Shown here in pieces: positions 1 to 64,000 of a stretch of DNA of 64,000 nt (position 1 is its first letter; the number at the start of each line of letters is the position of its first letter). The notes under the pieces were generated by a model that was not told where the DNA came from, did no database searches, and worked only from the letters and a program-made list of their open reading frames with translations. The stretch covers positions 1,550,001 to 1,614,000 of the forward strand of contig NZ_CZQA01000001.1 in NCBI RefSeq assembly GCF_001458735.1. Reading direction: 5' to 3'. A program made the translations under genes and the position numbers. Source of the stretch: Candidatus Nitrospira nitrosa (GTDB lineage Bacteria > Nitrospirota > Nitrospiria > Nitrospirales > Nitrospiraceae).

Positions 1-1
1 G

Positions 2-2608
2 CGTATTAAGACCGGCTTGTCTGAATTGGCAGAAAGTCCAGAAATCTATAATGGGAACCTCGAGGAGGCCTTTCAAACAATCACGCGTGTGGCCGCGGTC
101 TTTCTGTGTGTCGAACGGGTCAGTATTTGGTTTTTTACAGAGGATCGTTCCGCGATTCAATGTGCCAAGCTCTTTCATTTCACCACTCAAGAGTATTCGC
201 AGGGCACCGTACTGACGGCGACGGCGTATCCACATTATTTCAGAGAGTTGGCGGCGGAACAACCTGTGGTGGCGGATGATGCGCAGCACGATCCAAAGAC
301 GGCGGAGTTTACCGCGAGCTATTTAGCTCCCCTGGGAATTACCTCAATGCTTGATATCCCGATCCGTTCCGGAGGTCGGATGGTGGGGGTGATCTGTCAC
401 GAGCACATTGGTCCCTTTCGGTCTTGGACGTTGGAGGAGCAACATTTTGCCGTGTCGGTATCCAACACGCTCACATTGGCACTTGAGGCGGCTGATCGGA
501 AAAAGGTTGAACAGGCCTTACGGACCAGCGAAGGGCGTCTGACGATGACGGTCCAGAGTACGAACATTGGGATTTGGGATTGGGATCTCACTTCCAATGA
601 GATGTACTTTTCCCCTGAATGGAAGCGGCAGCTGGGATATGAGGATCATGAGTTTGCCAATTCGTTTCAGGAGTGGGAATGTCGAGTCCACCCAGACGAC
701 CTCGAGCGCTCTCTTGGTGCGATTGAGGCCTATCTCAATGGGCGCGTGGGAGCACTCGAGAATGAGCATCGTCTTCGCCATAAAGACGGGTCTTATCGAT
801 GGATCCTTGCCCGTGGGACCATCATTAGGAATGAGGGAGTACTCTCGTCTCGCATGGTTGGCATCCACATCGATGTGACCGACCGGAAAACCGCTGAGGA
901 GGTGCTACGTCAAGCCAAAGACGCGGCGGAAGCAGCGAGTCGTGCCAAGAGCCAATTTCTTGCCAACATGAGCCACGAGATTCGGACACCGATGAACGGT
1001 GTGCTGGGCCTGGCGGAGTTGTTGCTTCGCTGTTCACTGAACGAGAAAGAGCGGCATCTGACTCAATCGATTCATCGATCTGGGTCCGTTCTCCTGGCAA
1101 TCATCAATGACATTCTCGACTTCTCCAAAATCGAGGCGGGGAAATTACAATTGGAGGCCATCCCCTTTGAGGTTCGACGGACCGTTGAGGAAGCCTTAGC
1201 AGTGTCCTCCCCTACGGCGGAACAGAAAGGACTGAGACTATCCTGTCACATCGACCCGCGCATTCCAGTTTCCCTGATCGGTGATCCGACAAGGCTGAGA
1301 CAGATCCTCGTCAATCTAGTCAGCAATGCAGTCAAATTCACTGAGCAGGGTGCCATCACCGTCAGCGCCGAGCTGGAGGAGACAAGAGAAGGGCGATATG
1401 GGTTGTCCATCAGTGTGACTGATACAGGTATCGGGATTTCCCTTGAAGCCCAGACAAACATCTTCGATGCCTTCTCTCAGGCAGATGGGTCGACGACGAG
1501 AAAGTATGGTGGGACAGGATTGGGCCTGGCAATTGTGAAGCAACTGGTGACCCTCATGGGTGGGACCATTAAGCTCCAGAGTCGCCCAAGAGAGGGGACC
1601 TGTTTTCGATTCACGGTCTACTGTAAGCCCGCTGATATGCCGAGTCAGAGGCCGATGGAGTCGATCGCTGCGTCAGACAACCGTGGTGAAGCGGTCAGGG
1701 ATCAGCGTCCTGTGAGAAGGAGAGAGGTTCGTATTCTCCTCGTGGAGGACAATCCTGTGAATCGCGAAGTGGCGGGCGGCATGTTAGAAGTACTCAATTG
1801 TCGCATCGACACGGCGGAGAATGGGCGAGAAGCCGTCGATGCGATAGCCAAGACAGAGTATGCACTCGTCTTTATGGACTGTCAGATGCCGGAGATGGAT
1901 GGATTGACGGCGACCAAACTGATCAGAGCTCGTGAAGCGGAACAGACCCAACAGACCGGAGACTCTGCAGTTGCTCCTCCGCCACGACTGCCGATCGTGG
2001 CGTTGACGGCGCATGCGATGCAGGGTGACAGAGAGCAGTGTCTCGCCGCAGGCATGGACGACCACCTGAGCAAACCATTTACCCTCGTGCAGCTTGAACA
2101 CATGCTTTCTCGATGGCTTCCGAACCGGCTTAGGGGTGAGGTCAGTCAGCAGACGATTCCACCCGGTTCCATGGGGAAGGAGATGGTGGGTGATTTGCAG
2201 GAGGATCCGCGTGGCGTATCAGAGCCGGTAGAGCCAGCCACCGGATCGATCATTGATCAAACCGCGCTGGCGGGAATCCGTGCGCTTCAACGTTCCGGAC
2301 AGCCTGATATTGTCGCACGTGTCGTGACGTCGTATTTCGAAACATCGCCGGACATTGTCGACCGAATACGTTCAGCCGTGCGGTCACAGAATGCCGCGGA
2401 GCTGCGTGCTGCAGCGCATCGCCTTAAGTCGAGTAGCGCCCAGCTTGGAGCCATGGCGGTTTCCGCTGATTGTCGAGAATTGGAGCAAATGGGGGAGCGC
2501 CAAGATTTAACGCATGCCGATGAGGTAGCAGCCAGACTAGAGCAGCATTATGCGACGGCCTGTATTGCGCTTCGAGGAGAAGTGACCAAAGGAAGTATTG
2601 CGGCATGA
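2..2608 (+). CDS. Hybrid sensor histidine kinase (GAF-PAS-HisKA-HATPase-REC-HPt), 5' end probably outside the window
   Basis: This is a cytoplasmic hybrid kinase for a multistep phosphorelay. Numbered from the TTG at 17, a GAF domain covers about residues 15-165 and a PAS domain about 170-295. HisKA (SHEIRTP) is near 320 and the HATPase with its [11 protein letters not shown]-box lies around 425-540. A receiver starts at VRILLVEDN (about 575-710) and an HPt domain ends the protein ([15 protein letters not shown]). The TTG at 17 is the first in-frame start visible, but the frame is open to the window edge, so the true start is probably upstream. Its stop overlaps the next gene by 4 bases (ATGA), so the two are translationally coupled. 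No transmembrane segment is seen, so it should sense an internal signal. Confidence 0.9.
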
Positions 2609-4164
2609 CCACCGAACGACGCCCGACCGTCTTGATTATCGACGATGATACCATCGCCCGCATGCTCGCGCGCGAGGCGCTTGAACAGTCCGGCTGGTTG
2701 GTGGAAGAGGCAGAGAACGGGCGTCTCGGAGTCGAGGCGTTTGTCCGTCATTATCCTGATCTGGTGCTTCTGGATATCATGATGCCGGAGATGGATGGGT
2801 TTGCCGTCTGCGCGGAGGTGAGGCGGTTACCCAAAGGAACGCATACTCCGGTGCTCATGATGACCGGGCTGGAGGACTATCAATCGATTACCCAGGCGTA
2901 TGATGCCGGAGCCACTGATTTTATCGTCAAACCGATCAATGGGCTCTTGCTCAGCCATCGGGTCCGCTACATGCTGAGGGCCGGCCACGCCATGCGCGAG
3001 TTGCGTGACAGCCAGGAGAAGCTGGTTCAGGCTCGTGACGCTGCGCTGGAAGGAGCGCGGTTGAAATCTGAGTTCTTGGCGACCATTAGCCATGAGATCC
3101 GGACACCGATGAACGGCATCATTGGGATGGATGACTTGCTCCTCGACACAGATCTGACATCGGAACAGCGAGACTGTGCGGAAACAATCAGGACATCTGC
3201 CAAGGCACTGCTGGAAATCGTCAACGACATTTTAGACTTCTCCAAGTTGGAGTCGGGACGTGTAACACTGAGCCAAGATGAGTTCGAGATCCACCGGATG
3301 CTGGAGGACTACCTGACGCCGCTTCGTGCGCGGGCAGAGGAGAAAAATATCCTGCTTCGCCATGAGATCGTGTCAACCGTTCCAGTCAGGCTCTGGGGTG
3401 ATCGGGTGCGCCTTGGTCAGCTGCTGTCTGTGCTACTCAACAATGCGCTCAAGTTCACGGAGCAGGGGGAGATCTCCCTACATGTAGGTCTCACCCCACA
3501 AGCGACGGCAGGCATGGAGCTCAAATCTTCAGATGAAGCAAGCTGGATACGATTCACTGTCACTGACACAGGAATTGGTATTGATAAGGCCGCTGCGGAT
3601 CGTTTGTTCCAGCCTTTTGTCCAGCTAGATGGATCCTATCGAAGAAAATATGGAGGAATGGGACTGGGATTGGCCCTTGCAAAGCAGTTAGTGGAAGTGA
3701 TGGGCGGAACCATCGAATTTGAGAGTGAGCTCGGGCGAGGAAGCCGGTTCTGGTTCGATCTCCCATTTGCCCCGGCAGATCAGAGCCCACCACAGGTTAG
3801 GGTGCAGCGAAATGCACTCATGTATGTGAAGGAAGCGGTCAGTCAGGCGATTATCAGAAGAACTTTAGAAAAGCTCGGCTACCAAGTCGTGAGCCTCGTG
3901 AATGTGGCAGATCTGTGTCAGATTGGCCCTGAGCGCGTACCGAGTGTATTGGTGGCGGAGTGCAGTCTGTTGACCTCGGAGACTGACTGTCTTCAGGTGC
4001 AACGGCTGAAAGAACGGGTTCCTCAGCTACGAATTCTTGGACTGACCCACGATATGTCCTGTGGCGAAATCCCACCGGAGCTTCCATTTGTCGTCGAGGG
4101 CTATCTCAAAAAACCTCTTACCGTCGAAGCTATCAAGGCTGCGGCGGGAATCGAGGCCGCCTAG
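2605..4164 (+). CDS. Receiver-histidine kinase hybrid with degenerate C-terminal receiver
   Basis: The 519-residue protein starts with a complete receiver (LIIDDD at the acidic pocket, [13 protein letters not shown] around the phospho-acceptor Asp, about residues 8-125). A short linker leads to HisKA ([12 protein letters not shown], about 150-220) and an HATPase domain ([12 protein letters not shown], about 260-390). The last 120 residues resemble a second receiver fold, but the expected Asp position reads SVLVAECSL, so it is probably not phosphorylated. The gene overlaps the preceding hybrid kinase by 4 bases, and the pair probably forms one relay. The receiver-first order is typical of kinases that are regulated by an upstream phosphodonor; the neighbour's HPt domain is the obvious candidate (inference). 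Confidence 0.9.
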
Positions 4165-4260
4165 CGGTGCGTCTCCACACTCCTGGTAAGAATCAGACGG
4201 TCCTTCGGCCTGCTTACCGTATCTTGAGACAGCCGACGAAGAAGTGAGTGACTTCGCCGG

Positions 4261-4461
4261 CTGTTGACAAAGTCCACCAGCGGCGTTCTCGCCTCGCTCA
4301 GAGGCTCAACGTACGGCAGAGAGTACGATTCGCCTCTTTCCTCGCTGCGGCCTTGCTGGATGGCCTTTCTGAACAGCCTGTGCGGTACTCTCCAGACGTT
4401 CGTGACCTCAGGCAGGGTTCGATTTCTGAGCTCGTTCTTGGGTTTGTCAGCACACTGCTAG
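4261..4461. repeat. Imperfect palindromic repeat, copy 1 (MITE/REP-like)
   Basis: This repeat lies in the 397-base gap between the kinase pair and the UPF0114 gene. The core at 4261-4380 aligns closely with the repeat at 6000-6121. Both have an arm containing cagcggcgttctcgc, a central GTACG hairpin and a closing arm gctgga(c/t)ggcctttt. The right end carries ctgctag, shared with copy 2. ORFs read through it are not genes. The rest of the gap shows nothing recognisable. Confidence 0.75.
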
Positions 4462-4561
4462 CTGACCATACTAAATCCCTCCAATGAGGTGTTCCGCAGC
4501 GTACCGACTTGTTTCGAGCCGACAAGCGTGACTCTCATCTGTCCGCGAGGGAATCCCCGGC

Positions 4562-5137
4562 TCAGTGCTTCTTGTCCTTTTGCATAATCTTGTCTGTCCA
4601 TGCAAGCAAGATGGCAGAAGCGAGGAACGTCATATGAATAAAAATCTTCCATTTCAAGTGCTCTGGGTTCTCATTGGCCACATCCACGAATCCCTTCAAT
4701 AAATGAATGCTGGAGATTCCGATCAAGGATGCCGCCAATTTGATCTTGATCGTGCCGGGATCGACGTGCGTCAGCCAATCAGGACGATCGGGATGGTGCT
4801 CTAGATCCAGCTTGCTCACGAACGTTGCGTATCCGCCGATCACGACCATGGTGAGCAGATTGGCAACCATGGTGACGTCAATCAAGCCCAAGACGCCAAG
4901 CATGAAGGCCGTTTCATCCACCTTGTGGATATGAATCACCATTTCCCACAGTTCGACGAGAAACTTGTAGGCATACAGCAATTCTGCCACGATCAGTCCG
5001 ACATAGAGGGGCGCTTGAATCCATCGACTGGCAAAGACAATCGATTCGAACGTGGCTTCGACCTGATTGCTGGCGGAGTGGGTGGGCTTATGCAAACGGT
5101 GGGTTTCCCGGCTATCGGGTAAACCGGAGTCGGACAT
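4562..5137 (-). CDS. UPF0114 (YqhA-like) membrane protein
   Basis: This 191-residue protein has a polar N-terminal tail of about 35 residues followed by four hydrophobic segments (about 38-60, 75-105, 130-150 and 165-182). The first membrane region contains FESIVFASRWIQAPLYVGL, which matches the UPF0114/YqhA family as I know it. The family has no established biochemical role; it is an inner-membrane protein. The start follows AAAGGAGCC at a normal distance. It stands alone between two palindromic repeats and faces the kinase operon convergently. Assignment rests on motif recognition without an alignment. Confidence 0.8.
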   Translation of the reverse strand: MSDSGLPDSRETHRLHKPTHSASNQVEATFESIVFASRWIQAPLYVGLIVAELLYAYKFLVELWEMVIHIHKVDETAFMLGVLGLIDVTMVANLLTMVVIGGYATFVSKLDLEHHPDRPDWLTHVDPGTIKIKLAASLIGISSIHLLKGFVDVANENPEHLKWKIFIHMTFLASAILLAWTDKIMQKDKKH

Positions 5138-5240
5138 TACAAGGCTCCTTTCAGAAAAAATGATGACGTGTTCAATCGAGAGTCGTCCGTATCCTAGTCA
5201 GGCGAGGATGGCCTGTCAATTCGTAAGAGCAGTGGGGAGA

Positions 5241-5933
5241 TCAGGTTGCCGAAGCGTTGTTGGCTGGCTTTGATAGGTGAGGAGCGGGGGCCGTAGTGGT
5301 GATTTGCGGTAACTGCTTAATCAAACCCGCAGCGCGTGTGCATGCCAGTTTGATCTGTCCAGCGCAATATTGTGACGGATCTTCCGCCGACAGTCGTGCG
5401 AGGAGAATGTCGGTAAACCCATTGATGGATGTCAGGCAGTTGTTTAAGTCGTGTGCGACTTTCGTGAGGGGGAAGGATGAGGTCGGGAGAGCTTCAGTCG
5501 AGGGCACTCGTTCCGTAACTAGCTGAGGGCGAGCGGCTCTGATCAAGGCGCTGGTGATAGACAGCCGGAGCGTCTCAGCTGAGGGGGGAATGATGGGCAA
5601 CACTTCATGGGCTCCAGCACGGATGGCATCAGATAGCTTTGTGGGATCGCTTGTTTGGTGGAAGCCGATGATGGCACTGGACATGGCTCTCGCTCGTACC
5701 CGTTCCACTGCTTCTCGTCCGGAATTGCCCGGCAGCGAGAGATCCATGAGAATCACTGAGACGTGATGGGTCTCTAGGTAGGTGAGACCCTCCTCAAGAG
5801 AGAAAACGACATCCAGTGTCGCCGACGAATGGTAAGCAAGAACTATCAGCTCTCGGAATGTCCGGACAAGGTCCGGATCAGGCTCGATCAAAAGCGCCGC
5901 ACTTGACGATGATAGCTCTGTGAGCATGTTCAA
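5241..5933 (-). CDS. Receiver plus DHp (HisKA-like) protein lacking an ATPase domain
   Basis: Residues 12-130 form a receiver with the phospho-acceptor Asp in VILMDLSLPGNSG. The conserved receiver Lys near the end of the fold is not evident (the region reads EVLPIIPPSAE). After a linker, residues about 155-210 match a kinase dimerisation/phosphotransfer helix (VAHDLNNCLTSINGF, phospho-acceptor His in HDLNN). The protein stops at residue 230 with no HATPase domain. It could be a phosphotransfer intermediate, or a kinase that lost its C terminus; the downstream DNA shows no in-frame remnant. An alternative start is the Met at residue 3. No clear ribosome-binding site precedes either Met. Confidence 0.75.
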   Translation of the reverse strand: MNMLTELSSSSAALLIEPDPDLVRTFRELIVLAYHSSATLDVVFSLEEGLTYLETHHVSVILMDLSLPGNSGREAVERVRARAMSSAIIGFHQTSDPTKLSDAIRAGAHEVLPIIPPSAETLRLSITSALIRAARPQLVTERVPSTEALPTSSFPLTKVAHDLNNCLTSINGFTDILLARLSAEDPSQYCAGQIKLACTRAAGLIKQLPQITTTAPAPHLSKPANNASAT

Positions 5934-5995
5934 TATGGCAATGGTCTACCGGGTACGATACTGGACGGCGTATCATACGAAGCCCGTGTTCTAGA

Positions 5996-6201
5996 CTAGC
6001 AGAATGCTGAAAAAGTCCTCCAGCGGCGTTCTCGCATCACTCAGCGGCTCGACGTACCGAAGCGTACGCCTCGCCCCTTCGCTCGCTGTGGCCTTGCTGG
6101 ACGGCCTTTTTGAGCATTCTGAGGTGTAGAGTGCCACAGTTCCTTCTGGCATCGTGCAACGATGTGCGAAGCAGAAACCGCGTTTTTCACCACACTGCTA
6201 G
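5996..6201. repeat. Imperfect palindromic repeat, copy 2, with 7-bp terminal inverted repeats
   Basis: The element fills most of a 348-base gap. The core 6000-6121 begins with CAGAATGCTGAAAAAG and ends with CTTTTTGAGCATTCTG, arms that pair at 15 of 16 positions. Inside is the same cagcggcgttctcgc block and CGTAC hairpin as at 4261. The longer unit is bounded by CTAGCAG (5996-6002) and its reverse complement CTGCTAG (6195-6201). It encodes nothing. It looks like a non-autonomous mobile or REP-type repeat. Confidence 0.8.
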
Positions 6202-6281
6202 AGTGACTCTGTTCTTATCGGAATAAGGCACAGAGTTCTTTACCAGGAGCAGTTTCCCAAGAATCTGCCGTCGGCAATTGT

Positions 6282-6965
6282 TTAGGTGCGGCCTCGCGGT
6301 AGACGGGGCTCCGACCCCTTGAAGCTTCCAGCGTAGAAGGCAGCGATTTGCGATCGGCGACCTATACTCAGTTTAGAGTAGATATTGGCGAGGTAGTTCT
6401 TGACTGTTTTTTCGCTGAGTCCTAAAAATTTGGCGATCTCTTTGTTGGTGAGGCCCCTGGCGACGAGAGGAAGAAGACGCTGCTCTTGGGGCGAGAGGAG
6501 GGGGCGTTTGGACTGTCCTGGCTCGGTAGGGACATGCTTCACCCAATCCAATGTGTGTTGGGGCAAGCGAGAGTCCATCAGCCTCTTTCCGGCTGCAACC
6601 GATCGAATGGCGCGCACGAGCGCCTGAGAAGCGATGTCTTTCAGGAGATAGCCATGAGCGCCGGCCAGAACGGCTTCGAGTACCGTATGATCATCGGCGA
6701 AACTCGTGAGAAACAACACACGGGTTGTCGGGCATTGTGCAAGGATCTCACGGGCTGCATCCACACCGCTTCCGTCCGGTAATCGGATATCAAGCAGGAT
6801 GAGGTCCGGTTTCAGGCGAACGCAAAGCTTTTTGGCTTCTGCCATTCGCTTTCCCTGCCCAATGACTTTTAGTCCAGGAGTCAGGTTGAGAACGGCGCAG
6901 AGACCGATTCGCACGACTTCGTGGTCATCGACGATCACGAGTCGAATCGCTGGAGACTTACTCAT
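6282..6965 (-). CDS. NarL/FixJ-type response regulator
   Basis: The protein has a receiver domain (VDDHEVVRIG acidic pocket, phospho-acceptor Asp in LILLDIRLPDGSG, Lys in GYLLKDI) and a LuxR-type helix-turn-helix (LSPQEQRLLPLVARGLTNKE onward). It binds DNA as a transcription factor. I chose the Met at 6965 (MSKSPAIR), which overlaps the end of the multi-PAS kinase by 8 bases; a Met three codons earlier is possible. It is the obvious partner of that kinase, whose HisKA_3 type normally pairs with NarL-type regulators. A closely similar pair lies at 11330-12810. Confidence 0.92.
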   Translation of the reverse strand: MSKSPAIRLVIVDDHEVVRIGLCAVLNLTPGLKVIGQGKRMAEAKKLCVRLKPDLILLDIRLPDGSGVDAAREILAQCPTTRVLFLTSFADDHTVLEAVLAGAHGYLLKDIASQALVRAIRSVAAGKRLMDSRLPQHTLDWVKHVPTEPGQSKRPLLSPQEQRLLPLVARGLTNKEIAKFLGLSEKTVKNYLANIYSKLSIGRRSQIAAFYAGSFKGSEPRLPRGRT

Positions 6966-9900
6966 ACAGCACATCCTTTTTCAATGGCACGTCGATCGTG
7001 ATCGTAGTTCCGCGTCTTGGCACGCTTTCGAGGGTAAAAGCGCCGGTCATGTGCTGTGCACGAGCCTCCATATTAGCAAGCCCATGGCCAGTGCGGCGTT
7101 TGCGTGAAGGAGAGAAGCCGATGCCATTGTCTCCGATGACTAACCGGATCGAGTTGTGCGCGAGGCTCAGATGCAGCCAGCGACGGGAGGCACGAGCATG
7201 GCGCAAGCTGTTGCTTAGGGCTTCACGAGCGATATTCAACAGCTGTTCTCCGATCTGAGGAGTGATAAAGGAAAGTACGGGGCTCGTAATGTCGAGCTCT
7301 GCTGTGTCACCTTCGGTGTCAGCCGTGGAGGCAATCAGTTCTTGAATTGACTGTCCAAAGTCCAGTCGAACGGAAGTCCGTTCTGTGAGTAGGGTAATGA
7401 ACCGTCGAACATCGACCATGAGGCCGTTTAGCTGGCGGATGGCCTGGGAGATATGCGTTTTCGACCGGCGCGGTGTTCGTCCCATTGCAAGCTTGCTGGC
7501 TTCAAGCTGCATCCCGACTGCGTACAATCCTTGAAGAAGGTTATCATGCAGGTCTCGACTGAGTTGCTCTCGTTCTTCCAGCGCTAGTTTACGCTCGGTA
7601 ATATCCTGTACCGCAGCAAGAAGCAGTGGACCTTGCCGGCCAGGCAGGTCGACTCTGGTGGTTTTGACTAGAACCCAAATAATTTCACCTGATTTTCTGA
7701 TATACCGTTTCTCATGGGTGTAGCCGGATCTGACTCCACGGTAGAATTCTTCAGTTAATCGAATATTCGCGGAGAGATCCTCCGGGTGGGTATACAACGC
7801 ATAGGTACTGCCGATGATTTCCTGAACATCGTATCCGGTCAGTTGACAAAAGGCGAGATTCGCGGTGACTACCCGCCAGTTTTCATCGAAAATGCAGAGC
7901 CCAACGGGAGCTTTGGCGACGAAGCGCTGGAGCCTTAGTTCGCTCTCCCGTAAGGCTTGCTCGGCACGTTTTTGTTCGGTGATATCCCGAAAAATCCAGA
8001 CACGGCCGACTATTTCGTTGTCAAGGATCTGCGGTCGAGAATACCGCTCAAACATTCGCCCATCTTTGAAAACGGCCACATCAAAACTTTCCTGTTCCGG
8101 ATGAGCATACAGCTCACGGACTTTCTGCAGAAATACAGTAGGTTCCTGAAGCTGGTCCATCACAAAGGCCAGCAGTGCGTCGGCGTTCCCGCTGTCTGCG
8201 AGCGTTTGGGGAATGTTCCAGAGATGCAGGAAGCGCTGATTTGCACTGGTGACCTTCCCTTGTCGGTCAATGACCAATATTCCGTCGGCAACCGAATTGA
8301 TGGCGGCTTGTAGGAGTGAGTACGATCGTTTTCGATCAGAGATGTCACGAACGAAGGTGAAATTGTACTCCTTCCCTTCTACGGCGATAAAATTAGCGAC
8401 AATCTCTACAGGGTATGTTTCACCAGATTTGGTGCGATGGCGCGACTCAAATCGGAGACGTCCTGTCCGACTCAAATGCGCCCAATGTTCAGGCCACCGT
8501 TCCGCTTGGTATTCGGTATCAATCTCATTCACGGACATCCGCAGCAACTCTTCACGAGAGTACCCAAGTCGTTGACACGCGGCATCATTGACATAGAGAA
8601 AACGAGCCGACTGATCGACCCAGAACACGAGGTCTGCAGATCGATCAACTGCCAGCTGAGTTAGCCGGAGGGCTCGTTCGGCTTGCTTCAGGTCCGTCAA
8701 GTCGCGGGCGACTCCCACCAGCCCGATCACGCATCCGGTCTGATCGCGGTGCGGTGTCTTGATCACATGAAAAATGCGAGGCGTGTCGTGAATGGGCACA
8801 ATTTCCTCGAATTCCCGTTGGGTTGCGCCGGAAACAACATCGCGATCCCCGGCTATACAGCGATCAGCAACTTCAGGAGGAAAAAGTTCGGCATCGGTCG
8901 TTCCGATGATAGCCTCGGGGAGCTTGCCGAGCGTCTGTGCAAATGCCGAATTGACGAATCGATAGCGGCCGTCTAGACCCTTCATGAAAATGGCGTCGGG
9001 TGCTGTTTCAATGACGGATCGCAGCAGTGCTTCTTGTTCTTGGAGGGCCTGTTCCGCCTGTTTGCGATCATCAATATCTTGGATAACGGCTATCAAATAG
9101 TCCGCATCGGAAGAGCCGCTATGGACACGCGAGACGGTCAGATCGACCCACGCCCATGTGTCGTTGCTTTTACGATACCGTTTCTCCATAGAGAAGGAAT
9201 AACGCTTGTCTGTGAGCAGTTCGTCGATGCAGACAAGGCTCGCTTTGAGGTCATCCGGGTGCGTGAGATCTTGAAATGTTCGCTGGAGCATGACTTCCGA
9301 TGAGTAGCCCAGCAGCTGACAGAGGTGCGGATTGACTCGAAGAAATCGTCCGTCCAGGTCCAGTTGGGCAATGCCGACCCCCGCATGTTCATAGAGCGCT
9401 CTCCATCGAGCCTCGCTTTCTCGAACCTGTGCCTCGATGAGGCGGCTCTCGGTGATATCGCGCACGAGACAGCCGACAGTCGCCGGAGACGTTTGGCTCC
9501 CTGGAATTAGGGTCGAGACCCCAGAAAAATAGCGTATGGCTTGATGCGATCGAACGGCGTAATTAATCGTCGCAGGTTTACCGGTTGTAAAGACCTGGCG
9601 AATTGTTTCCACATAGTGGGAACCTGCTTCCGCCCCGAACACGTCGGTGAGGTGTCGACCGATGAGTTCCTGTTTGGGCACCAGAAGTTTGTCGTTACTG
9701 TGAGTCCAGATATTGAGGTATCGTCCATCCTGGTCAAACTCAAAGGCGAGGTCGTCCAGCGTGTTTAAAAACGAGTGAAGACGAGCTTCAGCTATCAGGG
9801 TCGCCTCCTCCGCCCGTTTGATTTCAGACTGATCCACATAGAGACCGACAGCCAGAGACAGCTGTTCGAATTCGTCGTAGACGAACACGGGCCAAAGGAG

Positions 9901-11151
9901 AAGGTTCAACATCTTTCCATCTTTGCGCCGGCGCAGCAGCTCTATCGGGCCGATTAACTCTCCCCGTACTCCTGCTTGCCAGAGGGCATTCGCCTCGACT
10001 TCTTCCTCAGGCTGGATATAGGGAAGTTCACGCCCGAGCACTTCTTCCTTCGACCATCCGAACAGACGAGTTGCGGCGTGGTTCCAACTGACCACGCGCG
10101 CTTCTCGATCGAGGCTGACAAGCGGCAAGGCGGATTCCTCGACGAGAGTCTGGAGCAGGCGAGACGTTTCCTGGAGTTGCTTTTCTGTCCGCTTGCGCTC
10201 GGTCACATCCTCACAGGCCACAAGGACGAGGAGCTGATTGGTGTGGTCGTGGATCGCCCGCGCGCGCTCTTTGACCCATATCCTGACCCCGTCTTTCCGG
10301 AGTTTTTGAATTTCCCACTGAAACACGGTGTAGGGGCTGGCGATGCACGCGATCAACTGTCCCAGCACAGTCTGGTGATCCTTCGGGTCAAATAGCCGCA
10401 AGATGGACTGGCCGATGAGATCTTCTTTCTGGTATCCGAGTTGATCCGCTCCAAAATTATTGACAGATAACGTGGTGCCGTCAGGAGAGAGCGTGAAATA
10501 CATGAAGGGGTTTTGATCGTAGAGGGATTGGTAGCGCTGCTCACTTACTTTGAGTGCCGATTCTGCTTGTTGTCTTCGAGCGATTTCAGTCTTCAGTTCA
10601 TGGACGGCCTGTTCCAATCCGGCTGTTCGTTCTTGGACAAGAATTTCAAGGGTTTCTCGGGTGGCGCGCTGAGTCAGCTCGACTTCTTTCCGGACAGTAA
10701 TATCTTCGATTGTGCCCGTCATGCCCGACACCGGTCCATTCTCACTGCCCGTCGCACGACCACGGCAGGCTACCCACCGAGTGGTTCCAGAAGAAGTGAG
10801 GATGCGATGTTCTACTCTGTAAGGAGAGTGGTCGCGAGCGGCCTTGGTAATGGCTGCACTGAGACAATGGCGATCATCAGGATGCACGAGAGCCAAGAAT
10901 CCTTCATATGAGCCATCAAATGTACCGGGAGGAAGGCCGAAGATCCGTTCAGTTTCCTCCGACCATATCATCCGATTTGCTCGGCTGTCCCACTCCCATG
11001 TCCCTACTTGGGCAGCCCCGAGTGCCGTGGTTTGTGTTGATTGACGGTCTTGTTTCGCATGAACAAGCGCCTGCTGTAGATCAAGGATCTGGTGGCGAAG
11101 TTGGGCGAGCTCGCTGAGGGGTGAAGGGGCGGTCTTCAGGGGTGAACTCAT
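6958..11151 (-). CDS. Multi-PAS sensor histidine kinase (about nine PAS domains, HisKA_3)
   Basis: At 1397 residues this is a very long soluble kinase. I count nine PAS/PAC units, starting near residues 42, 206, 328, 452, 578, 706, 833, 955 and 1073. Most are followed by a PAC-type tail ending in DITERK, DISDRK or similar. A HisKA_3 domain follows (SRDLHDNLLQGLYAVG, near 1205) and then an HATPase (GDNGIGFSPS, GHGLANMEARA). There is no membrane segment, so the PAS array should sense cytoplasmic ligands or redox state, perhaps with bound haem or flavin in some units; which ones cannot be told here. It is coupled by overlap to its response regulator. Nine PAS domains is well above the usual one to three. 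Confidence 0.9.
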   Translation of the reverse strand: MSSPLKTAPSPLSELAQLRHQILDLQQALVHAKQDRQSTQTTALGAAQVGTWEWDSRANRMIWSEETERIFGLPPGTFDGSYEGFLALVHPDDRHCLSAAITKAARDHSPYRVEHRILTSSGTTRWVACRGRATGSENGPVSGMTGTIEDITVRKEVELTQRATRETLEILVQERTAGLEQAVHELKTEIARRQQAESALKVSEQRYQSLYDQNPFMYFTLSPDGTTLSVNNFGADQLGYQKEDLIGQSILRLFDPKDHQTVLGQLIACIASPYTVFQWEIQKLRKDGVRIWVKERARAIHDHTNQLLVLVACEDVTERKRTEKQLQETSRLLQTLVEESALPLVSLDREARVVSWNHAATRLFGWSKEEVLGRELPYIQPEEEVEANALWQAGVRGELIGPIELLRRRKDGKMLNLLLWPVFVYDEFEQLSLAVGLYVDQSEIKRAEEATLIAEARLHSFLNTLDDLAFEFDQDGRYLNIWTHSNDKLLVPKQELIGRHLTDVFGAEAGSHYVETIRQVFTTGKPATINYAVRSHQAIRYFSGVSTLIPGSQTSPATVGCLVRDITESRLIEAQVRESEARWRALYEHAGVGIAQLDLDGRFLRVNPHLCQLLGYSSEVMLQRTFQDLTHPDDLKASLVCIDELLTDKRYSFSMEKRYRKSNDTWAWVDLTVSRVHSGSSDADYLIAVIQDIDDRKQAEQALQEQEALLRSVIETAPDAIFMKGLDGRYRFVNSAFAQTLGKLPEAIIGTTDAELFPPEVADRCIAGDRDVVSGATQREFEEIVPIHDTPRIFHVIKTPHRDQTGCVIGLVGVARDLTDLKQAERALRLTQLAVDRSADLVFWVDQSARFLYVNDAACQRLGYSREELLRMSVNEIDTEYQAERWPEHWAHLSRTGRLRFESRHRTKSGETYPVEIVANFIAVEGKEYNFTFVRDISDRKRSYSLLQAAINSVADGILVIDRQGKVTSANQRFLHLWNIPQTLADSGNADALLAFVMDQLQEPTVFLQKVRELYAHPEQESFDVAVFKDGRMFERYSRPQILDNEIVGRVWIFRDITEQKRAEQALRESELRLQRFVAKAPVGLCIFDENWRVVTANLAFCQLTGYDVQEIIGSTYALYTHPEDLSANIRLTEEFYRGVRSGYTHEKRYIRKSGEIIWVLVKTTRVDLPGRQGPLLLAAVQDITERKLALEEREQLSRDLHDNLLQGLYAVGMQLEASKLAMGRTPRRSKTHISQAIRQLNGLMVDVRRFITLLTERTSVRLDFGQSIQELIASTADTEGDTAELDITSPVLSFITPQIGEQLLNIAREALSNSLRHARASRRWLHLSLAHNSIRLVIGDNGIGFSPSRKRRTGHGLANMEARAQHMTGAFTLESVPRRGTTITIDVPLKKDVLYE

Positions 11152-11329
11152 AAACAGAAACCTCTGGGTAGTCCAGACGAGATCCTAATGTCAGTATCGT
11201 TGCAATCAATGATCTGAGAAATGGGGGAATAGTATAGGACCCGGCGATCTGACAAAGCCAGGGGGGGGATGGAGGCTGAGGGGTTGGCAATAAGCGCTGG
11301 ACGCGAGAACTCTGGTCGTCGCAGGCGAG

Positions 11330-12010
11330 TCAGAGTTTCGGGCTTTGGCTCACACCCGGCATATGAGATTCCTTCATGAACCAGGCCACAGCTTCGGTAC
11401 GTCGTTTTACATGGAGCTTGTCGAAGATATTGGCCAGGTAGTTCTTGATGGTTTTATCGCTCAAGCGCAGTTGGACGGCAATTTCCTTGTTGGTTTTGCC
11501 TTCTGCCAAAAGCGGTAGGATTAAGCGTTCCTGTGGAGAAAGCCGAGAGACTCCCTGTGACGAGACTCCCAAGTGTGAGCTGGTCCGAATCCAATGCAGC
11601 GCTTGCTGTGTCACTCGGGGGTCGAGATAGCCCTGACCCGAGGCGACGGTACGAATAGCCCGAATTAGGTCGTCCATGCGAACGTCTTTGAGTACATAGC
11701 CATGGGCCCCGTTCTGGACGGCAGCCATGACAGTCGTGTCCTCAGCGTAACTTGTCAGAATAAGAATTCGCAGTTTTGGTGAAACGGCCAGCAAACGGCG
11801 GATGGCTTCCGTGACCGTCGCATCGGGAAGTTTCACGTCGAGCAAGACCATCTGAGGCATCAGTCGCTCGACAAGGCCCACACCGCTGGCGACGGTTGCA
11901 GCCTCACCCACGATTGCTAGGTCTGCCTCGAGATGTAGCAGGGCGCGCAATCCTCGGCGGACCATTTCATGATCGTCGATGAGTACGATACTGGTTTGTG
12001 GTTGTTTCAT
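11330..12010 (-). CDS. NarL/FixJ-type response regulator
   Basis: This 226-residue regulator has a receiver (IDDHEMVRRG, Asp in MVLLDVKLPDA, Lys in GYVLKDV) and a C-terminal LuxR-type HTH (RLSPQERLILPLLAEGKTNK onward). It closely resembles the regulator at 6282-6965. Its start overlaps the stop of the kinase gene at 12007 by 4 bases (ATGA), so both are made together. It probably regulates transcription in response to that kinase; target genes are unknown. The 178 bases between its stop and the multi-PAS kinase start hold no recognisable feature. Confidence 0.92.
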   Translation of the reverse strand: MKQPQTSIVLIDDHEMVRRGLRALLHLEADLAIVGEAATVASGVGLVERLMPQMVLLDVKLPDATVTEAIRRLLAVSPKLRILILTSYAEDTTVMAAVQNGAHGYVLKDVRMDDLIRAIRTVASGQGYLDPRVTQQALHWIRTSSHLGVSSQGVSRLSPQERLILPLLAEGKTNKEIAVQLRLSDKTIKNYLANIFDKLHVKRRTEAVAWFMKESHMPGVSQSPKL

Positions 12011-12810
12011 ATAGATGTCAGTAAGGGTTCCAATGAAAATTCTGCCGTGATCTGCGTGCCTTTCCCGGTCCTAGACTGAACACGTAACATCCCGCCGAGT
12101 TTCTTGGCGCGTGTCTCCATGTTGGTCAGTCCGTACCCACGTGACGACCCTGAAGCCGGAGAAAAGCCGATCCCGTCGTCTTGAATGCTGACTCGGATTC
12201 TTGTGTCCTTCATACGAATCGAGACCATGGCTTGGGTTGCGTGGGCATGGCGGGCACAGTTGCTGAGTGCCTCGCGAACGATATTGAGAATTTCTCGCTC
12301 TTCTTCGTGGGTAAGCATCTCAATGGCGTGGCGCTGAAGATCTAACTTCACATCCAGGTGTCCTGCTTGCTCGTAGGTCCCCTGGAGCGAGGTGAGTTCA
12401 GAGGAGAGGTCAAATTCCCGTACGCTGTCAGACTCCAGTTCGTGGATCATACTTCGGATCTCATGGATGAGTCGATTGACTTGCTCGATAACCGGCGCAT
12501 GAGACATATAGGGTTCCGTATCACTAGTATGCCTAAGTCTATGGGATGATTCAATAGTGAGTCCAAGGGCATACAGTGATTGTAATATGGAGTCATGTAG
12601 ATCACGCCCAATACGGGTACGATCTTCCAATAGTTGGTGTAAGCGTTGCTCCCTTGCCTTGAACACAGTCGTTAATTCTCCAGCACACGGTTCCAATTCA
12701 TTCATCCCCAAGGATCTAGGAGACGGACGAGCAGATTTGGCCTGTGAGACCATCGACGTAGCCAGGCGCCCTCCTTTTAGCAGCTGGAACTGGGCTTTTT
12801 TTTCGATCAC
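12007..12810 (-). CDS. Soluble NarX-type sensor histidine kinase (HisKA_3-HATPase) without an obvious sensor domain
   Basis: The 267-residue protein has about 60 N-terminal residues with no recognisable sensor fold. A HisKA_3 domain follows (GRDLHDSILQSLYALG, His near residue 71) and then an HATPase (IQDDGIGFSPASG, GYGLTNMETRAKK). The start is GTG at 12810, supported by AAGGAGGGGTC just upstream. It is transcribed away from the luxI gene. With no membrane segment and a short N terminus, it probably receives its signal through another protein. The neighbouring response regulator is its partner by overlap. Confidence 0.88.
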   Translation of the reverse strand: MIEKKAQFQLLKGGRLATSMVSQAKSARPSPRSLGMNELEPCAGELTTVFKAREQRLHQLLEDRTRIGRDLHDSILQSLYALGLTIESSHRLRHTSDTEPYMSHAPVIEQVNRLIHEIRSMIHELESDSVREFDLSSELTSLQGTYEQAGHLDVKLDLQRHAIEMLTHEEEREILNIVREALSNCARHAHATQAMVSIRMKDTRIRVSIQDDGIGFSPASGSSRGYGLTNMETRAKKLGGMLRVQSRTGKGTQITAEFSLEPLLTSI

Positions 12811-12900
12811 GACCCCTCCTTGTAGTTCACCGCTGACAGTATTCAGTTGTTTGTAGCTCTAGCCCTAGCGCACTGACCTGAGGTTTACACCTTTAGACTG

Positions 12901-12936
12901 CAGACGTCACCTGGCGGGTCCGCCAGGTGACGTCTG
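12901..12936. promoter_or_regulatory. Perfect 36-bp palindrome upstream of luxI with lux-box-like core
   Basis: Two perfect 17-base arms flank a 2-base centre (GT). The central 20 bases (12909-12928) have the form ACCTG-N10-CAGGT, the same outer arms as the classical Vibrio lux box. It lies 87 bases upstream of the luxI start, between luxI and the divergent kinase gene. There is no T-tract, so it is unlikely to be an ordinary terminator. A LuxR-family operator is the best reading (inference). Confidence 0.7.
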
Positions 12937-13023
12937 GTACCAGAGGTGAAACCATCCGCCTCCTTCATGGGGCGATCAGCCCTGTCTTCAAACGCAAACA
13001 GACTAGTCCAAAGGGAGGCAGCT

Positions 13024-13770
13024 ATGACCATTCTCGTTGATCGAGCAGTACACAGCATTGTATTCACCGAGGGGGATCTTATCGTAAAGACCATTGAGGC
13101 GAAGGATGAGATGGTCAAAGCGTATCAATTGCGACATCGTGTTTTTGCCGAACGGCTGAAGTGGGTTCCAGAGCGAACGGACCGACTTGAAGCAGATGTC
13201 TACGATGCGTGGAGTACGTCGATCGGGGTATTCAACCACAGAAAAGATTTGCTCGGATTAGTTCGTATGACTCATGCACCGGTTCCATTCATGCTGGAAA
13301 GCGAATTCAGTGCCTGTCTAGTGGGACGACATCAGGTTCGCAAGGAGACTGATACAGCTGAGATCACCAGGCTGGCCATTGATCCGGAGATTGCTGATCG
13401 CGGCCTTTCGGCTCGGCTCATGAAAACTGTGTTTAAAGGTATGTATCACTGGTGCCTTCAGCATGAGATTCGGTACACCTATATGGTGGTGGAACATAGG
13501 CTGCTCAAGGTCGTTCAACGAATGGGATGGCCATGCCGGCCGATTGGAGAGCCGGTGGCATTGCCACCAGCTCACGTCCTTTCTATTGGGGGCTTATTGG
13601 ATCTGGATGAATTTCGCCTTCAAGCGGAGAGCACCCGTCCGGACATGCTTGAGTGGCTCACAACCACCACACCGATTCTCCATTCGGCAGAGGGGCAATC
13701 ATCAGCGGAGAACAATATGGCGGGATACAGTGAATTCGTGAAGGATCGGCAACTTGTCCGCGCGGCATAG
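13024..13770 (+). CDS. luxI: LuxI-type acyl-homoserine-lactone synthase
   Basis: This protein makes N-acyl-homoserine lactones from S-adenosylmethionine and an acyl carrier. In the 248-residue product all signature residues of the family can be placed: R37/R39 and F41 in LRHRVF, W47, the acidic cluster E56/D58/D61, R81, and E113/R116 in AEITRLAID. I chose the ATG at 13024, preceded by AGGGAGG, over an upstream start at 12946. A C-terminal extension of about 40 residues beyond the catalytic fold is not recognised. The convergent luxR gene and the palindrome upstream make a complete quorum-sensing unit. Acyl chain length cannot be predicted. Confidence 0.88.
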   Translation: MTILVDRAVHSIVFTEGDLIVKTIEAKDEMVKAYQLRHRVFAERLKWVPERTDRLEADVYDAWSTSIGVFNHRKDLLGLVRMTHAPVPFMLESEFSACLVGRHQVRKETDTAEITRLAIDPEIADRGLSARLMKTVFKGMYHWCLQHEIRYTYMVVEHRLLKVVQRMGWPCRPIGEPVALPPAHVLSIGGLLDLDEFRLQAESTRPDMLEWLTTTTPILHSAEGQSSAENNMAGYSEFVKDRQLVRAA

Positions 13771-13834
13771 TCAAAACTGACCTGCACAGGATACCGGCAT
13801 CCGGCCTACTTCCTGCCAGGAGACAAAGAGATGT

Positions 13835-14653
13835 CTACATGGCAGATGGCAGACCGTGAATCGCTGGCAGACCATGTTCGATGGCGGTTGCGACAGCCTG
13901 GGAACGGGATGTTACCTGGAGCTTCGAGAAAATACTCTCGATGTGGAACCGCACGGTTCGCTCGGTGACTCCTAGAATTTTCCCAATCTCCCAATTGGTT
14001 TTCCCGTTTTTCATCCAGTTGAGGATCGTCACTTCTCGGGATGAAAGTTCTTTGACGCAGCGTTCGGTTGAGGGCATCGATTTTGGGGCAGTTCTCAGAA
14101 GGGCTAAATGGATATAGTAGCCCAGGTACTCCACAAGTGGAACCAATCGTTTGGCATCAAGCGACTCATCGCTGGCGAATGAGCAGAACGTCGCAACCCC
14201 GCAGGCCTGATCAACGGAGCCGGTGGTGATCCCGTCACAGAGACCGAATTGGCGGGCGGTGGAGATGAATTCCTGTTCCTTCTCGGAAGACATGTTTTGG
14301 TAGATCGCTTGCCAATGCTGAGTACCGGGAGATTTTAAGGCGGACTGAAACACCGGATCGACATCGGCAAATCCGTTTTTCCAGTACATATATAGCCATT
14401 CGTCAGGATAACTCGCGTTGACAACATTCCCGAATCCCGCAAATGTCCGGTTGGGTCCAAGCCGAACCAGCCCTCCTAAGGCCTTCGTGAACGAGAAATA
14501 ATTCTGGAATCGAACAAGGACATCTCGTACGTGCTCAGGGGTCTCCGCGTGCATGACATAATGCAGAATCTCGATGACGTGCTGACATTCAGCATTTGAG
14601 AGATTGGCGAATGTAGTGCGTGAAAAGGGCAACGGAGCGTGTGCGTGTGACAT
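13835..14653 (-). CDS. luxR: LuxR-type quorum-sensing regulator
   Basis: The 272-residue protein has an N-terminal autoinducer-binding-type domain (about residues 20-185, with the WLYMYWKNGFADVDPVF region typical of LuxR sensors). A C-terminal HTH starts at LSSREVTILNWMKNGKTNWE. The ATG at 14653 has AGGAG at a suitable distance; the reading frame extends 35 codons further upstream without such a site. The gene is convergent with luxI and divergent from a FadL-type channel. The expected role is AHL-dependent transcriptional control, with the palindrome at 12901 as a candidate target. Confidence 0.85.
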   Translation of the reverse strand: MSHAHAPLPFSRTTFANLSNAECQHVIEILHYVMHAETPEHVRDVLVRFQNYFSFTKALGGLVRLGPNRTFAGFGNVVNASYPDEWLYMYWKNGFADVDPVFQSALKSPGTQHWQAIYQNMSSEKEQEFISTARQFGLCDGITTGSVDQACGVATFCSFASDESLDAKRLVPLVEYLGYYIHLALLRTAPKSMPSTERCVKELSSREVTILNWMKNGKTNWEIGKILGVTERTVRFHIESIFSKLQVTSRSQAVATAIEHGLPAIHGLPSAM

Positions 14654-14873
14654 ACGGTGAGTCTCCTGGGCTGTGGACGATATAAGCAGGTACCCTAATC
14701 TAGCCCGAACGCGATGAGAAGCACAAGAGCGACATATGAGGCAATTGATAGGGCCCATTGTCCCTACCTGGATAGGTCAGGCCAGGCTTACTATCCCCAC
14801 GGGAGGAAGGTATCACTTAGCTGGATTACCGACCCTTCAGACAACGGTGCTTTCAAAAATCAGTTTGCCACAT

Positions 14874-16247
14874 ATGCGTACGTATCGTATCTGGTGCATG
14901 AATAGTATCCTGGCAGTCTACTCGCTGATGCTTGTTGCTCCAACAGATAGCCATGCGCAGGCATTTCGTTTTCAACCTCAAGGCGCACGCGCGGCTGGGC
15001 AGGGGAATGCATTCGCAGCGGAGGCTAATGACCCTTCCGCCATCCATTACAATCCAGCGGGGCTGACTCAGGTTGAAGGGATTCAAAGTGTATGGGGCTT
15101 TAATGCGGTTGGAGGATCGGTTAGGTACAAGAGTCCGACGGGGCTCGACAGCCGTGGCGATTTACATGGCAGTGTGAGCTGGCCTCCTCCAAGCAACTTT
15201 TACCTCAGTGCGAATCTGGGGGCCATGGGCGCCTCTAGGCTCTCGTCGGTGACCGTTGGAGTCGGTGTCACTTCGCCATTTGGGTTGAATACTCGCTATC
15301 CCGTCGACGGACCTTTTAATACGGCCGTGACGTCGGTGGCTCTCCCGTTAATCAATATCAAGCCCACGATCGCATACAAGGTCAATGATTACCTGTCAGT
15401 AGGCCTCAGTGCTGATATCTACACCTTCGCGAGTTTTCTTGGCGAGGGACATGTGGAACAGAAGCAAATCAGCGCCGGAACCTTTGGTATTCCAGCCGGT
15501 GATTCCATAGAAGTAAACGGCAAAGGAACTGGGGCGGGTGTCACCGCCAGCCTGCTTATGACTCCCCTGAGAAATGGGAGTGGGCACCCGGTTCTATCCA
15601 TCGGATTGGTCTATCGTAGCCAGGCTGTGGTTCCTCTGAACGGGTCGTTCCTCGTGAACGGTGCCAAAGTGGCTGATGCCTCCACCGATCTGGTGTTGCC
15701 TCAGATCTTTACCGGGGCCGTCGCTCTCTGGCCGATACGTACTCGTGAAAGTGAGTGGAAGGTGGAGTTGGACGTCGAATATGTGGGCTGGAGTTTGTTG
15801 AGACATCTTGATGTACGATTGTCCAATGGGGCGAGGATCCCTCAGCCACAGCAGTTTAAAAACGTTCCGGTGATTGCCATCGGCACTGAGTATAAATGGT
15901 TGCATCCACACTGGTTGCCCGACTGGGAGGTTGCCGTTCGGTCCGGGTATACACGCACCGAGGATCCTGTCCCTAATCAAACCTTTAACCCCGGTGGAAT
16001 ATCATTGTCGTCCAACATGCTGTCGCTGGGTGTCGGGTTTCTCTGCCAGGGCGCAGGACGATTTCTGGGCCTGATCCCTTGCAGTGGAGACTCAGCTTTC
16101 TGGCCAAAAGGTATTGGAGTCGATCTGGCATATCAGGAATGGTTTTATGACTCAAAAACCGTTGTCGGCAACTTGAATCCAAGCGTGAACGGGACCTACC
16201 ATGCGTTTGTGCACCTGGGAACGTTCAGTTTTCGGTATCTCTTCTAG
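14874..16247 (+). CDS. FadL/OmpP1/TodX-family outer-membrane channel
   Basis: The family forms outer-membrane beta-barrels that admit hydrophobic molecules such as long-chain fatty acids. The mature N terminus has the family signature: FRFQPQGARAAGQGNAFAA, then DPSAIHYNPAGLTQ. Alternating beta strands follow, and the protein ends on an aromatic residue (FRYLF), the usual barrel C terminus. A signal peptide precedes it (hydrophobic stretch ending DSHAQA). The start could be 14874 or the Met at 14898; an open frame back to 14736 has no support. It is divergent from luxR. Its position suggests a link with the hydrophobic AHL signal, but its substrate is unknown. Confidence 0.85.
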   Translation: MRTYRIWCMNSILAVYSLMLVAPTDSHAQAFRFQPQGARAAGQGNAFAAEANDPSAIHYNPAGLTQVEGIQSVWGFNAVGGSVRYKSPTGLDSRGDLHGSVSWPPPSNFYLSANLGAMGASRLSSVTVGVGVTSPFGLNTRYPVDGPFNTAVTSVALPLINIKPTIAYKVNDYLSVGLSADIYTFASFLGEGHVEQKQISAGTFGIPAGDSIEVNGKGTGAGVTASLLMTPLRNGSGHPVLSIGLVYRSQAVVPLNGSFLVNGAKVADASTDLVLPQIFTGAVALWPIRTRESEWKVELDVEYVGWSLLRHLDVRLSNGARIPQPQQFKNVPVIAIGTEYKWLHPHWLPDWEVAVRSGYTRTEDPVPNQTFNPGGISLSSNMLSLGVGFLCQGAGRFLGLIPCSGDSAFWPKGIGVDLAYQEWFYDSKTVVGNLNPSVNGTYHAFVHLGTFSFRYLF

Positions 16248-16250
16248 CGG

Positions 16251-16441
16251 TCTGCTGAAAAACTCGCTTGATACCAATCGGATGGTTGCAATGTTCTGTG
16301 CGGTGTAGGCACTCACATCCTGTCAGGATGCTCAAAAAGGTTGTCCAGCAAGGACGCAGCGAGTGAAGAGGTCATTCGGTGCAGTGGGCCTCGGCGCGGT
16401 GTGAGAACGTCTCGGCGGCACGTGAGTATTTTGCTGACAAG
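16251..16441. repeat. Degraded palindromic repeat, copy 3, in reverse orientation
   Basis: The stretch between the FadL gene and uvrC contains ggatgctcaaaaagg, then tccagcaagg and cgcagcgagtgaagagg. These match the reverse complement of the repeat core at 6000-6121. A divergent counterpart of the other arm (gtgagaacgtc) follows near 16400. It is more eroded than copies 1 and 2. Confidence 0.55.
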
Positions 16442-16461
16442 TGGCCCGGGACGGATACCGA

Positions 16462-18270
16462 TCAATTGCCGAGTGTCTTGCGGAGATTGGCCATGGTTTC
16501 CATATTCAATCCAGCCTCCCGTAGAGCTTCGTCGCTGGCAGAGGCTAGTTGTTCGAGGCTGCCGAATCGCTCTAAAAGTCGATCGCGGCGTATTTCACCG
16601 ATTCCGATGACGTGATCAAGTTTGGAGCTGACCAGCGCTTTACTGCGTAGCTTTCGATGGAAGGTGATTGCAAAGCGATGGGCTTCATCGCGGATGCGTT
16701 GGAGCAGGTGAGTGGAGGGAGATTGCGGTTTGAGGGCGATAGGATTTTTCCTCCCTGCGAGAAAAATACGCTCTTCCTTTTCGCCGCGGGCCTTCGCCAA
16801 TCCGAGGATCGGTAAGCTCTGTTGTCCAACCGTTTTGAGCCCCTCGAGCGCCGCCGCCAGTTGTCCTAACCCGCCGTCGATAAGAATCAGATCGGGCTGG
16901 GGCAGGTTCTCTTCCCGCCCATATCGACGTGTGACCACTTCCTTCATACTGGCAAAGTCGTTGGCACCGACGACGGTTTGGATCTTGAACCGTCGATAGT
17001 CCGATTTCTTCATCTGTCCGTCTTCCCAGACGACCATCGATGCGACCGATTGGTTGCCCATGGTATTGGAAATGTCGAATCCTTCAATGCGACGCGGAGC
17101 CTGATCGAGTCGTAGCATCCGCTTCAGTTCCTCACCGGCTTGTCGGTCAAGTTCTTCGTCACGTAAGTGGTTGGCCACAGCCGCGGCCGCATTTTCCTCG
17201 GCTAAGAGGACGAGTTGATGTTTGGTGCCTCGCTCGGGCGAGCAAACACGAACCGGTTCGCCTCGCTTTTCGGAAAGCCATTGTTGAATCAATGTCGTGT
17301 CTTCGAGGTCGGTTGGGATGAGCAGTTCTCTCGGAGGTTGCCCATCCTTGTTATAAAATTGTTCGATGGCTGAGCGAACGAGCTCCTCGTCCGAGGCATC
17401 AGCCGACTCAGGCCAGAAGAAATCTTTCCGTCCGATCAGCAAGCCGCCGCGCACGAACAGAATCTGAAGGTCGACGGCGGCGCCTTGTCTGGATAGGCCG
17501 ATCACATCTTGATCAACGGCTGAGGTCTGCGTGATCCGTTGCTTCTCCAGCATCCGTTCGATCTTAAAGAGACGATCCCGTAACCGTGCGGCTTCCTCGA
17601 ATTCCTCCCGGTCTGCTGCGGCCTCCATCCGAGTCCGAAGATCATCCAGCAACTCGTGGTCTCGGCCTTCCAGAAACTGACGGACCTGTTTGACGATCTG
17701 ATGATATTCGGTTGTTGTCTGATTCCCTGTGCAGGGCGCCATGCATCGTTTGATTTCAAACTCGATACAGGCGCGGTCGGCCGTTCCGTTGATATCGATC
17801 GTGCAGGTGGCGAGCGGAAAGACGTGCTTGATGACTTTCAAGGTCTCTCGCAGGGCGTTGGCCGGGGTATAGGGGCCATAGTAGAGCGCCCCGTCTTTTT
17901 GCACGCGGCGTACGATCGACAGTCGAGGAAAGTCATCCTTGATCGGCAGCCGCACGTAGGGATACTGCTTGTCGTCCCGCAGCACAACGTTGAACCGGGG
18001 TTTGTGGCGCTTGACTAGATTGCTTTCGAGAATCAGCGCTTCGAGCTCGGATCGCGTCACGATCGTTTCCAGGTCGGCCACCTGATCAACGAGCAAGCTG
18101 GTCTTGGGGCTGTGGTCGGCACTCTTCTGGAAATACGATCGGACACGGTCGGCGAGTACTGCAGCTTTCCCGATATAAATGATGTCTTGGTGCTCGTTCT
18201 TGAACAGGTAGCAGCCGGGACTCTCTGGTAGATGGGCGAGTTTGGATTGTAAATCCGATGAGAGAACCAT
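16462..18270 (-). CDS. uvrC: UvrABC system protein C (excinuclease subunit)
   Basis: UvrC makes the dual incisions in nucleotide excision repair. The 602-residue protein has the GIY-YIG nuclease at the N terminus (PGCYLFKNEHQDIIYIGKA), a UVR motif (about 205-240) and the UvrC RNase H-like domain (RIEGFDISNTMGNQSVASMV, then LILIDGGLGQL). The C terminus has a helix-hairpin-helix region (LDHVIGIGEIRRDRLLERFG). Length and domain order are standard. It lies downstream of the dapF-like gene on the same strand, with a 119-base gap. Confidence 0.96.
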   Translation of the reverse strand: MVLSSDLQSKLAHLPESPGCYLFKNEHQDIIYIGKAAVLADRVRSYFQKSADHSPKTSLLVDQVADLETIVTRSELEALILESNLVKRHKPRFNVVLRDDKQYPYVRLPIKDDFPRLSIVRRVQKDGALYYGPYTPANALRETLKVIKHVFPLATCTIDINGTADRACIEFEIKRCMAPCTGNQTTTEYHQIVKQVRQFLEGRDHELLDDLRTRMEAAADREEFEEAARLRDRLFKIERMLEKQRITQTSAVDQDVIGLSRQGAAVDLQILFVRGGLLIGRKDFFWPESADASDEELVRSAIEQFYNKDGQPPRELLIPTDLEDTTLIQQWLSEKRGEPVRVCSPERGTKHQLVLLAEENAAAAVANHLRDEELDRQAGEELKRMLRLDQAPRRIEGFDISNTMGNQSVASMVVWEDGQMKKSDYRRFKIQTVVGANDFASMKEVVTRRYGREENLPQPDLILIDGGLGQLAAALEGLKTVGQQSLPILGLAKARGEKEERIFLAGRKNPIALKPQSPSTHLLQRIRDEAHRFAITFHRKLRSKALVSSKLDHVIGIGEIRRDRLLERFGSLEQLASASDEALREAGLNMETMANLRKTLGN

Positions 18271-18389
18271 CAGCTATCAGCCTTCAGGTAGGAGAAACAA
18301 TAGGATGATCTTGGACATTGTACGGCGTGAAGAGGGCATGAGCAATGTAGAGACGGCGATTAGGCTGACAGCGGTTAGTTCCGTGCGTA

Positions 18390-19259
18390 CTACTTCAGCG
18401 AGCGGACAAACGATGGACTCAACGTGCCACGGGCCACCTCGGCAACAGGGCCTTTCATGGTGAGACTAAAGTCAGGAGCCACCTCGATATTCAGCGTGCC
18501 GCCGGGCATCTTTACCGTCACAGGACTCTTCACCAGCCCGAGACGTACCGCTACGCTCGCTGCCGCGCAAGATGATGAACCGGAGGCCTGTGTTTCTCCG
18601 GCCCCACGTTCCCAAATCAGAATGAAGATTTCTTTGGGCCCGGTTGGAACGGCCAGTTGCACGTTGGTTCGTTTGGGAAACAGTTTGTGGTTTTCAAGAG
18701 CCGGCCCAAGTGCCAAGAGCTCCTCGCGCGACCAGGATTCGCCCGCCGGCTTGAAGACAACGCAATGGGGGTTTCCGACGCTCACGCCGGTAAAAGTCAG
18801 TGGAATTCCAGCTGCTTCAATCGGCTGCTGAATCAACTCTGGGACGGCAAGCGAACAGGGGAGCGCCTCGGGCTTAAATGTGGCCACTCCCATCTCAACC
18901 GTGGCAGCACCGGCATCACCGTGTCGATCGACATGCAGGTCAATGCTGACTAACCCTCCTTTGGTTTCGACCGTGAAACGCTTTTTCTTCGTTTTGCAGG
19001 TCGCATGGAGGTACCGGGCGAAAATGCGCAGTCCATTCCCTGACTTCTCGGCCTCGCTACCGTCCGGATTAAAGATGCGGAGGCCAAAATTCGCCTTTTT
19101 TGAGGGGACCAGGGCTAAGATCCCATCGCTGCCGAGCCCCCAGTTGCGGTCACAGATCGCTTTGATAGTCTTCGGCGTCAACTTGAACGTCAGCTCTTTG
19201 GGGTCCATCACAACATAATCGTTACCCAACCCGTGTCCACGGAAAAATCCGTTCTTCAT
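18390..19259 (-). CDS. DapF-family protein with both catalytic cysteines replaced by serine
   Basis: The 289-residue protein has the two-lobed DapF fold with its usual landmarks: HGLGNDYVV, NPDGSEAE, SVGNPHCVV and WERGAGET. In authentic diaminopimelate epimerases the two lobes carry catalytic Cys in CGNG and in ACGTG. Here these read KSGNG (Ser73) and ASGSS (Ser226). A two-base racemase mechanism using thiols is therefore not available as such. It may be a divergent subfamily with another substrate, or a non-catalytic homologue. I leave out the dapF symbol for this reason. It lies in line with the VOC gene and uvrC and may share a transcript. Confidence 0.8.
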   Translation of the reverse strand: MKNGFFRGHGLGNDYVVMDPKELTFKLTPKTIKAICDRNWGLGSDGILALVPSKKANFGLRIFNPDGSEAEKSGNGLRIFARYLHATCKTKKKRFTVETKGGLVSIDLHVDRHGDAGAATVEMGVATFKPEALPCSLAVPELIQQPIEAAGIPLTFTGVSVGNPHCVVFKPAGESWSREELLALGPALENHKLFPKRTNVQLAVPTGPKEIFILIWERGAGETQASGSSSCAAASVAVRLGLVKSPVTVKMPGGTLNIEVAPDFSLTMKGPVAEVARGTLSPSFVRSLK

Positions 19260-19384
19260 TTCTGTAATCCTCCAGATATGTCAATCGGCATGGGGCATCC
19301 GAAGGAGAGAAGGTACTGCGGGGAGAGCCATGTCGTCAATGTGGACAAGAGATTGAAGGTTAGCCGTTTGAAGAGTTCTTCGGG

Positions 19385-19783
19385 CTAGACGATGTCCACA
19401 CCTGCTGGCCGTTCGATCAGCTCAATCTCATAGCCGTCCGGGGCGTCGATAAAGATGAAGCGACTCCCGGAGGAGGATTTCGTTGGACCATCAGTGATCT
19501 TGACCCCCTGCGTTGTGAGTGCGCCGATTGTTTCATCAAGACTCTCGACTTGAAAGGCCAGGTGAACCAGGTCTTCTTGTACCCTCACTGGTCCGCTTGG
19601 GGGGAAGCTGGTCAGTTCGATCAGTTCGTCGCTGTTGGGTACTTTCAAGAAGGCCAGTTGAGATCCACGTGGAGAGGTTTTTCGCTCAAGAACCTCAAGC
19701 CCCAACACAGTTGTGTAGAACCGGATGGTCTCATCCAAATCGCTGACGCGCATTCTTGTATGGAGTAATTTGGCGACCTTCAT
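19385..19783 (-). CDS. VOC-superfamily protein, glyoxalase I-like
   Basis: The 132-residue protein has two beta-alpha-beta-beta-beta units. Candidate metal ligands fall at the places used by bacterial glyoxalase I: H8 (LLHTRMRV), E56 (IELTSF), H74 (HLAFQV) and E121 (GYEIELIE). The family converts the hemithioacetal of methylglyoxal and a thiol to a lactoyl thioester, so this could be a lactoylglutathione lyase. Other VOC enzymes share the same fold, and the genome's thiol is unknown. It is followed on the same strand by the DapF-like gene 125 bases downstream. Confidence 0.8.
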   Translation of the reverse strand: MKVAKLLHTRMRVSDLDETIRFYTTVLGLEVLERKTSPRGSQLAFLKVPNSDELIELTSFPPSGPVRVQEDLVHLAFQVESLDETIGALTTQGVKITDGPTKSSSGSRFIFIDAPDGYEIELIERPAGVDIV

Positions 19784-20098
19784 GCCCTCATTCCTTTCGC
19801 GGCTGTTGAAAGAAGATCCCGATCGCCGGACTCGTAGAAAACATAGCCACTGTATATAGCTTTCTGTTAATCAATGTAGACTCTTGAATAGGTCTTCCTT
19901 GATTTCATTCATGCCGTGAGTAATCCATGCACGCCGAGCCCAGCGAGTACCGATATTAATAAATTCATGTGAAGACTATCCACTTGGCCTTGCGCGCTGA
20001 ACAGTCTCCGTGATGTCTGCCGTATACGACCTAGTTCAAATCGTCGGACTTGTTCCTTGAAAATTGAGTGAAACAAATCCGGACCCTACGAGCCCATT
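19784..20098. other. Intergenic stretch, nothing recognised
   Basis: About 315 bases between the VOC gene start and the stop of the secreted hypothetical protein. It is AT-richer than the surroundings and probably contains the VOC gene promoter. I see no repeat, RNA gene or convincing hairpin with a T-tract. Confidence 0.4.
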
Positions 20099-20551
20099 CT
20101 ACTTACAAAGCTCGCCGGAATAGCGCAGCACAACTTTGCCCGCACCGATGTCGAACAATCCGACGCTTTGAAAACGGCCTTTGTAGCCGCCGAAAGACCC
20201 ACTTGACTCAAGCACATCATAGGCGATTTCAAGCATGTACGTCTTGTGTTTTCCAGGGATCGCTGTCAGCGTGGCGGTATCAGCAGTATGTAGCATGCCA
20301 CCCGCCGCTGTGAAGAAGTAATGTTCCAAATCCATGGTCAGACCGGTTGAGGTTTCTTTCTGCGCTTTAATTCGGGCACGAGCGCCACCACTGAGTGCGC
20401 CACTCAACGACGCGACCAAATTGCTCTCATCGATCGCACTGCCCAAACCAGTGCCACCAATTGCGAGGCAGTCAGCATACGCTATTTGAACTCCGACACC
20501 GTTGCCCGAAAACAGAATCGCTAAGAGAATTGCGCCCAAAGTGTAGTTCAT
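20099..20551 (-). CDS. Secreted protein of unknown function
   Basis: The 150-residue product starts at the Met preceded by AAAGGAACC and has a signal peptide (hydrophobic stretch, likely cut after QIAYA). The mature part is rich in Gly, Ala and Ser, with a central segment LEHYFFTAAGGMLHTADTAT and two Cys (near the N terminus and at CK* at the C terminus) that could form a disulfide. I do not recognise a family. It lies just downstream of the tautomerase-like gene on the same strand, so it is probably under the same TetR-type control. Confidence 0.65.
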   Translation of the reverse strand: MNYTLGAILLAILFSGNGVGVQIAYADCLAIGGTGLGSAIDESNLVASLSGALSGGARARIKAQKETSTGLTMDLEHYFFTAAGGMLHTADTATLTAIPGKHKTYMLEIAYDVLESSGSFGGYKGRFQSVGLFDIGAGKVVLRYSGELCK

Positions 20552-20593
20552 TATATAGGTTCCTTTCGTACGACTTTGTAAATGGTTCGTCAC

Positions 20594-21022
20594 TCAGTAG
20601 GGGGCAGCTTGTCCAGCTAACACAGCGCCGATCTCGCTGTTTGTGTAAGCGTGTCCGTTGATTCCCCATAGGCCGTCAACGGCATAGGTCACGTTACCCC
20701 AAATGCGATCTTTGCTGATTGTTCCGGAAGCAGCTTCCAGGACGATTTCGGTGGCGCGTTGAATCCAGGCCAACTGAAGATCGCGGGTGGGCAGCACAAT
20801 CGATGGAACTTTCAGTTCAAAGATCACGATAGCGGTGGGCTTCCCTCCAGAAAAGGTGCGTCCTTTTGGAATGATCGTTATCTCTCCAATAACGTTCGGT
20901 TTCATAAACGTACTTTTGGACAGACCGTTGAGTTCGAGTAAGAGGTCTGTGAGTTTGGTAAAGATCTCCTGTTCGGCTGATGCGGAAAGGACACCCTCGC
21001 TGGCAATGACTTGGATCGGCAT
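20594..21022 (-). CDS. Tautomerase-superfamily-like protein
   Basis: The ATG at 21022 follows GGAGTGCATT, giving a 142-residue protein that begins Met-Pro-Ile. After Met removal Pro would be the N terminus, as in 4-oxalocrotonate tautomerases, where Pro1 is the catalytic base. Two half-units can be seen (residues about 1-70 and 75-125), as in the double-length members, but similarity is by general pattern only. It is divergent from a TetR regulator, and three operator-like palindromes lie between them. The substrate is unknown. Confidence 0.65.
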   Translation of the reverse strand: MPIQVIASEGVLSASAEQEIFTKLTDLLLELNGLSKSTFMKPNVIGEITIIPKGRTFSGGKPTAIVIFELKVPSIVLPTRDLQLAWIQRATEIVLEAASGTISKDRIWGNVTYAVDGLWGINGHAYTNSEIGAVLAGQAAPY

Positions 21023-21074
21023 AATGCACTCCTTCTTAGTGAATGTTGTTATGATGCTGCCCATTGCTCATGGA

Positions 21075-21155
21075 ATAACGATCGTTATATATTGACCGTG
21101 TCGCACGGTAATATAGCGAACGTTATATTGTCAACCATAAAATAACGACCGTTAT
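21075..21155. promoter_or_regulatory. Three operator-like palindromes between the tautomerase-like and tetR genes
   Basis: Site 1 (21075-21088) is the perfect palindrome ATAACGATCGTTAT. Site 2 (21110-21129) is AATATAGCGAACGTTATATT, a near-palindrome. Site 3 (21142-21155) is ATAACGACCGTTAT. All share ATA(A/G)CG...CGTTAT. Site 3 overlaps a possible -10 (TTATAA at 21152), which is 18 bases from TTGTCA at 21128. An additional inverted repeat ACCGTG-TCG-CACGGT lies at 21095-21109. The layout fits autoregulation by the adjacent TetR protein. Confidence 0.75.
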
Positions 21156-21170
21156 AAGTATGAGGGAATC

Positions 21171-21794
21171 ATGGTGAAAAAACAGGGCCGAAAGGAAGAG
21201 ACGAGACGTCGGATGTTGCAGGCGGCGAGCCAGAGCTTTCGATCTCATGGGTTTGTCGGAATTGGAGTGGATGGTATCGCAAGGATGGCAGGCGTCACAT
21301 CAGGGGCATTTTACGCACACTTCGGGTCGAAGGAAGCTGCATTCAATGTTGCGTTGGATGTTGGGCTAGAGGAGGTCATCGAGGGAATTCCTAAATTTCA
21401 AAGAGATTTCGGAGGGCAATGGACCAAGGCGTTTGCGGACTATTACCTTGGTCAATCGCATCGAGAGAATCTCGCCTGTGGATGTGCATTGACTACCCTT
21501 TCTCCCGAAGTCGTGCGCGCAAGTTCTCAAACACACGCGGCCTTTGAGGAGAAGATAGGAAAGATTGCCGATCTTATTGCCGCGGGTCTCGATCAAGGTT
21601 CAGGAGAAGAGCGTCGTGCACGGGCCTGGGCGATGCTCGGCATTTTGATTGGAGGACTTACAATCGCACGAGCGGTGCAGACATCCAAAGCCTCCGAGGA
21701 GATTTCAGCGGCAATCCGTACTGCCGCGGTGCAGGCGGCGGGTGTTGCGCGAAAAATATACCCCCAAAAGTCAGTGGTTAAAGAAAAGAAGTAA
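21171..21794 (+). CDS. TetR/AcrR-family transcriptional regulator
   Basis: The 207-residue protein has the TetR N-terminal HTH: RRRMLQAASQSFRSHGFVGI, then DGIARMAGVTSGAFYAHFGSK (about residues 8-55). The C-terminal ligand domain is of the TetR_C type seen with the CGCALTTLSPEV segment. It starts at the ATG with GAGGGAA upstream. The intergenic palindromes suggest that it represses itself and the divergent tautomerase-like and secreted-protein genes. The ligand is unknown; regulators of this subtype often respond to small electrophiles or xenobiotics (family knowledge, not seen here). Confidence 0.9.
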   Translation: MVKKQGRKEETRRRMLQAASQSFRSHGFVGIGVDGIARMAGVTSGAFYAHFGSKEAAFNVALDVGLEEVIEGIPKFQRDFGGQWTKAFADYYLGQSHRENLACGCALTTLSPEVVRASSQTHAAFEEKIGKIADLIAAGLDQGSGEERRARAWAMLGILIGGLTIARAVQTSKASEEISAAIRTAAVQAAGVARKIYPQKSVVKEKK

Positions 21795-21856
21795 GCCGAC
21801 AGCACGATATTGCATTCTTTTTGATACGACTCTGTGTTGTCCCAGACGGCTAATAG

Positions 21857-22336
21857 CTATGAGTTTGGCTCTCTGGCTGGTCCCGCTGTTTTCCGGAGGA
21901 GTATCTCGGCACTCCCGGGTATCAAAAAGTTCGGCATGGGGCCGATTTCTTGGTAGCCCTGTTTCTTGTAAAATGCCCTAGCTGGTTCATTGAAGTCCGA
22001 CACACAAGCAAACAGATTCCTGGTTCTTTGAAACACGAGAGTCTCGATGTGCTGCAACAGCTGACTGCCGGTTCCCCTCTGTCGGGCCCAGACGGCCACA
22101 CCTAAGAGTTCAAGGTAATCACCCAAGAGAAACTTCTGCTTGACGATCGCGACGCCGGCCACTTGTCCCTCAAATTCAGCGACATAGCAATCCCGCCCTT
22201 GAGGCAGCGGGCAAAAGATACGACTCCAATCGTCCGCTCCATAGCCAAGGCGGTTCCAGGGTTCAGAATCACTCAATAGTTGAATGACCGGTTTTCGATC
22301 ATCCGGCACCATGGTTCTGATGGTCGAAGTCGTCAT
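21857..22336 (-). CDS. GNAT-family N-acetyltransferase
   Basis: The 159-residue protein carries the GNAT acetyl-CoA-binding motif (LLGVAVWARQRGTGSQLLQHI, i.e. the RxxGxG/A loop near residues 85-100) and a typical last strand-turn (NEPARAFYKKQGYQEIG). It begins at the ATG at 22336, which overlaps the stop of the polysaccharide deacetylase gene by 4 bases, so the two are translationally coupled. The acceptor substrate is unknown. Coupling with a deacetylase may mean cell-envelope sugar modification, but this is only context. Confidence 0.85.
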   Translation of the reverse strand: MTTSTIRTMVPDDRKPVIQLLSDSEPWNRLGYGADDWSRIFCPLPQGRDCYVAEFEGQVAGVAIVKQKFLLGDYLELLGVAVWARQRGTGSQLLQHIETLVFQRTRNLFACVSDFNEPARAFYKKQGYQEIGPMPNFLIPGSAEILLRKTAGPAREPNS

Positions 22337-23049
22337 GGGGTCCGGGAAGTACAATCCAATAGTTCGCTCACGGTCATCGGGCGAAGGTTCTTGGCCGGGA
22401 GAATCTCACGTGTAAGGTGCTCGATCACCTGTCGAGTCTGCTTACCTTTTCCATTGGCATGAAACACGATGACGCTGCCGGGTTTTGTCCGCTTGGTGAC
22501 TCTTGCCAAAATACTGTCAGCGGAAAGGGTCGGGTCTGGGTCTCCTGACTCGATATTCCACTGAATAAACTGCAGGCCAAGCAGCTTGACCACAGCGACC
22601 GTCACATCATTGTACTCCCCGTACGGTGGGCGAAAGAGTGTGGCGTCATGGCCATAGCGCGCCTGCAGCAGTTTCACGGGGCCAAGAATCTCTGCACGTT
22701 GTTCGTCGGCATCGTGCATGGGAAGGTGAGCGTGCACCTCACCATGGGTCCCAACTTCAAAAAAGTCGAGACCCAGCAGCTGTCCCACTTCCGCATCATG
22801 TTTGGCCATCCACTTACCGGACATAAAGAAGGTGGCTGGGATGCGATGGGTAATCAGATAGTCCATTAACGGCTGATCATACCCGGATCCTTTACGCACG
22901 GGACAGAGATCAAACGTCAGGGCCACACCGGGACAGTTTGGTGGACCAGAAGTGATGACTTGGGCAAAGGTGGGGGACGGAGGCATCAGTTCAAAGGCTA
23001 TGAGGGAGATCAAGAATAGCAGTGCAGGTGTTCGAACGAGTCGATGCAT
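22333..23049 (-). CDS. Secreted polysaccharide deacetylase (NodB/CE4 family)
   Basis: The 238-residue form starts at MHRLVRT and has a signal peptide ending PTFAQ. NodB motifs are present: GVALTFDLCP in the place of motif 1 (usually TFDDG; here the second Asp is replaced by Leu), THGEVHAHLP for the His metal ligands, and FRPPYGEYND for motif 3. The family hydrolyses N-acetyl groups from cell-wall or exopolysaccharide sugars. The Asp-to-Leu change resembles a known atypical subgroup and may alter metal use. A longer reading frame to 23175 has no start-site support. The gene is divergent from the site-2 protease. Confidence 0.8.
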   Translation of the reverse strand: MHRLVRTPALLFLISLIAFELMPPSPTFAQVITSGPPNCPGVALTFDLCPVRKGSGYDQPLMDYLITHRIPATFFMSGKWMAKHDAEVGQLLGLDFFEVGTHGEVHAHLPMHDADEQRAEILGPVKLLQARYGHDATLFRPPYGEYNDVTVAVVKLLGLQFIQWNIESGDPDPTLSADSILARVTKRTKPGSVIVFHANGKGKQTRQVIEHLTREILPAKNLRPMTVSELLDCTSRTP

Positions 23050-23118
23050 GAGGGCTAGTATACATGAACCCAGAGAGAAGATTGACCCCTTCCCCGTTCC
23101 ACTGTTACGGTGTGCGGT

Positions 23119-24279
23119 ATGCAGATGCGTTCGTGGGAAATCGGCCGAGCGTTGGGCATTCCCATTCGAATCCATCCATCCTGGTTTCTTGTATTTCTCC
23201 TCGCCACGTGGACGCTCTCAACAGACTACCTGCCGGAGACCCTCCCCGGACTCAGTCCTGGTCGCTATTGGGTGATGGGAGCCGTCGCGGCGGTGCTTCT
23301 CTTTCTGTCCGTCCTTCTGCATGAACTGGGACATTCCTACGTCGCACTGTACTACCGGATTCCGATTGAGCAGATCACGTTGTTTCTCTTTGGCGGGGTC
23401 GCGCACATGCGCCAGGAGGCCCCGTCTCCCAAGGCAGAGTTTCTCATTGCGATCGCTGGACCGATCGTCAGTTTCGTGATCAGCGGGGGCTGCTTGGCGA
23501 TTGTCGCTCTGGCTGAGGCGATTCAACAGGAACAGGCGCTCCGTGGGGTAGTCATGCTCGGGCTGTTGCTGGGAATGGGGAATCTTCAGCTCGGAGTGTT
23601 CAATTTGATTCCCGGGTTTCCGTTGGACGGAGGTCGAATCCTGCGTGCCGGCCTGTGGGCTTGGGGAAAAGATTATTATCGCGCGACGAAACAAGCGGCA
23701 GGGGCAGGCCTTGGGTTTGGTGTAATCTTTGTGCTGTGGGGGCTGCTGCGCATCCAGCAAGCGGCAACCGGTGAGCTGGATGCGTCGATGGTCTGGACGG
23801 GAGGATGGCTGGCACTGATCGGTATCTTTCTCTACATCGCGGCGCTGGCGAGCCGACGACAAGCGACGTTGCGGCACTCCATTTCAACAACCCGGATTCA
23901 AGACATGATGGTGACGACGGTTGTGTCGATTCCAGCCCAAACCACGCTTGATGAGGCGGTCAACCGGTATTTCCAGGCCTATGGTTACGGGGGATTTCCT
24001 GTGGTTGAAGATCGGCGTCTGGTCGGACTTGTGACCGTACCCGACATTCAGTCTGTGCCGGCGGAGACCTGGTCCTGGCGTCGGGTTGATCAAGTGATGC
24101 GTCCATTTTCAGAATCGATGGTCATTTCGCCTGAAGTTCCAGCGATTCAAGCGATGGGGCGCATGGCTCGTGAGGGATGGGATCAACTCATCGTCGTGCA
24201 GGATGGAGAAATTGTCGGACTCGTGACACAATCAGCCCTTGTGCATTTTCTGCAGCTTCGTAGCCACCCCATCCGTTGA
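23119..24279 (+). CDS. Site-2 protease (M50 family) with two CBS domains
   Basis: The protein is a membrane zinc protease of the SpoIVFB type. HELGH in LLHELGHSYVALYYRIP supplies two zinc ligands and the catalytic Glu. The third ligand is the Asp in NLIPGFPLDGGRILRA. About six hydrophobic segments cover residues 15-245. The cytoplasmic C terminus has two CBS domains (about 265-320 and 325-385), which usually bind adenosyl ligands. Possible starts are GTG at 23110 and ATG at 23119 or 23125; none has a strong ribosome-binding site. The substrate is unknown. Confidence 0.88.
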   Translation: MQMRSWEIGRALGIPIRIHPSWFLVFLLATWTLSTDYLPETLPGLSPGRYWVMGAVAAVLLFLSVLLHELGHSYVALYYRIPIEQITLFLFGGVAHMRQEAPSPKAEFLIAIAGPIVSFVISGGCLAIVALAEAIQQEQALRGVVMLGLLLGMGNLQLGVFNLIPGFPLDGGRILRAGLWAWGKDYYRATKQAAGAGLGFGVIFVLWGLLRIQQAATGELDASMVWTGGWLALIGIFLYIAALASRRQATLRHSISTTRIQDMMVTTVVSIPAQTTLDEAVNRYFQAYGYGGFPVVEDRRLVGLVTVPDIQSVPAETWSWRRVDQVMRPFSESMVISPEVPAIQAMGRMAREGWDQLIVVQDGEIVGLVTQSALVHFLQLRSHPIR

Positions 24280-24294
24280 ATTGCGGCATTCACC

Positions 24295-25164
24295 TTAGAC
24301 TATTGTTATCGCAGCATTTCCATCATCGTCATCAACCGGTGGCGATGGCCAGGCAATCTGTTTCAGATTGTGCGCAATGATGCCACCGAAGAGCAGGAGC
24401 CCTGCAGAATAATAGACCCAGAGCAACAAAAGCACGATCTCGAGCAACGATCCATAGAGTCGCGCATAGACCGTCGCAAAATCTCCATAATTGACGAACA
24501 AGAGCTTGGCTGCAACCCACAGCAAACCGAATGTGAGGGCGCCGGCCATGGCATCCCTCCATCGTGGACGACGTCGAGGTACAAGACGGTAGAGCAGGCT
24601 GACCGCCAGGAATGCAAGACCAAAAGGGAGGGTGTAGGTCAGATGAAATTCGTGGGCGGCTAAGGCGACAAGATCCAATCCCCAGAGCCGAGGTGCATAG
24701 GCCGTCAAAAAGGCAATGGCTTGAGTGGCCACATAGGACGTGAAGAGTAACAGGCCGGTGGATCCCAGCAGCGCGATGGAAATTGCAGTGGAAATAAGCG
24801 GGTGGCGCTTTTGCGTGCTCTGAAACACGACATTCAGCGCATAATCGAGCTCGTAGAACACAAGTCCACCAAACCAGAAGAATGACAGCAGCACGATCCA
24901 CCGGACGCTTTCCAATGAACTGATCCGATGGAGTTCTTGCGCCAATCGTTCCCCTAAGGAAGGCAGAAACCCTTTGAGAAAACTCAGCATGAACTGCTCG
25001 CCGATCACGTTCTGACTTACAAGGAACCCGATCCCATACAAGAGGAGAAAGACGAGGGGAAACAATGAGAGCAGCGAGAAAAAGGCCAAGGCTGCCGCGA
25101 GGCTGGGGCATCCTTGACGTAAAAACGATGTGACCGCCTCACTCAGGAAGCGAACGACAGGCAT
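24295..25164 (-). CDS. YihY/BrkB-family inner-membrane protein
   Basis: The 289-residue protein begins with the family's hallmark region (CPSLAAALAFFSLLSLFPLV, then LLYGIGF). It has six predicted membrane spans, with conserved WVAAKLLFVNYGDFATVYARLY near the fifth and VLLLLWVYYSAGLLLFGGII at the end. Members were once called RNase BN, but this activity is not theirs, and the true role is unclear. It lies 38 bases downstream of nuoN on the same strand, so it may be read through from the nuo operon. Confidence 0.88.
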   Translation of the reverse strand: MPVVRFLSEAVTSFLRQGCPSLAAALAFFSLLSLFPLVFLLLYGIGFLVSQNVIGEQFMLSFLKGFLPSLGERLAQELHRISSLESVRWIVLLSFFWFGGLVFYELDYALNVVFQSTQKRHPLISTAISIALLGSTGLLLFTSYVATQAIAFLTAYAPRLWGLDLVALAAHEFHLTYTLPFGLAFLAVSLLYRLVPRRRPRWRDAMAGALTFGLLWVAAKLLFVNYGDFATVYARLYGSLLEIVLLLLWVYYSAGLLLFGGIIAHNLKQIAWPSPPVDDDDGNAAITIV

Positions 25165-25202
25165 ACGATCCTTACCGGCAAATAGTCAGAGTCTGGATGG
25201 CC

Positions 25203-26669
25203 TTACTTCAGCGTCAACACGGCTTGCTGGGCCAGATTGACGAGTGGGTTGGGGTAGATACCGAAGACCACCACCCCAGCGACTGCACAGGCTAGCACAA
25301 TGGAAAGGGTTGGGGACATCACCAAGCGCGGGACAGGGTCCGTTCCATCAATAGGATCTCGCATGTACATGACCATGACGACCCGAAGATAGTAATAGGC
25401 TGAGATTGCCGCAAACAGGAGGGCAATGGCCGCCAGCCAGGCCATGCCGGCTTCCACGGCGGATCTGAAGACGTACAATTTTCCGATAAAACCCGCAGTC
25501 GGGGGAATCCCCGCAAGGGAAACCATGAAGACCATCATCAGCAGTGCCGGGATAGGATGACGTTTGGCCAAGCCAGTGAAGTCCTCGATCTCTTCACCTT
25601 CAATCGTGCCTTTGCGCAGCATCGCGACAATGGCGAATGCGCCGAACGTCATGAACGTGTACAGGGCAATATAGAGCAGAACGCTGGCAATGCCGGACGA
25701 GGGCTCTGTGCGTCCAGCGGAGACGACACCGATCATGGCATAGCCGGCGTGTGCGATGCTTGAATAGGCCAGCATCCGTTTGATGTTTGTCTGGACCAGA
25801 GCAACGACGTTGCCCGTAACAAGGGTGGCAAGACAGAGCAAGAGGAAGATGGCGGACCAATCGGCTTTGACTCCGCCCAACCCGTCCACAAACACACGGA
25901 GGAATGCGCCGAAGCTGGCGGCTTTGGATCCCACAGCCATGAACGCCGTGACCGAAGTTGGAGCGCCCTGATAGACGTCCGGTGTCCACATATGAAACGG
26001 AACGACGGCCAGTTTGAATGCGAACCCCACCGCCAACAGGATCGTTGCAAATAACAGCAACGGATCGGTGAACCCCTGGGTCGCAATTGCCGAGGCAATC
26101 GCCGGCAGTTTCGTACTGCCGGTCGCTCCGTAGAGGAGAGAAATGCCGTAGAGGAGAATGCCGGAGGAAAATGCGCCCAAGACGAAGTATTTCGCCGATG
26201 CTTCGAGGGAGCGAGGTTCATTCCGTTTGAGACCTGCCAGGACATACAGGGAGAGCGACATCAATTCCGTACCAAGATAGATCGTCAACAAGTCGGCGGC
26301 GGAGACCATCACCATCATGCCGCACAGCGAGAGCAATATGAAGCCATAATACTCACCGAAATACAGCCGCTCTTCTTTGAGATAGGAGTAGGACAGTAGG
26401 ACTGTGAGTCCCGTCACAAAGTACAACAGCAGTTTCCAGAATGCTCCAAAGGCATCGATGACGACAAGGCCACTAAATATTGAGGCATGCGTTCCCATTT
26501 GGGACGCCGTCAGGCCCATGCAAATGGCGAGTGTTCCTAGGCTCACCCATACCAGGCTATCCTTATCGGATGGTCGTAGCACTGGGTCGAGCACAAGCAC
26601 GACACAGGCGGCCGTGATGACCAGTAGCTCGGGCAGGACGAGGAGGAGATCTGCTGCAGAAAAGGTCAT
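25203..26669 (-). CDS. nuoN: NADH-quinone oxidoreductase subunit N
   Basis: NuoN is an antiporter-like, proton-pumping membrane subunit of complex I. The 488-residue protein shows about 14 hydrophobic helices and the Proton_antipo_M region, with a buried Lys/Glu set in ELMSLSLYVLAGLKRNEPRS and FKLAVVPFHMWTPDVYQGAP. It is the last nuo gene and overlaps nuoM by 4 bases. Confidence 0.96.
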   Translation of the reverse strand: MTFSAADLLLVLPELLVITAACVVLVLDPVLRPSDKDSLVWVSLGTLAICMGLTASQMGTHASIFSGLVVIDAFGAFWKLLLYFVTGLTVLLSYSYLKEERLYFGEYYGFILLSLCGMMVMVSAADLLTIYLGTELMSLSLYVLAGLKRNEPRSLEASAKYFVLGAFSSGILLYGISLLYGATGSTKLPAIASAIATQGFTDPLLLFATILLAVGFAFKLAVVPFHMWTPDVYQGAPTSVTAFMAVGSKAASFGAFLRVFVDGLGGVKADWSAIFLLLCLATLVTGNVVALVQTNIKRMLAYSSIAHAGYAMIGVVSAGRTEPSSGIASVLLYIALYTFMTFGAFAIVAMLRKGTIEGEEIEDFTGLAKRHPIPALLMMVFMVSLAGIPPTAGFIGKLYVFRSAVEAGMAWLAAIALLFAAISAYYYLRVVMVMYMRDPIDGTDPVPRLVMSPTLSIVLACAVAGVVVFGIYPNPLVNLAQQAVLTLK

Positions 26670-28279
26670 GGGCGTTTCCCCTGCGTTTCCGTAAGCGGCA
26701 GGTTGCCGATGGGATTAACGGTTGAGGCATGGACTACGTCGAGCGTCGAGAGCAGGTCGTCTTTCTGCAAGGGCGTTGTCTGCTCGAGACCAGCTCGAAT
26801 GGAACTCTGGCGAGGGGAGGAGGGTGCAACGCGAGCGATGACTTGCTCGACGCTTGTGTGCATCCGGCTGAGGAGAGGGTTGGGAAAGATCCCAATTACG
26901 AAGATCAGGACCGCCAGAGGTAACAACGTCGCCATTTCTCGTTGGTTCAAGTCGGAAAGTTTGTGAAGCATGTGAGGGGCCGGTGTGCCAAACGCGACTC
27001 GCTGAACCATCCACAATAAATATGCGGCGGCCAGAATGATGCCGAGTGAGGCGAAGGCTGTTGCCACTTTGCTCCAGAGAAACGTACCGACGAGAACCAT
27101 GAATTCTCCAACGAAACTGTTGGTTCCGGGAAGTCCCAGTGAGGAGAGTGCAAAAATCACCAGAAAGATCGCATATCGAGGCATCGGCTTGGTCAATCCG
27201 ATGTTATCGGAAATTTGCCGGCTATGGGTACGCTCGTAAATCATCCCGACACAGAGAAAGAGTCCGCCGGTCGTGATGCCGTGATTCACCATCTGTAGGA
27301 TAGCACCCTCGATACCTTGGATATTGAACATAAACAGGCCAAGGGTGATGAATCCCATATGGCTGACGCTCGAATAGGCAATCAGCTTTTTGAGATCAGA
27401 CTGGGCCAGCGCCATGTAGGCCCCGTAGATGATCGCCACAATCGACAGGACGACCATGAGGGGGGTGAAGAGGCGTGAGGCATCCGGTAGCATCGGCAGG
27501 CTAAAGCGTACAAAGCCATAGGTACCCATCTTGAGCAGCACACTGGCGAGGATCACGCTGCCGGCAGTGGGGGCCTCCACGTGTGCGTCGGGCAGCCAGG
27601 TATGGAAGGGGAACATCGGGACCTTCACGGCAAACGCGGCAAAGAAGGCAAGAAACAGCCCTGTTTGAAGAGAGAGGGCATAGGTTTGCCGGCTCAGGGC
27701 AAGAATATCGAACGTATGGCCACCCTGGAAATACAGCACCAAGATCGCGACCAACAGCAAGACGCTTCCGGCAAGCGTGTAGAGGAAGAACTTGATCGCG
27801 GCATACAGGCGATTCGGCCCACCCCACACTCCGATCAGGAGGTACATGGGGATCAGCATCGCCTCCCAAAACACGTAGAACAAGACGAAGTCGAGTGCTG
27901 CGAACACGCCGATCATGGCGCCTTCCATGATGAGCAACACCGCCATGAAACTCCGGAGCCTGGTTTCGATGGCATGCCATGAAATCAAGACGCAGAGGGG
28001 CATGAGGATGGTCGTCATGAGAACCAACGGCAGGCTGATTCCATCCAAGCCGAGACGGTAATTGATGGACAGCGACGGGATCCATGCTGCTGATTCTAGG
28101 AATTGCATCTCACCGGAAGTGGCGTCGAATAGCCACCACAGTGGGAGAGAGATCAGGAGATCGGTAATCGTCACGGAGAGCGCAGTGAGCCGGACAGAGG
28201 TATCTTTCACGACAAAGAGAGCTGCCGCTCCCAGCAAGGGAAGGATGATCAATGCGGTTAACCAAGGAAAACCAGTCAT
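26666..28279 (-). CDS. nuoM: NADH-quinone oxidoreductase subunit M
   Basis: This is a 537-residue antiporter-like subunit of the complex I membrane arm. Family markers include FYVFWEAMLIPMYLLIGVWG, FAVKVPMFPFHTWLPDAH and KKLIAYSSVSHMGF, with the Glu and Lys residues used in proton transfer. The C terminus is some 35 residues longer than a minimal NuoM and polar. It overlaps nuoN by 4 bases and lies 63 bases downstream of nuoL. Only one nuoM is present here, as in the ordinary 14-subunit complex. Confidence 0.96.
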   Translation of the reverse strand: MTGFPWLTALIILPLLGAAALFVVKDTSVRLTALSVTITDLLISLPLWWLFDATSGEMQFLESAAWIPSLSINYRLGLDGISLPLVLMTTILMPLCVLISWHAIETRLRSFMAVLLIMEGAMIGVFAALDFVLFYVFWEAMLIPMYLLIGVWGGPNRLYAAIKFFLYTLAGSVLLLVAILVLYFQGGHTFDILALSRQTYALSLQTGLFLAFFAAFAVKVPMFPFHTWLPDAHVEAPTAGSVILASVLLKMGTYGFVRFSLPMLPDASRLFTPLMVVLSIVAIIYGAYMALAQSDLKKLIAYSSVSHMGFITLGLFMFNIQGIEGAILQMVNHGITTGGLFLCVGMIYERTHSRQISDNIGLTKPMPRYAIFLVIFALSSLGLPGTNSFVGEFMVLVGTFLWSKVATAFASLGIILAAAYLLWMVQRVAFGTPAPHMLHKLSDLNQREMATLLPLAVLIFVIGIFPNPLLSRMHTSVEQVIARVAPSSPRQSSIRAGLEQTTPLQKDDLLSTLDVVHASTVNPIGNLPLTETQGKRP

Positions 28280-28342
28280 CAGGGTTTCAATCCATCACAT
28301 ATCTAGTACAGTGTGTCAAAGGTACAACGTTACTCATGCGTT

Positions 28343-30238
28343 TCAGAGCAGCAGATAGGCCGTGATGATCACGATGCCCATTGCCATCGCCAATGCATAA
28401 TGTTGGGTTTGTCCGCTCTGGATCAACCGTAAAATCCATCCGCCCCACCGGATCGTTCGCGCGACTCCGTTGACCGCACCGTCGATGATTGCGACATCGA
28501 CTCGTTTCCAGAGTGCCGAAGCTACGATGCACGTGGGTCGGACGAACAGACGGTCGTAGGCTTCATCGACATACCACTTGTTCAACGAAGCCTGGTACAG
28601 ACTGCTCCACTGCTGAGCCAGGCGATTCGGGAGCTCCGGCTTGAGCACATAGGCGTAGTAGGCCGTGCCAATGCCGATCAATCCAAGAACTGTGGCTGTC
28701 ATCATGATGATGCCGCCGGCTTTCCCGTGGTGCTCCACCGGGTGCTGATCGGTGGCGAAAACCGGTTCGAGAAATGAGGGAATGCCAAGATAACCGGTGG
28801 CGATACTAAAAAATGCCAGAATCAAGAGTGGAGTTGTCATCGTCTTCGAGGGCTCATGGATATGGCCTGCGTGATGGGGATCGACATGGGACTCGCCCCA
28901 AAAGGTGATAAACACCAGCCGGAAGCTGTAGAACGCGGTCAAGAGAGCCGTAAGCAAGCCCGCAATTGCCAGGATCTGCCCAAGATTGCCAGCAGACCAA
29001 GCCGCGACCAAGATCTCGTCCTTGCTGAAGAACCCAGCCGTGAGGGGGAATCCAGCGAGAGCCAGGGACCCAACCACAAACGTCCAATAGGTCGTCGGCA
29101 ACTGATTTTTAAGGCCACCCATGTGGCGGATGTCCTGCTCGTGGTGGAGTGCGATAATGACCGATCCACAACCGAGGAACAACAACGCCTTAAACGCTCC
29201 ATGCGTGAGGAGATGGTACATGCCGGAGGCGTACGCTCCGAGTCCGCAGGCCATGACCATGTACCCAAGCTGGCTGACTGTCGAATAGGCGACGACACGT
29301 TTGATATCGGTTTGCGTCAACGCGATGGTCGCACCAAGGAGCATGGTGAGCCCTCCGGTGACCGCGACAACGTTCATGGCGGTCGGAGAGAGGTTATAGA
29401 TCGGTGCTAGACGAGCGACCATGAATACGCCGGCCGTGACCATGGTCGCCGCATGAATGAGGGCTGAGATCGGGGTCGGGCCTTCCATGGCATCGGGTAG
29501 CCAGACGTGAAGAGGCACCTGTGCCGATTTTCCTACCGCTCCGGTGAAGAGCAAGAGCGCGATCATTGTGAACAAGGAAACTTCCCATGTGCCACCCAGA
29601 GGGCCAAGGAGGTTCATCGTCAGACCACTTGCATCATGAAGGGCCGGAAAGATGTCAAGATAGTTCAGAGAGCCGAAGTGGTACCAGACCAGGAGCAGGC
29701 CCAGCAGGAATCCAAAATCTCCGACACGATTGACGAGAAACGCTTTGGTTGCCGCTGCGCAAGCTGACGCACGTTCGTACCAATGACCAATCAAAAGGTA
29801 GGAGCAGAGGCCGACAGCCTCCCAAAATATAAATAATTGCAGGAGGTTGTCCGCCAATACCAGCATGAGCATGGAGAAGGTAAACAGTGCGATATAGCTG
29901 AAGAAACGGGCATAACCTGACTCCCCATGCATGTAGCCGATCGTATAGATGTGCACAAGGGAGCTGACTCCGGTGACCAGGAGCAACATGACGGCGGTTA
30001 GTCTGTCGATGTAGATGCCGATATGGATGTCAAGATGGCCTGAGGTCAGCCAGGTATAGAGGGGGACGGAAATGACTGAACCGGAAGCCACTTGGATAAA
30101 GGCTGACAGCGCCAGCACCAGCGACAAGAGCACCGCCGGGACCGCGATCACATGGGCGTTCTCTTTGAACCGTGACCCGGCCAGTCCAAGGATCAGGAAC
30201 GCGGCGAGAGGAAGAAATGGAATCAGTGCGTAGAGCAT
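28343..30238 (-). CDS. nuoL: NADH-quinone oxidoreductase subunit L
   Basis: The distal antiporter-like subunit of complex I, 631 residues. It has the Proton_antipo_N part (about 60-120), the main antiporter domain (FWEAVGLCSYLLIGHWYE, GKSAQVPLHVWLPDAMEGPTP, KRVVAYSTVSQLGYM) and a C-terminal region that should form the lateral helix (NKWYVDEAYDRLFVRP) and final membrane span. Length and order are as in canonical NuoL. The gap to nuoK is 112 bases, the longest between adjacent genes in this operon. Confidence 0.96.
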   Translation of the reverse strand: MLYALIPFLPLAAFLILGLAGSRFKENAHVIAVPAVLLSLVLALSAFIQVASGSVISVPLYTWLTSGHLDIHIGIYIDRLTAVMLLLVTGVSSLVHIYTIGYMHGESGYARFFSYIALFTFSMLMLVLADNLLQLFIFWEAVGLCSYLLIGHWYERASACAAATKAFLVNRVGDFGFLLGLLLVWYHFGSLNYLDIFPALHDASGLTMNLLGPLGGTWEVSLFTMIALLLFTGAVGKSAQVPLHVWLPDAMEGPTPISALIHAATMVTAGVFMVARLAPIYNLSPTAMNVVAVTGGLTMLLGATIALTQTDIKRVVAYSTVSQLGYMVMACGLGAYASGMYHLLTHGAFKALLFLGCGSVIIALHHEQDIRHMGGLKNQLPTTYWTFVVGSLALAGFPLTAGFFSKDEILVAAWSAGNLGQILAIAGLLTALLTAFYSFRLVFITFWGESHVDPHHAGHIHEPSKTMTTPLLILAFFSIATGYLGIPSFLEPVFATDQHPVEHHGKAGGIIMMTATVLGLIGIGTAYYAYVLKPELPNRLAQQWSSLYQASLNKWYVDEAYDRLFVRPTCIVASALWKRVDVAIIDGAVNGVARTIRWGGWILRLIQSGQTQHYALAMAMGIVIITAYLLL

Positions 30239-30350
30239 CAGCGTCGGGTTCTCGTTATTCGTCGTTCGTGAAGCGGCATGGGGCCAAAGGGTTGGACAAT
30301 TCTACGGCTCCCGGCAAAAAACCATGTAGGCTCCACGAGTAACGATCTCT

Positions 30351-30656
30351 TTACCATTTCAGTAAATTGAATTCTTCAATATTGATGGTGGACCGCGAAC
30401 GATGTAGGGCGATGATGATCGCCAACCCCACGGCTACCTCCGCAGCAGCAACGGTCAGGGCAAAGAAGACGAACACCTGTCCAGCCAGGTCTCGAAAATA
30501 ATCGGAGAATGCGACGAAGTTAATATTCGTGGCATTCAGCATCAGTTCAACTGAGAGCAAGATCGCGATGATGTTGCGACGAATGAGTACGCCGACGATT
30601 CCCGTCAGGAAGACGATCCCGCTCAAAAGAAGATAGTAAGAGATGGGGATGGTCAT
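30351..30656 (-). CDS. nuoK: NADH-quinone oxidoreductase subunit K
   Basis: A small three-helix membrane subunit of 101 residues. It contains the conserved Glu in [19 protein letters not shown] and a second Glu in [17 protein letters not shown], both part of the proton path in this family. Its start overlaps the stop of nuoJ by 4 bases. Confidence 0.95.
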
Positions 30657-31210
30657 TCGGCAGCCTTCGTTCGAACCATGGGGCTGGGATTGTCCTGTTC
30701 GCCGATCTCTCGCTTCGCGAGGACGATCGCACCGATCATGGCGACTAAGAGCACCAAGGAGGCAACCTCGAACGGGAAGAGGTAGGTTGAAAACAGTGTT
30801 TGCCCGATGGCTAACGTATTATCCGGAGCAATGGTCTTCGCTGATGAGGCGACGGCAGCCCGGGTCCCGGTCGTACTTGTCTCTGCCCCACCGGAGAGGA
30901 GGACCATGACTTCGATCAGCAAGGGAACGCAGACGAATCCTGCGATCCGCCATTGACTGTGATAACGGTCGTCTTGTTTGACGTTCAGGATCATGACGAC
31001 GAACAAATACAGCACAAGAATCGCACCGGCATAGACGATAATTTGCACGGCGGCCAAAAACTCGGCGTGAAGGGTAATGAACAGCCCGGCGACGTGGAAA
31101 AACATGACGAGGAGAGACAGGGCGCTGTAGACGGGATTCTTCAAAGCCACGACGAGAACGGACGCGGCGATAATCATGCCGGCGAAATATACAAAAAAGA
31201 GTTGCGACAT
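30653..31210 (-). CDS. nuoJ: NADH-quinone oxidoreductase subunit J
   Basis: The 185-residue membrane subunit has five hydrophobic spans and the conserved [20 protein letters not shown] and [19 protein letters not shown] regions. The latter contains the pi-bulge helix involved in the conformational coupling of complex I. A polar insertion between spans 4 and 5 (about residues 120-140) is rich in Ala and Thr. It overlaps nuoK and is 87 bases downstream of nuoI. Confidence 0.95.
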
Positions 31211-31297
31211 CTGACGGTTCCTGTGTTCGAAGTCGACTGGCTCGGACTAGCACACGGATGCTGCAGCCATTGGTCTGCCGATACGTAATTCCTTGGT

Positions 31298-31870
31298 TCA
31301 GTTCGGCTTTGGCGGTACGTGGCTGAACGCTACGTTAAAGAACGCCACGTTTGGATGCTGAAGTTCCAAGCGTTTCTCACGAACTGGAAACGAGCGGTCT
31401 CCGATGGCGAGCAACTGTTGTTTATTTAAGTGGAGTTGGCGCTTATCGTACACCGCCCATTCAAACTCTCGAGTCATCCCAAGTGCATCGACGGGACAGG
31501 CATCCACGCACATCCCGCAGAACAAGCACCGGGTCATATCCATGTAATATTCTTTTGAATAGCGCTTCGTAGGCTCACCCGGCACTTCCGCGCTGACCAC
31601 CCGGATGACACGGGAGGGACAAGCTGCCTCACAGAGATCGCACCCCACACATTTCTCCGTTCCGTCATCGTAGCGGAGCAGAGCGAGCATGCCGCGATAG
31701 TTGTCCGGTAGTGTGCGTTTCTCGTGAGGATACTGCAATGTCACCGGACGGTAATTGATGAGGTGCGAAAGTGTCGCCTTCATGCCGACGAGGATTTCGT
31801 AAAACGTAATCGTCTTGAACCATTCGGAGAGGCTCAGGCGCTTGGTCGTAGGCGTGGTTCTCATCATCAT
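31298..31870 (-). CDS. nuoI: NADH-quinone oxidoreductase subunit I (2x 4Fe-4S)
   Basis: This subunit carries clusters N6a and N6b between the peripheral arm and the membrane. Both ferredoxin motifs are intact: CVGCDLCEAACP and CLFCGMCVDACP. The open frame runs 87 codons further upstream into nuoH, but the family length (about 190 residues) fits a start at the Met triplet 31870/31867/31864. GGAG lies just ahead, and the second or third Met has the better spacing. The N terminus includes an amphipathic segment (EWFKTITFYEILVGMKATL) that would anchor it. Confidence 0.93.
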   Translation of the reverse strand: MMMRTTPTTKRLSLSEWFKTITFYEILVGMKATLSHLINYRPVTLQYPHEKRTLPDNYRGMLALLRYDDGTEKCVGCDLCEAACPSRVIRVVSAEVPGEPTKRYSKEYYMDMTRCLFCGMCVDACPVDALGMTREFEWAVYDKRQLHLNKQQLLAIGDRSFPVREKRLELQHPNVAFFNVAFSHVPPKPN

Positions 31871-31881
31871 GGCTCCGTACG

Positions 31882-32958
31882 CTAGATCCGTTGATAGATA
31901 AACACGGCGATGGCCGTCACAACGATGTTGGCCAGCGCAATGGGTAACATCACCTTCCAGCCGAATCGCATCAGCTGATCGTAGCGCAGTCTCGGCAACG
32001 TCGCTCTGAGCCAGAAAAATAGGAACAAGAGTGAGTAGGTTTTTACCGCGAACCACATGGTGCTTTCGATCCACGACCAGGATGACAAGCCGACAAGTTC
32101 CATCAAGGTTCCTGGATAGGGTGCGTGCCAACCACCGAGAAACAGGGCTGACGCCACACAGGATACGAGCACCATATTGGCGTATTCGGCGAGGAAGAAA
32201 AAGGCGAACCGCAGCCCGCTATATTCGGTGAAAAACCCTGCCACCAGCTCGCTCTCTGCCTCAGGTAAGTCGAATGGTACGCGGTTCGTTTCAGCGACGA
32301 CCGAAATCACGTAGACAACGAAGGCAAAGATTTGCGGGGCCGGCATGGCGAAGATGTGCCAATTCCAAAACCAGCCGGCCTGGGCATCAGTAATTGTTAC
32401 GAGACTGAGCGAGCCGGCTAAAATCAATACACCGACAATCGCCAGTCCCACGTTGAGCTCATAGCTGATCACCTGTGCGGCCGATCGGAGGCCCCCCAAT
32501 AAGGAGTATTTGCTGTTGGAGGCCCATCCGCCAAGAATGATGCCGTAGGCAGCGAGTGAGGCGAAGGCTAAGACGTAGAGGATCCCGATATTAATGTCGC
32601 TGATGACGAACGGTTTTATCGAGATCCCATTGATCTCAAACGTCCAGTTGGGTCCCCAGGGAATGACGGCGAATCCGATAAACGTCGGGATTAAGCAGAG
32701 GATCGGCGCCATGGTAAAGATGAACTTGTTGGCGCCGGCTGGTACGATATCCTCCTTAAAAAACAGTTTGATGGCATCCGCAAACGGCTGAAGAATGCCG
32801 TAGGGACCGACTTCCATCGGGCCCATGCGATCCTGCATCCATCCTAAGACTTTTCGTTCCGCCAAGGTGAGGATGAGCACCGTAATAACCACGATGCACA
32901 TGACCGCACCGATTTGAGTCAGGGAAATAGCAAGACGTAATCCGAATTCAGTCACCAT
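31882..32958 (-). CDS. nuoH: NADH-quinone oxidoreductase subunit H
   Basis: NuoH forms the quinone chamber at the junction of the two arms. The 358-residue protein has eight or nine hydrophobic spans. It contains the conserved loops GPYGILQPFADAIKLFFKED and DLPEAESELVAGFFTEYSG, whose acidic residues line the quinone site and the start of the proton path. It is followed closely by nuoI and preceded by nuoG with a 42-base gap. Confidence 0.96.
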   Translation of the reverse strand: MVTEFGLRLAISLTQIGAVMCIVVITVLILTLAERKVLGWMQDRMGPMEVGPYGILQPFADAIKLFFKEDIVPAGANKFIFTMAPILCLIPTFIGFAVIPWGPNWTFEINGISIKPFVISDINIGILYVLAFASLAAYGIILGGWASNSKYSLLGGLRSAAQVISYELNVGLAIVGVLILAGSLSLVTITDAQAGWFWNWHIFAMPAPQIFAFVVYVISVVAETNRVPFDLPEAESELVAGFFTEYSGLRFAFFFLAEYANMVLVSCVASALFLGGWHAPYPGTLMELVGLSSWSWIESTMWFAVKTYSLLFLFFWLRATLPRLRYDQLMRFGWKVMLPIALANIVVTAIAVFIYQRI

Positions 32959-33000
32959 TGGGACTCCTCGATTCGCATAGTCGCAGTACTCAACAGCTTC

Positions 33001-35667
33001 TCAGGCTACCCTCATCATGGACACCGTTGCCGTACGGAGGGCTGGCGCGTGAGTGATGGGATCAATGACGCAGTCAAATAACCGGACGGCAGCTTGGCCG
33101 AAATGATCCGGGAACCAGGCCGTTCCCTGTGGGACCCGTTCCACAAGCGTCACTTCGGTGGTCATTTCTCCGGATGTGCTGGAGAGGCGAACTCGGTCGC
33201 CGTTCACCAAGGCAAAGCGGGCTGCATCAACTGGATTGATTCGAAGCCGTCCTCTGTCTTCTATTTGTAACAAGCCCTTGGAACGGGTCGAAAACTTTCC
33301 CGAGTGAAACAGGCTCTGTACGAAGTCGAGTCGCAACGTTCCATCCGGGCGGGTTTTCGGTACCACGAGTCGATATCGTGCCGCAAGATCGCGCTGATAG
33401 CCATCTGTGAGATACCGTTCCGTCGTCGCGTGATCGACTTTCAGAGGCAGCGGGGTAGGTCCAAGCGATCCATAACCAGGAATAAGGCTTCGGATCTCCT
33501 TGAGAATCTCTTTGCTCTCGCCGTATTCCATCGGTGAGCCTAATAAAATAGAGAGAGCTGAAAAGACTTCCCAGTCCGGCCGGCTTTCGCCAAGAGGATC
33601 AATCGAGGGACGAACGGCTTGTACATGCCCTTCAGTATTCGTAAACGTTCCGCTTTTCTCCAGAGATGATGCGGCCGGTAGTACGACGTGAGCGAGCGCT
33701 GCGGTTTCAGTTAAAAAGAGTTCCTGGCAGACCAGCAGATCAAGCTTGCGCAAGGCTTCCTCGGGGCGTAGTGAGACCGGTAGGCTCCCGACCGGATTTT
33801 CTCCGACGATAATCATGCCCTTGAGCGATCCCGATTTGGCGCGATCCAGCATATCGACGAGGGAGGCGCCGACCTCGGGGGAAACGTCCGCGTTCCACTG
33901 CTTCACGATCCGATTGTGGTCGGTACGGCTGGTTACGGAAGAGGCGCCAGGAAGAAGTTCTGCCACGGCACCCATCTCTATAGCCCCTTGGTCATTATTC
34001 TCTTCCGCAAGCGGCGCGAATCCGCAACCTGGTTGATCCAGCTTGCCGGTCAGCAGCAGCAGATCGAGGAGACTCAAGGATCCGGCATATCCCCGTTCAC
34101 TGCGCAGAAGTTGTTGCCCGGCGAGCACGACTACTCGCCGCCCGGCCGCGAGAACTTTGGCGGCCTGTACGAAAGCATCGAACTGTATTCCCGTTGTCGC
34201 CTGGAGGTCGTGCCAGGAGACTTCTTGTAGTGCAGCTGTGATCGCGCCGACATAGGCGGGGTGCTGCTGCATCAGATTCGGCTGAATCAGGTTCTCTTCG
34301 ATGATGGCCTTCAGCAAGCCAAGGATGGTGGTGGGGATGTCGCTTGGCAGAGTGCGGAAATGATGGTGCGAGAGAGTCGCAATGTTGCTGATCGTTCCAA
34401 TCACCGGCTCCAGGGACTCAATCGTGATCAAGGTCGCGCGACGCTTCTTGACGGCTTCCTTGACCTTGAGGCCAGTGACCGGGTTGGTTTCGGTAATGTT
34501 CGTCCCGACGAGGAGCAACACGTCGGCATCCAGGATGTCATCGAAGGTCACGGTCCACCGATGAGTGCCTTGGACAAGTTGCATGGCGTAGAGGCCGTTC
34601 ACATGGCCATAACGGGCGCTGCTATCGATATGGTTGGTGCCGACGGCGACGCGCAGAAATTTTTGGAATAGGTATAGTTCTTCATTCGTACACCGGCCTG
34701 AGATCAATCCGCCGAAGCTTGTTCCTCCGTGCGTGGTCTTGATCGTGCTGATGCGATCGGCCACATATTCCAAGGCCTCTTCCCATGTGGTCTGGACCAA
34801 TGCCCCATTACGACGAATGAGCGGGTGAGTCAGGCGTTCCGAATGGCTGGTCGCATGGAACCCGAAAAATCCGCGAGCACAGAGATCGCCGTTGTTGCGC
34901 CCAGTTCCGTGGGCTGAGTTGACCTCGATCAACTCCTTTCCCTTCGTGTGCACAGTCATCTGGCACCCGTCGCCACAGTACCCGCAGATGGTATCAGCTC
35001 GCTTCAGCATCCAGGGCCGATATTCATACATCGACAGCCGGCTGGTAATGGCTCCGACCGGGCAGATCTGCACGCAGCCTCCGCAGAACTCGCAGTCCAA
35101 CGGGTGTGGACCGAAGTGCTTGATCTCCGTCATGGTGCCGCGCCCGACCGGCGCCAATGCCTTGACGTCCATCACCTCGTCGCAGTATCGGACGCAGCGG
35201 AGACATTGCACGCAGCGATTCATCTGTGTTTCGATCAGCGGGCTGAAATATTCCTTCTGAAACACGCGCTTGGTTTCAGCGAACCGGCTGGTGGCCGTGT
35301 ACTGATGAGAAAAATCTTGAAGGTCGCACTTCCCACCTTGATCGCAGACCGGGCAATCGAGCGGATGGTTGGCGAGAATAAACTCAAGGACTGATCGATG
35401 GGCATCGTTGACCACGGTCGTGGCGGTACGCACACTCATGCCCTCGTCGACAGGGGTACTGCAGGCGGTTTGGAGTTTCGGCATCTTTTCGACTTCAACC
35501 AGGCACATGCGGCAGTTGGCATCCGGTTTGAGCTTTGGATGGTAGCAAAAATGGGGAATCATGACGCCGACACGCCGAGCGGCTTCGATCACCAAGGTGC
35601 CTTTCGGAACCTTGACGGTCATTCCATCGATCGTTATGCGAACCATCGGGGCTGTGGTCTCAGGCAT
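33001..35667 (-). CDS. nuoG: NADH-quinone oxidoreductase subunit G
   Basis: This is the largest peripheral-arm subunit, 888 residues. The N-terminal ferredoxin-type 2Fe-2S site (HFCYHP, NCRMCLVEVEK, TAC) is followed by the His-Cys3 4Fe-4S motif (HPLDCPVCDQGGKC). Next come two 4Fe-4S sites (CVQCLRCVRYC and CEFCGGCVQICP). A further CGYCGDGCQ motif starts the molybdopterin-oxidoreductase-like domain, matching the extra N7 cluster of many bacterial forms. The C-terminal 120 residues resemble the molydopterin dinucleotide-binding barrel. It lies 80 bases downstream of nuoF. Confidence 0.95.
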   Translation of the reverse strand: MPETTAPMVRITIDGMTVKVPKGTLVIEAARRVGVMIPHFCYHPKLKPDANCRMCLVEVEKMPKLQTACSTPVDEGMSVRTATTVVNDAHRSVLEFILANHPLDCPVCDQGGKCDLQDFSHQYTATSRFAETKRVFQKEYFSPLIETQMNRCVQCLRCVRYCDEVMDVKALAPVGRGTMTEIKHFGPHPLDCEFCGGCVQICPVGAITSRLSMYEYRPWMLKRADTICGYCGDGCQMTVHTKGKELIEVNSAHGTGRNNGDLCARGFFGFHATSHSERLTHPLIRRNGALVQTTWEEALEYVADRISTIKTTHGGTSFGGLISGRCTNEELYLFQKFLRVAVGTNHIDSSARYGHVNGLYAMQLVQGTHRWTVTFDDILDADVLLLVGTNITETNPVTGLKVKEAVKKRRATLITIESLEPVIGTISNIATLSHHHFRTLPSDIPTTILGLLKAIIEENLIQPNLMQQHPAYVGAITAALQEVSWHDLQATTGIQFDAFVQAAKVLAAGRRVVVLAGQQLLRSERGYAGSLSLLDLLLLTGKLDQPGCGFAPLAEENNDQGAIEMGAVAELLPGASSVTSRTDHNRIVKQWNADVSPEVGASLVDMLDRAKSGSLKGMIIVGENPVGSLPVSLRPEEALRKLDLLVCQELFLTETAALAHVVLPAASSLEKSGTFTNTEGHVQAVRPSIDPLGESRPDWEVFSALSILLGSPMEYGESKEILKEIRSLIPGYGSLGPTPLPLKVDHATTERYLTDGYQRDLAARYRLVVPKTRPDGTLRLDFVQSLFHSGKFSTRSKGLLQIEDRGRLRINPVDAARFALVNGDRVRLSSTSGEMTTEVTLVERVPQGTAWFPDHFGQAAVRLFDCVIDPITHAPALRTATVSMMRVA

Positions 35668-35747
35668 AGTTGAACTTTGTTATCTGATGATCCGGCGATC
35701 TGAGGGATATCTTCCACTTAACAGATCATGAGATTGACAGGTTCCCA

Positions 35748-37052
35748 TCAAGGTCTTCCTACCGGCTCAGGTTTGATCAGATTGGCGGCCTCCGCTTCGT
35801 GGATGAGGTCCACATACTCCTGCCGCCAGTGTTTCAGAGTGCTCTGAATCGGAGCGACTTCCGCATCACCAAACGCACAGACCGTTCGGCCTGCGATGTT
35901 CTTACATAGATCCAACAAGGTTTCAAGGTCTTCCATCCGACCTCGTTTGGCCATAATCCTGCGCAATGTTTGAACCAGCCACGAGCTACCCTCTCGACAA
36001 GGACTGCACTTTCCGCAGGACTCATGGTAGAAGAATTCCATCAGCCGGAGCGCCGCCCAGACCATACTGGTGCCCTCTTCCATGATGGTGACACCACCGG
36101 ATCCCAGCATCGACCCTGCCGTCGCCACATGCTCAAAATCCAATTTCACATCGAGATGCGCCGGCGTCAGAAAGGGAGCTGAGGCCCCACCGGGAATAAA
36201 AGCCTTCATCGGTTTATCCGATCGCATCCCGCCGGCATGTTCGTACACCAGTTCTCGAACGGTCACCCCCATTGGAACTTCATAGTTGCCCGGCCGCTTG
36301 ACATGTCCGCTTACACAGAACACCCTGGTTCCAGTGCTTTTCGGCGGGGACCCGATCGCTGCAAACCATTCGGGGCCACGGTTCATGATGTGGGGAAGGT
36401 TGGCCAAGGTTTCAACGTTATTAACGACCGTTGGTTTATTGTAGAGGCCATGCGTGGCAGGAAACGGCGGTTTAATGCGTGGGAGGCCGCGTTTGCCCTC
36501 AAGGGATTCCAAGAGGGCCGTTTCTTCACCACAGATATAGGCGCCGGCTCCACGATGCACCCACACGTCTGCGTTAATACCGGTACCGAGAATGTTCTTC
36601 CCTATGTATCCGGCTGCTCTCGCTTCATTAATTGCCTGCTCCAAAATCCTTGATCCCAGAACCATTTCTCCGCGGATATAGATGTACGCCGTTTCCGCTC
36701 CAATGGCATAACAGGCCAACAGGATGCCTTCCAAGACTTGGTGAGGATCGCGCTCCATCAGCTGTCGGTCCTTGAACGTGCCGGGCTCGCTCTCGTCGGC
36801 GTTACAACACAGGTATCGGGCACCTTGGTAATCTTTGGGGAGGAAGCCCCACTTCACACCGGTCGGGAAGCCAGCGCCACCGCGTCCGCGGAGGCCTGAT
36901 TTGCGCACCATCGCGGTCACATCCGCCGGGGCGATTTTCCCCAGCGCGTTGCGGATGGCTTGATAGCCTCCCGTCTTCTCATAGTCCTGCAGCGACCCGG
37001 TATAGCCGGGTCGCATCATGTTTTTTAATAAGATCAATTCGTGTTGTGGCAT
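35748..37052 (-). CDS. nuoF: NADH-quinone oxidoreductase subunit F (FMN, NADH site)
   Basis: NuoF oxidises NADH and passes electrons by FMN to cluster N3. The 434-residue protein shows the nucleotide-binding GRGGAGFPTGVKWGF and YLCCNADESEPGTFKDR segments, a central SLBB domain, and the 4Fe-4S motif SCGKCSPCREG with the fourth Cys further on (GRTVCAFGD). Length and motifs are standard. It is 67 bases downstream of nuoE. Confidence 0.96.
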   Translation of the reverse strand: MPQHELILLKNMMRPGYTGSLQDYEKTGGYQAIRNALGKIAPADVTAMVRKSGLRGRGGAGFPTGVKWGFLPKDYQGARYLCCNADESEPGTFKDRQLMERDPHQVLEGILLACYAIGAETAYIYIRGEMVLGSRILEQAINEARAAGYIGKNILGTGINADVWVHRGAGAYICGEETALLESLEGKRGLPRIKPPFPATHGLYNKPTVVNNVETLANLPHIMNRGPEWFAAIGSPPKSTGTRVFCVSGHVKRPGNYEVPMGVTVRELVYEHAGGMRSDKPMKAFIPGGASAPFLTPAHLDVKLDFEHVATAGSMLGSGGVTIMEEGTSMVWAALRLMEFFYHESCGKCSPCREGSSWLVQTLRRIMAKRGRMEDLETLLDLCKNIAGRTVCAFGDAEVAPIQSTLKHWRQEYVDLIHEAEAANLIKPEPVGRP

Positions 37053-37119
37053 CTTAATCTCGTGAATCGAATGTCCCGTCAGCTGGGTTGTTGCTGAACA
37101 ACGAGATACGCATCACGCT

Positions 37120-37656
37120 TCACGCGCCCCGCTCTGAAGGGGCTGGTTCTGGCCACATAAAGGGCCCGCTCTTCAGTGTGCTGGTTCCTGTCGATCGCAA
37201 ATCAGCCAAAATTCGGTCAAGCTTGTCCTCGGTGACCTGTTCATAATAGTCCTCATTGATTTGCATCATGGGACCGGTCCCGCAGGCTGCCAAACATTCC
37301 ACTGCGCTGAGGGTAAACAGGCCGTCTGTCGTTGATTCGCCCGGTGCAATCCCAAGTTTGGTCTTTATCCATCCAATCAGCGTATCTGAGCCGACTAGTG
37401 CGCACATGAGTGACTTACAGACCTGAATATGGAACTTGCCCACCGGCTTCAGGTTGAACATGGTGTAAAACGTGACGGTCTCGTAGACCTGCGGCGGGGT
37501 TATCCCGAGTAACCGGGCAATTTCTTGCATGACCGCCTCGCTCACATACCCCTGATCGCGCTGAGCGACATAGAGCAGCGGGATCAACGCAGAACGCTTG
37601 ACCGGATAGCGGCTCAGGATCTCGTCGATTTCTTTTCCGTGTTTGTCCTTCAGCAC
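37120..37656 (-). CDS. nuoE: NADH-quinone oxidoreductase subunit E (2Fe-2S)
   Basis: NuoE carries cluster N1a. The 178-residue protein has an N-terminal helical region and a thioredoxin-like 2Fe-2S domain, with Cys in CKSLMC and CLAAC. I prefer the GTG start at 37656, because GGAGGAACC stands directly in front of it. The upstream extension to 37728 is unlike the family. The C-terminal 20 residues are rich in Pro and Ser and not conserved in my memory of the family. Confidence 0.92.
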   Translation of the reverse strand: MLKDKHGKEIDEILSRYPVKRSALIPLLYVAQRDQGYVSEAVMQEIARLLGITPPQVYETVTFYTMFNLKPVGKFHIQVCKSLMCALVGSDTLIGWIKTKLGIAPGESTTDGLFTLSAVECLAACGTGPMMQINEDYYEQVTEDKLDRILADLRSTGTSTLKSGPFMWPEPAPSERGA

Positions 37657-37776
37657 GGTTCCTCCACACACCCCTTTATCGAGGCGGCGGTCAGGACGTT
37701 CCAAACTGCGCGCATTGACCGAGCACATTCTGATCGTGCGCGGGCAGCGAGCACTGGAACATCCTGACCGTATGCC

Positions 37777-39531
37777 TCATCTATCACATTCCCCCATGAC
37801 TACATCGTACGTTCCGAAAATCGTAATGATGTCGGAAATCAAATAGCCCCGCGCCATATGGTCGAACGCGCCCATGTGGATGAACGAGGGCGAGCGAATT
37901 TTCAGCCGGTAGGGACGGGGGCTCCCGTCGCTAATGATGAAAAATCCCAATTCCCCCTTAGGCGCTTCGGTTGGGCAATACGTTTCACCTTTTGGCGGTT
38001 TGAACCCTTGCGTAAAGATAATGAAATGGTGAATCAAGCTCTCCATATCCCGCATCACGAGCTGCTTCGGCGGCGGAATGTATTGTGGCATGTCCGCGAT
38101 GATTGGGCCCTGCGGCATCTGGTCGAGACATTGGGCAATGATCCGCGCGCTCTGGCGCATTTCCTCAACGCGTATCCAATACCGGTCATACGTGTCGCCG
38201 TTTTTTCCGACCGGGACCTCCCAGTCCACTTTGTGGTAGGCCCCGTAGGGCTCGAGCTTGCGGACATCGTACCCCACGCCCGATCCTCGCAGGGTTGGAC
38301 CGGTCATGCCGAAATTGATAGCGTCTTTCCCTGAGATCACCGCGATATCTTTGGTCCGTCCCAGCCAAATACGGTTGCTGGCGAGAAGCGAGTCATACTC
38401 GTCGACTTTCTGTGGGAAAGTTTCCAAGAAGGTCTTCAGTCTGGTCACCAATTCCGGAGTGAAGTCACTATCGACCCCGCCGATCCGATAGTAATTCAGG
38501 GTCAGCCTGGCTCCGCAGAGTTGCTCAAACATGTCGAGTAAGGTTTCCCGCTCGCGAAACGTCCAGAAGAACACCGTCATTGCACCGATATCCAAGGCTT
38601 GGGCACCCAGCCAGAAGAGATGTCCGAGAATACGCTGCATCTCCGCGACGATGGTACGGATATATTCAGCGCGCTCGGGAACGGTGATTCCGAGGAGTTT
38701 CTCGACGGCTCGGACATAGGCGTAGTTGTTTGCCATCGCACAGACATAATCCAGTCGGTCGGTGTGCGGAATGATCTGCATGTAGGCCAGGCCTTCGGCC
38801 AGTTTTTCCACGCCTCGATGCAGATAGCCGAGATCCGGGGTGGCCTTGACGATCCGTTCGCCATCCAGTTCGAGGACGACTCGTACGACGCCATGGGTGC
38901 TCGGATGTTGCGGCCCCATGTTCAGCAAGAGTTCTTCCCGGCGATTGGGCGACGAGGCATTGGGGTTCGCCAGGAACAGCTTCCGCTCGGCTTCCGGCAC
39001 CTCGCTGTCGATTTGCTCCACCGGCGGCTCATCAAGTCGCGGGATAAAGTCAAACTGACTGCGCCAGCCACGTCCCTCAGCGGGGAAGTCTTTTCGTAAG
39101 GGATAGCCTTCCGCATAGTCTTCCGGAAGGAGAATACGGCGCAGATCCGGATGCCCGATAAATCGGATCCCCATCATGTCGTACACTTCACGCTCCAAAA
39201 AGTCCGCGCCGCGCCAGATGCTCGTGACAGAATCGAGCGAGGGATTCTCTTCCGTGACTCTGGTTTTGAGGCGGATCCGTTTCCCATGTGGGAGCGAGAG
39301 TAACTGATAGATGACCTCGAACCGTTGTTGATCGGACGGATAATCGGCGGAGCAGATATCCGTGATGTGATCAAAGCAGGCTTCCGGAGCATCATGGAGG
39401 AAATGCATGACTTCCAGGATCCGAGGCGATGCGACATGCACGGTCGTCTCCGAGCGCGCTGTGTCGACGTCAGCCGAGAGCACGGCCTCAGGAAACTTGT
39501 TGAGCAATGTCTCGATCAGTATCTGCATCAT
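37777..39531 (-). CDS. nuoCD: Fused NADH-quinone oxidoreductase subunit C/D
   Basis: One 584-residue chain joins NuoC (about 1-180, with DFLEREVYDMMGIRFIGHPDLR) and the 49-kDa subunit NuoD (about 200-584). NuoD contains NMGPQHPSTHGVVRVVLELDGE, where the His helps to form the quinone site. It ends with the family's FIHMGAFDHMARGYLISDII segment and a short tail (MGECDR). Fusion of C and D is known from Enterobacteria and several other phyla, so it is not exceptional. It lies 41 bases downstream of nuoB. Confidence 0.95.
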   Translation of the reverse strand: MMQILIETLLNKFPEAVLSADVDTARSETTVHVASPRILEVMHFLHDAPEACFDHITDICSADYPSDQQRFEVIYQLLSLPHGKRIRLKTRVTEENPSLDSVTSIWRGADFLEREVYDMMGIRFIGHPDLRRILLPEDYAEGYPLRKDFPAEGRGWRSQFDFIPRLDEPPVEQIDSEVPEAERKLFLANPNASSPNRREELLLNMGPQHPSTHGVVRVVLELDGERIVKATPDLGYLHRGVEKLAEGLAYMQIIPHTDRLDYVCAMANNYAYVRAVEKLLGITVPERAEYIRTIVAEMQRILGHLFWLGAQALDIGAMTVFFWTFRERETLLDMFEQLCGARLTLNYYRIGGVDSDFTPELVTRLKTFLETFPQKVDEYDSLLASNRIWLGRTKDIAVISGKDAINFGMTGPTLRGSGVGYDVRKLEPYGAYHKVDWEVPVGKNGDTYDRYWIRVEEMRQSARIIAQCLDQMPQGPIIADMPQYIPPPKQLVMRDMESLIHHFIIFTQGFKPPKGETYCPTEAPKGELGFFIISDGSPRPYRLKIRSPSFIHMGAFDHMARGYLISDIITIFGTYDVVMGECDR

Positions 39532-39572
39532 GTCACATTGCGAAAATCACGTGACTTGCGCGTCGCGCCCGG

Positions 39573-40052
39573 TTATTTCACAAACACTCTTTCACGCTGG
39601 ATCTTTTCCTGTAACTTCAACAGCCCATCAAGCAAAGCCTCCGGTCTCGGGGGGCATCCGGGCACATAGACGTCAACCGGCACGATCTGGTCCACGCCCT
39701 GCACGACCGCATAGCTGTTGTAGTGATTGCCGGAGGTCGCACAGGAGCCCATACAAATGACATAGCGCGGCTCGGGCATTTGATCGTAGATCCGTCGAAT
39801 GACCGGCGCCATCTTGCGCGAGACCGTCCCCGCGACGATCATCAGATCGGATTGTCTGGGGGAGGCTCGAAAGACACCGGCACCGAAGCGATCTAGGTCA
39901 TAGCGAGAGGAGACGCTGGCGATCATCTCAATGGCACAGCAGGCCAATCCGAACGTCATGGGCCAGAGCGCCGATTTTCTGGCCCAATTGACGACTGCGT
40001 CCAGGTTGGTCGTGACAATGTTGGCGTCGAATTGTCGTTCAAGTAGACTCAT
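39573..40052 (-). CDS. nuoB: NADH-quinone oxidoreductase subunit B (cluster N2)
   Basis: NuoB holds cluster N2, the direct donor to quinone. The 159-residue protein has the tandem Cys pair (GLACCAIEM), the third Cys ([20 protein letters not shown]) and the fourth ([19 protein letters not shown]). Its length is standard. It follows nuoA by 65 bases. Confidence 0.96.
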
Positions 40053-40117
40053 GAATAACTCAAGTGAGACGTGAGAAGGTGAAACAAAAGACGGCCGTTT
40101 CTACCTTTTCACGTTAG

Positions 40118-40543
40118 TTAATCCCATTCCAATGCGCCCTTTTTCCACGCGTACCAAAACCCCACGACCAAAATGGCGATGAAAACGACCATTTCCACTA
40201 ATCCCACAAGGCCAAGACTTGTGAAGGCAACGGCCCAGGGAAACATGAAGACGATCTCGATATCGAAAATGACGAACAGCATCGCAATGACGTAATACCG
40301 CATTGGAAACTGCACACGGGCGTCTTGGAAGAGCGGACTTCCACTTTCGTACGGCGCCAACTTGGCGCGATAGGGGTGGTTGGGGCGAAGAAACTTCCCA
40401 ACATAGAGCGTCAATGTGCCAAGGGCAATCCCTATGGCAATGAAAAGGAGAATGGGTAAATAGTTTTCAGGAACGGGAGCGATGACAACGTCATGAAGTG
40501 TGACACGTGAACTGTCACTGAATAATATTGGAGAGGTCATCAT
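40118..40543 (-). CDS. nuoA: NADH-quinone oxidoreductase subunit A
   Basis: The 141-residue protein has three hydrophobic spans and the conserved loop APYESGSPLFQDARVQFPMR followed by YYVIAMLFVIFDIEIVFMFP, whose acidic residues contribute to the proton channel. The loop has Ser where many members have Cys (YECG). It is the first true nuo gene of the operon, only 10 bases downstream of the methyltransferase gene. Confidence 0.95.
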   Translation of the reverse strand: MMTSPILFSDSSRVTLHDVVIAPVPENYLPILLFIAIGIALGTLTLYVGKFLRPNHPYRAKLAPYESGSPLFQDARVQFPMRYYVIAMLFVIFDIEIVFMFPWAVAFTSLGLVGLVEMVVFIAILVVGFWYAWKKGALEWD

Positions 40544-40553
40544 GCTTTAGCCC

Positions 40554-41741
40554 TTACGCCGCCGACTGTGTTGTGAGTGCCGAACGAAAGAACGGCTGAT
40601 ACTGCAATCCATCGAGTTTCAGATTTGGCACGGTTTTATGCTGAATGAGAACTTTGAACGTTGTGCCCATTCCGTTTGGCTTCAATAGCTGAATCGCTGC
40701 TCTGAGCTCCGGGCCGTCTTGGCTCAGCCCTGTAAGCATCTGCTCAATACCGAGCCCCATGAGAAAACTCATCTGGTTGGTGAAGCCGGTCGTCTGGAGG
40801 CCCTGTTCCTCGCCGGCAGTCGCCAAACTCGAAAAATCCACATGGGCGGTCATGTCCTGTTCTCCCACATGCAGGAACGGATCCTCGTGAACCGCATGTT
40901 GATGGTAACAAAGGAATGTTCCGCGTTTTCGATCGGCGGAGTACAGGTCCTGTGCGGTATGGCCGTAATCGATGGTAAGCACAAAACCACGATGGAGACG
41001 TTGCGCGACCTGAGTCATCCAATCTACGGCATGGAGATTGACTTCCGTGCGGTACCCTTGCGGCCAGTTCGAACCGATATGGCCAAGATGAGACGCGATT
41101 CGATCCGAGGACAGAGGTTTCAGACACTCAACGAACTGCCCATTCCGATAGTCCACCCAAAGTTCCTCAAGGCCACGCGCTGTCATCTGAATGCGGTGAA
41201 CCGGAAAGGAGTCCACGAGTTCATTGCTGAGACACAAACCGGTCAGGCTGTGCGGGGAGATCTGCGCGAGATCATCAACCCAGTGAATGAGATCAGGTCG
41301 CTCAAGCCAAGGGGCCAGACTGATACGTTGTGCCTCGCGCATGGCTGGGCTTCGTTCAATCAAGACATAGCGGAGGCGGTGGAACAATGAAGGATAGTCG
41401 CGCTGAGAAGTCGATAAGATATGTCGTGCCAATAGCCCTTTACCTGGCCCCATTTCCACGATGGAGAAGGGACTGGGTTGCCCGAGCAGCCGGTCCATTT
41501 GCTCGGCTTGTTTGGTCAACGCTTGTCCAAGAATCGGATGGACATCTGAGCTAGTATAGAAATCACCTTTTCTGCCGATGCGTTCAGCCGCCGGTTTCGA
41601 CGATCGCATGTAGTAACCCAACTCCGGGTGGTACAAAGCTAATTCCATGAACCGCGCAAACGGAATTGGACCGGAGGCGATTACCTCCGATGCAATGGCA
41701 GCAACGAGTTCTGGATGCCCAGCACTCACGAAGAGCTCCAA
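40554..41741 (-). CDS. MidA/NDUFAF7-family SAM-dependent methyltransferase
   Basis: The 395-residue protein has the DUF185/COG1565 signature: an N-terminal segment (PIPFARFMELALYHPELGYY), a Rossmann motif (FSIVEMGPGKGLLARHIL) and the conserved LSNELVDSFPVHR. In eukaryotes the homologue NDUFAF7 (MidA) methylates an Arg of the 49-kDa subunit, the counterpart of NuoD, during complex I assembly. Here the gene stops 10 bases before nuoA on the same strand, so it is very probably the first gene of the nuo transcript. That placement supports a similar role in bacteria (inference). Confidence 0.88.
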   Translation of the reverse strand: MELFVSAGHPELVAAIASEVIASGPIPFARFMELALYHPELGYYMRSSKPAAERIGRKGDFYTSSDVHPILGQALTKQAEQMDRLLGQPSPFSIVEMGPGKGLLARHILSTSQRDYPSLFHRLRYVLIERSPAMREAQRISLAPWLERPDLIHWVDDLAQISPHSLTGLCLSNELVDSFPVHRIQMTARGLEELWVDYRNGQFVECLKPLSSDRIASHLGHIGSNWPQGYRTEVNLHAVDWMTQVAQRLHRGFVLTIDYGHTAQDLYSADRKRGTFLCYHQHAVHEDPFLHVGEQDMTAHVDFSSLATAGEEQGLQTTGFTNQMSFLMGLGIEQMLTGLSQDGPELRAAIQLLKPNGMGTTFKVLIQHKTVPNLKLDGLQYQPFFRSALTTQSAA

Positions 41742-42017
41742 AAATTGCAGTCACTATGGAAAAAAGACACCCCGAGAGCATGGGCCAAATGTACCCATCT
41801 CCTGGTATTGAAAGGGAGATAGGGTAGCCTCTTGAACTGCGTTAAGTCAAGGTGAGATCAGGGAGAATTGCCCGTCGCTGGATAGGCAATTGAGTCATAT
41901 TTGTATACAGAATGAGGCCCTGAGCGAACTCCTATATTGGCGGTCTTTCCAGCCTGAGCTTCAGGGGGCGCTTCGAGAGATGAAGGAGGAAGTTAGCGTG
42001 ACTGCGAACACTCTTTC

Positions 42018-44741
<2,724 letters not shown>

Positions 44742-44954
44742 AAAAAAATGTCGGGGTGAAGACGATGATGAATAAAAATAGATCGTGGAGTATACAGCAT
44801 CTTTTCGGTGAATCCTACCGGATCCTCCGGCAGCATCTCCGGTGGCTTGACAGGCGTTGTTTCGGTCGCCTAGTATGCGAGAGTTGTTGCATCTGTAGCA
44901 TGTGTAGGCATGTCAGTGGTTAATCCGAACACTATTTGAGAAGTGCGTTCGCGC

Positions 44955-45260
44955 ATGAGTCAGACATTCCGAAAGTTTCTTTCAATAGCTCTTGTACTCT
45001 GTGTTCTCGCTATTGGGGGATTGGCCCAGGCGCAAGCCGCTGAACATGCCGGACACCATGCTCAGCATCAAACGGCCACGCACGGGACGGTTCTCTGTTC
45101 CTGGATGTGTGCTGCCGGTACAGTGCTCGATAGCAATGTCGTGGTTCTTGAGGCTGAACGCAGCCCCATTACTCTTCTTCCTCTTCCTCATTCGAGTGAC
45201 CTCGCCGCTGAGCCGGTTCGTATTTCTTCCAGTCGTGCGCCCCCATCCCTCTTCTTGTAA
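44955..45260 (+). CDS. Small secreted His/Cys protein, paralogue 1
   Basis: The 101-residue product has a signal peptide ending in AQA. The mature part begins with a spaced His set (H31, H34, H35, H38, H43) and then C48-S-W-M-C52. A variable middle leads to a C-terminal SSRAPPSLFL. The spacing H-x2-HH-x2-H-x4-H-x4-C-x3-C is identical in paralogue 2 at 47099. Such a ligand set could bind a soft or borderline metal ion (inference). I know no named family that fits. The start is the Met at 44955; a GTG four codons earlier is possible. The barrel gene follows 114 bases downstream. Confidence 0.65.
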   Translation: MSQTFRKFLSIALVLCVLAIGGLAQAQAAEHAGHHAQHQTATHGTVLCSWMCAAGTVLDSNVVVLEAERSPITLLPLPHSSDLAAEPVRISSSRAPPSLFL

Positions 45261-45374
45261 TCTTTTGTCTTTCGTCGCGTTAGTCAGAGTCGTTTCATCA
45301 AACTTGGCTATTGCGACATATCCCGCAGCAGGAAGTTTACAGGTCGTTTCTGGGAGAGAAGGACTCCGTTGATC

Positions 45375-46505
45375 ATGGCAGTCAAGCGTTCTATATGTTC
45401 GTTCTTGCTGGTGCTGATTCCGTTCGCGCTGGCCTGGCCCTTGGATCGGCCAGCTGAGGCGGCCTGTGGGTCGGTGACCTGTTTTGTCGTGGTCGGTTCC
45501 CAGCAACAGGTACCACAAGCGGGGCTCCTGACATTCAACACGATGTACAACTACACGCCGATGCGTTTGCTCGATGGGACCAACGGGGTGATTCCCGCCA
45601 TTGACCAGGCGAACCGTCGACTGATTTTGGATCACCACCAAGAAGTTCGTACCATCACGCAGACCGTCAACTTCGATCTGAATTACGGTATCACGGATCG
45701 GCTGGGTGTCCAGGTGACAATTCCGTATCTCTGGCGGACCCATAAGCATATCGATGGGTTGGGAGAAGATGGAGACAATGGGCGAGGAGAACTGGTCCCA
45801 TTTCGAGACAATGGGATCGGCGATATGATCATTACGACGAAGTACAATGTGCTCCCTACGCTCCGAAGCATGATTGTCCTGGGGTTTGGTGTACAAGTGC
45901 CGACTGGTCGGACCAGCGCCAGAGACGATGCCGGTGAGTTGATGGAGTCGCCGACCCAATTGGGACGTGGCCAGGTGGGGCTCATCGGATCGCTCTATCA
46001 AACCTACGAATTGATCCCTCACCGGCTCAATCAATTTTTCTACGGCAGCTATCGGCATACGTTCCGGAATAACGATGGGTATCAGTTTGGGGATGAGTAC
46101 AACCTCAATCTCGGTGCGAGCGGCGTCCCATTCGAACAAGCGCCCTGGTTGGTCCTGACGGGTCAGTTCCACTGGCGGTATCTGGTTCATGACAATATCA
46201 GCGCATCACTGGAACGATCTGCCACGCCTGCTGATGCTCCTGACTTCCCAGGCGAGACGATCGTGCTTGATCCTACGATCTCCAACCGCCGGGTCCCGAC
46301 CACCGGCTCGACCTACTTTGCGTTTTCACCGGGATTTCAGGTCAGTCTCGATGGATTAATTGATTCCCCGTTGACCAAGTGGACGTCGATCTATTTCCAC
46401 TCACAGATTCCTATCATGAGAGATTCGAATAACGGGCTCGCTCAGGGGATCAGCTATATCTTTGGCGTGACGAGGTCGTTCCAGTTAACGAAGACTGGCA
46501 CCTAA
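45375..46505 (+). CDS. Outer-membrane-barrel-like protein (transporter-type), paralogue 1
   Basis: The 376-residue protein has a signal peptide, then CGSVTCFVVVGSQQ at the mature N terminus. About 12-14 amphipathic beta strands follow (LDLNYG..DRLGVQVTIPYLW, GIGDMIITTKYNVLP, YQTYELIPHRLNQFFYGSYR). It ends near an aromatic strand (SYIFGVTRSFQL). The strand pattern resembles the MetA-pathway/PF13557-type outer-membrane proteins often labelled transporter. Two more copies lie at 47507 and 54042. The invariant Cys pair at the mature N terminus is unusual for a barrel and may form a disulfide or a metal site. The substrate is unknown. Confidence 0.72.
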   Translation: MAVKRSICSFLLVLIPFALAWPLDRPAEAACGSVTCFVVVGSQQQVPQAGLLTFNTMYNYTPMRLLDGTNGVIPAIDQANRRLILDHHQEVRTITQTVNFDLNYGITDRLGVQVTIPYLWRTHKHIDGLGEDGDNGRGELVPFRDNGIGDMIITTKYNVLPTLRSMIVLGFGVQVPTGRTSARDDAGELMESPTQLGRGQVGLIGSLYQTYELIPHRLNQFFYGSYRHTFRNNDGYQFGDEYNLNLGASGVPFEQAPWLVLTGQFHWRYLVHDNISASLERSATPADAPDFPGETIVLDPTISNRRVPTTGSTYFAFSPGFQVSLDGLIDSPLTKWTSIYFHSQIPIMRDSNNGLAQGISYIFGVTRSFQLTKTGT

Positions 46506-46539
46506 GAACGCGAGCAGCATGCCGAATGGAGAGATGACG

Positions 46540-47088
46540 ATGAGAACGTACAATTCAACGAACATTGCAGCACTGGCACTGAGCTTCACACTCCTGACCT
46601 GCACCAGTCTGGTCTGGGCCATGGGCTCCCGCGTGCCGGCGGTCGGGACGACTGCCGAGGACTTTCGCTTGGCCGATTTGGACGGCAAACAGCAAAGCCT
46701 TAGTCAACATCGCGGCAAGATCGTATTGGTGAATTTCTGGGCGACCTGGTGCAAACCCTGTACGACGGAAATGCCGGCCATGCAGGCCATCTATGAGAAG
46801 CTACGGGACCAGGGCTTTGTGGTGTTGGCGGTCAACGAATTGGAAGACGAACTCAAGGTGCGTGAACATATCACGCAACATGGCCATACGTTTCCAGTGC
46901 TGATGGACCGGGACAACAAGGTGGCAAACCAGTTTGGAGTCTTTGGATTACCGGTCAGCGTGTTCATTGATGAAAAAGGTGTCGTGCAAGAATACATCAA
47001 GGGCGGGCTGCTGACCGAGCAGGTGATTCTCGACGCGGTGGCGCGGATCCAGAAATCGGAACCGATGAAGGCGGCATCGCTTAAGTAG
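46540..47088 (+). CDS. TlpA-type thioredoxin-fold protein
   Basis: The 182-residue protein has a signal peptide or anchor (residues 8-28) and a redoxin domain with the active site WC71KPC74 and the cis-Pro loop FGLPVSVFID. TlpA/ResA-type proteins reduce disulfides outside the cytoplasm, for example in apocytochrome c or copper-centre assembly. The ATG at 46540 is 6 bases behind GGAGAG; Met codons at 46519 and 46534 are alternatives. It lies between two small-protein/barrel pairs, so its targets may be their CxxxC and CGSxxC motifs (inference). A CcdA-like protein at 58262 could supply electrons. Confidence 0.88.
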   Translation: MRTYNSTNIAALALSFTLLTCTSLVWAMGSRVPAVGTTAEDFRLADLDGKQQSLSQHRGKIVLVNFWATWCKPCTTEMPAMQAIYEKLRDQGFVVLAVNELEDELKVREHITQHGHTFPVLMDRDNKVANQFGVFGLPVSVFIDEKGVVQEYIKGGLLTEQVILDAVARIQKSEPMKAASLK

Positions 47089-47098
47089 TCGACGCAAC

Positions 47099-47407
47099 AT
47101 GTTGGCACGGTTGAAACAATCCTGGTTTGTCTGGCTGCTGTTAGTGTGTCTCGTGCTGGTGAACGGGGCAATGGCTGCGCCAAGCGTGGGCCATGCCCAG
47201 CACCATGCAGACCATCAGGCCGGGACCCATTCGACCGGAATCTGTGCCTGGCTCTGTGCGGCCGGGCAGGACGTGGAATCCACGTCGGTGTCGTTGGAGT
47301 CCAGTCTTAAACCGATCGAACAGACGGTCGCCGTTTCCATCAGTCCGATTCATATCTCCGTTTCTCTCCACTCCTTCTTCCGTGGGCCTCCGCTTCTCCT
47401 TGCATAA
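47099..47407 (+). CDS. Small secreted His/Cys protein, paralogue 2
   Basis: The 102-residue product has a hydrophobic signal sequence ending near GAMAAP. The His set H32, H35, H36, H39, H44 is followed by C49-A-W-L-C53, with exactly the spacing of paralogue 1. The C terminus reads FFRGPPLLLA, matching the R(A/G)PP motif of the other copies. The start lies 10 bases after the TlpA stop, so the two are probably one transcript. The barrel paralogue 2 follows after 99 bases. The function is unknown; extracytoplasmic metal binding is a guess from the ligand pattern. Confidence 0.68.
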   Translation: MLARLKQSWFVWLLLVCLVLVNGAMAAPSVGHAQHHADHQAGTHSTGICAWLCAAGQDVESTSVSLESSLKPIEQTVAVSISPIHISVSLHSFFRGPPLLLA

Positions 47408-47506
47408 CGCCTGCAGTCGGCAGGTGTTTTCTTAACAACCGTGTCTCGCGGCGGGTTTCGATGATCGGATTCCGTCGTGTCACAACACAGAAAGAGTTTG
47501 GGAATC

Positions 47507-48577
47507 ATGGTACGGACGATCTGGTCCAGGGTCATTAGTGTCGGTGGTGTAGTTGGAATGTTGTTCTCGATGCTCAACCCATCCTGGGTCGAGGCATCGT
47601 GCGGGTCGGTCAGCTGTTTTGTCGTGATCGGGTCGCAACAACAAGTGCCGATGAAAGGACTGCTGACGGTCAACGCGATTTATAACTGGACTCCGATGGA
47701 GGCGCCTCCTGGCGAAGGAGGACGAATTCCGTTCGCCAATCAGGGGGACAGAACGCTCACCTTGGCTAACCTGAATGTGAACAGCATCAAGACTACGACA
47801 CGCACTGCGACGCTCGACCTCAATTACGGATTAACCGACCGCCTCGGCATCCAGGTAGCGATTCCCTACAAACATGTCGAGTCCAATGCCCAAATCGGCG
47901 GGCTCGTCCCTGTCCCATACGGTGAGGGGGGACTTGGGGATATTCGGGCTTCGCTGAAGTACAACGTACTTCCCACCTTGCGTAGCATGATTGTGGTCGG
48001 AGTGGGAGTAGATTTTCCGACCGGCAGCTATGGCCAGTTTGCCCAGGGAACCACGTTGGCGGAGTCGACTCTCCAAATCGGTCGAGGCAATTTCGGTATC
48101 GTTCCAATGATCTATCAGACCTATGAACTGATTCCCCATCGGGTGAACCAATTTGCATCGGTCAGTTATCGGCACACGTTTAAGAACAGTGACGGATACA
48201 AGTTCGGCGACGAAGTGAGCGGGGCGTTGGGCCTCAATGTAGTCCCGCTGGAACAGACGCCGTGGTTAGTGCTGACGCAGCAGTTCAATTTCCGATGGAT
48301 GCAGAACGACGCCATGGACGCGTCGCTGTTTCAGTTCAACCCAGGAGGGTCGCCCATCCTGCTCGATCCAGCGATCAAATTTCGGGCCGTCCCGACAACC
48401 GGATCAACCTACGTCGCCTATTCACCGGGGGTCATGCTCAATGTGATGAACTTCGCCTCGTTCTATTTCATTGCACAAATTCCCATTCACCGAGACTTCA
48501 ACGGCAACTTGGAGCAGCAGATCAGCTACATCTTTGGGATGACCAAGTCGTTCCAATTGTTCGGCGGAGCTTCTTAG
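47507..48577 (+). CDS. Outer-membrane-barrel-like protein (transporter-type), paralogue 2
   Basis: This 356-residue copy has a signal peptide, then ASCGSVSCFVVIGSQQQVP. The barrel-like body repeats the landmarks of paralogue 1: LDLNYGLTDRLGIQVAIPYK, GGLGDIRASLKYNVLP, YQTYELIPHRVNQFASVSYR, and a final SYIFGMTKSFQLFG. The sequence is clearly related over its whole length, with differences mainly in the loops. The ATG at 47507 follows GGGAATC; an upstream GTG at 47477 is less likely. The pairing of a small protein directly ahead of a barrel is the same as at 44955-46505. Confidence 0.74.
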   Translation: MVRTIWSRVISVGGVVGMLFSMLNPSWVEASCGSVSCFVVIGSQQQVPMKGLLTVNAIYNWTPMEAPPGEGGRIPFANQGDRTLTLANLNVNSIKTTTRTATLDLNYGLTDRLGIQVAIPYKHVESNAQIGGLVPVPYGEGGLGDIRASLKYNVLPTLRSMIVVGVGVDFPTGSYGQFAQGTTLAESTLQIGRGNFGIVPMIYQTYELIPHRVNQFASVSYRHTFKNSDGYKFGDEVSGALGLNVVPLEQTPWLVLTQQFNFRWMQNDAMDASLFQFNPGGSPILLDPAIKFRAVPTTGSTYVAYSPGVMLNVMNFASFYFIAQIPIHRDFNGNLEQQISYIFGMTKSFQLFGGAS

Positions 48578-48610
48578 GGAATCAATGAGAACGATGGTAT
48601 CGAGTCGGCC

Positions 48611-48955
48611 ATGGTAAGGAAGATGCGAAAAGAGATTTCTCGGGTTTTGACCGGCTGCTGGGTTGTGCTCTGGCTGACCGGGTCTCTCTCTGTCGCACAG
48701 GGGAATCTGTTGCCACAATGGAACATGCCCCACTGCCCGAGTGGGCAGGCACAGCACAGCCAACAGAGCCATAACCATTGCGCGTGGCACTGCAGCGGTT
48801 TCGATATTCAGAGTAGTGGCGGACGAGGCGAGACTCCCGCAGATCTCCAGCTAGGTCTCGTCTGGAGTCTTGGCACCATTCCCTTTCAGCACGCCGATGT
48901 GGATGGCCAATATCCACCCCGTGGTCCGCCGCAGGCTATTTTGGAGATTGCATAG
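48611..48955 (+). CDS. Small secreted His/Cys protein, paralogue 3 (divergent)
   Basis: The 114-residue product has an N-terminal hydrophobic segment (residues 11-30). Its His residues are more scattered (H41, H49, H54, H56), an extra Cys42 is present, and the signature reads C57-A-W-H-C61. The C terminus has YPPRGPPQAILEIA, so the R(A/G)PP motif is kept. It is the most divergent of the five copies. It is followed 76 bases later by a beta-propeller lipoprotein instead of a barrel. The start could also be the Met at 48623. Confidence 0.6.
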   Translation: MVRKMRKEISRVLTGCWVVLWLTGSLSVAQGNLLPQWNMPHCPSGQAQHSQQSHNHCAWHCSGFDIQSSGGRGETPADLQLGLVWSLGTIPFQHADVDGQYPPRGPPQAILEIA

Positions 48956-49031
48956 CACAAATTCGTTCAGGGCGCCGGCTGCGCTCCCATTAATAACGTT
49001 GAAATGATTATTCGCGAGGAAGGAACGTTCC

Positions 49032-50498
49032 ATGGAAACGAGGAAGACAAGCAACTTTATTTCGAGTATTACAATCAGCGCATTAGGGCTTGCGCTGATT
49101 AGCCTTGCGGCGTGCAATTCAGGGGAAACCACCACGGCAACACCGGTCTCTGGCGGTAGCGCAGGTAAGGCCAGTGCATTGGTCTTCGTCAACAATACCG
49201 GAGACAAGACGCTGACCAGCGTGGCGTTGAAGGGCAATTCTGGCAACGCGGTGGTGAACACGATCGATGCGGCGGAGTTTGAGAACGTGGCTCTCGGAGA
49301 CATGCAGTTCTCAGATAAAGATTGGGTCTTTTTAAATCTTGCTGCAGCGAACAAGGTCGCGACGATCGATCCACTCACAGCGGCGACCCCGGTTCATGAG
49401 GCAAATCTAGCGGCGGGCACGCGCCCGGTTCACCTCTATCGGGACAGGAATGATGGCCAGGTAATTTGGATCATGAACGACGGTGACAATGCCGCCGGAA
49501 CTACGACTCCCGGCGACGATTTGATCAATTGCGCCTCGTCGGGTGGGGGGTCAGTCACAGTGATCCACAATTCGCACCTCGGCCCAGGAGGGACGCCGCC
49601 TACCGTACTCGGAACAACCTGCCTTTTGGCTGATGGACATAAGGTCGCAGCCTTTGCAGAGAATAAACGAGTCTTTGTCTCCAGTGAAACCGGCGGCGAA
49701 ATTGCCGTTGTTGACGGGGATGAGACCTCCACGAACTATCGCAAGATGATTGCGCGCATCGATCTATGCAAATCGTCGAAAGAGACGACACCCTGCAATG
49801 ATGAGTCTGCAACGCCGATCACGACGGCGTTTACGCCGAATGCCTCAGCTCCGCACGGTATCCGCTGGTCAACATTGACGAAGAAGGTCTACAGCATTCA
49901 AGAAGGATATGGAGAGATTGCGGAGATCGATCCAGCAACATTGGCCATTACCAAGACCTTTGATCTTGCCGGAACTCCTTACACATCGTATGGGATTTCT
50001 CCTGACGGCAAGTATTTGCTTTTGCGCGGAGAAACCACTGCCCCTCAGGCAACGAAGCTTGGTGTCATCGACTTAAGTGCGGCAGTTCCAGCTATTGCTG
50101 ATTTGACGATTCCAGAACTGGATGGAACTTCGGCGGGGGCATACAAGTTTGCCCCGAATTCCGGACGGTTCTATATTCTAGCGGGGAATGGAGCAACGGC
50201 GACAAAGAAAGACCGATTGTTTGTCTTTGATTGGACCACTGTGGCGCCTCCAGCACTCACGCTGTTGAGGGAGATTCCGCTGGTGTCGACTGGTGGGCAC
50301 GGCTTCGATATCTTGGCTGAAGGAGCCGGTGAAGCCAAGTATCTGGCAGTGTCGAATGCAGCGCCGGCGAATTCGCTGACGATCATCAATGCCACCGATA
50401 ATCAGGAAAAGCAGACGGTACCCGTCGGAGCAAATCCGGGAGGGGTCATGGTATTCGATTCCGGGGCGGCCTTGGCGGGCAACCAAGCCTCCAATTAA
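49032..50498 (+). CDS. YncE/YVTN-like beta-propeller lipoprotein, paralogue 1
   Basis: The 488-residue protein has a lipoprotein signal with the lipobox LAAC28. The rest consists of repeated beta units typical of seven-bladed propellers (LVFVNNTGDKTLTSVAL, then VATIDPLTAA, VYSIQEGYGEIAEIDP, YGISPDGKYLLLRG, SLTIINATDN). Conserved with the copy at 55131 are WIMNDGD, VIHNSHLG, IDLC and four other Cys outside the lipobox. There is no haem motif. An AGGAAGG-type ribosome-binding site precedes the ATG. A role in binding a small ligand or a partner at the cell surface is possible; no substrate can be named. Confidence 0.75.
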   Translation: METRKTSNFISSITISALGLALISLAACNSGETTTATPVSGGSAGKASALVFVNNTGDKTLTSVALKGNSGNAVVNTIDAAEFENVALGDMQFSDKDWVFLNLAAANKVATIDPLTAATPVHEANLAAGTRPVHLYRDRNDGQVIWIMNDGDNAAGTTTPGDDLINCASSGGGSVTVIHNSHLGPGGTPPTVLGTTCLLADGHKVAAFAENKRVFVSSETGGEIAVVDGDETSTNYRKMIARIDLCKSSKETTPCNDESATPITTAFTPNASAPHGIRWSTLTKKVYSIQEGYGEIAEIDPATLAITKTFDLAGTPYTSYGISPDGKYLLLRGETTAPQATKLGVIDLSAAVPAIADLTIPELDGTSAGAYKFAPNSGRFYILAGNGATATKKDRLFVFDWTTVAPPALTLLREIPLVSTGGHGFDILAEGAGEAKYLAVSNAAPANSLTIINATDNQEKQTVPVGANPGGVMVFDSGAALAGNQASN

Positions 50499-50605
50499 AG
50501 GAAGAGTGGAGTGGAGACAGAGCGGTCCATCAGAGTGCAATGGAGACTCTGATGGGCCACCTGGCGACTCTTGGACAAGAGTGCGAGAGCTAGAGAATGT
50601 GGCCT

Positions 50606-50690
50606 GTCCGAGCCGGCTGCCTTCGGCTCGGATTCAGCGCGGGGTGGAGGCGCTCCTCCCTTGGCCTTCGCCCCGCACTTTTTTATTGGG
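50606..50690 (+). terminator. Two-hairpin element copy A, with T-tract (candidate terminator)
   Basis: The first stem is formed by GTCCGAGC and GGCTCGGA. The second has GCGGGG and CCCCGC arms around a long loop and is followed by CTTTTTTATT. It lies between the propeller lipoprotein and tonB and would end the upstream transcript. It is the only copy with a good T-tract. Confidence 0.6.
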
Positions 50691-50736
50691 CATGTTGGGC
50701 TTGCATAAGTGGTGTGGGAACAGCCATAAGTGATAC

Positions 50737-51603
50737 ATGGCATTGGTGGGTGAAAAACAGTTTGTGGTTCCTGCCTGGGCCATCTCATTGGTTCTGCATG
50801 GAGTGGTCGTTGGTCTATCCTTTGCATTTTCAGCACAGATCAAGCCTCTTGTGCAGAAAAATCTCTTCAGCTGGAATGTAGCCCTCGTGCAGCAAGCAAC
50901 TGACGTTTCACAAGCAGAGCCGACAGAATCGATAACCGCATCGGTGAAGCCGGTAGTAAAAAAGGTTCTTCCCGCACTGCCTAGGCCTGTGCCGGAACCG
51001 TCTCAGCCCATTAGGCCGACGGAACAGAACATTGAAACGCCGCCGCCAACGATCGTGCAGCAGTCAGCGGTTCCTCAAGTACGTGAAGAGCCACCTGAAC
51101 AACGGGTAGTTGAAGTGACTGAGGCCAAAACTCAGCCAATCTTGGAATCAAAGGAGTCCATGGCATCTACGACTCCGTCCGAACCAGGTGAGTCTCAGCT
51201 GTCTCAGCCGGAACCGGCTGTGAATCCAGCAGTTCCTGCCGTGACTTCCGAAGCTCCGATTTCTCAAGAGAATGCGGTTAGTGCTGTTGCGATGTCTGGT
51301 GCTGAAGCGAGGACAGACAACCGATGGTTGGCTGAATCATTGTGGCGTCGGGTCGCAGAGCTGAAGCGCTATCCAAGCGCTGCCCGTCTGAATGGGCAAG
51401 AAGGAAAAGTCATTCTGAAAGCCGTCATTCGATCGGATGGTCAGTTGGCTGATGTCGTTGTGCAGAAAAGCTCAGGACACAGCGTGCTCGATGAGGCAGC
51501 GATCGAAGCGGTCAAGCTCGCATGCCCGCTTTATATGAAACAGGCCATTGGAAAGCCGCAGATCGTCGTGAGTCTGCCCATCGTGTACAGTTTGGCAAAC
51601 TAA
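50737..51603 (+). CDS. tonB: Energy transducer TonB
   Basis: TonB passes energy from the inner-membrane proton gradient to outer-membrane receptors. The 288-residue protein has an N-terminal membrane anchor (residues 13-30), a Pro/Glu-rich periplasmic spacer (about 60-190) and a C-terminal TonB domain with ELKRYPSAARLNGQEGKVIL and SSGHSVLDEAAIEAVK. No ExbB, ExbD or TonB-dependent receptor with a plug domain occurs in the window. Its place in the small-protein/barrel region suggests that some outer-membrane component here needs energy input, but the barrels show no TonB box that I can identify. Confidence 0.9.
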   Translation: MALVGEKQFVVPAWAISLVLHGVVVGLSFAFSAQIKPLVQKNLFSWNVALVQQATDVSQAEPTESITASVKPVVKKVLPALPRPVPEPSQPIRPTEQNIETPPPTIVQQSAVPQVREEPPEQRVVEVTEAKTQPILESKESMASTTPSEPGESQLSQPEPAVNPAVPAVTSEAPISQENAVSAVAMSGAEARTDNRWLAESLWRRVAELKRYPSAARLNGQEGKVILKAVIRSDGQLADVVVQKSSGHSVLDEAAIEAVKLACPLYMKQAIGKPQIVVSLPIVYSLAN

Positions 51604-51740
51604 GGATGTATGGGCTGCGTGCAGTGCAGCGCTGGATTGAAAACATCACATGATGAAAGTTTGTGGTGCAGTTATGAGTAACCGTAGCAGACAAGTTCTG
51701 AGCATTCATGTATAGTGCAACCCTGATAATAGGGACCGGA

Positions 51741-52097
51741 ATGCACGTGAATCGCTTACGCCACTCATTGTCTCATCTTTCAATCGCCGGCTGTGCAGCG
51801 TTACTGTACGCTGTACTGCTTGTCCTGGGCAGTAGTTGCAATCTGGTTCATGGTGACCTCAATCAAAGTCATCACCACCATCATACTGACGAAGATTCAT
51901 CCGCCGCGGACCAGTTCTGTGCCTGGGCTTGTCAGGCTACGGCGGACACGGTAGCGGTAGGTGGGCCACCACTGACTGTCAGGAATGTCGATAGTGAGCC
52001 GGTAGAATTCACTTCCACTGGACTTCTTTTCTCCACATATTCTTCCGCAATCCATTCGCGGGCACCTCCTTCGAGTTTTTTCGTCAGGTTTGCCTAA
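51741..52097 (+). CDS. Small secreted His/Cys protein, paralogue 4
   Basis: The 118-residue product has a long hydrophobic signal (residues 14-34) and a His run (H44-H48) in an acidic context (TDEDSS). The signature is FC60-A-W-A-C64-QATADT, and the C terminus reads SRAPPSSFFVRFA. It is closest to paralogue 5 at 53125; the two share nearly identical signal-peptide and CAWACQAT regions. The ATG at 51741 has AGGGACC upstream. No partner gene follows directly; instead come the two-hairpin repeats. The function is unknown. Confidence 0.65.
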   Translation: MHVNRLRHSLSHLSIAGCAALLYAVLLVLGSSCNLVHGDLNQSHHHHHTDEDSSAADQFCAWACQATADTVAVGGPPLTVRNVDSEPVEFTSTGLLFSTYSSAIHSRAPPSSFFVRFA

Positions 52098-52184
52098 TTC
52101 GTACCGAGCAGTCGTGCTCTCGTGTGCTGGTACGATTGAGCCTGCTTGCGCCCATTTCACAATCAAGCTGTCGGTGTGTGACTC

Positions 52185-52262
52185 GTCCGGGAAGGTGACC
52201 CTCCCCCCGGACCAAGCGCGGGGCGAAGGTTGGCTGCCTCCATCTTGGCCCCGCCCTTTATA
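52185..52262. repeat. Two-hairpin element copy B
   Basis: It reads gtccgg...ccggac for the first stem and GCGGGGCGAAGGT paired with CTTGGCCCCGC for the second, ending in CCTTTATAT. It lies 88 bases after the stop of small protein 4. Confidence 0.7.
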
Positions 52263-52366
52263 TCCGAGGGAGTGACTGTCGAAAGTTGTGAGTCAAGCGC
52301 GTGTGTCAGCAAGAAGCAGTGGCCTTGGAGCCCGGGGTACTACGCAGTGCAAGTGAGTGTGAGATA

Positions 52367-52864
52367 GATGGACTGTCCGAGCAGGTGGCCTCCCGGCTCG
52401 GACCAAGCGCGGGGCGAAGGTTGGCTGCCTCCACCTTGGCCCCGCCCTTTATCACAGAGTGAATCAGTGTAGGGGGATGACGATCAAGAATGCTTTCTAG
52501 GCCTACAACGCATGCAGAGGAGCGGAATACTCCTGTGCAGATCCAGTGTCGGCAATGGTGGAAGTGGGATGGATGGACTGTCCGAGCAGGTGACCCTCCG
52601 GCTCGGACCAAGCGCGGGGCGAAGGTTGGCTGCCTCCACCTTGGCCCCGCCCTTTATCACAGAGTGAATCAGTGTAGGGGGATGACGATCAAGAGTGCTT
52701 TCTAGGCCTACAACACATGCAGAGGAGCGGAATACTCCTGTGCAGATCCAGTGTCGGCAATGGTGGAAGTGGGATGGATGGACTGTCCGAGCAGGTGACC
52801 CTCCGGCTCGGACCAAGCGCGGGGCGAAGGTTGGCTGCCTCCACCTTGGCCCCGCCCTTTATAT
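52367..52864. repeat. 205-bp tandem repeat (two full units and a partial third) carrying two-hairpin copies C, D and E
   Basis: Units start at 52367, 52572 and 52777, exactly 205 bases apart, and are almost identical. The third stops after 88 bases. Each contains the two-hairpin element (52375-52452, 52580-52657 and 52785-52862). Its stem 1 is GTCCGAGC/GCTCGGAC. Its stem 2 is GCGGGGCGAAGGT/ACCTTGGCCCCGC, with one mismatch. The near identity means recent duplication. Confidence 0.85.
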
Positions 52865-53124
52865 CCTAATAAGACCGCGCTCGATTATCGTTACGAGCGT
52901 TCTGGGGCATCTTTGTGAGGGGAGCCTAGCGCAGTGATGGCCGAAATTTATGGTGGTACCGGACGGCTCCATGCAGGACCAAGCTTATGTTGTCAAAAGT
53001 GTAGCATCCGTGAGCAATGGTGAGTATGCGTAGGTAGACAGCTATTAAGCGCTCATGTACAAGAGCACCTATTGTAGATAGAGTCGTAAGAGCCTAAGTG
53101 GAACAGCACGTTGGGGCTGAGAAC

Positions 53125-53472
53125 GTGAAACGATTGAATCGGACCTTCTATAGTCTTTCCATTGTCGGCTGCACAGTGCTGATGTATGCCGCACTTGTCG
53201 TGCTGAGTGCAGGCTGTGCACTGGCTCATGCCGACCAGACCCAGGCGCATCACCATCATAGCGAGGAGAGTTCATCCTCTCAAAGTGCATTCTGCGCCTG
53301 GGCTTGCCAAGCGACATCGGATATCGCCTCCGTGGCTGAACCATCCATGGGGGTTGTCTGGTTGGTCACCGAGCCTCAAGTACTGCCTTCAGCTGTTTAT
53401 CCTGTTTCTTCCGTTTCAACCCTACTTCATCCTCGAGCGCCTCCAGTCACTACCCTTCTCGCGCGTGGATAA
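53125..53472 (+). CDS. Small secreted His/Cys protein, paralogue 5
   Basis: The 115-residue product is read from the GTG at 53125, which aligns with the start region of paralogue 4; a GTG at 53098 is an alternative. It has a hydrophobic signal (residues 10-35, probable cut after ALAHA). The His run is H42-H45 followed by SEESSSS, then FC57-A-W-A-C61-QATSD. The C terminus reads HPRAPPVTTLLARG. Like the other copies it has no recognisable named domain. It is followed by another two-hairpin copy and then the small DNA-binding protein. Confidence 0.62.
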   Translation: MKRLNRTFYSLSIVGCTVLMYAALVVLSAGCALAHADQTQAHHHHSEESSSSQSAFCAWACQATSDIASVAEPSMGVVWLVTEPQVLPSAVYPVSSVSTLLHPRAPPVTTLLARG

Positions 53473-53555
53473 GGATCACAAGGGGCGTACGCGTTCTCGC
53501 TAACGTCCTGGGATGATGCTTTCCACGATTTTTCAATTGTGACACATAACGGTTC

Positions 53556-53631
53556 GGTCTGAGTCAAGCAGCCGTTGGCTCGGACGAGTGCGGGGAGAAG
53601 GTGCTTCTTCCTCGGCCTTCGCCCCGCCATT
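53556..53631. repeat. Two-hairpin element copy F (divergent)
   Basis: The sequence has a GTCTGAG...CTCGGAC first stem and GTGCGGGGAGAAGG with CCTCGGCCTTCGCCCCGC as the second. It lies between small protein 5 and the excisionase-type gene. No T-tract is present. Confidence 0.55.
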
Positions 53632-53708
53632 TGAACAGGTGACGACGGTAACGAGTCATTTCCCGATTGTGGTACGGAAACATTCAGGAAAGTTATGGAG
53701 GGTTCATC

Positions 53709-54023
53709 ATGGATGTCATCGGCATGTTGCAGAACAAACAGTTACTCCGCGTAGACGAAGCCGCAAAGATTCTTAATGTCAGCCGCTGGACGGTGTATCG
53801 ATGGGTCGAGGCCGGTCGGCTGGGTGGCACACGCTTGGGCGCCGGCAGTTTGAGAATTTTCAGCCACACTGTGGCAGCCCTCATCGATCTCCATTGCGTC
53901 GGAGCGATCCAGGCAGAACACGTCGATGTACCGACCAAGCACAATTCACTCAAGCCCCGGGCGGTGAGCGCACGGTCTCTAGGTCGCGAAACGAGCCGGT
54001 TGCGACAGGCTGCCGCAGTCTGA
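53709..54023 (+). CDS. Small excisionase/MerR-type helix-turn-helix protein
   Basis: The 104-residue protein has a single DNA-binding domain of the HTH_17/excisionase type: LLRVDEAAKILNVSRWTVYR, then WVEAGRLGGTRLGAGSLRIF (about residues 11-55). A basic tail follows. The ATG at 53709 follows GGAGGG at a good distance. Proteins of this type regulate transcription or assist site-specific recombination, but no integrase is near, so a local regulator is more likely. It ends 18 bases before barrel paralogue 3. Confidence 0.8.
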   Translation: MDVIGMLQNKQLLRVDEAAKILNVSRWTVYRWVEAGRLGGTRLGAGSLRIFSHTVAALIDLHCVGAIQAEHVDVPTKHNSLKPRAVSARSLGRETSRLRQAAAV

Positions 54024-54041
54024 CTCGAGGTCTCAACGCCG

Positions 54042-55094
54042 ATGCGCCGTGCAGCGTCATATCTGTTGCTTGCCCTGCTGAGTCTGTGGGGGGGGTACTC
54101 CTCTGCTGAGGCATCTTGTGGCTCAGTCAGCTGCTTTGTGGTGATCGGGTCACAGCAGGCAATCTCACCGGCAGGGGTCTTGACCGTGAATCTCAGCTTC
54201 ACTCATACACCGAATGAGATTCCGGCAGGGGGGGTGAACACCATTCCCTTCGCCAACCAGCAAACCAAGCAATTGATTTTGGCTAATAGCCAAGTCAGTC
54301 AACTGAGTACGCTGGTTCAAACTGCGGTATTGGATCTCAATTACGGACTCACCGAGCGAATCGGCATCCAGGTGCAAGTGCCGTATCGCATGATCGATGC
54401 CGTCGGACAGATCGGCGCCGCCGCAGTCGCGAACACATTCGACCGAGGGTTCGGAGACGTGTTGGGAAAGGTGAAATATAATCTGCTGCCGAGCCTGCGC
54501 AGTATGGTCGTTTTGGAAATGGGCGTGTGGTTTCCAGTCGGTGACTACGGAAACATGCCTGTCGCCGGGCAGCTCGCTGAATCCACCCTGCAAGTCGGCC
54601 GCGGGGCATTTGGAGTGCAGCCGGGGTTCTATCAAACCTACGAGCTCATTCCTCATCGACTGAATCAGTTCCTGTCGGGCAACGTCCGATATACATTCCG
54701 TAATTCCGATGGCTATCGATTCGGAGAAGAGTTTTCTGTCAATGCGGGACTGAATTTGGTCACGTTTCCGTGGTTGACGCTCACGAACCAAATCAACTTT
54801 CGCTATAAAGGTAGAGACAATATCGAAGCTGCGCTGTCTGAGTTCCAGCCGGCTCCGGTGAACCGGCCCGTCTTGCTCGATGGAAATATTATCGGGAGGT
54901 CCGTGCCGACCACCGATCATACGTATGTAGCCTATTCAACTGGGGCCGTAATCAACGTTTTCGACTTTGCTCAGGTCTATTTCATCGCACAGATTCCGAT
55001 CTATCGCGACTTCAACGGTAATTTGCAGCAAGAAATCAGCTTTGTGGGAGGTGTCACCAAGTACTTTACGACGCCGTCCCTGTTTAAACAGTGA
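54042..55094 (+). CDS. Outer-membrane-barrel-like protein (transporter-type), paralogue 3
   Basis: This 350-residue copy has a signal peptide, then ASCGSVSCFVVIGSQQAISP. The body follows the other two paralogues: LDLNYGLTERIGIQVQVPYR, FGDVLGKVKYNLLPS, YQTYELIPHRLNQFLSGNVR and a C-terminal FVGGVTKYF. It is closer to paralogue 2 than to paralogue 1 by eye. Here the gene ahead is the HTH protein, with the small protein further upstream. It is followed by propeller paralogue 2 after 36 bases, so the two are likely co-transcribed. Confidence 0.74.
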   Translation: MRRAASYLLLALLSLWGGYSSAEASCGSVSCFVVIGSQQAISPAGVLTVNLSFTHTPNEIPAGGVNTIPFANQQTKQLILANSQVSQLSTLVQTAVLDLNYGLTERIGIQVQVPYRMIDAVGQIGAAAVANTFDRGFGDVLGKVKYNLLPSLRSMVVLEMGVWFPVGDYGNMPVAGQLAESTLQVGRGAFGVQPGFYQTYELIPHRLNQFLSGNVRYTFRNSDGYRFGEEFSVNAGLNLVTFPWLTLTNQINFRYKGRDNIEAALSEFQPAPVNRPVLLDGNIIGRSVPTTDHTYVAYSTGAVINVFDFAQVYFIAQIPIYRDFNGNLQQEISFVGGVTKYFTTPSLFKQ

Positions 55095-55130
55095 GGAGCG
55101 ACCACACAGGCGCTGTGAGGCAACATAATC

Positions 55131-56672
55131 ATGGCACACACGATCTCTCTCAACGGACGCCAAGATCGGCTCAGGTGGTGGCGAAGATACACAATCTTTC
55201 CAGTCGCCATTCTCCTCAGCGCGTGCTCTGGCGCCGGTGACAGCGACCAAGCTCCAAACACACCCCTCACGACCCCGATGGCATTTGTTGCCAATCAAGA
55301 CGACACCACGCTCACCACGGTTCGACTCGACGGGAAAGCGACACCCGTGATCAGCACACTCTCACTCGGTCCACCACAGGCTGACGCGATCGGTGGAGTC
55401 GCCTTTTCGCTCGGCGAGTGGATATTCGTCACGAATTCCACCACAAACACAGTCGCGACGATCGATCCGATCAGTGCAACGGCGCCGATTCTTGAGGAGT
55501 TTCTGGTCGAGAATCCACTGGATACCAGAGTCAAAATCGGGCAGCGGCCGACCCGTATCTATAGAGATCCGGTCGATAAGGAAGTGCTTTGGACCATGAA
55601 CGACGGTGATCCGACTTCCGGTCTTGATACGGTCGCGAACTGTACGAAGGGAGGATCGGTCTCGGTCCTGCATAACTCGCATCTCGGCGTCGGTGGGGGG
55701 GATAAACCTCGCGTGACATCGATCGTCTGCTTGTCCGGGAAAGGCGAGCACCGCATCGCTTTCGTCGGACCGCCGGTTGTTCCGGAGGAAGTGGCGTTTG
55801 TGTCAAGCAGCGCGACCGGGCTTGTCAGTGTGCTGCTTCCTGTGGCAACGGCAGACGAGAGCATTGCCTGGAGCGAGTTCTCTCTAAAAATCGATCTGTG
55901 CGACAGTACCAAGGAGCTGTCGTTGGGCCATCCGGTGTGTGACACGGACGCGACGACCCCCAATCATTCATTGCCGTCTGGTTTATTCTGGTCGCGTGCG
56001 ACGGGAAAGATCTACGCTCACCTAGCCGGGTATCAGTCGGTTGCCGAGATCGACCCAGGTTCTCTCTCAATTACGCGGCGAGTCGATGTAGCAGCGGATC
56101 TTCAACAGGCGGAAATCATGCCGGACGGCCGACATCTTTTTATGATGGGGGTCGATCTGACCAGTGATCCGAGTAAAATCATCGGAAAGTTGGAGCTCCT
56201 TGATCTGACCCAAGGAACGCTCACCCTAACCGGTGCACGGGTTGACCATGTATGGCCGGCACAATTTCGCCTCACACCGGATGGAACCCGGCTCTATCTG
56301 ACACTGGTGAATAGGACCAGTGGTCTCACTCCACAGCAAGCTGCGGCGATGAAAAAGGATAAACTGATGGTATTCGATATGACGATCTTCCCCACCCCCT
56401 TTCGGGCAGTGGCAGAAGTCGACTTGCCGCCGGTCGGTGTGCTTGGTGCGCATGGCTTGGATGTGTGGGCGACGGGTTCGAGCGGAGCAGGGTCGGCGAA
56501 AGGTATTGTCGTGACGAATGCTCCGCATGGCGCCAACGGGTCCGTCTCGTTGATCGATGCATCGACCAATACGATCACGGGAACCATTCCTGTGGGACGA
56601 AATCCGAAGCAGGTCTCAGTGTACTATGCCGGACTTGTGGCCAGCGATAACCAGGCCACGCCGACCTGGTGA
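55131..56672 (+). CDS. YncE/YVTN-like beta-propeller lipoprotein, paralogue 2
   Basis: The 513-residue protein has a lipoprotein signal with LLSAC32 and a propeller-like body related over its length to the copy at 49032. Shared features are the opening MAFVANQDDTTLTTVRL, VATIDPISATAPI, YRDPVDKEVLWTMNDGD, VLHNSHLG, IDLC and a closing SLIDASTNTITGTIPVGRNP. Cys residues outside the lipobox occur in conserved pairs (NC...VC, LC...VC) and may form disulfides. No haem motif is present. The immediate neighbours are barrel paralogue 3 and a TPR protein. A cell-surface binding or scaffold role is plausible but unproven. Confidence 0.75.
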   Translation: MAHTISLNGRQDRLRWWRRYTIFPVAILLSACSGAGDSDQAPNTPLTTPMAFVANQDDTTLTTVRLDGKATPVISTLSLGPPQADAIGGVAFSLGEWIFVTNSTTNTVATIDPISATAPILEEFLVENPLDTRVKIGQRPTRIYRDPVDKEVLWTMNDGDPTSGLDTVANCTKGGSVSVLHNSHLGVGGGDKPRVTSIVCLSGKGEHRIAFVGPPVVPEEVAFVSSSATGLVSVLLPVATADESIAWSEFSLKIDLCDSTKELSLGHPVCDTDATTPNHSLPSGLFWSRATGKIYAHLAGYQSVAEIDPGSLSITRRVDVAADLQQAEIMPDGRHLFMMGVDLTSDPSKIIGKLELLDLTQGTLTLTGARVDHVWPAQFRLTPDGTRLYLTLVNRTSGLTPQQAAAMKKDKLMVFDMTIFPTPFRAVAEVDLPPVGVLGAHGLDVWATGSSGAGSAKGIVVTNAPHGANGSVSLIDASTNTITGTIPVGRNPKQVSVYYAGLVASDNQATPTW

Positions 56673-56719
56673 AATCCGTCTACATCATCCCGTTCTGATC
56701 ACAATGGAGAGAGGGCCAT

Positions 56720-57841
56720 ATGATGTCGAATCGAGTCATACTGATGACCCCGAGCAGGTGTAAACGACGGATTCATCCCACCCTTCTTCTCGTCTGGCTG
56801 CTGGTGGGCCTTTTTACATCAATTCAAGCCGAGGCGGCACCGGCTGATCGATGGCAGCAGTTGACGGACGAGGGAACACTCGCGCGTGAACAGGCCAGGT
56901 ACAGGCAAGCGGAACAGGTCTTTCTGGCGGCGGCTCAACAGGCAGAGCAATTTGGCGTGACCGATACACGCGTGGCAGCGACGTTCAACAATTTGGGATT
57001 GGTCTTTCATGAGCAAGGACAGTATGCAAGAGCGAAGTCTTACTATGAGCGGGCGTTAGCCGTCTGGGAGCAGGCGCTCGGCACTGAACATGCCGAGGTG
57101 GCGACCGCTCTACATAACCTAGCGGAAGTCTATCAGCAGGAAGGTGAGCTTGAGCGGGCCGAGGCGTACTATCTACGGGCACTCACGATAGGAGAACGAG
57201 TTCTAGAGCCAGGCCATACTCAGTTGGCAATCGCACACAACGGATTGGGAGTTCTCTACCGGAAAGAGGGGTATCTCGTTCAAGCAGAAACGAGATTTCA
57301 TCTGGCGCTAGCCCAGCTGGAACGGCAGGATGGAACCGAATCAACCGACCTCGCGCCGATTCTGAACAATCTCGCATCGCTCTATAAAGAAAAAGAGTTG
57401 TACGTCTTTGCCGAGCCGCTCTATCAGCGCGCGCTGGCCATTCGCCGCGCGCATCTCGGAGACTCGCATCCCGCAGTTGCCATTTGCCTGAACAATTTGG
57501 CCAACCTCTACCATGCCGAAGGACTCCATGAACTTGCCGATCAGCGCTATCGCCAGGCGATTGCCAGCAATGAGGGTTCAAAGGAACCGTCTGAAGGACT
57601 GATGGCCAGTATTCTTGGCAACTGGGCGATGCTCGCGCACGATCGGGGGTTACTGGATGAGGCGCGGTTGAGGTATGAACGGGCGCTTGTCATTCAGGAA
57701 CAGACGCTGGGAAGAAGTCATCCCATGGTGGCCATGCTACTGGATCGCTATGCTGTGCTGCTCCATGACTTCGGACAGTCATTGCAGGCCGGACTGATGG
57801 CAACCAGAGCGTCGGCCATTCGGACACAAGGAATCAAATAA
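56720..57841 (+). CDS. Secreted TPR-repeat protein (kinesin-light-chain-type repeats)
   Basis: The 373-residue protein has a signal peptide (about 17-40) and about seven TPR units of 42 residues. Their signatures recur: NNLGLVFHEQGQYARAKSYY, HNLAEVYQQEGELERAEAYY, NNLASLYKEKELYVFAEPLY, NNLANLYHAEGLHELADQRY. Repeats with this length are typical of TPR_10/12 arrays that bind partner proteins. The location outside the cytoplasm suggests a scaffold for the envelope proteins encoded upstream (inference). It follows propeller paralogue 2 by 47 bases with GAGAGAGGG ahead of the start. Confidence 0.88.
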   Translation: MMSNRVILMTPSRCKRRIHPTLLLVWLLVGLFTSIQAEAAPADRWQQLTDEGTLAREQARYRQAEQVFLAAAQQAEQFGVTDTRVAATFNNLGLVFHEQGQYARAKSYYERALAVWEQALGTEHAEVATALHNLAEVYQQEGELERAEAYYLRALTIGERVLEPGHTQLAIAHNGLGVLYRKEGYLVQAETRFHLALAQLERQDGTESTDLAPILNNLASLYKEKELYVFAEPLYQRALAIRRAHLGDSHPAVAICLNNLANLYHAEGLHELADQRYRQAIASNEGSKEPSEGLMASILGNWAMLAHDRGLLDEARLRYERALVIQEQTLGRSHPMVAMLLDRYAVLLHDFGQSLQAGLMATRASAIRTQGIK

Positions 57842-57892
57842 CGCAGTTCCCAGTGATCGGTCATGAGACGATCAGGTGAATGAGGCCACGAT

Positions 57893-58258
57893 ATGAGGGT
57901 ATTCGATGAGCATGTCGCAACATCCATCTGCACGAGAGGCAGGTTCTCGCTGTGTGCTCTGGGGCTCATGGCGAGCATGTGGCTCGGGGGATGTGGGGCG
58001 GTGTTGACGGAAATTCCTGAATTGAATACCGCTGATGGGCGGGTGTTTGCTCAGCGGTGTGGGGCCTGTCACGGAAAGCCGTTTGGTAGCCATGGCATCA
58101 CGCACGGCGTGCCGGATCCACGGTTCCGGACCATAATGGAATGGCAAGAAGAGTTGACCAGGATGGACAGCCTCATGCGTGAAAAGGGGATTCAGCCCCT
58201 GACAGGATCTGAGCGTGAAGCAATCGTCCGGTATTTACACCGTCATGCGAAGTCGTAG
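57893..58258 (+). CDS. Small c-type cytochrome, probable lipoprotein
   Basis: The 121-residue protein has an N-terminal hydrophobic segment ending in a possible lipobox (WLGGC34) and one haem-attachment motif, C56GAC59H60. A Met further on (M82, M91 or M95) may be the second axial ligand. The fold is that of a short class I cytochrome c, and it would transfer electrons in the periplasm. It lies just before the convergent CcdA-like gene, with only 3 bases between the two stops. Confidence 0.82.
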   Translation: MRVFDEHVATSICTRGRFSLCALGLMASMWLGGCGAVLTEIPELNTADGRVFAQRCGACHGKPFGSHGITHGVPDPRFRTIMEWQEELTRMDSLMREKGIQPLTGSEREAIVRYLHRHAKS

Positions 58259-58261
58259 AGC

Positions 58262-59179
58262 TCAAGCGGACCGATCAGTTCGCGTCTTCGAAAAAGTGCG
58301 GCCGGTAAGATAAAAAACATAGGCTGGTACTAGAGGCAACACACAAGGCGAGAGGAAAGACAGCAGACCGGCTAGTGCGGCGATTAAAAAAGAAGGAGTG
58401 TCACTACCGAGAAAGCCTGCCTCGATATAGAAATTGTTCTCTTGTGCCCATCGGGCGATGACGGCGAGCTGTTTTGTCAGGAGTGCAAAGCCGATCAGAA
58501 CGAGCAGCGTACCGTTGATCAGCTGAATGGTCCGGATATGGCGAGTGAGCGAGCGTAGGAGGCCGTTTGCACGGTCCAGCGCAAGAGCGAAGAGTACGAA
58601 CGGAATTCCCAATCCCAACGAGTAGGCAGTAAGCAGTAAGGTGCTGTGACCGATGGTCGTGCTGTTGTAGCCCAGGGCCATGATCGCGCCCAAGGTCGGC
58701 CCGATGCAGGGCGTCCAACCAGCCGAGAAGAAGATACCCATGAGGAAGGACGGAAGATACCCGCTGCTGTTCCGACCGCTCAGTTCAATTCGTGTGTCGG
58801 TGTAGAAAAGGCGTCGAAAATAATCAATCCCGTCTTTTATCCACCGGACCAGCGGAAACCACCGGACCCCCATTCCCCCAGTAGCAGAATTCTCCAAGCG
58901 GCCAAACCAAGTCGACAGCGTGTCGAACAAACCCATCGTCGCCAGCCCAAAGACAATCACAATGGCCCCACCGATCCTGGCCAGCGAATCGCGAAGGTCA
59001 AAGACCAGTTGACCGATACCACTCACCGCCGTGCCTAGAGCCACAAAGATGATCGAGAACCCGAGCACAAAGAGAAACGCGTGGATCAATGGTTTCGGGC
59101 GCTTCATCTGGGCTCTTGCGACTTCGTCAGTCATCGAGGTGAGAGGGTGTATGTAGATGTGCCTCAATGCCATCGGCAT
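58262..59179 (-). CDS. CcdA-family thiol-electron transporter, apparently circularly permuted
   Basis: CcdA carries reducing equivalents across the inner membrane to TlpA/ResA-type thioredoxins, using one Cys in TM1 (PCVLP) and one in TM4 (PCIGP). Both motifs are intact here, but in the wrong order. The chain begins with what is normally TM2 (HAFLFVLGFSIIFVALG, about residue 33) and TM3. TM4 follows with FFSAGWTPC158IGP, then TM5 and TM6. The chain ends with the usual TM1 module (ALAGLLSFLSPC279VLPLVP). No PCVLP copy is found upstream of the start. Both ends would be cytoplasmic, rich in Lys and Arg. The start is uncertain (59179, 59173 or 59134). Confidence 0.82.
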   Translation of the reverse strand: MPMALRHIYIHPLTSMTDEVARAQMKRPKPLIHAFLFVLGFSIIFVALGTAVSGIGQLVFDLRDSLARIGGAIVIVFGLATMGLFDTLSTWFGRLENSATGGMGVRWFPLVRWIKDGIDYFRRLFYTDTRIELSGRNSSGYLPSFLMGIFFSAGWTPCIGPTLGAIMALGYNSTTIGHSTLLLTAYSLGLGIPFVLFALALDRANGLLRSLTRHIRTIQLINGTLLVLIGFALLTKQLAVIARWAQENNFYIEAGFLGSDTPSFLIAALAGLLSFLSPCVLPLVPAYVFYLTGRTFSKTRTDRSA

Positions 59180-59381
59180 CAGCGATGCACAGTATAAGTT
59201 ATTTTATGCTCACCGGAAGCAATGAACGATGAAAAACCGACTGAACCCATAGTCGTCAGACGCTTCATCCACCAAATCTGTAGCAACAAGAGATCCGAGT
59301 AGCACGTATGAGTAGACGGTGAAGCACGCACTCGGTACAAGGAACCGGATCCTACGGAGAAGCGTACAGAAGGAGGTGCCG

Positions 59382-59933
59382 ATGACACTCAAGAATTGGA
59401 GCCTGGCACTATGTGCCGTTGCGATATTGGGATTTGCCGAAGTCGGCTCAGCGGAGACTGGCTCTGCCCAGGTAAGGTTGAAAGATGGAGAGCCTGCGTT
59501 GCCGGTCGGGTATCGGAATGGACCGAAGTTCTTGACTGAGATTCAGCGACCGGACATCAAGCAAGTCCGCGAGCTATTCATCAATGCCGTAGGCGCCGCA
59601 ACGAAGGCGGGGCAACCGTTTCCAAACGGGACGGTGCTGGTGATGGAGCTCTATAAAGTCAAGCTCGACGGAGAAACGCCTGTGATCGGTCCGGACGGCA
59701 AATTGATGAAGGGGGATCTCGCTAAAATCTTCGTCATGGAAAAAGGTGAGGGTTGGGGACAAGAGGTACCCGAGAATCTCAGGACCGGTCATTGGGTCTT
59801 TGCGGCTTATGGCCCTGACGGGAAAGCCTTGTCCGAAGACTTCAGCAAGTGCCGAGGCTGTCACGCCCCATTGACCATGAAAGACTTTGTCCCTCGCTAC
59901 GATGAATACTTTGAAAAGCGGGTCGCCCGATAA
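59382..59933 (+). CDS. Cytochrome P460-family c-type haem protein
   Basis: The 183-residue protein has a signal peptide (cut likely after VGSAE) and one haem motif C157RGCH161 close to the C terminus. The preceding beta-rich domain (FPNGTVLVMELYKVK, GHWVFAAYGPDGKAL) is typical of cytochrome P460 and cytochrome c'-beta. In ammonia oxidisers P460 converts hydroxylamine, and its haem is cross-linked to a Lys; Lys92 or Lys110 might be the counterpart, but this needs alignment. The ATG at 59382 follows AGAAGGAGG, so the longer frame from 59319 is rejected. Confidence 0.85.
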   Translation: MTLKNWSLALCAVAILGFAEVGSAETGSAQVRLKDGEPALPVGYRNGPKFLTEIQRPDIKQVRELFINAVGAATKAGQPFPNGTVLVMELYKVKLDGETPVIGPDGKLMKGDLAKIFVMEKGEGWGQEVPENLRTGHWVFAAYGPDGKALSEDFSKCRGCHAPLTMKDFVPRYDEYFEKRVAR

Positions 59934-60040
59934 CGGTACATGCGAGTCAGACTTCTCGGACACAATGGTACTCAGAACGCTGAGGGTATCGATGAAAGTC
60001 GATACAGCTCAAGGCACAACTTGCCCATAAGGAGTCGACA

Positions 60041-60382
60041 ATGCCTCTACTGATGGTGCTCATCTTGACGATGTTCTTGCTTCCTATGAGTCAGTCTCAG
60101 GCTGAGGATGCGCCGTTAGTGACGCTGTTACGTGCGCAGGCATTCAATAAGATGTTTGACGGCTTTGACTACTATCACGTCAGGATTGAACGTGACGTCA
60201 CGGATGCCGATGGAGCGCATGAAGTAACGGCCGTGGCGAGCGGAAAATTTCTGGATCAAACCAGGCGAGTTACTGCCCGGTTTCGTGTCGTGGGTGAGAC
60301 CGTGGTTGGAGGCCAGGTGCTGAATGAACAAGGGCTTCCACCCTGTCTCTTGTCGGTTCAGCCGCGTGAGGAATCGTTGTAA
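60041..60382 (+). CDS. Secreted protein of unknown function
   Basis: The 113-residue product has a signal peptide (residues 1-21, cut likely after SQA). The mature domain of about 90 residues alternates short beta strands (YYHVRIERDV, HEVTAVASGKFL, RVTARFRVVG). A single Cys lies near the C terminus (PPCLLSV). I recognise no family. An AAGGAG site lies ahead of the ATG. It is between the P460-like gene and another secreted protein, and the three are probably one operon. Confidence 0.65.
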   Translation: MPLLMVLILTMFLLPMSQSQAEDAPLVTLLRAQAFNKMFDGFDYYHVRIERDVTDADGAHEVTAVASGKFLDQTRRVTARFRVVGETVVGGQVLNEQGLPPCLLSVQPREESL

Positions 60383-60408
60383 TGGGGCATAACCTTGGAG
60401 GCGAACGA

Positions 60409-60888
60409 ATGAGGAGAAGGTCTGGTGTGATCGGTATGGCAGTATCCGTGAGTATGTTCATGATGGGTGCGGCGGCCTGGGCATTACAAGCCGGAGGAGT
60501 GGAAGTGGGCGACCTTGAAAGCGGATCAGTGGTGGGCCAACGGTTCAAGGAATTGTCGGTTGATCTCGACATTCATGCCACGGAGATCGGTGGGCTCAAG
60601 GTGCTCTATCCTCCGGTGTCGGTACTGGATCTGAAGTCGCGTCCAGGAAACCCGGTTTTGCTGCGTGTGACTAATCGATCCACCAGCGAGCGGGGGTTTC
60701 TCATGACGACGGCGGCGAATCAAGCGGCCCCAACAGTATTGAATGTGCAGCTCGTGCTCAAACCGGGAGAGAGTAAGTATATCGGCATCCCCACCAGCGA
60801 TTTGCTCTATGCCGCTGGAGCCACCTTCGTCTATCGAGATCATCTCAATCCCAAAGATCCAGGTGGCACACTGCTCCTGCTCAAGTAG
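60409..60888 (+). CDS. Secreted protein of unknown function, beta-sandwich-like
   Basis: The 159-residue protein starts at the ATG behind GGAGGCGAACG, has a signal peptide (about residues 5-28, cut after AWA) and a C-terminal domain of about 90 residues (VLDLKSRPGNPVLLRVTNRS, VQLVLKPGESKYIGIPTSD). The pattern of strands is like an Ig- or cupredoxin-type sandwich. The normal copper ligands (Cys and two His) are not present, so no copper site is claimed. It follows the gene at 60041 with a gap of 26 bases. Confidence 0.65.
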   Translation: MRRRSGVIGMAVSVSMFMMGAAAWALQAGGVEVGDLESGSVVGQRFKELSVDLDIHATEIGGLKVLYPPVSVLDLKSRPGNPVLLRVTNRSTSERGFLMTTAANQAAPTVLNVQLVLKPGESKYIGIPTSDLLYAAGATFVYRDHLNPKDPGGTLLLLK

Positions 60889-60975
60889 CGACGGATCGTG
60901 TGACGTGAGGATGCGACGGATGACAAGCGGGCGCGATGCTGTCAGGCCGATGTGTGCGCGAGGCTCACCAAAAGG

Positions 60976-61530
60976 ATGAACCGTTCATTCGATAGCTTAG
61001 CGATGATGAAGACAGAACAGGAAGAGAGTCACTCCGTTCGCGTGCTGTTGGTTGATGATTCCAACAGTGCGCTCCATGAGTTGGAAACAGCACTTTCAAA
61101 GCAGAATCGGATCATGGTGGTCGGCACGGCCTGCTCTGAGATCGATGCGCAAGCAGCGGTGCAGATATGTCAGCCGAACGTGGTCGTCCTGGAGATGCTC
61201 GTCGGACGAATGAGCGGGATCAACATATGTAGAACCCTTCGACAAAAACATCCGAACATCGCCGTCCTATTTTTCACCGCAAAGGATGATGCAAGCCTTC
61301 TGCGCTCGGCAATCAATGCCGGGGCGCAAGGCTATCTATTGAAGTCGGCATCATGCGAGGCGCTCCTAAAAACCATCGAAGCCGTCGCAATCGGGCGGGT
61401 GGTAATTGATCCCAGTTTGACCAGCCAGGTCTTTACCTGGATTCGGGAAAGGAAGCGAGTTACGCCACGATGGTCCATGGCGAATTCGTCGGTTGAGGAT
61501 CTGAAGTTTCACGTGTACGTGCCATCCTGA
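60976..61530 (+). CDS. Receiver-only protein with Glu at the phospho-acceptor position
   Basis: The 184-residue protein has a receiver fold with the acidic pair D27-D28, Thr101 and Lys123, but the phospho-acceptor Asp is replaced by Glu73 (NVVVLEMLVG). The chain then continues as in the NarL-type regulators of this window (VIDPSLTSQVFTWIRERK corresponds to their linker) and ends without the HTH domain. It therefore looks like a NarL-type regulator that lost its DNA-binding part. Glu can mimic phospho-Asp, so the protein may be permanently active as a binding partner. The start is uncertain; Met codons at 61003 and 61006 are alternatives. Confidence 0.75.
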   Translation: MNRSFDSLAMMKTEQEESHSVRVLLVDDSNSALHELETALSKQNRIMVVGTACSEIDAQAAVQICQPNVVVLEMLVGRMSGINICRTLRQKHPNIAVLFFTAKDDASLLRSAINAGAQGYLLKSASCEALLKTIEAVAIGRVVIDPSLTSQVFTWIRERKRVTPRWSMANSSVEDLKFHVYVPS

Positions 61531-61688
61531 AGCACGAACAGCGCGGTTTCGCCCCAACTCAATGTTAGGCAGAGTCTGACTGTAGCTCGTCTCTGCTGCC
61601 CGTACAATCGGTCGCGCCGAACACGGAGTGCTGAAGCAGTGGGAGGCTTTCCCCAATAGTAGCGCGGGTGATCATTCGTTTTCCGTAC

Positions 61689-63485
61689 TCACTGAGCCTG
61701 TTGTTGGGCCGGTAAGTTCGGCTGAGCGGTGAGGCGCTGCTCGGCTTGTTGCAGCAGGGAGATCAATCGCTTCTGTCGATCGTGCATGAGATCATGTGCC
61801 CGTCGCCGTTGCGCAACGGGATCGCCCAATCGCCGATCCGAAGGGGCGATGGATGGAGAATCCGCTGACGGTATCGATGAACGTCCTTTCATCGGATTGT
61901 AGAGCGGATCGCCGAATAGGACCATCCTCCAGCTAATGGTTCGGCTTGTGAGATAGTAGACCTCGGCGAGAGAGTACTTTCCCGATAACAGCAGAGTGGT
62001 AAAGCGGGCCGGTTCCGGGAATGCGTCGAGGTAGGGTTCCCCGACTGAGCCGAGCGTGGCCGTAATCCCGTGTTCCAGCGCATTCTTGCACCAGCCTCGC
62101 TCGCCACGGTCATGCACCGTCAGGGATTCGGCAGAGGCCATGTGATAGCCGATGGCTCCCGGGCTGAACGAAAATACATCTTCGTACGCCCGTAGCTTGT
62201 ACCAACCGATGTAGAGCGCCACGTTCGGGACGGCGGTCATCGTTGCTTCGGAAACGTCCAGCACGACGTTGTACGAAGATTTCTCCTTGACCAGCGCTGC
62301 AGCCTCTCGCAAGCTGTGATCGTAGTGGCCGTAGGTGTCGATCGCACCATCCGGTTGCAATCCCCGGGCATCAAAGTACACGCTGCCGTTCAATCCCGTG
62401 CGCTCTGCTTGTAGGGCTCGGTCGACGAGACCCTTCGCCAGTTCAGGGGTCGGAGCGTCCAGCCGACTGGCCATGAGAATAGGGAGTTGATCGCTGGAGG
62501 CGGCATGATCTTGAAAAAGAGGGTTGTCCCAGCGCCAGGCGACGGGATAAAGATTCCGGTCCCACCACAATAGACTTAATTCGCTGTCGAGACTAGCATC
62601 GGCATAGGTATAGGTGAGTCGATCGACCTCCGCGCTCGCGAGTTCCAGCACACCACGTACGCCGAAGAGCCGTTCCGCCCAGCGGTAGAGCAACGGACGG
62701 TGTGAGGTGATCGGGTAAAGCCCGAGTCCTGTCCACAGGGAGCTTGACCGATCCAGTAGTGCACGCCAAGCGGCTGCTTGAGGCGTTTCCGGAGGCGCTT
62801 CATGCGCTTCAGATCCCGTTCGTTTCGGGAGCATGATACCCCAGCCACCATATTGCTGAGTCAGCTGAATCAATTCCTGCGTAGGGCGCTCGGTCGATGG
62901 GATCCGCTGTTGCTGGAGCTGCGTAAGCGCGGTACGCCAGCTCCGGTCGACTTGTGAGACAAGCGCGGCTGTCCTGGCCGCTTCGAGAATATCTTGCGCC
63001 GGGAAAGGCGGTGTGCCCTGTGGTCTCGATGCTTCCGGCACAAGCTGTTCGAACTGCTGTTTCAACTGCTCCAATCTTGTCCGGCTGGTTTTGACCAGTT
63101 GTTGGGCGTCTGTGAGCCGGCGGTGTTCTTCTTCCGAGAGATGAGGCGCTTCCACCCGCAACGGGATTCCATAGGTGGTGACGAGGATGCGAACGGACGA
63201 ATGGAGCGCGCGGTCTTCCAGTATACGTCGAAGCGGCATGACGACGAGATCCTCGTATTCTTGACGGGAAATCGTGTCGCGAAACGGGAGCGTGAGCGGA
63301 ATGATGTGGTCTGATGGAATGTTACGCTGAGCGGCATAGTGCCGAGCCACAGCGAGGCTGTCGGGGTTCGTGGCGTTGGCTACGATGGCGACATGCTGCG
63401 GCCGAAGCTCGGCCTGTGCGAGCGAGAGCGGCGCGATCGTCGCCAGAAGAGAAGCACAAATGAGGGGACGAAAAGAGTGGATCAT
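61689..63485 (-). CDS. TIGR03790-type secreted protein
   Basis: The 598-residue protein has a signal peptide (cut near LAQA) and the opening I associate with the TIGR03790 family: VAIVANATNPDSLAVARHYA, IPSDHIIPLTLPF and RILVTTYGIPLRV. Later blocks include SLWWDRNLYPVAWRWDNPLF and LYFDARGL-like and GDPLYNPM segments. Family members are exported and of unknown function. The C-terminal 80 residues are rich in Gln, Arg and Ala and probably coiled. It stands alone on the minus strand; the 158 bases downstream of it hold no recognised feature. Confidence 0.78.
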   Translation of the reverse strand: MIHSFRPLICASLLATIAPLSLAQAELRPQHVAIVANATNPDSLAVARHYAAQRNIPSDHIIPLTLPFRDTISRQEYEDLVVMPLRRILEDRALHSSVRILVTTYGIPLRVEAPHLSEEEHRRLTDAQQLVKTSRTRLEQLKQQFEQLVPEASRPQGTPPFPAQDILEAARTAALVSQVDRSWRTALTQLQQQRIPSTERPTQELIQLTQQYGGWGIMLPKRTGSEAHEAPPETPQAAAWRALLDRSSSLWTGLGLYPITSHRPLLYRWAERLFGVRGVLELASAEVDRLTYTYADASLDSELSLLWWDRNLYPVAWRWDNPLFQDHAASSDQLPILMASRLDAPTPELAKGLVDRALQAERTGLNGSVYFDARGLQPDGAIDTYGHYDHSLREAAALVKEKSSYNVVLDVSEATMTAVPNVALYIGWYKLRAYEDVFSFSPGAIGYHMASAESLTVHDRGERGWCKNALEHGITATLGSVGEPYLDAFPEPARFTTLLLSGKYSLAEVYYLTSRTISWRMVLFGDPLYNPMKGRSSIPSADSPSIAPSDRRLGDPVAQRRRAHDLMHDRQKRLISLLQQAEQRLTAQPNLPAQQQAQ

Positions 63486-63610
63486 CGGGTATCACACTGT
63501 ATCGTAGGTGCGATCAGGAAGAAAGACGGTCAATCAGGACAGTTGGAATGGAGGGTATGACCGACTGACAGAAGCTGTCTGGCTGAGAAGGCGGCTATCA
63601 CTGCGGCGCA

Positions 63611-63841
63611 TCATTGTTCCGATCGCGCACCGTGTGACGAGAGGGAAGAGGGGAGGGTTCTGAACAGACGATGAGCCGGCTTCTGGTTCTTGGTGCGACT
63701 GCGATTCCGGACGATTACCGGATCGATGATCTCGCCGCAGCTGATGCAGCGCCATCCACAGAGGTAATCGTCTTGAGCGTTGCTGGCCGTAACGAGGAGA
63801 TCAACCGCGCACATGAGGCCACGGCACCGACGGCAATTCAT
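63611..63841 (-). CDS. Small zinc-ribbon-like protein
   Basis: The 76-residue product, read from the Met at 63841, begins MNCRRCRGLM and later has WRCISCGEIIDPVIVRNR. The two CxxC pairs separated by about 26 residues form a typical zinc ribbon. The basic C-terminal tail is of low complexity. No role is known; such proteins often bind nucleic acid or RNA polymerase. The open frame extends to 63907 but the Cys pair at the start favours the internal Met. Confidence 0.6.
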   Translation of the reverse strand: MNCRRCRGLMCAVDLLVTASNAQDDYLCGWRCISCGEIIDPVIVRNRSRTKNQKPAHRLFRTLPSSLSSHGARSEQ

Positions 63842-63907
63842 GGAATGCGGGCTCCGGCTCTGATAGGGATATCGCAACGGCGTGACAAGTTCCCTTCTCC
63901 CGTTCAA

Positions 63908-64000
63908 CCTCGATAGTCAGACGTGATGTTTACGGCACTCGTTCTTCTGTTCGTGTACCCTCGCAGGTCTTTCGGTACGTCATGGTCGACGGATGAGTTC
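63908..64000. other. Window end, nothing recognised
   Basis: The last 93 bases show no gene start, repeat or hairpin that I can support. Confidence 0.4.

Follow-up and report, generated by a model that had tools for sequence, protein, structure and literature searches.

The locus at 44955–56672 of the 64,000-nt stretch of the Candidatus Nitrospira nitrosa genome analysed here (the window) raises the question of what small His- and Cys-containing proteins do among the genes of an envelope cluster. The inventory and component order given in the original prediction hold: five small ORFs, three barrels and two propeller lipoproteins, with TlpA, TonB and HTH proteins among them, are encoded on a single strand (Table 1). 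Two features had been missed: downstream of the fourth small ORF there is no recognised protein gene, and all five end in RAPP or RGPP (RxPP) plus 4–8 residues. We read the small ORFs as leader ORFs governing the next gene, rather than as subunits.

Table 1. Features of the locus (positions within the window).
Feature	Position	Strand	Remarks
uORF1	44955–45260	+	arrest-type leader, CSWMC...RAPP, precedes barrel 1
Barrel 1	45375–46505	+	CGSVTCF; predicted outer-membrane beta-barrel; relative of barrel 2
TlpA/ResA-like thioredoxin	46519–47088	+	Pfam
uORF2	47099–47407	+	CAWLC...RGPP, precedes barrel 2
Barrel 2	47507–48577	+	PF13557, 32.0 bits vs cut-off 22
uORF3	48611–48955	+	CAWHC...RGPP, precedes propeller 1
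Propeller lipoprotein 1	49032–50498	+	
Two-hairpin RNA element, copy 1	50592–50693	+	followed by T-run; between propeller 1 and TonB
TonB-family protein	50737–51603	+	PF03544, 62.2 bits
uORF4	51741–52097	+	CAWAC...RAPP; RNA copies next, no recognised protein gene
Two-hairpin RNA element, four tandem copies	52171–52872	+	52171–52271, 52361–52462, 52566–52667, 52771–52872
uORF5	53098–53472	+	CAWAC...RAPP, precedes HTH, barrel 3 and propeller 2
Two-hairpin RNA element, copy 6	53543–53644	+	between uORF5 and HTH
HTH_17 protein	53667–54023	+	Pfam
Barrel 3	54042–55094	+	related to barrel 1 by identity, CGSxxCF
Propeller lipoprotein 2	55131–56672	+	

Each small ORF is built of an N-terminal hydrophobic stretch (read directly from the sequence), His residues, a CxWxC motif and RxPP close to the stop codon. 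A search with the barrel yielded 78 loci, and small ORFs of this build turn up again in them; the small-ORF/barrel arrangement is thus not a matter of chance. From these loci and the window we collected 192 ORFs selected on His and CxWxC alone, with RxPP ignored. RxPP lies 38–42 residues beyond CxWxC in 190 of the 192 ORFs, and in 188 it follows the second Cys at a distance of precisely 41 or 42 residues; the opposite-strand control yielded RxPP in 0/192. RAPP (104 ORFs) is almost matched in frequency by RGPP (85). Since the third positions of the R, A/G, P and P codons vary widely (1.58–1.98 bits), it is the peptide that is conserved. Among 27 diverse members, drawn from ORFs already bearing RxPP, neither CxWxC nor RxPP varies and two His residues hardly do, while much of the stretch between the two motifs drifts.

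Both RAPP and RGPP are described as stalling ribosomes and as being avoided by proteomes (PMC12992588), and CruR of Bordetella pertussis (bp2923, DUF2946), encoded upstream of the TonB-dependent transporter gene bfrG, is described as controlling this transporter via CXXC and RAPP motifs 45 residues apart, together with Rho (PMC9426467). The window leaders share with CruR an exported-type small ORF, a Cys pair, a C-terminal RAPP at near-fixed spacing and a gap before the downstream gene. They differ in carrying CxWxC instead of CXXC, in the spacing of 41–42 rather than 45, in the similar use of RGPP, in being present five to a locus and in having barrels and propellers as targets. They also fall short of the Pfam DUF2946 family (PF11162): uORF1, 2, 4 and 5 score 19.8, 14.3, 11.4 and 18.3 bits, respectively, against a gathering cut-off of 23.7, and uORF3 gives no score; 8 of the 27 diverse members match DUF2946 at E up to 0.1. 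Motif, C-terminal position and small secretory ORF are likewise common to the RAPP/RGPP arrest peptides ApdA, ApdP, CruR and the Streptomyces set (EMBO J 2025). As that survey describes its procedure, uORFs with a downstream gene annotated as unknown were excluded, and barrel and propeller targets could thus have been missed.

His residues combined with CxWxC resemble copper sites. We propose, with a probability of roughly 80%, that all five small ORFs encode leader peptides which sense copper and arrest translation in the manner of CruR; copper as the ligand is inferred from the motif and the neighbouring genes. By analogy with CruR, under copper scarcity the ribosome would stall at RxPP close to the stop codon and thereby keep transcription running into the downstream gene. 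Copper binding to the nascent Cys/His site would release the stall and allow the leader to be completed, whereupon transcription would stop between leader and gene, most likely via Rho. There would be one copper switch per segment of the locus, with barrels, propeller lipoproteins, TlpA and TonB as the regulated products. These most likely contribute to acquiring and handling copper at the outer membrane, and the locus as a whole most likely serves copper acquisition with a separate sensor for each segment, which suggests that RxPP leaders can multiply. A scan of the region for intrinsic terminators found 9 sites versus 10.0 expected. The C-over-G excess at the leader 3' ends (0.208, versus 0.014–0.102 at neighbouring gene ends) counts towards Rho sites, where such an excess is expected; for uORF3 it is small (0.122). 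Codon make-up may account for part of this excess.

The leader–gene association extends well beyond the window. Of 104 barrel-labelled ORFs, 97 have 700 nt or more of sequence in front of them, and a leader lies upstream of 96 of these, the single exception being locus L042. With start codons chosen by a simple rule, the leader-to-barrel gap is 39–240 nt, and 80–129 nt in 77 of 93 cases. The gene following a leader mostly encodes a barrel, a propeller, TlpA or a TonB-dependent receptor (one such receptor downstream of a leader was scanned), TlpA thioredoxins being frequent partners. The thioredoxin of the window matches SCO1/SenC barely above the Pfam threshold (23.5 bits versus a cut-off of 22.8). 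Leader and barrel families co-occur in 102 of 395 genomes of the phylum, and in 51 of the 395 leaders occur without a barrel match. All genomes sampled from the order have this leader type, as do some from the wider class; one locus (L055), with the order leader–TlpA–leader–barrel, belongs to the cultured N. moscoviensis. Leaders sit within the cluster too, and not just at its head, which counts against the CruR-like reading.

While the originally predicted envelope locus, its probable relation to metals and the barrel–propeller linkage stand, it is very improbable that a barrel–propeller surface complex contains the small proteins as secreted, ligand-binding subunits: they are His/Cys-rich, start with a hydrophobic stretch and adjoin barrels and propellers, but RxPP stays fixed near the stop codon, as in arrest peptides, despite the drift before it, and the small ORFs occur in genomes without a barrel match and in front of unrelated genes.

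Barrels 2 and 3 are 53% and 47% identical to barrel 1, respectively, and all three carry CGSxxCF; the two propellers are 37% identical. Barrels 1 and 3 have no Pfam match of their own. The structural model of barrel 2 finds its best PDB matches in 5o67/5o65 and 4rl8 (11–15% identity among the top 20 matches), and its profile weakly matches FapF. The modelled fold resembles that of FapF and the COG4313 outer-membrane channels (PF13557); unlike these, the window barrels bear CGSxxCF close to the N-terminus of the mature protein. They are probably channels. Of 58 propeller genes, 56 have a barrel before them on the same strand within approximately 600 nt, in some cases with a small ORF in between, and the other two are the first genes on their contigs. 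Barrels may pair with propellers. The model of propeller 1 is poor (pLDDT 58, from an alignment of four sequences), and searching PDB sequences with the alignment of the propellers returned only a short match to a surface-layer protein.

The leaders could also work with the opposite sign, as in CutF of Rhodobacter capsulatus: copper binding would cause the stall, and copper would induce genes for detoxification or export. CutF and the window leaders share CxxxC, a C-terminal proline-rich motif and a small exported ORF, and the FapF fold is that of a secretion channel; CutF, however, operates with a stem-loop, copper raising a copper oxidase. We computed how freeing the leader end changes start-site access at 93 barrel and 22 propeller junctions, with single-base-shuffled leader ends as control. 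For barrels the mean gain barely exceeds the control (0.060 versus 0.057), giving start-site masking no clear support; 22 of the 93 junctions gain more than 0.2 (10 in the control), and at window barrel 1 access falls by 0.34. Propeller junctions gain 0.232 on average versus 0.138, with 12 of 22 above 0.2 (7 in the control), which favours the CutF-type sign. The barrel result speaks against it, and TonB and TonB-dependent receptor partners indicate uptake. On balance, we consider this sign unlikely.

Slightly less unlikely, though still doubtful, is that the same arrest motif reports on another signal, such as a different metal, thiol redox state or protein export. The frequent TlpA partners are consistent with this, as are the RAPP peptides described upstream of protein-localization genes and a seventh leader-like ORF of this genome, which has CQWVQHH in place of CxWxC. 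The likeness to copper sites, the TonB-dependent receptor genes as targets and the fact that both relatives of this design studied so far, CruR and CutF, answer to copper argue for the copper-sensing leaders instead. As for secretion monitoring via the adjacent secA, this gene is antiparallel and off the leader transcript, and the idea was discarded.

Nitrospira are key nitrifiers, and competition among them is shaped by copper supply. The outer-membrane copper importer PcoB/CopB is described as confined almost entirely to comammox members (2026, PMC13374858). If copper-sensing arrest holds, the leader and barrel families would amount to a copper-handling system that has been overlooked, with a switch open to experiment.

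The locus also adds a structured RNA family: a conserved two-hairpin element with CCUCC loops, present in six copies, for which a search of 44500–58500 against Rfam gave no match up to E 1. We estimate even odds that it is a mere intrinsic terminator with conserved sequence. It is found behind propeller, receptor-sized and leader genes, TTTT follows stem 2 within 10 nt in 17 of 54 copies, and window copy 1 has a T-run. Set against this are the two hairpins per element, CCTCC in both loops of 39 of 67 copies, the four tandem copies after a single leader, and the location of every one of the seven strong matches of this genome behind leaders or the propeller. More tentatively, copper-sensing leaders in Nitrospira might gate, besides envelope genes, a new structured small RNA in a copper-sparing response. 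Under copper shortage, a ribosome stalled on the leader would let transcription enter the single or tandem RNAs, whose CCUCC loops, mimicking the anti-Shine-Dalgarno sequence, would silence mRNAs, for example those for copper enzymes. If so, control of a copper-responsive small RNA by leader peptides would be new. In alphaproteobacteria, the alpha-r14 hairpins (alpha-r14/NfeR1) are described with CCUCCUCCC anti-Shine-Dalgarno loops like those of the window RNA, and CcsR as a set of four RNAs sharing a transcript with the small ORF ahead of them, reminiscent of the tandem copies; compared by description, the window RNA differs from all of these in following a copper-type leader and in matching no Rfam family, whether of the cuckoo, CcsR or alpha-r14 kind. 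Near-exact copies of the tandem RNA number four, all at this locus, and a genome-wide repeat was accordingly rejected. A sixth leader of this genome lies 653 nt before a gene for an SMBP small metal-binding protein; RNA elements sit between the two, making a shared transcript uncertain. Behind two leaders of this genome comes the RNA element, and the first 600 nt contain no recognised protein gene.

In all five small His/CxWxC ORFs of the window (uORF1–uORF5), RAPP or RGPP stands close to the C-terminus, with 4–8 residues behind it. To survey this motif we used 78 distinct loci from a barrel search in named genomes (the best 80 of 103 relatives), labelled Nitrospira, Nitrospirae, Nitrospirota or Nitrospiraceae with the sole exception of L071, labelled Nitrosospira; counts from these loci are counts over barrel-bearing stretches only. 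Across the loci and the window, R(A/G)PP lies in the last 22 residues of 198 ORFs with a length of 60 codons or more, 190 on the + strand and eight opposite, and a Cys pair precedes it in 188/190 of the former versus 0/8 of the latter. The distance from the second Cys to Arg among the 188 is 41 (122 ORFs) or 42 (64), with two outliers at 38 and 6. Since this set had been selected by RxPP, we repeated the count without that criterion: His plus CxWxC, 35–70 residues before the stop, yielded 192 ORFs, none on the opposite strand. RxPP is present in 190 of them (RAPP 104, RGPP 85, RFPP 1), at a distance of 41 (123), 42 (65) or 38 (2); the other two, in L060 and L062, are apparently unrelated frames. 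The codons for R, A/G, P and P vary at their third base (entropy 1.58–1.98 bits), and it is therefore the peptide, not the DNA, that is conserved. An alignment of 27 diverse leaders, all taken from ORFs that bear RxPP, shows no variation in CxWxC or RxPP and very little at two His positions. Read strictly, C-x-W-x-C with RxPP recurs in 29 of 32 further loci from the host genome and more distant genomes; some leaders among these 32 carry RPPP or RSPP. In several of the loci a CGSxxCF barrel comes next, in others an unassigned gene. RPPP or RSPP occupies the same leader position in other families of the class (L138–L144), with CGSxxCF barrels next in L140, L141, L143 and L144 and unassigned genes in the others.

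The original prediction of small proteins, barrels and propeller lipoproteins in repeating order on the + strand is borne out by the ORF list, alignments and Pfam. The gene following 188 leaders is a barrel in 93 cases, unlabelled in 28, a propeller in 23, TlpA in 12, TonB in 8, HTH in 8, TPR in 2, another leader in 2 and cytochrome-like in 1, with an opposite-strand gene in 5 and nothing in 6. Sixteen of the 28 unlabelled genes encode 658–815 residues, and the one of these that was scanned (L069) is a TonB-dependent receptor. In L123, L125, L126 and L146 an unlabelled gene with His/Met-rich stretches follows the leader (e.g. HTHNKGEFMFTYRYMYMYM in L123). Conversely, 104 ORFs were labelled as barrels; upstream sequence extends to 700 nt or more for 97, and in 96 of these a leader stop lies within 1.4 kb upstream of the CGS motif (90 at 176–337 nt, six at 625–1019 nt), L042 being the sole exception. 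C32, G33, C37 and F38 are invariant in 22/22 barrels, members having been selected partly by that motif. The model of barrel 2 (22 sequences, pLDDT 77, pTM 0.72, 15 strands of at least 8 residues) matches FapF and COG4313 channels by fold comparison, FapF also being found by profile (E 0.001). The propellers match propeller repeats; their structure model is poor.

The class of RxPP copper leader is already known. As described in PMC9426467, CruR senses copper on the nascent chain by CXXC and stalls at RAPP, with Rho termination when copper is present; PMC9973294 gives CutF the opposite sign, plus a stem-loop, with relatives that are apparently not all copper-specific, and PMC12992588 reports stalling by RAPP and RGPP and CruR stalling at Pro codons in vitro. 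Masking of the start site by the leader 3′ end showed no mean effect at the barrel junctions compared. The C-over-G excess is 0.208 in leader 3′ regions (115 junctions) versus 0.102 at barrel gene ends (97), 0.049 at those of TonB (43), 0.045 of propellers (35) and 0.014 of TlpA (88), and runs from 0.122 (uORF3) to 0.256 in the window leaders; this agrees with Rho, short of proof. A role in uptake rather than detoxification seems probable, because the partners are TonB and a TonB-dependent receptor. New are the multiplication of leaders within a locus, the leader targets and the RNA element: titles and abstract openings retrieved by literature search contained nothing on these leaders, barrels or RNA element in Nitrospira, and PMC9426467, PMC9973294 and PMC12992588 contain the stem Nitrospir 0, 0 and 1 times, respectively.

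The two-hairpin RNA element gave 40 stem-pattern matches in the loci and window, 33 of which were aligned, folded and modelled as R1, omitting three dissimilar (L038, L042, L061), one overlapping and three near-identical copies. With 150 of the 1522 first-look candidates scored, R1 has at least seven host-genome matches at E ≤ 5e-8, the seven strong ones being six inside the window and one after the sixth leader. No Rfam match was found at window positions 44500–58500 at E up to 1. In 67 copies from 35 sources, aligned by fitting to the model, pairing is retained in 96.1% of pair cells, and both sides change in 16 of the 21 pairs (0/500 shuffles as high); slid controls were 28–56% paired. CCTCC occurs in loop 1 of 47 copies, loop 2 of 53 and both loops of 39. 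CCUCC is the anti-Shine-Dalgarno core, in agreement with the published description of alpha-r14. Since the element resembles alpha-r14 and CcsR, it may act as a small RNA. Run on 55 of the 79 sources, R1 gave 62 matches; for the 54 placed (the eight lowest-scoring, five of them reverse-strand, were omitted), the nearest upstream feature is a propeller (20), a leader (18, of which 12 at 60–86 nt), another copy (10), a receptor-sized gene (4) or TonB (2). Ten of 20 chosen genomes carry the element, 10/12 from the host's genus versus 0/8 from outside it. Of the two same-genus genomes lacking an R1 match, G108 has a weak copy with filters off (30.2 bits). Nine of 33 places lie 81–99 nt past a leader match; another 20 are on the leader's strand and no more than 5 kb downstream of it, leaving four unlinked (chance expectation within 5 kb, about 0.3%). 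Three of these four are L180, L181 and L182; in the first two the next ORF is lipoprotein-like and presumably resembles Slp.

Among the matches scored in 395 phylum genomes, where thresholds were unequal (1e-3 in the leader search, 1e-10 in the barrel and propeller searches) and a subset of first-look candidates was scored, leaders occur in 153, barrels in 114 and propellers in 52. Of the 58 propeller genes listed, 56 come after a barrel and two start a contig (one gene is split over two of the 59 rows). Leaders stand with a barrel in 102 genomes and without a barrel match in 51. A barrel without a leader match was seen in 12 (11 outside the class, and G173). Leaders occur in every drawn genome of the host's order and in 10/20 others of the class; beyond the class none was found at E ≤ 1e-3 among the matches scored.

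Coordinates of features in the window and on contigs C1 and C8 of the host genome
Feature	Position	Remark
secA	window 42018-44741	divergent from uORF1
RNA element	window 50592-50693	
RNA element	window 52171-52872	tandem, behind uORF4
RNA element	window 53543-53644	
RNA element	C1:1670706-1670809	
TPR protein, small c-type cytochrome-like protein (below cut-off), cytochrome P460	window 56720-59933	downstream of cluster; Pfam
CcdA-like protein (presumed)	within window 56720-59933	opposite strand
Sixth leader (L090)	C1:1670144-1670437	outside window
Seventh leader-like ORF (L091)	C8:92844-93122	CQWVQHH replacing CxWxC; C-terminal RAPP

The position of secA recurs in many compared loci, off the leader transcript. 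In the 4.42-Mb host genome the leader search gave seven matches with E no higher than 2e-5. The sixth is followed by two RNA elements, one clear (51.2 bits) and one weak (20.2 bits), and, 653 nt past the leader, by an SMBP-family (small metal-binding protein) gene (29.2 bits, cut-off 29). The seventh stands about 100 nt upstream of a long ORF whose N-terminus we take to resemble a carboxypeptidase-type domain.
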